DNA of 32,027 bases from a virus. Positions 1-32,027 of the stretch are shown here, piece after piece. Location of the stretch: positions 1 to 32,027 of IMG/VR virus record IMGVR_UViG_3300035698_003047. One strand, written 5' to 3'. The first letter of the stretch is position 1; every line of letters begins with the position of its first letter. The notes beneath the pieces are model-generated. The model made no database searches, was not told the DNA's origin, and saw only the letters and a program-made list of their open reading frames with translations. The position numbers and the translations under genes were made by a program.

Positions 1-1942
1 CGGATGCGCCTGATTGACCGCCAGTTACAGTGACCACATTTCCATCCCATCGTAATATGGATGAACCGCCAGCGTTGCCGTAGCGGTTACTCGTAGTATA
101 GTACCCAGCGCCCCCAGCGGCAGCAGTAAATGACTCTCCGTTCAAGACTGAGAGGTCAGAAAAGTAGACAGATGTCTTACCGCCATCCCCGCCACTGGTA
201 GCCCGAGTGCTAGCATTAGATGAATACTGTCTACCCCCAGACCCTCCGCCGCCACTCACCACAGCCCAACCAGCTGACGCAGGAAAACCAGATAATGTCC
301 CAGATGTTGTCACTGTAAATTTTGTTGGGAATCCTAGTAAGTTCACACCCCCAACACCCGCAGCACCAATCGCCGCCGCTGTAGTCGCATCAACAGAGGA
401 GATGTTCTGTAGCTGTCTGCTAGAACTAATGACATCTGTTCCACCGACTTCAAGCATATCAACATTCACAACACCATTGCGAACTTCAAGGCTTTCATTA
501 TTACCACATACAACTCGCCATTGGTCTGCTGCATGGAACTGCAGATAGGTATTGGTGTCAGCGGTTGAGGTTATTTTATCATCGACAGTGATATTCTGAA
601 CATCAAGAATAGAGTTGTTGCCGAGGTTTACGTTTCCTGTAAAAGTCCCACCGCCAAATGGGTTACCAGATGGACCTGTAGCACCAGTTGAGCCTGTATT
701 ACCTGTGGGACCTTGAGAGCCTGTAGGCCCAGCGACACCTGTGTTACCTATAGAACCTTGAGGTCCAGTACCACCCTGTGGACCTGTACCACCTTGTGGA
801 CCAGTAGAACCTTGAGAGCCTATAGGTCCCTGAATACCCTGTCCACCAGTAGAGCCAGTAGCACCTGTATTCCCGATAGGGCCTTGAGAGCCTGTAGTTC
901 CTTGAGGGCCTGTAGCACCTGTAGCACCACGAAGGTTTGTATAGGCACCCCATGTTCCATTAGGATTCTGGAAGCGTAAGGAATAACCAGACCAGCCACT
1001 AGCTGGCGCTGGGCCTGTTGAACCTGTGGGACCAGTAGAGCCTGTCCCACCTTGAGGTCCTTGAGGACCTGTGGCACCAGTTCCGCCTGTTGAGCCTGTC
1101 GAGCCTTGGGGGCCAGTGTTGCCGATTGAACCTTGGGGACCTGTAGAACCAGTATTACCTATTGGCCCTTGAATACCTTGAGGACCTGTGTCTCCATCAT
1201 CACCTACTGGACCTTGAGGACCTGTAGCACCTGTGGGACCTGAGCCACCTTGAGGACCTGTGGAACCAGTGAGACCTGTATTTCCTATAGGACCTTGAGC
1301 ACCAGCAGCGCCTGTGGGACCTGAGCCACCTTGAGGACCTGTGGAACCAGTAGCACCTGTATTTCCTATAGGACCTTGAGGACCTGTAGCGCCTGTATTA
1401 CCTACAGTACCTTGAATGCCCTGTGAACCTGTTGCACCATCATCACCAACTGGACCTTGCGGACCTGTTGAACCCGTTAGGCCTGTATTGCCTATAGTAC
1501 CCTGAGGTCCTGTTGCGCCTGTATTTCCTATAGGACCTTGAGCGCCTGTAGAACCTGTATTGCCTATAGTACCCTGAGGTCCTGTTGCGCCTGTATCGCC
1601 TACATCACCTTGGGGGCCTGTTAAACCTGTACCACCCTGAGCGCCTGTATTTCCTATAGGACCTTGAGCGCCTGTGGTTCCTTGGTCACCTTGGATACCT
1701 TGAGGACCTGTGGCACCTGTTGGACCTGTAGCACCAGCAGAACCGTTGGTCCCGTTAGTTCCCTTCTGGGCAACTTGCTGCCAGTAGGTTGTGTTAGTTG
1801 TTGCTGTACCAACGGGGACGTCGATTTTGGCAACAAATGTTTCACCGCTATAGTACACGGCATCTTGTGCGACATATGTTGTTCCAGAACTCCAAGTTCC
1901 TTTCCAACCCATCCGCACCCGTCCAATATTTAATGTTCCCAT
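1..1942 (-). CDS. Collagen-like tail fibre/spike protein, 3' end outside window
   Basis: The minus frame is open from ATG at 1942 to the window edge, about 647 codons with no stop. Residues 12-58 (GW.GTW...Y...D.V.Y.G..F.A......W) resemble the small aromatic carbohydrate-binding modules of CBM5/12 or ChiC type. Residues from about 61 to 430 are Gly-X-Y collagen-like triplets, interrupted near residue 310 by a short [19 protein letters not shown] stretch. After that comes a non-repetitive region, then a glycine-rich C-terminal part ([22 protein letters not shown]), typical of adhesive phage fibre tips. It starts 2 nt after the stop of the upstream fibre, so the two are co-translated. It lacks the T7 gp17 N-terminal adaptor and probably attaches through its partner. 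Role in receptor binding is inferred; the fibre-type call is solid, the exact length unknown. Confidence 0.82.
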
Positions 1943-1944
1943 TT

Positions 1945-3678
1945 TTACACCGTACTAACTGAGAGGAACCCGTTGGCATCGATTGTGAAATCGTTGTCAG
2001 CAGCATCCCCATAATATTCTATTTGAAGTTCACCATCCGAATTGATGGAGAATGTACCAAAGGCTAAACCTAGCGGCGTAGCGCCCATTGCACCTGTAGG
2101 GCCTGTAGAGCCATCAGGACCGTTGGTCCCTTGGATACCTTGGATACCCTGTGGGCCAATAGGCCCTGCAACACCTTGTGGGCCGAGAGGTCCAGTTGCG
2201 CCTGTAATACCCTGAGAGCCTGTAGAGCCTTGTAGACCTGTATCACCCTGAATACCTTGAGTACCTTGGTCCCCAGTAGCACCTTTGACGCCAGTAGCGC
2301 CTGTAGAACCTTGAGGTCCTTGAGCGCCTACTGGTCCTTGCGGACCTATAACACCATCATCACCTTGGATGCCTTGAGGGCCTACCGACCCTGTAGGACC
2401 TTCGCCTCCAGTAGTACCAGTTAACCCGGTGTTCCCAATAAGACCTTGAATACCTTGAGTACCCGTCGAACCTTGAGGTCCTTCAGCTCCCACAGGTCCT
2501 GTAGAACCTGTATCACCTGTTAAGCCCTGAGGGCCTTGGTCACCTGTGACACCTTGAGGTCCTTCAGCTCCCACAGGTCCTGTAGAACCTGTATCACCTG
2601 TTAAGCCCTGAGGGCCTTGGTCACCTGTGACACCTTGTTGGCCTTGAGAACCTGTTGGTCCCTCTGGACCAATACCACCTACATCACCTTGAGGGCCTTG
2701 TGAGCCTGTGGACCCTGTAGGTCCCTGCGAGCCTGTAGGACCTGATGGTCCTGTATCGCCACTTTCACCAATGACACCTTGGTCACCAACTGGGCCGAGG
2801 ATGCCTTGAGGGCCTGTAGGTCCTTCTGGTCCCTGAGGACCTGTTAAACCCGTAACACCTTGAGGGCCTGTTGAACCTGTAGCACCTAGGTTTCCCTGTG
2901 CGCCTTCTGGTCCTACGTCACCTTGGTCACCCGTGACACCTTGGAGACCTGTTGGTCCTTGGATACCTGTGGGACCTTCTGCCCCTGTATCTCCAGTTTG
3001 TCCTGTCGGTCCTTGAGGGCCTTGGACACCTTGGATGCCTACTGGGCCTTGAGGTCCGTTAGGTCCTGAGGGGCCTACAACACCCTGCACACCTTGAGGT
3101 CCTTCAGATAAGCTAAACTCTAAGTTACCAGCTTCAGCATCATAGGTTGCATAACCATCCGTGCCATAGGGCAGGGACACCATTGAGGTTGTCAGGTTAT
3201 ACAGCTGGTTTCTAATTGCAGCTGCTTCAGCTACGGTTGATTCAGATGATGTGTTTACCCAGCCGCGTGTTGCGACTTCATCGTCAGCTAGAGGTTCGCC
3301 AATGTTCTTTAGTCGGTAACCTTTAGCATCCCAACGTCCATCAGCGTCACTTAGTTCGATTGCGTTTTCTGCACGGTCAACGGCTTCTTCCGCTAAGAAC
3401 CGGGCCTGCTTGTTTGCTAGGTCTAAGTCAGCTTCAAATAGTGTGGAACCATCTGTGAAATCAACCAACGGCACCTTCGAAGTTTGCCGTTTTATAGCAA
3501 CGATAGCGTTTACTGGTGGAGTTGTTGTTATCGATACTGTTGTATCATTTAAGAATGTTTTTGGGGCCGCCACACCCGCAACTAGAACAACAACGTCTTC
3601 ACGGTTGATATAGTTAAACGGTATGGAAAATTCAGATGTAGAACCGTCAGCCACATATTTGACTATACTGTCAGCCAT
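1945..3678 (-). CDS. Tail fibre, T7 gp17-like N-terminus with collagen-like shaft
   Basis: 577 residues. Residues 1-150 match the T7 gp17-type N-terminal domain that docks the fibre on the tail (starts [20 protein letters not shown] and continues with a [14 protein letters not shown] motif). From about 188 to 534 the chain is Gly-X-Y repeats rich in GPQG and GPTG, expected to form a trimeric collagen-like shaft. The last 40 residues form a short cap with repeated DG/NG turns. RBS AGGAG lies 8 nt before the ATG. It follows the internal core genes, as fibre genes do in T7. The collagen shaft replaces the beta-structured T7 shaft, and the cap is small, so the receptor-binding tip may sit on the next gene product. 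Confidence 0.9.
2471..2632 (-). repeat. Perfect 81-bp tandem duplication inside the tail fibre
   Basis: Two identical 81-bp units (2471-2551 and 2552-2632) encode 27 residues, nine Gly-X-Y triplets, twice over ([16 protein letters not shown] plus [11 protein letters not shown]). Synonymous sites have not diverged, so the duplication is recent or kept identical by recombination. The reading frame and the triplet phase are preserved. Confidence 0.9.
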
Positions 3679-3697
3679 AATGTCTCCTGAAAGAAGT

Positions 3698-3719
3698 AGA
3701 CCCCTCCGAAAAGGGGCCT
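3698..3719. other. Hairpin between internal core protein and tail fibre genes
   Basis: An inverted repeat CCCCT-CCGAAA-AGGGG, extended by two more pairs around one mismatch, lies in the 51-nt gap between two minus-strand genes. On the minus strand no T-run follows, so it is a poor terminator in the direction of the genes; on the plus strand a T-rich stretch follows (GTTGTTGTTTTT). An RNA processing or mRNA-stabilising hairpin is possible. Function is inferred. Confidence 0.35.
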
Positions 3720-3729
3720 GTTGTTGTTT

Positions 3730-6700
3730 TTAATTGGCTATCGTTGTTATCAATGGCTCAGCCTCTCGACCTGCCTTCGATAACGAGCGGTTTACCCTAT
3801 TGGACATGACCGCTTTCTTTAGCTCAGGGTATTCCCCAAATAGCTGCTGTTTGGCCTTTCGTTTGGCCAGTTGGATGTAGATGTTAAGATGCTTAACACG
3901 CCCATCATCTGCAGAACGTGTCTGGTTAATTTCAGCAGCGTCAGTCAGGCTTGCATACCTTCGTGAGTTTATCTGCTTGGCTAAAGTTTTAATGAGATTA
4001 TCAGTGCTATTTACTTTAATTGTACCTATTAACTCATTGTATCTTCTATATTGTACTGCAGATAACTCAACATCTCCGAGGTTCCTCTGGGGACCAACAA
4101 AGGCGTGGTTAAGTTTACGCATCTCTTCGTAAACACCAGCTGCAACATGCTCACCACTGTCCAGTTTCTTCTGCCTAATAAACCCAAGCATATACTCTGG
4201 AAGGTCAACTGCCTCACCTGTAAGCCAATCGTGTTTTACAACCGAATTATCCATCCCGTATATACGAGATTTAATCTTATCGGTGAGTGTGCGTAGCTCT
4301 GTCATATGCCCGTTTTGAGCTTTGTTAAATTCATAAGATATGCTGGAATATGGCACCATTGATGCCGCCCGATACGACAGTGTATTCGCTGCCTTTTCGA
4401 AACTGGTATTACCATCAAATAGGCGCATCGTGTCGGCAAGAGACATCATATAGGTTTTTGACATTACGTTATTAGCAAACGATGCCATGGTCATGCCGAC
4501 TAGCTCACCCAGTTCTGGGTCTGGGTCATTTTGTTGATATTCAATCATTTCATAAATATCGCCAATAATACCAAATATCATGCCGTGTGGGTCGAGACGT
4601 TTCAGTTCAATCCAATTAGGTTTTTCAGCTGAACCCATATTAATAGAATAGGGTTGCCAATCAGGTGAAGCATTCCAGAGCTTAGCCTTGTTGCTATCTG
4701 AAGTGTATGAAGGCCCACCACCTGTAATCTTACCGTTCATGGCAAGATTATAAGCATATGCGCCAGCTGCGGCTCCTAACGCCATATTCCCCATAACAAT
4801 CGCACGTTCATCGGCTGTACCTGCACCACGAAACACAATGTCCCGCTGCTTTTGCATCACTAGGTTCAATACAGGAATGCGCTCAAACGAAACCCGAAGG
4901 ATGTTTGTAGGGGTCTGAACAAAAGGCATAATTTGGCGCAGTAAAGGAAAGTTTGAAATCATTTGCTGCGTTTTGGCTGAAAATGTTCCTGACCTTAGCG
5001 GCGTTGTAAATGTGCTTTCACGTGCCTCATCAATCGCCTTAACCGCTACTTTGCTGGTATGATTGAATGTGCCTGTGTTCTTTTTGATAAACTCAGCCTT
5101 GGTGGCTTCATCATCTAAGATTTTGCCCTCTCTGACCATTTGCTCAAACTTTTCGGTAAGACTTTCTTTAGAGTTGATAGCCTTGGTTATTTCACCATCG
5201 ATGTACGCATCTTTGTTCGCGTATCCTAAAGAATCCAACTGGTCTGTAGTCAGTCGCCTTGCTTGGCTCATGACCATTGCTCGCATGCGTGACCTAAAGA
5301 TGGTTTGCTTAAAGAACTCGTCTTCAGCTGTCAGGAAACGATTGGATAAGGTTAAACCTTTACCTAAGGTGTTTATCGCAAAGCCTGACACACCACCTCT
5401 ATCTGTCGAAATAGCACGGCCTTTTCCCTTGGTGGGGTCAAATTTGGTTGCAGTGTCTAGGACACCTTCACCCGTCCACCATGATTTCAGGGTGTTTTCG
5501 ATGGCGCTGTCTTTGCCCTGAGCGGAAAGGGTGGCCACATATCGCAAGCTGTCCGTAATTTCGGAGATGAGATATGCATATTGCCTTACGCCTTCCTCAG
5601 CGACTTGCATGTTGCCTGTAAGCGTACCACCAACGGCTCGAATGCCGGGGCGGATTAAGAGGTTAAAGCCGTTGGCACCCATGTTGAGTATATGTGTTCG
5701 TGGTCCTGAAAGGATGGCGTTAAGCCAAACCTCGTTGAGGACACCAAAAATCTTGTTCTCGTTGGCTTTGCGAATAATCTTGGCTTGAGCCTTTGGGTTG
5801 CCCTTAGCACCCTGAATTTGCTTGGCTAGTCGCCTTACCTGATTAGAGCCACCAAATTCCATCAGGCGGTCTAATGCGACATCATCTAGTGCATCTGCCG
5901 TTCTAATTCTTCCTGCTGAAACAGCACGGGCAGTCGCAGTTTGGATGCCCTTCACAGATGCCTGTACGTCAGCGTGTAGCTTTAGCAAATCAACCAGCTG
6001 CCGCTCAACTGCCGTATCGACATCACGAGTTTTACTCATTTTGGCAATAACTTCTGAGAGGTCAGAAATTCTGCGTCCAGTAGACTGTAGAAGCATTTTA
6101 CCCGCTACGATACGCTGTGCGCTTTTGCGGGTTACTTTCTCAGCATCTAGAAACGCCCCCCGTATTTCATCGGGGTTTGCGTCCACAATCTCTGCAAGGT
6201 CTTTGGTCGCTTCATCGAACACTTGGTTGTGTGTTTCAACTTTTTCCAAGCCCATGCCTTTAAGGACACCAGTGTCCGATAACGCTTGCTGCGTAGCATC
6301 CATCATCTTTAGGGCGTCAGGTGGTCCGTCCATATTGTTCCAGTTGAACAGACCAATATCATTACCTTCCATGTCCAAGCTGCTCAGAGGAACAATTTCG
6401 TTCGTCTTCCTAGCTTGGTCAGTAATGTTCCGTAGAGCTTGAGTATTAATGACCTCAGAGGGTGCCTTTGGTTGTGCTGGCGCTGTAGTTTGGACTTCTG
6501 GCACAGTAGGGGCGTCAGGTCTGATTTCTGGTATGGAGCCAATATCGGGCGCATCTGGTTGTACAGGTACATCAATTTTCGGCGCTACGGCCTCTGGCTT
6601 TGGAGCCTCAAGGTCTACCCTTCGGTTTCCCGTTGATGGGTCGAACTTCATACCGTCAGGGGTGGTAAACATCCCCTCAACCATTTGGCCTTTGGGTTTG

Positions 6701-7677
6701 CCGTTTGCTGCCAACTCATCGAATGTCTTGATGGTTGTTTCAGCGTCTGCAATTTCGGCAGCAGTTTCCTTAGATACAGCGCCAGTTTCGGTTATTTCTA
6801 GTTTCGCCTTTGAGGTGCCACGTGCCAGCTTGATAACCGCCACGATACCTTCCAGACCAACACCGAGTATGCCACCTTCTACTGAGTTTCGCAGTCTATT
6901 TTCCCATTCAGTAGCATTAGCATCGGTTGCCAGTGCTTCTGTTAAGTATGGGACTGCCCACTCGTTTTCCTGCATGAATGCTGAAATGTTGGCGTCGTAA
7001 GGGTCAAAGGCAGTGGCATCTGCCGCCGCGCCTTTCCCAAGACCAGCAAGAATACTTCTGCCACCACCAAGCGCATAATATGCAGTGGCGAATTGAGCGA
7101 AGCCTTCTGCAAGCTGACCCGCCATTGTGTCTGGCGTGCCAAGCGTCTCAGTTAGGTCAACTGCGCCACCTGTGGCAGTAACAATGTTTGTGAGGGCAGT
7201 GTCAGCGTTATAATCTACGCGGTCTTCTGGGTTCGAGATATTGATACCCATTTTATCGTACTTTGACCGCTGCTCTAGAAACGCCATGTCTTTCTCTTTT
7301 TGAGTAAAGAGGTTCCCTCGTGCTTCTTCTTGCTTTGCGATGAAGTTGTTCAGCGTGGCTTCAAACTGCTCAGGCGTGACTGCTCCAAAGTTTTCATATG
7401 TTTGCCGAGCTTCTGCACCAGCGCCAATAGCACCTCGTACAATACCGCTTAGAACATCCTGCGCCCCGTCTACAAAGTTACTGAACATATTTGGTTCTTC
7501 GGGTGGGGGTGGTAGTTCGTATTGCCCCTGCAGAACTTTAAGTGCTGCGCCCTGACCATACACTTGGTCGAACATTGAGACGTTGGCCCCGCCGTTCTGC
7601 ATTAAAACGTCTTTTGCTCTGTCGAGTGCTGCTTGGTCTGGAAGGATACGGACTTCGGGTTGTGTTTCCTCAGCCAT
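3730..7677 (-). CDS. Large internal virion (core/ejection) protein, T7 gp16-like by position
   Basis: 1315 residues, the largest gene here and close to T7 gp16 in size (1318). It sits between the gp15-like gene and the tail fibre. Proteins of this class are ejected into the cell envelope to form a DNA conduit. The sequence has an N-terminal segment (FDQVYGQGAALKVL), a Pro/Ala-rich linker around residues 350-410 (repeated PxxP, VPEVQTTAPAQP), and a long helical C-terminal half. I see no lytic transglycosylase signature at the N-terminus, unlike T7 gp16. The call rests on position and length more than on sequence motifs. Confidence 0.75.
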   Translation of the reverse strand: MAEETQPEVRILPDQAALDRAKDVLMQNGGANVSMFDQVYGQGAALKVLQGQYELPPPPEEPNMFSNFVDGAQDVLSGIVRGAIGAGAEARQTYENFGAVTPEQFEATLNNFIAKQEEARGNLFTQKEKDMAFLEQRSKYDKMGINISNPEDRVDYNADTALTNIVTATGGAVDLTETLGTPDTMAGQLAEGFAQFATAYYALGGGRSILAGLGKGAAADATAFDPYDANISAFMQENEWAVPYLTEALATDANATEWENRLRNSVEGGILGVGLEGIVAVIKLARGTSKAKLEITETGAVSKETAAEIADAETTIKTFDELAANGKPKGQMVEGMFTTPDGMKFDPSTGNRRVDLEAPKPEAVAPKIDVPVQPDAPDIGSIPEIRPDAPTVPEVQTTAPAQPKAPSEVINTQALRNITDQARKTNEIVPLSSLDMEGNDIGLFNWNNMDGPPDALKMMDATQQALSDTGVLKGMGLEKVETHNQVFDEATKDLAEIVDANPDEIRGAFLDAEKVTRKSAQRIVAGKMLLQSTGRRISDLSEVIAKMSKTRDVDTAVERQLVDLLKLHADVQASVKGIQTATARAVSAGRIRTADALDDVALDRLMEFGGSNQVRRLAKQIQGAKGNPKAQAKIIRKANENKIFGVLNEVWLNAILSGPRTHILNMGANGFNLLIRPGIRAVGGTLTGNMQVAEEGVRQYAYLISEITDSLRYVATLSAQGKDSAIENTLKSWWTGEGVLDTATKFDPTKGKGRAISTDRGGVSGFAINTLGKGLTLSNRFLTAEDEFFKQTIFRSRMRAMVMSQARRLTTDQLDSLGYANKDAYIDGEITKAINSKESLTEKFEQMVREGKILDDEATKAEFIKKNTGTFNHTSKVAVKAIDEARESTFTTPLRSGTFSAKTQQMISNFPLLRQIMPFVQTPTNILRVSFERIPVLNLVMQKQRDIVFRGAGTADERAIVMGNMALGAAAGAYAYNLAMNGKITGGGPSYTSDSNKAKLWNASPDWQPYSINMGSAEKPNWIELKRLDPHGMIFGIIGDIYEMIEYQQNDPDPELGELVGMTMASFANNVMSKTYMMSLADTMRLFDGNTSFEKAANTLSYRAASMVPYSSISYEFNKAQNGHMTELRTLTDKIKSRIYGMDNSVVKHDWLTGEAVDLPEYMLGFIRQKKLDSGEHVAAGVYEEMRKLNHAFVGPQRNLGDVELSAVQYRRYNELIGTIKVNSTDNLIKTLAKQINSRRYASLTDAAEINQTRSADDGRVKHLNIYIQLAKRKAKQQLFGEYPELKKAVMSNRVNRSLSKAGREAEPLITTIAN

Positions 7678-7679
7678 TA

Positions 7680-9422
7680 TTAATTTCCTTCTATTATGGA
7701 GATGAGGGCATCAGAAGTTGCGGCTACGCCACTTCCGTCTGCACTCGTTTGTGCGGCACTCAATGCATCTGATATGTTTTGGTTGACCGAAATAGTTTGC
7801 CCAACAGACTGAATTACATCCATTGGAACTGTTGATTTTTTGGCTAAATCAACTGCCTGAGCCGCTATTTGATATTGGATGCCAGGAGTGAACTTTTTGT
7901 CTGGGTTGGTTTCCATCCAATCAAGTTTAAGTTCCTGATAATATTTATCGAACCGAACTCCAGCTTGTAGTGCAAGTTCACCTGATGTGCCGTCTGGCAC
8001 GAGGCTTGCGGCTGTTGTTACAGAGTTAATGAAGCTGGATTTAAGGTCTTTAGCTGCTGACCCAGCGGTCAACCAATCAAGGCCCATCTCTTCCCCGCTG
8101 TTGTAGACAGTGTTCCATTGAGAAAGTAACGCACCTTCTGATTTTGCAGGTATTGTACCGAGCGCCACTTGCAGCGCGAGGTAATCGTAAACTTTAGCAA
8201 CATCGGTGAAATTCTTTAATTCGTTCATTACTGTCGCGTGCGCTTTGTCGGCATCGCCACGGAACTCTGCACCAGATTTGTCCTGACTATTTCTAAAACT
8301 TACCATGCTTCGGTATAGGGTTGCGGCTTTCGCGTTACCCCTTCGCCCTGCTCGGTATAATTCTACCATCTCTGCGTCGATGTCTTGATTAAGCTGGACG
8401 AGAGCCGTACCTGTTGACGTGGCTGCTTGAGTTATTTTGGCAGTAATTCCAGCCTCAAGAGACGAAACATTTGCATTGTTTTGTGCTAGCCTCGCATTAG
8501 CCTCATCTTTCTCTTTTTTGGCAATGTTGGTACTAATGTCGGCACGGGCCTCATACACTGCCGTCGCAGCTTTGAGGTTTGTAGCTAAAGACCCAGTACC
8601 TGTGATGACACCCTCAAGGCTATCGAGCATACTTGTGTCGTTAGCTTTATAAGCCGCAAGGATGACACTGTTGAGAATGGTCTCGTTGACCTTTTCTCTA
8701 TTCATGCCGTCGACTTCAGCGGCTTTAATCCGACCATTCACCCAATTAACAAACGTCGCCTCTTTTGTAGCTCGTTGTTCCTCAGTATCTTCCTCTTTGT
8801 ACATTGTAAGAATGTAAGTAGAGGTTTCATTGGCCCACGCAGCATAGTTCTGGTTTTTCTGCCAATCACGATGTTTATCAGCCCACGAGGCTCTAAATGC
8901 TTCGTTGGCTTTAGACGCTGTAGTTGAGAAGTATTCGGCAACTTCAACGTCACTATGACCCGCAAATCCATTGTCTTGCTGGAAGCTCTCATAGAATTTG
9001 GTTGTGAAGTCATCGATGCTGTCGGGGTTACCGTTTTTGTACAGCTTCTTTATTTCTAAAGCGTCATTTAACTCTTCGGTGTAACGAGCAGACATCGCAT
9101 TAAGGTGCGAAATCCGATAGCCTTTACGCAGATAGGGGCTGTCGCCCTCAGCAATAATGCCGTCTCGAACAGCGTCACCAATTGCCACACGTGTTGTGTT
9201 GTAAAGTTCAACACCTGCAGCATATTCTGCTTTGGCTTTACGCTCTTCTGCCGCCTCAAGGACAGGGGTCGCTTTCGTCTCAAGGCTTGTGAGAAGTGCC
9301 GATAGGCTCTCCAAGTTACCCTTTTTCAGTATAGCAGGAGTGAAGGTTTCCACAGGTTGCGCAGTCGCAGATACGGTTGGGATTTGGTTGGCAAACGGAT
9401 TGCCAATAACTTGTCTAGCCAT
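7680..9422 (-). CDS. Internal virion protein, T7 gp15-like
   Basis: 580 residues, largely alpha-helical and Ala-rich, with no membrane segment or signal peptide visible. It lies between the gp14-like and gp16-like genes; its ATG overlaps the end of the gp14-like gene by 8 nt and its stop is 2 nt from the next start. In T7 the gp15 protein forms part of the internal core and the trans-envelope ejection channel. The assignment is by synteny, size (T7 gp15 is about 750, so this one is shorter) and composition. Confidence 0.7.
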   Translation of the reverse strand: MARQVIGNPFANQIPTVSATAQPVETFTPAILKKGNLESLSALLTSLETKATPVLEAAEERKAKAEYAAGVELYNTTRVAIGDAVRDGIIAEGDSPYLRKGYRISHLNAMSARYTEELNDALEIKKLYKNGNPDSIDDFTTKFYESFQQDNGFAGHSDVEVAEYFSTTASKANEAFRASWADKHRDWQKNQNYAAWANETSTYILTMYKEEDTEEQRATKEATFVNWVNGRIKAAEVDGMNREKVNETILNSVILAAYKANDTSMLDSLEGVITGTGSLATNLKAATAVYEARADISTNIAKKEKDEANARLAQNNANVSSLEAGITAKITQAATSTGTALVQLNQDIDAEMVELYRAGRRGNAKAATLYRSMVSFRNSQDKSGAEFRGDADKAHATVMNELKNFTDVAKVYDYLALQVALGTIPAKSEGALLSQWNTVYNSGEEMGLDWLTAGSAAKDLKSSFINSVTTAASLVPDGTSGELALQAGVRFDKYYQELKLDWMETNPDKKFTPGIQYQIAAQAVDLAKKSTVPMDVIQSVGQTISVNQNISDALSAAQTSADGSGVAATSDALISIIEGN

Positions 9423-9963
9423 TTGGGTCTACTCCTTGAGCTTCTGCACGGGCTTCGCTTCGTCCGAATGAATCGATTGCGAAACTACCAAGTGGCTCAA
9501 TGACGCCAGCCATTGCTTCAGCGTAGCCAACAGGCTGAATAGAGTTGATGCGGTTGATAGCTTCACTCTGATAACTCAGCTTGGTTATCTCGTTCTGTGC
9601 TTGGATGTTCTCCAGCTTCTGCATGGTGCGGTCAGCGAGGACACCCTCAGAACGCTCAAAGTCGTTAATAAGCTGGTCTACGTTTACACCTTGAACGCCC
9701 GCACCACCTGCAGCTGCAATGGCTGTACCTTGGGACTGTATAGCCTTGAGGTCTGCGTCTTGTAGCTTTTGGGATGCTTGGGTTTGGTCTTGAATTACAC
9801 GTAGGTTTGCTTGCTTCGTTTTAAGAAAGTATGCGTCTTTTGAAGCAGCTACATTGTCTGAATATTGCTGGTTTTTGTTGTTAGTTTTTTCCACTGATGC
9901 TGCTGCTCCGGCCACTGCCGTCACACCTTTAACAACCATGATTGCTGTTGCGGGGTCACACAT
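9415..9963 (-). CDS. Internal virion protein, T7 gp14-like
   Basis: 182 residues, starting MCDPATAIMVVKGVTAVAGAAA, a hydrophobic Ala/Val-rich N-terminal segment usual for gp14-type ejection proteins that enter the outer membrane. The middle is a Gln/Ala-rich coiled coil (TQASQKLQDADLKAIQSQG), followed by an Ala-Gly patch (AIAAAGGAGVQGVNVDQL). It overlaps the upstream gp13-like gene by 8 nt and the downstream gp15-like gene by 8 nt, which suggests translational coupling. Confidence 0.8.
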   Translation of the reverse strand: MCDPATAIMVVKGVTAVAGAAASVEKTNNKNQQYSDNVAASKDAYFLKTKQANLRVIQDQTQASQKLQDADLKAIQSQGTAIAAAGGAGVQGVNVDQLINDFERSEGVLADRTMQKLENIQAQNEITKLSYQSEAINRINSIQPVGYAEAMAGVIEPLGSFAIDSFGRSEARAEAQGVDPNG

Positions 9964-10426
9964 TATTTATCCTCACAAATTCATAGAAGAGCCGTTTTTC
10001 GGCTCCATAATTTGGGTGCTTGTTGATGAACGTGAAGCCCATCCAACGAAGCCACTTGATGTGGACGGTGTTTCGGGCATCTACACAGTTGAAGAGGACC
10101 AAATAATCCTCCGAAAGTTCCTGTAGTGCTTTCTTTGAGTTTCGCAGGAATGTTGTTTGGTGCTGATAGATGTCATCTGTGGCGACCATCCAAACAACTC
10201 CTGCTTGGGGTATGGAAGGACAGGAGACTACACCGCACAGACCCACACGGTCACCATTGGGTGCCCGTAGGGTCAGCGATATATCCCCAAGAGTTAGACC
10301 TTTATGCAGTACACCACGAGGCTTCTGACCTGTTGAGGCAAGACATTCGTTGTAATCTGCTTGGCGTAATCTTGGGGATACGTAGTCAATGTCTTCCACC
10401 GTCGTCGGTGTAAGTAATTTATCCAT
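9956..10426 (-). CDS. Internal virion protein A, T7 gp13-like (DUF2833, GNAT-like fold)
   Basis: 156 residues from the ATG at 10426, which overlaps the stop of tail tubular protein B by 8 nt. A longer frame starts at 10501 but would overlap that gene by 83 nt, so the inner start is preferred. The body (VEDIDYVSPRLRQADYNECLA, then GDRVGLCGVVSCP and IKWLRWMGF) resembles the acetyltransferase-like phage gp13/DUF2833 proteins found between gp12 and gp14. T7 gp13 is needed for morphogenesis; whether this one has enzymatic activity is unknown. Confidence 0.75.
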   Translation of the reverse strand: MDKLLTPTTVEDIDYVSPRLRQADYNECLASTGQKPRGVLHKGLTLGDISLTLRAPNGDRVGLCGVVSCPSIPQAGVVWMVATDDIYQHQTTFLRNSKKALQELSEDYLVLFNCVDARNTVHIKWLRWMGFTFINKHPNYGAEKRLFYEFVRINNV

Positions 10427-12788
10427 TAACTCTTCTGCTTCTGAGGTGCATGTTGCCTTCCCACTCAGCTGATAAGAACTGACAGGGTAGGTGGCTATCA
10501 CTTTCGATTATTACTCGAAGGCGGTCGGACTTCGACATTACAGGAAACCTAAAGTCACCGGAGGCCAGTGTGGTCGTTCCTAAAACGCCTGCACCGCCAC
10601 CAATTACTCGCCCTGTGTAATCATAAGTTCCTCCAAGTCCGTAGACTTCTAACGGTTTATAGCGTGGTTCAACTTTGACCGTGAAATCACCGCTGTCTTG
10701 ATAGCGTAAGAGCCAGTGTTTGATTTGCAGCCGACCACCAGAAATAGCAATTCGGCCACCGTTGGCCGTTGGTTCTTTCAGGGTTGGTTCTGAGAACTCA
10801 TAGGTCATGGTGTACGGTTCACCGACATACATATCTGTGGCCGTGTGGTCGCCAGCCACAACAATGGTGCTGCCAGTCGCCGAGACTTGTGATAGCACAG
10901 TGCCTTGCGTTGAGCCGCGTGTGACCACGACAGGCGAAGATAGCTCGTAAGGCGTGGTGATTGTAGTTTGCGCTGACACGCTGTCGTATGAGCGTGTGAG
11001 CGCCGTTTCGGCGAAGCGGTAATCTAGCCGCGTGACGTAACTTTGGTCCGTATCGAACCGTCCTTCATCAAAGTGGATCAAAACTAAGACAGTTTTCCCG
11101 CTCTTGTTGCCCACGACATAGAGCGCACTTTCGATAAACTGAGCATTTAATATGGTCATACTATCGAAGGTGTATTTAAACCAAGCGGACTGAACCTTCT
11201 CGCGGCCAGCAACATGATATTTGTAGATGTAAGCTGCTGATGTATCCTCTGTTGTTAGGCAAACAAGTGCATTCTCTGACGTACTTGCCGTCATAGAATA
11301 GACACCTTCAGGCACCAGCTTTGAGACATGCGAAGTAACATCAACGGCGTCAGACCTGTCGGTGTCATCGATAACGTAATATTCACGTACCGAAGTGAAG
11401 CCACCACGGGTTGCAGGAAAATACACAACGCTGCCAGCGGGTGCTGGTTTTGCAGTGGTGCTACTTTCATATTCGGTGGTTTGGCTAATTGACGTGTTCT
11501 TGGGTGTGATAAAGTCAGCGCCTTTGAGAATGAACTGCGTCTGGTCGGAAAACAGGAGTAGTTTTCGGTCAAATGGAATTGCGTGTTTAAGCAGCGAAAC
11601 CTTTGTATGGCTGGCTGCAACATCAATTGGGTCGTTATCTAATAGGCTTCTGGCTGTTGTGGCGAAGAAATCGAAATACTCTGATGTCCTCGACATGATG
11701 ACATTTTCTTCTGCCAACAGACCAAGCCTATTTTGGAAGAAGAAGACGTCTGAAATCTTGTTTCCTACAAACGATGGCGTCGGTATGGATGTTTCATCCC
11801 CAACTGCTCTGTCGCCCCAAGACGCTTGTTCGAATGTAAACGAGCCATCTGATTGTCTAATCAAAAGATGTGGCATGGTAGTGGCATCAATTTCATATTT
11901 GATGTTTGGTTTTATCCATTCAATCCATGTGCCGTTGCCAACTTTGACTTGGGAGCTGTTGTCGGAAACAAATTTCACATAGTAATCATCAAAGTCATTT
12001 GTCTGGTCACCTTGAACGTGGGCGATATAGCCTTCTGGCGCACGAGCAGGGAGGCCATCAAACCGCTGTACTGTGCCAACGGTTGGCGAAAGACCCGTGT
12101 CACCTAAGCTGTCATAGGTGGCGAGGTCGAAAGAGGCGTTCCCGGTCTTACTAATGACTACGGTTGAGCCGTCAGCAGAGGATGTGAATCCGCTTTGTCC
12201 GTTTATGGCTGATGCAAGGCGTGTCGCAATATCATCGGTTCGGGTTTGCATTTGGTCAGAGGCGCTTGTTGTGATGTCGGCTGCTAACGAACCATCCAGA
12301 TAAACTGTGTATCGTTGATTATAGTCACCTTGTTTTACTGAGATGAGACCTGTGTAGGGGTAGATTGGTGATAGTAGGTTTGCCATTGCTGTCGTTTGGG
12401 AAGTGTTCACGATGTACGTGTAGTCCGCAACGGTCACGGCTCTAAAGTCTGTCGCTGGTGTAGTGCTGTTCAGATAAGTTGTCCCATTGGGGTACGTTAC
12501 CGTTTTTGCATTACCTGCGAGGTCATAGACTGAAATCTGATTGCTGGCGTTGAAAAACACAAAATAGCGTTCATTTACGTCACGGTTAATTAGGTGTGTG
12601 AATGACCCCGTAGTTTCGGAGTTACTCATGATTGCCACGTGTTCTAGCGGTGGTCGCTTTAATAAGCCTTCAACCAAACTGGGGAAGGCATTCACTTGGT
12701 TCTCAGCTTGTGATGAAAGCCGCAAAGCTGGGGACTGTTGAGAGATGCCTTGGATTAGGTTGGGGATGGCAGAACTCATCATTGCCAT
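10419..12788 (-). CDS. Tail tubular protein B (nozzle), T7 gp12-like
   Basis: 789 residues, very close to T7 gp12 (794). The N-terminus carries the family signature: IPNLIQGISQQSPALRLSSQ...QVNAFPSLVEGLLKRPP, matching T7 GGISQQ...Q.N...EGL.KRPP. It forms the tail nozzle below the gp11 ring. The ATG overlaps the TGA of the gp11-like gene by one base (TGATG), so termination and re-initiation are coupled. Confidence 0.95.
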   Translation of the reverse strand: MAMMSSAIPNLIQGISQQSPALRLSSQAENQVNAFPSLVEGLLKRPPLEHVAIMSNSETTGSFTHLINRDVNERYFVFFNASNQISVYDLAGNAKTVTYPNGTTYLNSTTPATDFRAVTVADYTYIVNTSQTTAMANLLSPIYPYTGLISVKQGDYNQRYTVYLDGSLAADITTSASDQMQTRTDDIATRLASAINGQSGFTSSADGSTVVISKTGNASFDLATYDSLGDTGLSPTVGTVQRFDGLPARAPEGYIAHVQGDQTNDFDDYYVKFVSDNSSQVKVGNGTWIEWIKPNIKYEIDATTMPHLLIRQSDGSFTFEQASWGDRAVGDETSIPTPSFVGNKISDVFFFQNRLGLLAEENVIMSRTSEYFDFFATTARSLLDNDPIDVAASHTKVSLLKHAIPFDRKLLLFSDQTQFILKGADFITPKNTSISQTTEYESSTTAKPAPAGSVVYFPATRGGFTSVREYYVIDDTDRSDAVDVTSHVSKLVPEGVYSMTASTSENALVCLTTEDTSAAYIYKYHVAGREKVQSAWFKYTFDSMTILNAQFIESALYVVGNKSGKTVLVLIHFDEGRFDTDQSYVTRLDYRFAETALTRSYDSVSAQTTITTPYELSSPVVVTRGSTQGTVLSQVSATGSTIVVAGDHTATDMYVGEPYTMTYEFSEPTLKEPTANGGRIAISGGRLQIKHWLLRYQDSGDFTVKVEPRYKPLEVYGLGGTYDYTGRVIGGGAGVLGTTTLASGDFRFPVMSKSDRLRVIIESDSHLPCQFLSAEWEGNMHLRSRRVNG

Positions 12789-13378
12789 CAGCTTAATACC
12801 CTTTGGTTGAAGCCACGGTTCATGACACGTGCTACTGCGTAGCTATCCATCATGTTGTAGTCAGCAGTGTCACCTTCGAATGCTTTAAGGTCGATGAAGG
12901 CTTTTTGTTCATCACGCGCAATCATCTTGTGGATGCTTTCAGAGTTAAGCATGCGGTCTGAATATATGCGTGCTGCCCGTGTGGTTATGTATCTTTTGGC
13001 TGTATCAGGTAGGATAACAAAGTCTTGAAAGTAGACGATTGAAGCCTTTACTTTTCCCGTGAATGAAAAGGTTCGGTCAGTAAGATTAAATAGTTTACCT
13101 TCTCTCTGCACAACGTTGTAATTATTAGAATCAATTCTTGCAACATCGGCTGGTACAAAGATTTCATTTGTAGCGTTCGGTGATAACTCTACGCCATCTT
13201 CAGTGTTGAAGTGCCAACCCTGCGATTGAACTTCACGACTAACCTCATTCAATACTTGGCTAGCAATTGTAACGTCAGTCACTTGGTTGCCTGAGAGTGT
13301 ATTCACTGGGCTTTCACCAATAGTTGTAAGTAGGACGTTGACCGCTTCTAATTCGGTCATGCTTGTTGGTTTTGTCAT
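12788..13378 (-). CDS. Tail tubular protein A (gatekeeper), T7 gp11-like
   Basis: 196 residues (T7 gp11 has 196). Family features include the N-terminal AVNVLLTTIGESPVNTL followed by VLNEVSREVQSQGWHFNTE, typical of gp11 adaptor rings that join the portal to the nozzle. RBS GAGAGGA lies 7 nt before the ATG. It is the first gene after the capsid terminator and is read together with the gp12-like gene. Confidence 0.95.
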   Translation of the reverse strand: MTKPTSMTELEAVNVLLTTIGESPVNTLSGNQVTDVTIASQVLNEVSREVQSQGWHFNTEDGVELSPNATNEIFVPADVARIDSNNYNVVQREGKLFNLTDRTFSFTGKVKASIVYFQDFVILPDTAKRYITTRAARIYSDRMLNSESIHKMIARDEQKAFIDLKAFEGDTADYNMMDSYAVARVMNRGFNQRVLS

Positions 13379-13394
13379 GATGTCCTCTCATAAG

Positions 13395-13428
13395 AAAAAA
13401 ATGGGCTGGCCCCGTTAAGAGCCAACCC
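13395..13428 (-). terminator. Intrinsic terminator after the capsid gene
   Basis: On the minus strand GGGTTGGC, a 10-nt loop, GCCAGCCC (8 pairs, one G-U), then ATTTTTTTC. It lies directly after the capsid stop and before the RBS of the gp11-like gene. It corresponds in place to T7 T-phi, which lowers expression of genes downstream of the capsid. Confidence 0.88.
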
Positions 13429-13436
13429 AAAAAAGT

Positions 13437-14396
13437 TTAAGCAGATTTGATTTCGACTGCGCATTCTGGGCGCAAGATACCGTGGCCCATGGCATATTTT
13501 GCTGCCATAAGAGTGCCTTGGTACATAATCTCAAAATCACCTGAGGTACGCTCAACAGCGAGGTCCATCAGTTTAACAGTACCCAAGGCTTGCTTCTGCA
13601 TAACTACCGCTACGGTAGTCGAGAAGTCGCCGTGGTAGGTGTTATTCTCACCAGACACTGCAGATACGTTAGTTGATGGTACGTTGTTCGATTTAACGAT
13701 TTGGATACCAGCAACCTTTAGGACAGAGCCGTCTGCATATACGCCTGACCCGCCCCAATCACGATTGATAACATCAGTCGTTTGGACAAGGTTGTAGTAT
13801 TGTGCTGGCTTTACGATAGCCACACGCTCATTCTCAGGTACGTCTTTCTCGTCGAACACCTTTGCGGCTTCAAAGATTGACGCGGCAAGAGATGCGCCGT
13901 TGGTTGCTGCGTCAGCGTCTGTAATTGCTGAGCCGCCATTGCCACCTGATACAGTAGCACTGGAACGTGCTGCTAAGACTGCAAGTTGCAGCAAGCGAAC
14001 GTCAAACTGTTTGGCGAGAGCCATGCCCAAGAGGCGTGAATACTCTGCACGAACGTCATAGTGGTTTTTAGCTTCATCTATATTTGCGATGAATGTATCT
14101 GCAATCAGAACGTCATCGATGTTTACCACGACTTCGTTATGAGCAATTGTTTGTGTTCCCAATAGGGGTGTACCCACGGTGTGGTAGGCAGCGTTAGCTT
14201 TACCTGTCACTGGAAACTGGGCTGACTTACCAGACGAGATTGTTCGGCTGACGTGTAAGTCTTTCATTACGTTGGTTTCGTCGAATGCTGTGAGAACTTC
14301 ACCAGCAAAGACTTTTAAGAACAGAGCATTTGTCTGTGCATAGTTAGCCGCTGCAGAGTTTGCTGCACCTAAGCGGCTGGCTGTTACGTTGGTCAT
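13437..14396 (-). CDS. Major capsid protein, T7 gp10-like
   Basis: 319 residues. The N-terminal Ala-rich arm (MTNVTASRLGAANSAAANYA) is followed by ALFLKVFAGEVLTAFDETN and VSRTISSGKSAQFPVTGKA, the usual start of T7-type HK97-fold capsid proteins; DVLIADTFIANIDEAKNHYD is the next conserved block. T7 gp10A has 345 residues. It is the last gene before a strong terminator. Unlike T7, it is separated from the scaffold gene by about 2.5 kb of accessory genes. Its leader is long (about 470 nt from the repeat at 14869-14895). Confidence 0.93.
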   Translation of the reverse strand: MTNVTASRLGAANSAAANYAQTNALFLKVFAGEVLTAFDETNVMKDLHVSRTISSGKSAQFPVTGKANAAYHTVGTPLLGTQTIAHNEVVVNIDDVLIADTFIANIDEAKNHYDVRAEYSRLLGMALAKQFDVRLLQLAVLAARSSATVSGGNGGSAITDADAATNGASLAASIFEAAKVFDEKDVPENERVAIVKPAQYYNLVQTTDVINRDWGGSGVYADGSVLKVAGIQIVKSNNVPSTNVSAVSGENNTYHGDFSTTVAVVMQKQALGTVKLMDLAVERTSGDFEIMYQGTLMAAKYAMGHGILRPECAVEIKSA

Positions 14397-14484
14397 TTTA
14401 TAATTCCAAAATTGTGTTGATAAGGGGAAATGACTGTCGTTATGCTCAGGCCGAGGTTGTCACTCGCAAGTGGCCGCAGTTGTT

Positions 14485-14514
14485 CATAGTTGATAGTCCG
14501 TCTGCCTAAAGAGG
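14485..14514 (-). repeat. Degenerate third copy of the lipoprotein-gene leader
   Basis: The minus strand reads CTTTAGGCAGACGGACTA then TCAACTATG. This resembles the start of the two better leader copies (CTTTGGCAGACTGACTTTG then ATACTTATGG) with small indels. It lies upstream of the capsid gene and may be the remnant of a duplicated cassette unit or a shared regulatory site. Only partial similarity, so low confidence. Confidence 0.4.
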
Positions 14515-14545
14515 CATGACATTTGACCCAGTGAGAAATTATTAA

Positions 14546-14725
14546 ATGCAGAAAATTATCAGTTTATTTGTAATTTGTTCGGCTCTTGCCACACCCGCTT
14601 TCTCTGAAGATGGTCGCTATCAGGTGGTCGTAATCGGAGATAAACCCACTTATCTTGTGATTGACACTAACACTGGCAAAACACGTTATTGTCAGGCCTA
14701 TGCACACGATTTAAAACTTAAGTGA
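14546..14725 (+). CDS. Small secreted protein, opposite strand (59 aa)
   Basis: A 59-codon plus-strand frame in the gap between capsid and the lipoprotein genes. The first 20 residues (MQKIISLFVICSALATPAFS) form a clean Sec signal peptide: Lys near the N-terminus, hydrophobic core and an A-F-S cleavage site before EDGRYQVVV. The mature part, about 39 residues, is GRYQVVVIGDKPTYLVIDT followed by a single-Cys C-terminal part. A weak GTGAGAA precedes the ATG by 6 nt. It runs against all surrounding genes, as lysogenic-conversion genes often do. I recognise no family. The signal peptide argues for a real gene. Confidence 0.55.
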   Translation: MQKIISLFVICSALATPAFSEDGRYQVVVIGDKPTYLVIDTNTGKTRYCQAYAHDLKLK

Positions 14726-14805
14726 TAAGCACATCGTCGTTGCCCTATAAACAGTTACTCTAGTGTTACCCTTTTTCTGTTCACCGACGACGACTATAAC
14801 CTATA

Positions 14806-14824
14806 AATACATCCAAGATGTATT
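14806..14824. other. Perfect 8-bp inverted repeat with 3-nt loop
   Basis: AATACATC-CAA-GATGTATT lies in the AT-rich gap between the plus-strand small gene and the 27-bp repeat. No T-run follows on either side, so an intrinsic terminator is unlikely. It could be an operator or an mRNA hairpin. The remaining non-coding sequence of this gap (14726-14942) shows nothing else clear besides the repeat at 14869. Confidence 0.4.
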
Positions 14825-14868
14825 ATTAAACTAAGATAATATTTTCTTTGTCGCTATAATCTTGAAAC

Positions 14869-14895
14869 ATAAAGTCTCCCTCGGCTGGGGCCAAA
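14869..14895 (-). promoter_or_regulatory. 27-bp repeat, copy 1: candidate phage RNA polymerase promoter
   Basis: An exact copy of 15404-15430. On the minus strand it ends in GCCGAGGGAGACTTTAT. The GGGAGA core is the initial transcribed sequence of T7-type promoters, and the conserved block would span about -15 to +12 if the first G of GGGAGA is +1. It lies upstream of the capsid gene. No further exact copies were seen in the window, which weakens the promoter reading; an alternative is a recombination or processing site. Confidence 0.45.
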
Positions 14896-14942
14896 TCAAT
14901 TCTCACGATATGTGCCAATAATTCTGAATGAATATTGCTGCC

Positions 14943-15293
14943 CTAATAGCATGTGACTCTTCTGCCACTAGAGCTGACACGACAATGGGACGTATTTCTA
15001 GCAGGAGTAACTGGGTTATAGACAGGAGGGTTATAAATAGATGAAGAGCTTCTGGGCGCACCTGCTCTAGCCTCTCGCTCAGCCGCAATCTCTTGGTTTA
15101 TTCTTTTTGCGTACTTCCTGCAATTTAAACCTCTAGATTCTATCTCTGCTTGTCTAACGCGTGCTGCTGGGCCAACTTTCGTTATTGTAGCTTTACTATA
15201 ACAGAGCTGATAATCTGTTTTACCTTCATATTTAGCGGCACATCCAGCCAATAAACCCAAGCCAACAATCGCAGCAATCAAAGCGTAACGCAT
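14943..15293 (-). CDS. Small lipoprotein B (116 aa)
   Basis: The signal peptide MRYALIAAIVGLGLLAGC carries the lipobox LAGC with Cys18 as the lipidation site. The mature part has a motif seen in many small proteobacterial lipoproteins (YQLCYSKA, then A..EIESRGLNCRKY). After that come a charged helix (INQEIAAEREARAG), a Ser/Pro-rich linker and a C-terminal CRVSSSGRRVTCY with two Cys. RBS GGAG lies 9 nt before ATG. The gene is bracketed by the two 27-bp repeats, so it may have moved or been copied as a unit. A role in superinfection exclusion is possible by analogy with phage lipoproteins such as T5 Llp but is not shown by the sequence. Confidence 0.75.
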   Translation of the reverse strand: MRYALIAAIVGLGLLAGCAAKYEGKTDYQLCYSKATITKVGPAARVRQAEIESRGLNCRKYAKRINQEIAAEREARAGAPRSSSSIYNPPVYNPVTPARNTSHCRVSSSGRRVTCY

Positions 15294-15303
15294 TTTATAA
15301 TCT

Positions 15304-15353
15304 CCATAAGTATCAAAGTCAGTCTGCCAAAGAGCAAGCCAATCTACAAACTT
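15304..15353 (-). repeat. 50-bp leader repeat upstream of lipoprotein B
   Basis: Aligned by eye without gaps, 42 of 50 bases match 16437-16486, which precedes lipoprotein A. On the minus strand the block ends in ATACTTATGG, whose last two Gs begin the gene's ribosome binding site. The shared leader means the two lipoprotein genes arose from a duplicated expression unit or are controlled together. The rest of this intergenic stretch (15354-15403) shows nothing recognisable. Confidence 0.75.
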
Positions 15354-15403
15354 ATTCTTTGTTTTGCCGTGAAAATAGCAAAGTGATTAAAGTCAAACGT
15401 CAG

Positions 15404-15430
15404 ATAAAGTCTCCCTCGGCTGGGGCCAAA
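15404..15430 (-). promoter_or_regulatory. 27-bp repeat, copy 2: candidate phage RNA polymerase promoter
   Basis: Identical to 14869-14895 over all 27 bases, while the bases on either side differ. In the minus direction it lies after the Sel1 gene and before lipoprotein B, in a gap where a new transcript could start. The GGGAGA core supports a T7-type late promoter. The leader between it and lipoprotein B is about 110 nt. Confidence 0.45.
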
Positions 15431-15477
15431 GTCAGTTTCGTGTGACATTAACCAAGGAATAACATGCAGTAGCCCAG

Positions 15478-16098
15478 TTAATACCCACACTTGGTATAGC
15501 CACTGCTCATGCACTCACGGGCCATAGCAGTCGCTTTCTCTATTGCTGCTGGGGTCATTAGACCTGCTCGCTCATCTCTCCATTCACCTGCCTTATCGTG
15601 ACCATTAGCAGACGCAATGTTGTACCACATGTGAGCCATGACGTTATCTTGAAGTACGCCATTGCCGTACTCATACATGACACCAAGATTGTTTTGACCA
15701 TTATCATATCCTTGCTCAGCAGCTAGACGATACCACTTCACAGCTTCTTTGTAGTCTTGAAGAACGCCTTGGCCTTTGTCGTACTTAATCCCAAGATTGA
15801 ATTGAGCTTTAGCAATCCCTTGCTCAGCAGCTAGTCGATACCACTTCACAGCTTCTTTGGAGTCTTGAGGAACGCCTTGGCCTTTGTTGTACATAATACC
15901 AAGATTGTATTGAGCGTTCGCATATCCTTGTTCAGCTAAAGGCGTCCACTCTTGAATGGCCGTAGCAAAGTCACCAGCATTGTAAGCATCGTAACCCTTG
16001 TCAAAGTCCTGTGCTGCGACGGGTGAGGAGAGCGTCATCAGAAACGCTAGAACCAGAAAGTGGATCGCCCGTATTGGCTTGGTTAGGTGTTTAGTCAT
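15478..16098 (-). CDS. Secreted Sel1-repeat (TPR-like) protein
   Basis: 206 residues from the ATG at 16098, which has GAGGAGG 3 nt upstream; an earlier in-frame ATG at 16128 would add an odd Met/Arg-rich leader. Residues 1-30 are a signal peptide ending SSPVAAQ. From about residue 35 there are four Sel1-like repeats of 36 residues (AEQGYANAQYNLGIMYNKG, AEQGIAKAQFNLGIKYDKG and so on), ending in a capping helix with two Cys (ARECMSSGYTKCGY). Sel1 proteins are protein-protein adaptors in the periplasm or at the surface. The second and third repeats are nearly identical at DNA level with a 108-bp period (15721 versus 15829). A Sel1 gene inside a T7-like structural operon is unusual and suggests acquisition from a host. 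Confidence 0.85.
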   Translation of the reverse strand: MTKHLTKPIRAIHFLVLAFLMTLSSPVAAQDFDKGYDAYNAGDFATAIQEWTPLAEQGYANAQYNLGIMYNKGQGVPQDSKEAVKWYRLAAEQGIAKAQFNLGIKYDKGQGVLQDYKEAVKWYRLAAEQGYDNGQNNLGVMYEYGNGVLQDNVMAHMWYNIASANGHDKAGEWRDERAGLMTPAAIEKATAMARECMSSGYTKCGY

Positions 16099-16166
16099 TG
16101 TCCTCCTCATCCTCATCATAAACATCAATGTAAATGTGAATTACGCCCGTACAGCGGTAGAGGTAG

Positions 16167-16424
16167 TCAGTTACAACCACCCTGCCTGCAGTACCAACTA
16201 TTATTGAAATTATCTCGCGCTCTATTTCTACGAGCAATAGAACGATTACTTGCTATTTCTTTCTGGAGCCGGCTTTCCTCTGCAACACAATTACGGAAGT
16301 CAGAAGTACCATTCTTATAACCGTATCCAGAACAAGTCTGAACGGGAGTTTGTGGAGGAGGGCCATACAAGCAACCCGCCAAAGGTAGAAAAGCAATACT
16401 TGCTATCAAGACTGATTTTATCAT
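16167..16424 (-). CDS. Small lipoprotein A (85 aa)
   Basis: The signal peptide MIKSVLIASIAFLPLAGC carries the lipobox LAGC (Cys18). The mature part has a Pro-rich stretch (YGPPPQTPVQ) followed by TCSGYGYKNGTSDFRNCV, a C-x(n)-YGy..GT..f..C pattern common in small alpha/gammaproteobacterial lipoproteins, then a basic helix and a Cys-containing end. RBS GGGGAT lies 10 nt before ATG. It shares its 50-bp leader with lipoprotein B. The proteins themselves are only distantly alike, mainly in the lipoprotein signal. Confidence 0.72.
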   Translation of the reverse strand: MIKSVLIASIAFLPLAGCLYGPPPQTPVQTCSGYGYKNGTSDFRNCVAEESRLQKEIASNRSIARRNRARDNFNNSWYCRQGGCN

Positions 16425-16436
16425 TTGTGACTATCC

Positions 16437-16486
16437 CCATAAGTATCACACTCAGACTGCCAAAGAACAAACCCATCTGCAAACTA
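16437..16486 (-). repeat. 50-bp leader repeat upstream of lipoprotein A
   Basis: Matches 15304-15353 at 42 of 50 positions by eye, including the block GGCAG..TGA.T.TGATAC. The end overlaps the lipoprotein A ribosome binding site. The upstream edge overlaps a short inverted repeat (CAAAC-TAAAT-GTTTG, 16481-16495). Confidence 0.75.
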
Positions 16487-16522
16487 AATGTTTGTCTTGG
16501 AAATTGACGGGGGGCTAAAAAT

Positions 16523-16867
<345 letters not shown>

Positions 16868-16894
16868 TGTTCTTACTCCCAAAAATATACGAGT

Positions 16895-16918
16895 AGTTTG
16901 GATAACTTATCAAACTAA
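16895..16918. other. Inverted repeat in the scaffold-HIRAN gap
   Basis: TAGTTTG and CAAACTA flank GATAACTTAT in the 70-nt gap before the HIRAN gene. The inner bases are also nearly palindromic. No T-run follows directly, although ATATTTTT occurs about 10 nt downstream on the minus strand. Candidates are an operator, a weak terminator or an mRNA hairpin at the entry to the accessory cassette. Confidence 0.4.
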
Positions 16919-16937
16919 GGGGCCTTGGCAACCTTCA

Positions 16938-17657
16938 TTAAAATACGCTTGAACGGCCCAGCTTCTGCTCAACGTCTTTCGTGTAAGCAGTGTCTTTGCC
17001 GTATCTTGGGTCTTTCATCGCAGCTACAACTTGAGCCGTAGAGCGGAACTCATCTTTCAATGCTGCTTGAGCCTTGCCTGAAACTAGGTTTGGCTCTGTG
17101 TCACCCGCAGCATCCCGCTTGGACATCATCCACTCGACAGCCATCTTCGCATTGTCGGTGCCGTTAGAGACCATCTGATTGTAAACTTCGAGTTCGTTGG
17201 ACGCCATGTTATCACGCGCCCAATCCGTCAGGTCTTTATACCCATCTTCGCCACCAGCCACCGCCATAACGGTATTTGAATCCGCCTCTTGGTTTGACTG
17301 CATGCCTTGGATGTAGGTCTCCACCATTGCCTTTGGGTAACCCATTTGCTCCAACTCAGAGAAACTATCGTCAGACAACGCACCATCAGCTGCATATTCC
17401 TCAGAGAATTTACCAAACTCTGGACTTGCGTTTTCTTTATTCTCAGTTGGATTATCATCAGTTGTCGCTTCATTTTCAGCTGGGGTTTCCTTTGGGACAG
17501 AGAGTTTCTTTTCAAGTTCCGTGTATGACTTCGCCAAGTCTTCGGGAGAGTTAAACTTTTCTGGCAACCAATCTGGACGTTCAGATGCTTGGTTATCCTC
17601 AGCACCGGGTGCTTCTGGGCCAGTTTCGGGTTCAGTAATGGTTATGCTTTCTGCCAT
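16938..17657 (-). CDS. Scaffolding protein, T7 gp9-like
   Basis: 239 residues, strongly acidic and Glu/Asn-rich in the first half (TEPETGPEAPGAEDNQ) with a conserved RPDWLPEKFNSPEDLAKSY.ELE.KL block, the usual N-terminal signature of T7-like scaffold or capsid assembly proteins. The C-terminus is basic (DPRYGKDTAYTKDVEQKLG), as expected for the capsid-binding helix-turn-helix. It lies between portal and capsid, but the capsid is displaced by the accessory cassette. Confidence 0.9.
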   Translation of the reverse strand: MAESITITEPETGPEAPGAEDNQASERPDWLPEKFNSPEDLAKSYTELEKKLSVPKETPAENEATTDDNPTENKENASPEFGKFSEEYAADGALSDDSFSELEQMGYPKAMVETYIQGMQSNQEADSNTVMAVAGGEDGYKDLTDWARDNMASNELEVYNQMVSNGTDNAKMAVEWMMSKRDAAGDTEPNLVSGKAQAALKDEFRSTAQVVAAMKDPRYGKDTAYTKDVEQKLGRSSVF

Positions 17658-17659
17658 GT

Positions 17660-17758
17660 TTAGAAGTCTTCCCGTGTACGAGTGGGCTTCTTAACAATGG
17701 TAGGTGCGGCCAGTGTTGGCTTAGCCGCCGTTTCCTTGCTGTCTTTGGTTTTCGACAT
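17660..17758 (-). CDS. Small basic protein between portal and scaffold (32 aa)
   Basis: Starts MSKTKDSKETAAKPTLAAP and ends KKPTRTREDF. It overlaps the end of the portal gene by 38 nt and ends 2 nt before the scaffold ATG. AGGA lies 7 nt before the ATG. The fit of RBS, overlap and spacing argues for a real gene. It is Lys/Thr/Pro-rich and probably unstructured; function unknown. Confidence 0.6.
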   Translation of the reverse strand: MSKTKDSKETAAKPTLAAPTIVKKPTRTREDF

Positions 17759-19271
17759 ACGAATTTCCTAATGCTTTAACGCCTTCTTGAATTGCACTTG
17801 GGCCTGCCTGCTGCATCATCTGCGCTTGCATTGCCTGTTGCTGTTCTTGGGCGATTTGTTCTTGTGATTTGATAAGGCCATCAGTCTCGATGCCGAGAGC
17901 CGTGGCGCGACGTTTGATATAATCCTGCAGGTTTACGTATTGCTGCAGAACCTCTGGTCCTAAAGCCTGTGTCATACCTTGAATGAAGAGGTCTAACTTG
18001 CGCAGGTCATGACCACGGCCAAGTGCTTCCATCCCAGTAACGATGGTGGGTTTCACCACATTGTCTGGAAGTTTGGGTAGCTTCTTAGCTTTGGTCAGGA
18101 CATCTATCTTGCGATTGACGTATGGAAGTTGGAACTCTTGAGACAGGATTGAGTAGATACCTGATAGGGTGTCTTCTAGTTCTCCGGCGAGGTATCGGAT
18201 TTCTTCTGCGGTGACCCGCTCTCCGTTACGCTGAACAGAAGATTGAAGCATAAACTGTTGCGAAAGCCTTTCTTCGATTCCCTGCATTGCTTGGTAGGCA
18301 ACTCTAAAGTCGTTGAATTTATCCATTTGAAGGACTGATACATCGTTCTTGTTTCCTTCGATGATTGCTGTGTTTTCCGCCTGAGCGATATTACGCATAC
18401 GGGTGGTACCGTTTGGATTGACCAAGAACAGAACCTTAGCCGCTGCGGCAGCACCCTCCACGATAGCCTGTGAGAGCGCCTCTAGTGAGCGTAGGTCGCC
18501 TAAAAGTTCTTCTACGAACCCACGGCCATAATCTTCACCATCGATGCGAGAGAAGCGTAGAGGGAGGAAGGGGACATTGGCTTTCTTGTATTTACCTTTA
18601 GTTCCAGCAACCACTGTGCCTTTGCATTCTTGATAGACTGTAAAGAACTCGTTCTTGCGTTCTATGTGGGTAAAGACCTCAACAGTCTTTTCGTCACCTT
18701 CGAGTTTACCTGAGATATTAGCGGCAGTCGCTTTGTCTAATGCGTTAGGCGAGACATGCTCAACCGTTACAATTTCTAAGACTTCGCCATTAGGCGCACG
18801 AGAGACCACATAGCTATCCAAATGGATTACTCTGGTCTTCTCAGGGCCAACTTGCAAAAGCACGTTGCCGCCGACAATTAAGTGTTTAAGTGCTTCATGC
18901 ACTGCAACTCTGTCGCCTGACGTTTCAATCTCACTCATTACTGCACGCTCGTACTCACCCAATTGTTGTTCAATTTGGGTTCGCGCCGCGTTATCTGGTG
19001 CCAAATCCTTTAAGGTGTATGGCTCTACCATGAAGCGAAAGAACGGAGAGTTTGGGGGCATAAGGGCAAGTGATAGCTTTGAGGCTAGGTTGTTTACGCC
19101 CCTCGCACCGATACCTTGAAACGGAGTGTATAAATCACTTGTCTCATTATGGATGTCTTGTGGGATGAGGGAGGGGATAGTTAGCTCAGAACAATCTCTA
19201 GCTCTATCCAAGTATGATTGTCGGGTCTGTTCGAGTTGATGATAACGCGCTTCTGCGGTTCCCATGCTCAT
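17721..19271 (-). CDS. Portal (head-tail connector), T7 gp8-like
   Basis: 516 residues (T7 gp8 has 536). The family start YHQLEQTRQSYLDRARDCSELTIPSL is followed by GARGVNNLASKLSLALMPPNSPFFR, very close to other T7-type connectors; GEDYGRGFVEELLGDLRSLE and a Gln-rich C-terminus (QEQIAQEQQQAMQAQMM) are also typical. The 12-fold ring is the DNA entry gate and the docking site for the gp11 ring. RBS GTGAGAA lies 7 nt before the ATG; a second ATG two codons later is also possible. Confidence 0.95.
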   Translation of the reverse strand: MSMGTAEARYHQLEQTRQSYLDRARDCSELTIPSLIPQDIHNETSDLYTPFQGIGARGVNNLASKLSLALMPPNSPFFRFMVEPYTLKDLAPDNAARTQIEQQLGEYERAVMSEIETSGDRVAVHEALKHLIVGGNVLLQVGPEKTRVIHLDSYVVSRAPNGEVLEIVTVEHVSPNALDKATAANISGKLEGDEKTVEVFTHIERKNEFFTVYQECKGTVVAGTKGKYKKANVPFLPLRFSRIDGEDYGRGFVEELLGDLRSLEALSQAIVEGAAAAAKVLFLVNPNGTTRMRNIAQAENTAIIEGNKNDVSVLQMDKFNDFRVAYQAMQGIEERLSQQFMLQSSVQRNGERVTAEEIRYLAGELEDTLSGIYSILSQEFQLPYVNRKIDVLTKAKKLPKLPDNVVKPTIVTGMEALGRGHDLRKLDLFIQGMTQALGPEVLQQYVNLQDYIKRRATALGIETDGLIKSQEQIAQEQQQAMQAQMMQQAGPSAIQEGVKALGNSYVENQRQQGNGG

Positions 19272-19279
19272 TTAAATTC

Positions 19280-19525
19280 TCACTGAGTTACTTGTAGACC
19301 AGTACCCGTACCAAGATTTTGGACAGTGGGGTCTAGGTCAACTTTAAGTTGTGAAGTGCCAGAGGCTTTCCCAGCAATGCTACCTTTCTCTGCAGCCACG
19401 CCAGCTTCAGTTGAAGATGGGTCATACATATTGGTCAGCACAGGGTTAGCAGCGGGTGGTGCCGCTGGGGGTGGTGCTGGCGCAATCTGCTGTGGGGGTG
19501 GTGGGCTGGGTGATGAAAAACACAT
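19280..19525 (-). CDS. Pro-rich virion/tail assembly protein, T7 gp7.3-like
   Basis: 81 residues. It starts MCFSSPSPPPPQQIAPAPPP, the same Cys-Phe-Ser plus poly-Pro start as the gp7.3-type host-range/tail proteins of T7-like phages, with a Gly/Ser/Thr-rich rest. It sits just before the portal gene, as gp7.3 does. Role in tail assembly or adsorption is known for the T7 protein and inferred here. Confidence 0.72.
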   Translation of the reverse strand: MCFSSPSPPPPQQIAPAPPPAAPPAANPVLTNMYDPSSTEAGVAAEKGSIAGKASGTSQLKVDLDPTVQNLGTGTGLQVTQ

Positions 19526-19528
19526 CAG

Positions 19529-19705
19529 CTATTCTCCTAGTTGAGAGGCCATTTGGTCCTCATGAATCTGAATTAAGAAATCGACAACTGACCGCTGTCC
19601 TCCACGCCACATAAGCTGGGAGTATTCTTCACTCTGACTTGGGCTTTTTTCTGGGAAGCGAACTTTAAGTTCTTCGATTAGGTCATTAGTTATATATGGA
19701 AACAT
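19529..19705 (-). CDS. Small protein of unknown function (58 aa)
   Basis: Starts MFPYITNDLIEELKVRFPE and contains SEEYSQLMWRGGQRSVVDF before a Gln/Glu-rich end. GAGG lies 6 nt before the ATG, and the stop is 3 nt before the ATG of the Pro-rich protein, whose RBS lies within its last codons. This is the first gene of the late block, just after the hairpin at 19733-19760. Similar short MFPY...L..RFP proteins with an R-G-G..VVDFL pattern occur before the portal region of marine podoviruses, as I recall; I did not check this. Confidence 0.72.
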   Translation of the reverse strand: MFPYITNDLIEELKVRFPEKSPSQSEEYSQLMWRGGQRSVVDFLIQIHEDQMASQLGE

Positions 19706-19732
19706 TTGTTATCCTCTTTAGTGCAACAAACA

Positions 19733-19760
19733 AAACTTGCCCTAATGAAAGGACAAGTTT
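19733..19760 (-). terminator. Terminator-like hairpin between nucleotide genes and virion genes
   Basis: On the minus strand AAACTTG ... CAAGTTT, a 7-bp stem continued by CCT/AGG around one mismatch, followed by TTGTTTGTTG. It lies downstream of nrdJ and just before the first late gene, a logical place to end middle transcription. The T-run is broken by Gs, so efficiency may be partial. Confidence 0.55.
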
Positions 19761-19791
19761 ATGGTTTGAGTTGTATTTTTGGGGGTGGGTG

Positions 19792-20142
19792 ATGCTAGTC
19801 AGATTTCTGCTTGTTATTTGTGGTTGGTCTTTTGTAGTAGTCGGCGGCTTCATCGCTTTGGCGTGGTTTTCGGCGTTAGCAAATTTAGATTTAACAGGCA
19901 CATCAAATCTCTCACTAGGTATTTTAACCTTCGGTGGGTCTTTGATGTTCATCCCATTAATTAGCGTGGGAAGTGTTCTGCTTGGGATAGATAAAATTAT
20001 AGACGAACTACAGCTGCTTAACAAAAAATCGGATGAACGCCTGAGCTTAGAGAAGTTACAGACCGCCCCAATATCATATAATGACGTTTCGGAGAGGTCC
20101 GCGCCCACTGATGATGGCCCTAGGCTAACAGCAAAAAGGTGA
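19792..20142 (+). CDS. Two-TM membrane protein, opposite strand (116 aa)
   Basis: From ATG at 19792, preceded by GGGTGGGTG. A longer start at 19696 would overlap the divergent 58-residue gene and its RBS, so it is less likely. Two hydrophobic segments (about residues 3-28, LVRFLLVICGWSFVVVGGFI; about 43-65, GILTFGGSLMFIPLISVG) are followed by a charged helical tail (DKIIDELQLLNKKSDERLSLEK). The antisense frame is Ser-rich and lacks features, as expected for the shadow of a membrane protein. It runs against all neighbours and ends 15 nt from the nrdJ stop. A holin, an immunity or superinfection-exclusion protein are possible; I do not recognise the family. Confidence 0.65.
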   Translation: MLVRFLLVICGWSFVVVGGFIALAWFSALANLDLTGTSNLSLGILTFGGSLMFIPLISVGSVLLGIDKIIDELQLLNKKSDERLSLEKLQTAPISYNDVSERSAPTDDGPRLTAKR

Positions 20143-20156
20143 TGGTGATTAACTAA

Positions 20157-21860
20157 CTACTCACAGCTTTTCTGACCAGTGTTCGGATTAATGTAGCAAG
20201 CCTCAGCTGCCGGCTTCTCTTCAGTTTTGACCTCGTTCAAAATTCCGTATCTTTTCCCTGCGGCACGGAAGGTCGTGATGCCTTTGCATCCTGCTTTCCA
20301 CGCATCGAAGTATAGGTTTTTAAACTCATCATAGCTGACACCATCGCCAACATTGCAGGTCTTGGAGACCGCGCTGTCCACGAATTGTGATGACAGGGCA
20401 AGAACAGCTAGGTGGTCTTGGGCGCTAATCGCATTGGCTGTTCGACCATAGACGCCTTGGCGGTACGCATAGTCCTCAACACGTTCTACATCGAAGCCAT
20501 CAAATTGTTGGATGGTTCGGTCGTAGAAAAGAGAGAAGGGCGGCTCAATACCACTGCTGACATTATCGGCGGTGAGGCTGATTGTGCCTGTCGGTGCAAT
20601 TGATGTGAGGTGGGAGTTGCGTATCCCGTTCACCCGTATCTTTTCTTGTACCCATTCGGGCAACGTCTGCACGAACTTGCTCTTTAAGAACTTGTCTGCG
20701 TTGTAGAGGGGGAAAGAACCCTTCTCAGCTGCCAGTGTGGAACTGGTGAAGTATGTGTGGTCACGCAGCGTGGCCAAGATGGTCTCTGCAAATTCCATAA
20801 ACTCTGGTGAGGCATAGGGTTTGCCGCACATCTCAGCCGCATTAGCCAAGCTAGTGATGCCCAAACCTATACGGCGTTTGTTCTTAGCTTCAAGTTCCTG
20901 TGCGTGGAGGGGGTAGATGGTTCGGTCAATCACATTATCCATGGCTCTAACCACGGTGGCGATGTCCTCTTCATACTGACGCTGGTTAAATACGCCATCC
21001 TCGACGTACTTCACGAGATTGAAAGAGCCGAGCAAACAGGCACCGTATGGTGGCAGTGGTTGTTCTCCACAAGGATTGGTCGCTTCAATGGTCTCGCAAT
21101 AGTAGAGGTTATTCATCTTGTTGATGGTATCGATGAACAGAACGCCGGGTTCTGCCCAGTCCCAAGTGGACCGCATAATCATATCCCACAGTGCTACTGG
21201 GTCTACCTCACGGTGGACCGTACCATCAAACCGCAGCTTAAATGGCTTCTTCTGTTCGAGGCATTCCATGAACTCATCGGTCACACCGACTGAGATATTG
21301 AAGCCTGACAGTGAGGTGCCATCGTTCTTGGTTGTGATGAACTGTTCGATGTCTGGGTGGTCAATTCTGAGTACGCCCATTTGTGCGCCACGTCTTGCCC
21401 CGCTACTTGCGATGGTCTGACATACCGCATCATATATCTGCATGAAGGAAACAGCACCTGATGCCTGACTTTCAAGCGATTTGATACGGTCACCTCTAGG
21501 TCGCAGACGACTGAAGTCGTATCCAATGCCACCACCACGCCGCATCGTTTCAGCTGCTTCGGTTGCACGCTGCATGATGCTGTCCATGCTGTCATCGATA
21601 ATGCCAGACACAAAGCAATTGTATGCGGTGGTCTGACGTGCTGCGCCCATTGCATTTTGGACTCTGCCAGCCGGGAGAAATCGCATGTAACGCATAGCAT
21701 CCTTGAAATCTTCAAAGTGCTGTGGGCTGTCCTTCAGTGCGTTCGCAATGCGGACTACCTTGGAATAGAAGTCCTCGCCAGTCTGACGATATTTGGTTTT
21801 ATCAATCTCTTCGGAGATAGGCAGAGATGGCCCGTAGGGTTGATTGTGGTTTTTGTTCAT
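20157..21860 (-). CDS. nrdJ: Class II (adenosylcobalamin-dependent) ribonucleoside reductase
   Basis: 567 residues. It reduces ribonucleotides to deoxyribonucleotides for phage DNA synthesis. Visible motifs: Cys82 in YNCFV, the radical-loop N262-P-C264-G-E266, APTGTIS (422-428) of the phosphate-binding loop, and two C-terminal Cys (555 and 566) likely serving as the redox relay. No ATP-cone and no partner nrdB gene is present, which fits class II. The compact monomeric form is shared with marine roseophage-type podoviruses. The ATG overlaps the DUF3310 stop (TAATG). Activity would depend on host B12. Confidence 0.92.
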   Translation of the reverse strand: MNKNHNQPYGPSLPISEEIDKTKYRQTGEDFYSKVVRIANALKDSPQHFEDFKDAMRYMRFLPAGRVQNAMGAARQTTAYNCFVSGIIDDSMDSIMQRATEAAETMRRGGGIGYDFSRLRPRGDRIKSLESQASGAVSFMQIYDAVCQTIASSGARRGAQMGVLRIDHPDIEQFITTKNDGTSLSGFNISVGVTDEFMECLEQKKPFKLRFDGTVHREVDPVALWDMIMRSTWDWAEPGVLFIDTINKMNNLYYCETIEATNPCGEQPLPPYGACLLGSFNLVKYVEDGVFNQRQYEEDIATVVRAMDNVIDRTIYPLHAQELEAKNKRRIGLGITSLANAAEMCGKPYASPEFMEFAETILATLRDHTYFTSSTLAAEKGSFPLYNADKFLKSKFVQTLPEWVQEKIRVNGIRNSHLTSIAPTGTISLTADNVSSGIEPPFSLFYDRTIQQFDGFDVERVEDYAYRQGVYGRTANAISAQDHLAVLALSSQFVDSAVSKTCNVGDGVSYDEFKNLYFDAWKAGCKGITTFRAAGKRYGILNEVKTEEKPAAEACYINPNTGQKSCE

Positions 21861-22102
21861 TACAATATGCCCTCTTCGTTAAGCATATTGATACGCATCT
21901 CGCAGTACCGAATGGCCTTATGCAAATCAGTGATTTCAGATTGGGTTTCGTCTTGTCCGTTATACAGCTTTGCACCAGCACGACTGACATATTTGATGAC
22001 GTTACCACGCCAAAAGTCCATGTCGTTAATCATGATGAACTCAATTGGTTCAACGGCATATTGCGTATAGTGTTCGGGTGTTATTACTACGTCGGCATCC
22101 AT
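21860..22102 (-). CDS. DUF3310 family protein
   Basis: 80 residues with the family pattern: PEHYTQYAVEPIEFI, then MDFWRGNVIKYVSRAGAK and SEITDLHKAIRYCEMRI. These small phage proteins are often labelled nucleotide kinase-like, but a reaction has not been established as far as I know. It overlaps the exonuclease end by 16 nt and the nrdJ start by 4 nt, so it belongs to the nucleotide supply operon. Confidence 0.88.
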   Translation of the reverse strand: MDADVVITPEHYTQYAVEPIEFIMINDMDFWRGNVIKYVSRAGAKLYNGQDETQSEITDLHKAIRYCEMRINMLNEEGIL

Positions 22103-22824
22103 GGAATGACCTTCCTTGTGTTGATGTCAAAGTCTGTGTCACGGCAGATACGAGCGACTTGCGCTTGGACCAGTGCCACTTCTTCTGAGAGTTTCTGTTT
22201 TTTGAATGTCGCCAGAACGGCGTCCCAAAGGTCAGCACTGGTGGTGCAATCCTTTAGAATTTTTTCGGCAGTTTTTGGTCCGACTGTGGGGCAACCAACA
22301 AAGCCATCGACAGCGTCACCTGTTAAAGTTTGAAGCATGTGATTGTAGTCAGCTTCAAACTCAGTGATGCGCCTGGGCGATATATCCTTGGCGGGATTAA
22401 ACAGCAGAGCAGGAATTGTCTTGAGGTCTTTGTCCTCAGAGATAATCATTGTGTCTTTGGGACTTGCGGTTGCGGCGATGCCTAGCAAGTCGTCTGCTTC
22501 TAAGCCATCTTCAACAACGGCATTGAACTGCGCTCGCATCCAGTTGCGCAGGAACATCAGAAGCATAGGCTTTCGCTTATCCTTCCGATTGGCTTTGTAT
22601 GTCGGGAGGATGGCTTTGCGCCAGTTGTTCTCTCCTGTCAGGAACAGCTGTAGTTCGCCATCACCAAGCGTTGCTTTCAGCCTATTGAAGTAGCCCATGC
22701 AGCAGTCGATGGCTTCATGCTCAAAGCTGTGCAGCGTCCATAGGCCATCACCCCAGTTTACGGGATGTTCGCAGGATGAAGCTGCTTTAAAGGCAACAAT
22801 GTCAGCATCGATTAGGAACTTCAT
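22087..22824 (-). CDS. 5'-3' exonuclease (PIN/FEN-like), T7 gp6 role
   Basis: 245 residues from the ATG at 22824, which has AAGGAG 8 nt upstream; the frame extends 24 codons further but without an RBS. Metal-binding residues are visible: D6 and D8 in FLIDADIVAF, the acidic EADDLLGIA block and ISEDKDLKTI. A helix-3-turn-helix follows (VDGFVGCPTVGPKTAEKIL). It would remove RNA primers and degrade host DNA to feed the nucleotide pool. It overlaps the 68-residue gene by 4 nt. Confidence 0.92.
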   Translation of the reverse strand: MKFLIDADIVAFKAASSCEHPVNWGDGLWTLHSFEHEAIDCCMGYFNRLKATLGDGELQLFLTGENNWRKAILPTYKANRKDKRKPMLLMFLRNWMRAQFNAVVEDGLEADDLLGIAATASPKDTMIISEDKDLKTIPALLFNPAKDISPRRITEFEADYNHMLQTLTGDAVDGFVGCPTVGPKTAEKILKDCTTSADLWDAVLATFKKQKLSEEVALVQAQVARICRDTDFDINTRKVIPWMPT

Positions 22825-23027
22825 TGCAAAGTCTCCTTGTTGATACTGTGTAGGTCTGCGGGTTTGCGCTGTGTTGACAGCATCATGTTCACGCAAATTG
22901 ATGCTGCCGTTGCTGTTATCGCCTTCATATGCTCGTCTTCAATTTTGGTGGATGCTTTGGCCAGCCTAGAAATACATTCTGACATCGTGGCCAATACGGC
23001 GATTTCATAATCATCAGGCTCATCCAT
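22821..23027 (-). CDS. Small protein of unknown function (68 aa)
   Basis: Starts MDEPDDYEIAVLATMSECISRL and continues as an Ala/Thr-rich helical chain (KAITATAASICVNMML). Its ATG overlaps the thyX TGA region (GGATGA) and its own TGA overlaps the exonuclease ATG, so it is embedded in a coupled operon. I recognise no family. Tight overlaps on both sides support a real gene. Confidence 0.72.
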   Translation of the reverse strand: MDEPDDYEIAVLATMSECISRLAKASTKIEDEHMKAITATAASICVNMMLSTQRKPADLHSINKETLQ

Positions 23028-23658
23028 TGGTCAGCGCCTTCCATGAAATTGGATACAAGGCTAACATCTGCTCATCGAGCAACTCGGCAAACTCACGGGT
23101 TTCCGCTTGCGTGTTGTCCGCGCTGCGAAGTTTATAGACACGGGACCAGAAGAGCAGGGAACCCGTCCAAACCCATTCTGTAATTGTACCTTGTGGGAGG
23201 ATAGCTCTGGCTTGCTCTGTGCAAATACCGAGGGCCACCATCTTGTTGTAGGCGGCAATGGCATCGATGCAGATGTCGAGGTATTCCTCTAGAAACTCGT
23301 CGCTTCTGCGGTGTGGGTCTAATGATGAGCCTTGCTTCACGTCATCCGCAGCTGCCCTAAAGTAATTAGGCTTCCAGAACTCTGGGCTGGTCGTGACATA
23401 GCGACGGCTCACCTCATTCCAAGTCCCGCCAACCTGATGTTTGGCAAGTTGACGGGCCATAAAGATAGGGGCTTTGCAGCGGAATGTTGCAGTCGGATGG
23501 GTAAACGGGGCGGTATGCTTCTCTCTTGCTAGGAAATTAATGAGACGTTCATTCTGATGGGGGCCGAAGTTTTCGGCTTGCCTGTCGAATGAAACTCTTG
23601 CGGCATCCGTGACTAGGTCATCGTCGCCATGTGAACACATGTATTGAACTGCTATCAT
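23020..23658 (-). CDS. thyX: Flavin-dependent thymidylate synthase
   Basis: 212 residues. ThyX makes dTMP from dUMP using FAD, NADPH and methylene-tetrahydrofolate. Family features: HTAPFTHPTATFRCKAPIFMARQ, then the signature region at 69-88 reading RQLAKHQVGGTWNEVSRRY. The canonical RHR is K73-H74-Q75 here, while NE.S.RY is intact; such variants are usual in phage ThyX. RARSILPQ-like motif: QARAILPQGTITEWVWTG. It stands upstream of exonuclease and nrdJ in the same coupled block. Confidence 0.95.
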   Translation of the reverse strand: MIAVQYMCSHGDDDLVTDAARVSFDRQAENFGPHQNERLINFLAREKHTAPFTHPTATFRCKAPIFMARQLAKHQVGGTWNEVSRRYVTTSPEFWKPNYFRAAADDVKQGSSLDPHRRSDEFLEEYLDICIDAIAAYNKMVALGICTEQARAILPQGTITEWVWTGSLLFWSRVYKLRSADNTQAETREFAELLDEQMLALYPISWKALTNG

Positions 23659-23668
23659 TCAGCATCCT

Positions 23669-24055
23669 TTATGATTGGGGTTTTAAGAAGGTTGTGTCGC
23701 TCTCGAAGTGAACAATGCGGTGGCAGTTTGCGCAGAGCAGGTGGCACTTATCCGCTTCGGTAATTAGGTCGCCCCACACACGGCTCATGTGCCGTTGTGA
23801 TAATGGGAAAACCTTTTGGCTTGGGTCTTGGTGGTGGAAGTCAAAGGCGACGTAGTGATGCGGTTCATTGCACCTCTCACAGATGCCACCTTTGTAAGCC
23901 ACCAGTTCCTGACGACGGCTGTTACGCTTACGGCGTTGTGCCTCAGTGCGTGTCGGCCCACGTCTGTCCGACCTTAAATTCTCCTGTGATGGGGCATCTA
24001 AAGTCGTAATACGTGCCAGCTTCCTCGAAGGCGCTGACGGCTTGTTGTCCGACAA
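23669..24055 (-). CDS. HNH endonuclease, start uncertain
   Basis: Up to 128 residues. Zinc-finger and HNH elements: C-E-R-C, FDFHHQDPSQK, then KCHLLCANCHRIVH. An N-terminal Arg/Lys-rich stretch (RTEAQRRKRNSRRQEL) could bind DNA. The frame's first usable start, a TTG at 24055, lies 113 nt inside the DNA polymerase gene, and there is no ATG. A good AGGAG at about 23978 is followed by no canonical start in this frame. It may start at TTG or a rare codon. Stand-alone HNH genes next to DNA polymerase are typical of mobile homing-type endonucleases. Confidence 0.75.
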   Translation of the reverse strand: MSDNKPSAPSRKLARITTLDAPSQENLRSDRRGPTRTEAQRRKRNSRRQELVAYKGGICERCNEPHHYVAFDFHHQDPSQKVFPLSQRHMSRVWGDLITEADKCHLLCANCHRIVHFESDTTFLKPQS

Positions 24056-25727
24056 TGGTGGCTATGTCCTCTGTGGCGATAAGCTGAACCTCGTCGTGGA
24101 CATGTGCGACCAGCGCATAGTCCTTGCCGAAACGGTAACCCATGTGGGTCAAGTTTTCGTACAGTATGACGGTTGCTCTCTTAGCTAGGATTGCCCCTGC
24201 CGATTGAAGCAACATGTTCAGTGCGGAATGTTCTGAACGGATTGGCAACGTGCGCCCATCCAGTCCCGTGAGGTGACCCTTGGCTTTAACGGTTCTGACT
24301 ACAGCCTCACGCAGCATCTTGATGGCAGGTGTCGCCTTCATGAATTTACTGATGAGTTTCTTGCCTTCGGCTTCAGTACCACCAACGATTGACCCAATCT
24401 TTGCTGGGCCAGCACCATACAGAAATCCGTAGATAAAAGTCTTTGCGTTATTGCGTGTTGGCAGTCCCGCAGCCTTTTGGTTGGCTGTATGGACATCTCC
24501 GTTCACGACCTCCTCGCTATAAGAGCCATCGTCAAACTTCGCCATGTAGTGGGCGAGGCAGCGTAGCTCTAAGCCTGAGAGGTCAGCACCGACCAGCCGT
24601 GAGCCTTTGGGTGCATGAAACAATTCACGACATTCTTTGCCGTATGGTGCGTTGACGCTAGGCGTCTGGCTCATGTTGGGCCTGTTATGGGTGCAGCGAA
24701 ATGTGGCACACCCTGATGTTATGACTTGGCCGTGCATCTTACCGTTGCGTTCCAGCTTGAGCCAAGCGTTTTGACCCGTTGCCAGCTGACCAATGCGTTT
24801 GTTGAGCATAAGATACTCGTTCAGCGCATCTGCCTCAGGGTAATCAAGATGCTTTAAAACATCTTCATCGACCTTTGGTTTGCCGTTGGCTGTGAAATCT
24901 GTAGGCAACCAGCCGTGGATAGCCATGAGCCGATTAGCGATGTGGTCACGTGAGGCTGCGTTGAAGACGACGCTCTTAACTTTGTGCGTCATCACCCCTT
25001 TTTCATAGCCTCGTGTCTTGTTGTTCACTTTGGGTATGAACGGCTCACGGATTTCCCAAGGGGGGAAGGCGGCTTGCAGTTCAGCTTCAAGTGAGGCTTT
25101 ACGTGATTGCAGCTTGGCCAATAGAGCGTTTGCCTTGGTCACATCGAATGGAAAGCCATGGTCTTCCTGCTTGCGTATGATTGCAGCGAAGTCATGTTCC
25201 AGCCGAATGCTATCGGCGGTTGGCTCTTTGCTCAGAATTTTATTGTAGAGCGTCAGGTTGGTGTAAATGTCCTGCTCGCAATAGGTTTGCATTTCCTCTG
25301 ACCACTGACCCCAGCCACCCGTGTATTCAATCTTTTGGTTGCTCAGGCGGTGGCCCCAAGCGCCAAGCGAGTGGGAGCCAATTAGTTTCATCGGAAAGTC
25401 TTTGTTCTTTTTGGCAAACTTGAAGTCATTTTCTTTCAAGTCAGACCAGACTAACCGAGACATTATCAGTGTATCATGTATCTCACCATGATACATAAAG
25501 CTGTAAATTTTCTGTAAGGCTGGTAAGTCAAAGCCTTGGATGTTGTGGCCTATAAGGCGCTCTGCTTTGCTTAGAATTTCTAAGCCTTCAGCAATGGGAA
25601 TATATCCATCTTGGTCTGCGCAGGATACCATTTCGTCTGTATCAACATCTAACATAACCAGTGAGTGACACTCATCTAGTTCTGTAAGAAGTCCATTAGT
25701 TTCAATATCAAATATGATGTTCTTCAA
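23943..25727 (-). CDS. DNA polymerase, family A, T7 gp5-like
   Basis: 594 residues from a TTG start (AAGGGGA 8 nt upstream). The 3'-5' exonuclease residues are D7/E9 (FDIET), D67 (GFDLPAL) and D153 (YCEQDIYT). Polymerase motif A is GADLSGLELR (D382), motif B RNNAKTFIYGFLYG (K429 to G438), motif C AHVHDEVQLI (H543-D545-E546). It is about 110 residues shorter than T7 gp5, probably through a shorter thumb insertion, so a thioredoxin-binding loop may be missing; that is inference from length. It replicates the phage genome with the helicase and SSB encoded upstream. Confidence 0.95.
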   Translation of the reverse strand: MKNIIFDIETNGLLTELDECHSLVMLDVDTDEMVSCADQDGYIPIAEGLEILSKAERLIGHNIQGFDLPALQKIYSFMYHGEIHDTLIMSRLVWSDLKENDFKFAKKNKDFPMKLIGSHSLGAWGHRLSNQKIEYTGGWGQWSEEMQTYCEQDIYTNLTLYNKILSKEPTADSIRLEHDFAAIIRKQEDHGFPFDVTKANALLAKLQSRKASLEAELQAAFPPWEIREPFIPKVNNKTRGYEKGVMTHKVKSVVFNAASRDHIANRLMAIHGWLPTDFTANGKPKVDEDVLKHLDYPEADALNEYLMLNKRIGQLATGQNAWLKLERNGKMHGQVITSGCATFRCTHNRPNMSQTPSVNAPYGKECRELFHAPKGSRLVGADLSGLELRCLAHYMAKFDDGSYSEEVVNGDVHTANQKAAGLPTRNNAKTFIYGFLYGAGPAKIGSIVGGTEAEGKKLISKFMKATPAIKMLREAVVRTVKAKGHLTGLDGRTLPIRSEHSALNMLLQSAGAILAKRATVILYENLTHMGYRFGKDYALVAHVHDEVQLIATEDIATIVGQQAVSAFEEAGTYYDFRCPITGEFKVGQTWADTH

Positions 25728-25752
25728 GTACGCTGTCCCCTTCGACTAGCTG

Positions 25753-27399
25753 TTAAAAGTCTTCTATGACTTCTCCGTTTGTGGCTTCATCCTCAAAGAG
25801 CGTCGGGTCTTCGACTTCCGTCATTCGTCCAGTTTCTTTGTTGTAGTGAATGAAGCCTGCGACACCTGTTTCACCCGTGAAGCGGTTCTTCAGAACACGG
25901 AGCGTTGAGATGTCTGGCGTGTCGCTCTGCTGGTCTCGCTCAACGCCGATACAAATGTCGGAAAGCTGTGCTATTGCGGCTGAGCCACGCAATGAATTGA
26001 GGTTAGTTTCCAACCCATTTTCCCAGCCTTTGTCACCCGATGGACGCTTTAGGTGGGACACGAGGATAAGGCCAAGGCCCGTTTCTTCGCATAGGCTGCG
26101 TAGCTTGGTCATGATGATGTCGATAGATTTGCGCTCATCACCGTTATCAACACCAGAGACTACAATGCTGAGGTGGTCGAGTATGACCCAGCCAACATTA
26201 CAAGCCTTGGCCAAGTAACGAACCCTGTTCAGCAGGTTGTCTGTGGCGATAGAACCAAAGTGGTCATATAGAAACACCCGTCCACTGCCTACAGTCTCAT
26301 CAAATGCAGTGCGCATGACCGCCTCAGATATACCTTCTTTGGTGAGATGTAGTGGTTTTTCCAGCGATAGACCCATCAGGCCCAGTGCTGTGCGCTTGGT
26401 ATTTTCTTCCAACGCAATGTAGCCGATGCTCTCGCCACGGGTTAGCAATTCAAATGCAATCTCACGGCAGACTTGGGATTTACCGACGCCAGAACCAGCC
26501 GTAATAGTGACCAGTTCGCCGCGCCGCATCCCCAATGTCTTTTGATTAAGACCTGCAAATGGGTAGTCGATTGATGGCCTATCATCGTCAGCCATGATGG
26601 TTTCCCACATGTTCTGACCATCGATGATACCATCGGGGCGATAGATTTTAGCATCCCACATTGCCGAAATTAGGTCAGCGCCTTTACCAGCTACCAGCAT
26701 TTCGTTGGCATCTTTAAGGGGCAGGGTGGCTATAGCCGCCTTACCAACTGACAACATTGCTGCAACTTCTAGGCTTGCAAGTCGACCAGCCTCGTCATTG
26801 TCAAACATGATGACAACTTTATCAAAACTTTCGATAAACTCTAATGAGTTGGCCACGGCTTTCTTTGCGCCAGCTGCACCTGTTCCAACGCTCACAACTG
26901 GGAAACGGTTACCTTGGACTTGGCTCATGCTTAGTGCATCAACCTCGCCCTCTGTAATAACCAACATTTTACCACCCTCGTTACGCCAAAGGTGTTGCCC
27001 ATAAAGGCCAGCCTTTTTCGTATCGCCGATGAATTTGAACTGTTTGTCTTTGAAGCGCAGTTTCTGGGCGACAGGTGCGCCAGTTGCATCACGATAGGTT
27101 GCGATTTGGACTGCTTCGCCGTGGTAATCACCGATGGTATAGCCAAACTTACGGCAGGTCTCATCGGTGATGCCACGCTTAGGCAACGCTTGGGCTTCCC
27201 CAAACGGTATTAGGTCTTGCGGCATTCGAGTTCCACTTCTTGAAAGCTCCTGTTCATCGCCCCTTGTTCGGGCGGTGCAGGAGAAACAATAGGTGTGTCC
27301 ATCGCTGTAGATGGCTCTGGCGTCAGATGACCCACAGGATGGACACGGTTCTTTGCGGAGGTATTCGCTTTCGCTAGCCAGCAAGGCTGTAGACCGCAT
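25753..27399 (-). CDS. Primase-helicase, T7 gp4-like
   Basis: 548 residues. The N-terminal zinc ribbon (C19, C22, C38, C41) and a TOPRIM primase domain (VITEGEVDALS, E150; IMFDNDEAG, D200/D202) precede a DnaB-type helicase with Walker A GSGVGKS (302-308), the ALEENTKR block, Walker B WVILDHL (D408) and SHLKRPSG. The acidic C-terminus ends in EVIEDF; in T7 the terminal Phe and acidic tail bind the polymerase. The full length with zinc finger matches the long T7 gp4A form (566). It overlaps the small HTH gene by 26 nt. Confidence 0.96.
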   Translation of the reverse strand: MRSTALLASESEYLRKEPCPSCGSSDARAIYSDGHTYCFSCTARTRGDEQELSRSGTRMPQDLIPFGEAQALPKRGITDETCRKFGYTIGDYHGEAVQIATYRDATGAPVAQKLRFKDKQFKFIGDTKKAGLYGQHLWRNEGGKMLVITEGEVDALSMSQVQGNRFPVVSVGTGAAGAKKAVANSLEFIESFDKVVIMFDNDEAGRLASLEVAAMLSVGKAAIATLPLKDANEMLVAGKGADLISAMWDAKIYRPDGIIDGQNMWETIMADDDRPSIDYPFAGLNQKTLGMRRGELVTITAGSGVGKSQVCREIAFELLTRGESIGYIALEENTKRTALGLMGLSLEKPLHLTKEGISEAVMRTAFDETVGSGRVFLYDHFGSIATDNLLNRVRYLAKACNVGWVILDHLSIVVSGVDNGDERKSIDIIMTKLRSLCEETGLGLILVSHLKRPSGDKGWENGLETNLNSLRGSAAIAQLSDICIGVERDQQSDTPDISTLRVLKNRFTGETGVAGFIHYNKETGRMTEVEDPTLFEDEATNGEVIEDF

Positions 27400-27571
27400 A
27401 GCGATTACCGCTCGGTGCTGTCTTCAACCTGCTGTGGACGTCGAGGCCACGTTGCTTGAGCTTGTGAATGACCGCAGCAAGCCGCCAAATGCGATAGTTC
27501 GATTGCGCTTCGAGAGGCGTAATGCGGCCATGGATTGCGAGGTGGTGATTTACGATTTCCAATTGTGTCAT
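27374..27571 (-). CDS. Small helix-turn-helix protein (65 aa)
   Basis: MTQLEIVNHHLAIHGRITPLEAQ, then YRIWRLAAVIHKLKQRGLDV and a wing-like KTAPSGNRYAVYSL end. This layout (helix, ITPLEA turn, second helix with R-L-A..I..L...G, beta wing) is that of small winged-HTH phage proteins found near primase-helicase genes. AGGA lies 8 nt before the ATG. It is the first gene after the terminator at 27601-27627. DNA binding is inferred; its target is unknown. Confidence 0.78.
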   Translation of the reverse strand: MTQLEIVNHHLAIHGRITPLEAQSNYRIWRLAAVIHKLKQRGLDVHSRLKTAPSGNRYAVYSLAG

Positions 27572-27600
27572 GGAGATTTCCTATCTGTCAGGGGTAAATG

Positions 27601-27627
27601 AAAAAGGCCCACCGATTGGTGAGCCTT
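27601..27627 (-). terminator. Intrinsic terminator after the amidase gene
   Basis: On the minus strand GGCTCACC-AATC-GGTGGGCC (8 pairs, one wobble) followed by TTTTTC. It ends the first block (RNA polymerase to amidase) before the primase-helicase block. Some read-through or a new promoter must supply the next genes. Confidence 0.88.
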
Positions 27628-27652
27628 CTGGATAGTGATTGGTGATGAGGCG

Positions 27653-28093
27653 TTAGGTGGTAGAGACGATTTCATCAGTCTCGTACCAATGGCCAGCATC
27701 AAAGTTCGGGCAAGTTTTGCCCTTGTCGAAATCAGTGTGTCCCTTCACCTGGGCGGCGGGGAACTCTTCAGCGATGAGGTCGTCGATAGTCTCACGAAGT
27801 GAGGCCATTTGCTCATCGGTGTAGTTGATTTCGGGCGTTGGGGACTTGGGTCTCATGCCCCCAACAAGGCAGATACCAACGCTGCGAGAGTTTTGTCCTC
27901 TCACGTGTGCGCCTTGTCTGCTTAGTTCTCGCCCTTGCTCAACTGTGCCATCACGCTTGATTACGAGGTGATAGCCACAGCCCATCCAGCCACGTTCACG
28001 ATGCCAGCGGTCAATATCTTTGACGCCAATATCCATATCGGGTGGGGTGTATGAGCAGTGGACAATGATAAATTTAACGTCTTTTTTATTCAT
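27653..28093 (-). CDS. N-acetylmuramoyl-L-alanine amidase, T7 lysozyme (gp3.5)-like
   Basis: 146 residues (T7 gp3.5 has 151). Amidase_2 fold with the zinc ligands H12 (IIVHCS), H119 and C128 (GHTDFDKGKTCPNFD) and the catalytic partners Y41 (GCGYHLVI) and K126. The T7 enzyme cuts the amide bond of peptidoglycan and also binds and inhibits the phage RNA polymerase; the second role is plausible here because the polymerase is present. No signal peptide, so release would need a holin, which is not in the window. It overlaps the endonuclease gene by 8 nt. Confidence 0.93.
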   Translation of the reverse strand: MNKKDVKFIIVHCSYTPPDMDIGVKDIDRWHRERGWMGCGYHLVIKRDGTVEQGRELSRQGAHVRGQNSRSVGICLVGGMRPKSPTPEINYTDEQMASLRETIDDLIAEEFPAAQVKGHTDFDKGKTCPNFDAGHWYETDEIVSTT

Positions 28094-28592
28094 CTAGCCA
28101 ACTTTCTGGGACCAGCTGTTTGGCATAGAGAAAGCCATGCTTCTCACACCAATCGGCATAGGTCGTATTTGATTTTTTTGAGATTTTTGTATTCGGGTTG
28201 GAGAAAACCATCCGAATATCAAGGTGAGAATGCTGGTCTTTTACGAGCAACATCTTTTGACGGTCTGCGGTAACAAACCTGCCCTTGGTCTCAACTACGA
28301 TTACTTTACCACTCTTGGTGGTGACGTAGAAATCAGGCGTGTAAGTGGCTTGGCGCTGCGGCACGGCATACGTCAGCTTGTTCTCTTCATATTGGAACGT
28401 GATGCCTTTGCCAGAAAGGTAGGCGGCGACACTCTCTTCGAGGCCAGACCGCCAACCATTCTTAATTGCGTTTTTTCGTAGTTCAGTTTGGGAAGGTGGT
28501 ACCCAGCCGCGTTTAAAAGTCTGCGGCAGTGTCCAGCTCTTGGGTATTAAAGTTGTCTTGTACGGCTGGGGCGTCCTCTGTTTTGAAGCCAT
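28086..28592 (-). CDS. Endonuclease I (Holliday junction resolvase), T7 gp3-like
   Basis: 168 residues from the ATG at 28592; the frame is open to 28679 and other ATGs occur, so the start is uncertain and any ATG start overlaps the SSB gene by at least 80 nt. The catalytic set matches T7 (E20, D55, E65, K67): E52 in WRSGLEE, D87 in ATYTPDF, E101 and K103 in VETKGRF. The 35-residue spacing between the first two is the same as in T7. Further conserved are HSHLDIRMVFSNPNTKI and WCEKHGF. It resolves branched DNA before packaging and helps degrade host DNA. Confidence 0.9.
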   Translation of the reverse strand: MASKQRTPQPYKTTLIPKSWTLPQTFKRGWVPPSQTELRKNAIKNGWRSGLEESVAAYLSGKGITFQYEENKLTYAVPQRQATYTPDFYVTTKSGKVIVVETKGRFVTADRQKMLLVKDQHSHLDIRMVFSNPNTKISKKSNTTYADWCEKHGFLYAKQLVPESWLDE

Positions 28593-29133
28593 CCTCTTCA
28601 TCAAACATGGCGACCACATTTGATTTACCAGATACGAGCGATAAGATTTGTATGGCAGATGGGCGTAGAGACAAGCCAATCGATTTGGTTGTACTCATGG
28701 CATAGGGGAAAACCGTGGCTGCAATTTTGAGTTCGCTGCCGCCGCCGACGTTGACGGTTGTGGGTGTGCGAGACGCATCAACTAAAGCCACCTTCATGTC
28801 GATGACCCTCCCATCCTTAGTATGGATTTTGGCCTTCTGCTTAAACTTGAACAGATATTTACCTGTCAGGTTACCTTGGTCGTCCATCTCTTCTTCATAA
28901 GGTGGGGACACAGTATATTGGTTTAACTTAGGGTCAGCTTTAGATTGTGTTGTCTTATAGCTGCTTATGATTTCATCCAATTTTTGGATAAGAGGGGCAG
29001 CATCCTCCGCTTGAACCTTAAGTGTCACCTTAAAGTCCCCATCTGCGGAGAACTTTGTGTCAGGACGGTTGAGCCAAGGGTAGACTGCGATGCCGCGTGG
29101 GCTGACGATTTTGATTTGATTATTCTGAGCCAT
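28513..29133 (-). CDS. Single-stranded DNA-binding protein, T7 gp2.5-like
   Basis: 206 residues from the ATG at 29133 (GAAAGG 7 nt upstream; the frame runs further up but with unlikely sequence). The OB-fold region starts NQIKIVSPRGIAVYPWLNRPD and contains KADPKLNQYTVSPPYEEEMDDQGNLTG-type strands. The C-terminus is acidic and ends ELDTAADF, the same acidic tail plus Phe used by T7 gp2.5 to contact polymerase and helicase. Size is close to T7 (232). Confidence 0.9.
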   Translation of the reverse strand: MAQNNQIKIVSPRGIAVYPWLNRPDTKFSADGDFKVTLKVQAEDAAPLIQKLDEIISSYKTTQSKADPKLNQYTVSPPYEEEMDDQGNLTGKYLFKFKQKAKIHTKDGRVIDMKVALVDASRTPTTVNVGGGSELKIAATVFPYAMSTTKSIGLSLRPSAIQILSLVSGKSNVVAMFDEEDGFKTEDAPAVQDNFNTQELDTAADF

Positions 29134-29144
29134 ATAGGGCCTTT

Positions 29145-29264
29145 CTATGTAAACTTTTTGATGTCGATGCCCGCTTCCAGAAGTCGGGTTAAGATGTCGA
29201 GCGGTACTGGTTGCTCGTATTTTGTAAGGTATTGAGCAACGTGGATTAGCGTTTGGTTGGTGAT
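29145..29264 (-). CDS. 39-aa conserved-looking ORF with an ATC start position
   Basis: The frame reads (I/M)TNQTLIHVAQYLTKYEQP, then VPLDILTRLLEAGIDIKKF and a Thr before the stop, which is 11 nt before the SSB start. A strong AAGGAG lies 6 nt before an ATC codon, where a start is expected. A TAG stands four codons further up and there is no ATG, GTG or TTG between. The peptide looks like a real folded two-helix protein. Either ATC is used as a rare start, or an ATG has been lost by one base change or sequencing error. Confidence 0.55.
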   Translation of the reverse strand: MTNQTLIHVAQYLTKYEQPVPLDILTRLLEAGIDIKKFT

Positions 29265-29326
29265 TGTGAACTCCTTCTATATGCTTAGGTGCAACCATCA
29301 AAACTATGTATTAAAAACAGTAGCTT

Positions 29327-31801
29327 TTAGGCGAAGAAAAATTCAGAATTACGGACGCTCGTTAGGTCTAAGTCACCTTTTTCAGGTGGCTCAGGTAACA
29401 GTTGGTTGGTCAACGTTTGGGTCTGGGTACGAAACATTTCCAATGGATTGTTGTCCAAATAAAGTTCGATAAACGCTTCACGTAGACATGCACTTAGCAG
29501 AGGAATATCCGCTGCATGAGTTCCAAAGCTGTCGTGTATCATTGCAAAGTTAGAGATACCGACTGCAGCCGCCCGATTGACCGTCATCCGTAGATGACAG
29601 CCGTCATTTGCGTGCACCCAATTAGGGCTGATGCTGTTGCACTGTTTCTTTCGGTCAATTTGATTTTTGGCTTCAAGAAGGCTGACATACACAAGGCTTT
29701 CACCCAGTTTAGTTTTTATCCTGCGGCGTCTGGTGTTTGGGTAGTGCTGCAGAACAGGGAACCCATCTAGGGTCGTCCAGATCGTTGGGATGTTTTCCTC
29801 TGCTAATATTTTGGCGCATGCTTGTAGCCAATCCATCCCATCTTTAGCGGCTACAACCGTTTCATTGATACTCTGCCAAATGTACTCGGCCAAATAGAGG
29901 GACGCTTCCCACTCACGGTCCAGAAGGGGACTGACATAGTTTGGGTCTTCCTGTTTGCGCTGTGCGTCCGCATCTCTGAAATATTCTTCCACGAAACTGC
30001 GAGCGGAAAACTGAGTAGAACCATAGACCCTAGTCATTGTGCAGCGTTTTGCTGCCTTTCTGGATAAACCATAATCCAGACAGGCTTTTGCCAAATCCTT
30101 TTTATCACCACTTAAATCTAACCGCACCTTCTCTATCGCCTTGTCGATGACACGCTGGTAAATATCCTCCGGTCTGTCAGCTGGTATCAGGTTGGTCGCC
30201 AACGCACCGATTGGGTCACGCAATGCAGCTGAAAAATGTTGTAGGCCAGAACAACTGCCATCTTTCGCTACTGGGATGTGGCTGAGATGGCCGTAGCCGT
30301 CCCTGTGGAAGCCTTCCCACTCTTTTGCAAATGCTAGGAAGCACCATGGGCTATCAGCTTCCTTGGCCCACCAGAGGTCTGCCATCGGGTCTGCCGCCAC
30401 CTTTAGTATTCTCTCATAGTTTTCGTAGACCCAATCAATGCGCTCATCCATGCTCACTTTGTCATAACCAAAGCAGTTGGCACCGTGGACGGCCAATTCA
30501 AATGCAGCCTCGTTGCAGCCAATAATTTTTCCTTCGGCAAACTCAAGCAGCCCCTTGGCCAGTTTATTGCCCTGAGGGTTCAGATACATTGGGGCAGGGT
30601 AGAGACGCCCCCTAAAGTCCATCGTGTGCGGAAAATATATAGAGTCATATTTTTCAAATTGCTTAGCAATAGAGCCAATTTTAGCCATCATAAGCCGTTT
30701 TGATTTAAGGACGATGTTGGCTTCGTGGCGCTCAGTCTCTTTCCGTTTCCAAGATTTGAAAGCAAGTGTTTCTTTTTCGTTTAGCTGGTTTGTTTTCTGA
30801 TACTCTCCAAGCGGGGATGGTATTGGTGGGATGTCCTCGTGGCTTGGCAGACTGGCCACGGGTAGCCCAAGTGCATCAATCTGATTGTAAACTTCCAAGA
30901 CAAAAGAATTGATGCGCCAAGGTGTGCGCTGCACCGAGTTCACAGCAGTATAAACGGCTGACATCTGGTCAGTTACGCTGCACAGGTCGTCAAAATAATT
31001 TTTACCCTGACTATTATGACGCACTTTAATCAGTGGCATTTGTGGGGTGTGGTGGGTGATATATCCCCCACTTGTTGGTGAGGTCCAATTTAGTGGCACC
31101 ACCACCATCGGCAGATGAACGGGATTGAACAGGCTGGCGACCTCTTTGTTGGCCTCAATGAAGTCACACACAGTTTGACTGGGCTTTATGTAGATGTCCG
31201 TTCTGTTTTTCTTTCTGGTGACACGGTGTTCTACGATAAAACCAGTTGCTTCTGTGAACATGGAGATGAGGGCCATGCCAACATGGACTTTATCTGTCTT
31301 AGACCATGACGCCCACGTTTCGGCATAGCGATTGGATGCTGCGACAAATGTTTGAAGTCGGCGCGCACCAGTGGTCTTGGTCTCGCTATCTATTTTCCGA
31401 AACAGGTTTGGGTGCTGCTGTTCAAAAGTGGCGAGGCGCACCTCATATTCCAAAGCTGAACCAATGCGGACAGCCACGTCCTGTATGAGGTTGGAAAACA
31501 TGATGCGGTCAATGATGACATTGGCGGCATGAAAGGCGACGAGTTCGGGGCGCAGTTTTTGGATATGTTTGAACGCGATATTTGCATTTCCCGCTCTACC
31601 TTTAAGCAAAGCCTTCTGCTTTTCCATTATTGAATCTGCCAGCGGTTCAATTGCGCGTTTAAGTAAGGGCGAGCCAAAATACGTTTTGGACTGTTCTCCG
31701 TCCTGTATTTTTGTCGTCAGGTCATTGTGAAATTTCAGAGCGGTTTCCGCTCGGCTCTGCTTTTCGATAGTTTCTTGCACTGCATAAAGGTCAACTGTCA
31801 T
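29327..31801 (-). CDS. Single-subunit DNA-directed RNA polymerase, T7 gp1-like
   Basis: 824 residues (T7 has 883). Landmarks: MDFRGRLYPAP (from 394), motif A KDGSCSGLQHFSAALRD with D514, motif B around K585 and Y593 (RKAAKRCTMTRVYGS; the 8-residue spacing equals T7 K631-Y639), and motif C AMIHDSFGTHAAD with D757. The chain ends EFFFA, equivalent to the T7 FAFA end needed for catalysis. The specificity-loop region before PNWVHANDGCHLR differs from T7, so its promoter sequence must differ too. It is the first gene after the attachment region and should be read by the host polymerase. Confidence 0.97.
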   Translation of the reverse strand: MTVDLYAVQETIEKQSRAETALKFHNDLTTKIQDGEQSKTYFGSPLLKRAIEPLADSIMEKQKALLKGRAGNANIAFKHIQKLRPELVAFHAANVIIDRIMFSNLIQDVAVRIGSALEYEVRLATFEQQHPNLFRKIDSETKTTGARRLQTFVAASNRYAETWASWSKTDKVHVGMALISMFTEATGFIVEHRVTRKKNRTDIYIKPSQTVCDFIEANKEVASLFNPVHLPMVVVPLNWTSPTSGGYITHHTPQMPLIKVRHNSQGKNYFDDLCSVTDQMSAVYTAVNSVQRTPWRINSFVLEVYNQIDALGLPVASLPSHEDIPPIPSPLGEYQKTNQLNEKETLAFKSWKRKETERHEANIVLKSKRLMMAKIGSIAKQFEKYDSIYFPHTMDFRGRLYPAPMYLNPQGNKLAKGLLEFAEGKIIGCNEAAFELAVHGANCFGYDKVSMDERIDWVYENYERILKVAADPMADLWWAKEADSPWCFLAFAKEWEGFHRDGYGHLSHIPVAKDGSCSGLQHFSAALRDPIGALATNLIPADRPEDIYQRVIDKAIEKVRLDLSGDKKDLAKACLDYGLSRKAAKRCTMTRVYGSTQFSARSFVEEYFRDADAQRKQEDPNYVSPLLDREWEASLYLAEYIWQSINETVVAAKDGMDWLQACAKILAEENIPTIWTTLDGFPVLQHYPNTRRRRIKTKLGESLVYVSLLEAKNQIDRKKQCNSISPNWVHANDGCHLRMTVNRAAAVGISNFAMIHDSFGTHAADIPLLSACLREAFIELYLDNNPLEMFRTQTQTLTNQLLPEPPEKGDLDLTSVRNSEFFFA

Positions 31802-31970
31802 TCATATTCCAATCAGAATTTGGCAACAGAAAGACGTGCCGCTGCACAAGCAGGGCTGCATCTTCTGTTCTTATGTTTTTAAGGGTTTGACTGCGGATTA
31901 CCCTCGTATTTACCTCATATTAGAGGGTTGTCCGCGTAAGATTATCATTTAAAAACAGTATTCTGATAGA
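31802..31970. promoter_or_regulatory. Leader between attachment site and RNA polymerase gene
   Basis: 169 nt without a gene. The host RNA polymerase should start here to express the phage polymerase. I see an inverted repeat CCTC-ATATTA-GAGG inside a larger CCCTC...GAGGG pair (about 31901-31925), a possible operator, and AT-rich -10-like words on the minus strand (TGATAAT, TAATAT). I see no convincing paired -35 box, so no single promoter is called. Confidence 0.4.
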
Positions 31971-32027
31971 GATTCAAAATCCCCCGTCCTAACGGATGTG
32001 CCGGTTCGAGTCCGGCCTTGGGTACCA
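31971..32027 (+). other. tRNA-Leu(CAA) 3' fragment: likely phage attachment site
   Basis: The last 57 nt carry the anticodon loop TTCAAAA (anticodon CAA, 31975-31977), the 3' anticodon strand, a class II variable arm (CCGT-CCTA-ACGG), the T-arm GCCGG-TTCGAGT-CCGGC, acceptor strand CTTGGGT, A and CCA. It closely follows bacterial tRNA-Leu(CAA). The 5' half is absent: bases upstream of 31971 do not pair with the anticodon stem properly (AGAGA against TCCCC) and no matching acceptor or D-arm is found. A tRNA 3' end next to the first phage gene is the classical form of attP, attL or attR used by tyrosine integrases. Confidence 0.85.

Follow-up and report, generated by a model that had tools for sequence, protein, structure and literature searches.

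The window analyzed here is the entire IMG/VR record IMGVR_UViG_3300035698_003047, a linear stretch of 32,027 bp without end repeats. At its right end lies a 57-nt piece of tRNA-Leu(CAA) (31971-32027, plus strand), and 169 nt of intergenic DNA (31802-31970) separate it from the first gene, which encodes a single-subunit T7-like RNA polymerase of 824 aa on the minus strand (29327-31801; PF00940, 1.2e-102, and PF14700). The same strand carries genes for a T7-type primase/helicase (25753-27399; PF21268, PF03796), a family A DNA polymerase (23943-25727; PF00476), a head-tail connector or portal (17721-19271; PF12236) and a gp10A-like major capsid protein (13437-14396; PF21703). A collagen-like tail protein gene, recognized as an open reading frame and by its gene order relative to roseophage CRP-125, is truncated by the left contig end (2-1942, minus strand). 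Other genes encode a Gp2.5-like SSB, endonuclease I, an amidase, ribonucleotide reductase, a scaffold protein, tail tubes, internal virion proteins and collagen-like fibres. The overall arrangement follows the T7-type order of RNA polymerase, SSB, endonuclease I, lysozyme, primase, DNA polymerase, portal, scaffold, capsid, tail tubes, internal proteins and fibre, which, together with the gene content and the single-subunit phage RNA polymerase, places the phage within the Autographiviridae.

Comparison with isolated phages revealed synteny with CRP-125 from the RNA polymerase through the collagen-like tail genes. The RNA polymerases of CRP-125, CRP-113 and CRP-171 were the closest among isolated phages, with 56-57% identity, and megablast detected no close DNA relatives among them. 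Relative to CRP-125, the record lacks about 6 kb at the late end, where maturases A and B are encoded, as well as about 3 kb of the early region, where the CRP phages carry their integrase. The record is cut inside the collagen-like tail gene at its left end, and the terminase genes and the early region are missing past this cut. No match to integrases of the L002 (see below), CRP or G154 type was found inside the 32,027-bp record.

The initial annotation had described the right end as the 3' end of tRNA-Leu(CAA) lacking its 5' half, and this description proved exact in its coordinates. The piece, GATTCAAAATCCCCCGTCCTAACGGATGTGCCGGTTCGAGTCCGGCCTTGGGTACCA, begins with the last two stem bases preceding the anticodon loop and ends with the encoded CCA, which closes the record. 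It corresponds without mismatch (57/57) to positions 30-86 of the complete tRNA-Leu(CAA) in four Rhodobacteraceae MAGs (L020-L023), including Planktomarina and Tateyamaria, in each of which ARAGORN calls an 86-nt tRNA-Leu(CAA); a bacterial tRNA with the same 3' half, which the annotation had proposed to search for, is thus present. At the 5' edge of the core the identity breaks abruptly, with CAGGGGATTC in the host and GATAGAGATTC in the phage. Judged from the alignment, an exact match of 57 nt cannot be due to chance. The 45 nt upstream of 31971 show no more similarity to the 5' half of the tRNA than shuffled sequences do (74% of shuffles scored as high). Neither a complete tRNA gene (ARAGORN), nor an Rfam tRNA match, nor further 12-mers of tRNA-Leu(CAA) elsewhere were detected in the 32,027-bp record.

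By its position alone, the intergenic DNA between the piece and the RNA polymerase gene would contain one arm (P) of a phage attachment site. It holds an imperfect inverted repeat at 31893-31935 (8031-8073 in L002), with 13-nt arms (GCGGATTACCCTC and GAGGGTTGTCCGC) and a 17-nt spacer, which may be regulatory, an integrase-arm site or a transcript hairpin. No additional exact copies of this repeat occur within the 32,027-bp record, and no convincing repeat common to both flanks of the core was found that could represent arm-type integrase sites. The same 57 nt of tRNA-Leu(CAA) also occur at positions 327-383 of an apparently unrelated phage contig, L003 (IMGVR_UViG_3300027810_000380), where the match extends a few bases deeper into the anticodon stem. 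This fragment encodes a collagen-like tail protein and virion protein phrog_3287, and contains neither a complete tRNA nor an integrase.

The initial annotation had proposed to look for a tyrosine integrase to the right of the window or at the far left end of the phage, and a sister contig continues into one on the right. Contig L002 (IMGVR_UViG_3300022867_000991) is identical to the record at each of the 8,165 nt between position 23863 and the right end, and runs 1,337 nt past the CCA. After 107 nt it enters the gene of a 352-aa tyrosine integrase (PF00589, 8.9e-15). This gene shares its strand with the RNA polymerase gene, and its end faces the tRNA piece; the catalytic R...K...HxxR...Y residues of the integrase are conserved in the alignment. 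Beyond the integrase, the contig contains the tail of a small ORF (57 aa) that overlaps the integrase start, and no other phage gene; contigs extending L002 were not found. The GC content of the integrase gene (0.47; 0.50 at third positions) equals the phage values, and that of the host region is similar too. The location of the tRNA piece between the integrase and RNA polymerase genes in L002 identifies it as a putative attP core. All six CRP phages compared (CRP-125, CRP-113, CRP-171, CRP-227, CRP-361 and CRP-114) share the integrase-RNA polymerase order of L002, in agreement with the earlier remark that some marine T7-like relatives keep an integrase near the RNA polymerase (PMC11092137).

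The best relatives of the L002 integrase are chromosomal integrases of Rhodobacteraceae, with 44-49% identity. Among the 20 best of these, 11 have tRNA-Cys(GCA) in their flank, which indicates that integrases of this group target tRNAs. Another of the 20, from the Rhodobacteraceae genome G154 and about 47% identical to the L002 integrase, adjoins tRNA-Leu(CAA), which lies 102 nt from the integrase with its CCA side first. A displaced 53-nt 3' half of tRNA-Leu(CAA) is situated 42 kb away, and genes for a terminase, a tape-measure protein and a head protease lie between the two. As read from these genes and repeats, the G154 element is an integrated prophage of 42 kb at exactly such a tRNA-Leu(CAA) site. 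In G412, from the genus group of the Planktomarina MAG, an integrase remnant lies 109 nt past an intact tRNA-Leu(CAA); it is 84% identical to the L002 integrase over 55 aa, and the spacer after the CCA can be aligned to L002. Relatives of the small ORF ahead of the L002 integrase also precede the chromosomal integrases. The relatives in G412 and G154 thus support a predicted specificity of the L002 integrase for tRNA-Leu(CAA).

Based on these observations, the best explanation of the locus as a whole, to which we assign a probability of roughly 0.8, is a marine T7-like phage of the Autographiviridae, infecting RCA/Planktomarina-like Rhodobacteraceae, whose 57-nt piece is the attP core and which is able to integrate into the host tRNA-Leu(CAA). 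The order along the phage would be integrase, 107 nt, attP core, 169 nt, RNA polymerase, replication genes and structural genes. Recombination by the integrase would take place between the core and the identical stretch of the host tRNA-Leu(CAA), at its anticodon loop. The resulting attL would join the host 5' half to the phage 3' half, forming an intact tRNA gene adjoining the integrase, and attR would consist of the displaced 3' half adjoining the RNA polymerase gene. After recombination of attP with attB in silico, ARAGORN recognized a tRNA in attL, as it did in attB, but not in attP or attR. The capacity for integration appears well supported; we infer that the integrase in L002 belongs to the phage, that it acts on the core and that integration occurs. 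Of the proposal that the phage is temperate or integrating, the second part is supported by the putative attP core and the integrase in L002. The first part does not follow, since T7-like cyanophages with a functional integrase and attP integrate and yet form no stable lysogens (PMC8776855).

The stop of the record at the CCA had been read as a prophage boundary or an att-defined cut; the stop is indeed exact, but the boundary reading fares less well, as L002 runs on into the integrase and an assembly break is likelier. The 57 nt of the core are the last bases common to the free phage, the integrated phage and the host tRNA, so that an assembly graph would fork after the CCA, and the record end is most likely such a fork at sequence shared with the host tRNA or with integrated copies. 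We rejected a physical phage end at the CCA, past which L002 continues with an identical backbone, and dropped the idea of reading an exact assembler k-mer from the stop, which would require knowing the assembler. It would be rather improbable that the record represents the right-hand edge of an integrated prophage (attR), from which phage-finding software trimmed the host DNA at the CCA. An integrated copy would indeed end with the RNA polymerase, the displaced 3' half and host DNA, as in the record, which is linear and lacks end repeats. However, L002, the only longer copy found, enters the integrase and not the host downstream sequence, which is recognizable in Planktomarina genomes. Furthermore, the left end falls inside a tail gene, which marks the record as a fragment and not an att-to-att cut, and makes a cut by software less likely. 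A parallel to the stop at the CCA occurs at a tRNA-Leu(CAA) in G402, of the Planktomarina group, where one of two contigs (C34 and C101; L100/L099) ends at the CCA and the other begins 55 nt ahead of a CCA, hinting at a fork from an element that only some cells of the population carry in integrated form.

The attachment site could be real and the integrase in L002 nevertheless owned by another element, either through an assembly jump via the 57 nt into a host island or through tandem integration of the phage before an island already resident in the same tRNA. The integrase and its companion ORF are of the chromosomal Rhodobacteraceae prophage or island type, unlike the cassettes of the CRP phages. 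In addition, the 84%-identical remnant sits at tRNA-Leu(CAA) in the host genus, L002 shows no further phage gene past the integrase, and the exact stop of the record at the CCA suggests an assembly fork there. Nevertheless, we regard this as unlikely: the six closest cultured relatives all have an integrase at the same place and in the same orientation, a phage with such an attP requires a tRNA-Leu(CAA)-specific integrase, and the GC and third-position GC contents match those of the phage, a point weakened by the similar values of the host region. If L002 were chimeric or showed a tandem arrangement, the integrase would have a different owner, but the att core would still be the same. tRNA genes do occur in some phages, and the piece might be conceived as the decayed remains of such a gene, or as a scrap transduced by chance that has no att function. 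We give this very little credence, as the exact identity is bounded by the anticodon stem and the CCA with no 5' remnant, the site adjoins an integrase and the RNA polymerase gene, and the unrelated phage L003 has the same 57 nt.

Returning to the attP reading, a tRNA-Leu attP beside an integrase is already known in T7-like cyanophages and in a pelagiphage-like contig, and integrases are known in T7-like roseophages. In the cyanophages P-SSP7 and S-TIP37, the attP that follows the integrase is identical to a stretch of the host tRNA-Leu; integration in tRNA-Leu was demonstrated by PCR and requires both int and attP (PMC8776855). Their hosts are cyanobacteria, and their attP motifs comprise 39-44 nt of the first half of tRNA-Leu, in contrast to the 57 nt of the 3' part found here. 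The contig of Mizuno et al., a relative of pelagiphage HTVC019P, carries an integrase and a 46-nt piece identical to a host tRNA-Leu, which was the basis of its host assignment (PMC3861242); it differs from the present phage in its SAR11 host and in belonging to another phage group. The G154 prophage resembles L002 in its integrase (about 47% identical), its orientation, the spacing of about 100 nt to the tRNA and the 3' half displaced to its other end; unlike the present phage, it is a tailed phage with a tape-measure protein and another terminase family, and is not T7-like. What is new here is the greater length of the core and its origin in the 3' part of the tRNA, together with an integrase from a different branch.

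The T7-like roseophages CRP-125, CRP-113 and CRP-171, whose hosts are Roseobacter strains, share with the present phage an integrase placed directly before the RNA polymerase and in the same direction. They differ in that their integrases are only about 20% identical to that of L002 and that no tRNA-Leu(CAA) match was found in their integrase-polymerase gap. If L002 is right, such divergence at the same locus suggests that the whole integration module (companion ORF, integrase and attP) was exchanged for one of the chromosomal Rhodobacteraceae prophage type, a scenario for and against which we see the odds as even. Were it true, T7-like roseophages with nearly the same backbone would aim at different host sites from the same locus, and the place ahead of the RNA polymerase gene, with int and att, would act as a socket into which modules are swapped. 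The comparisons also suggest that integration modules are passed among phages that share hosts without being related. For T7-like roseophages, integrases and a potential for lysogeny have been named in a report in which the word "attachment" does not occur and the attachment site is left undescribed (PMC11092137). The present analysis predicts the integration site precisely and assigns the phage to a host group; with this, integration can be tested by PCR or by metagenome read counts across the four junctions, as in cyanophages.

We also searched for integrated copies and equivalent sites, and detected no integrated copy of the present phage. The four MAGs with the matching tRNA all lack the polymerase, and the five matches to T7-like polymerases among 395 Rhodobacteraceae genomes included none close to that of the phage. 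In IMG/VR, the search for integrated junctions found the sequence preceding the core in L002 only. The integrase-polymerase gap of CRP-125 gave no matches in 61 genomes of the family. An 8.8-kb contig, L055 (IMGVR_UViG_3300027859_000435), carries the tRNA-Leu(CAA) 3' piece at both 1-49 and 8780-8828, with an integrase-like match close to one end, and is possibly a small integrating element or satellite. A decayed T7-like prophage was found inside the host tRNA-Leu(CAA) of another genome (L095; G020:C20:72000-91000), at positions 12327-16960. It comprises an RNA polymerase fragment, a phrog_9665 regulator and a CRP-type integrase with an internal deletion, and the two tRNA halves have only GGATTCAAAA (10 nt) in common. 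The element contains its own intact tRNA-Leu(CAA) at 16684-16767, and a pattern search detected no other Leu(CAA) gene. This T7-like remnant in a Rhodobacteraceae genome bears the hallmarks of tRNA-dependent lysogeny, as described in actinophages (PMC10865867).
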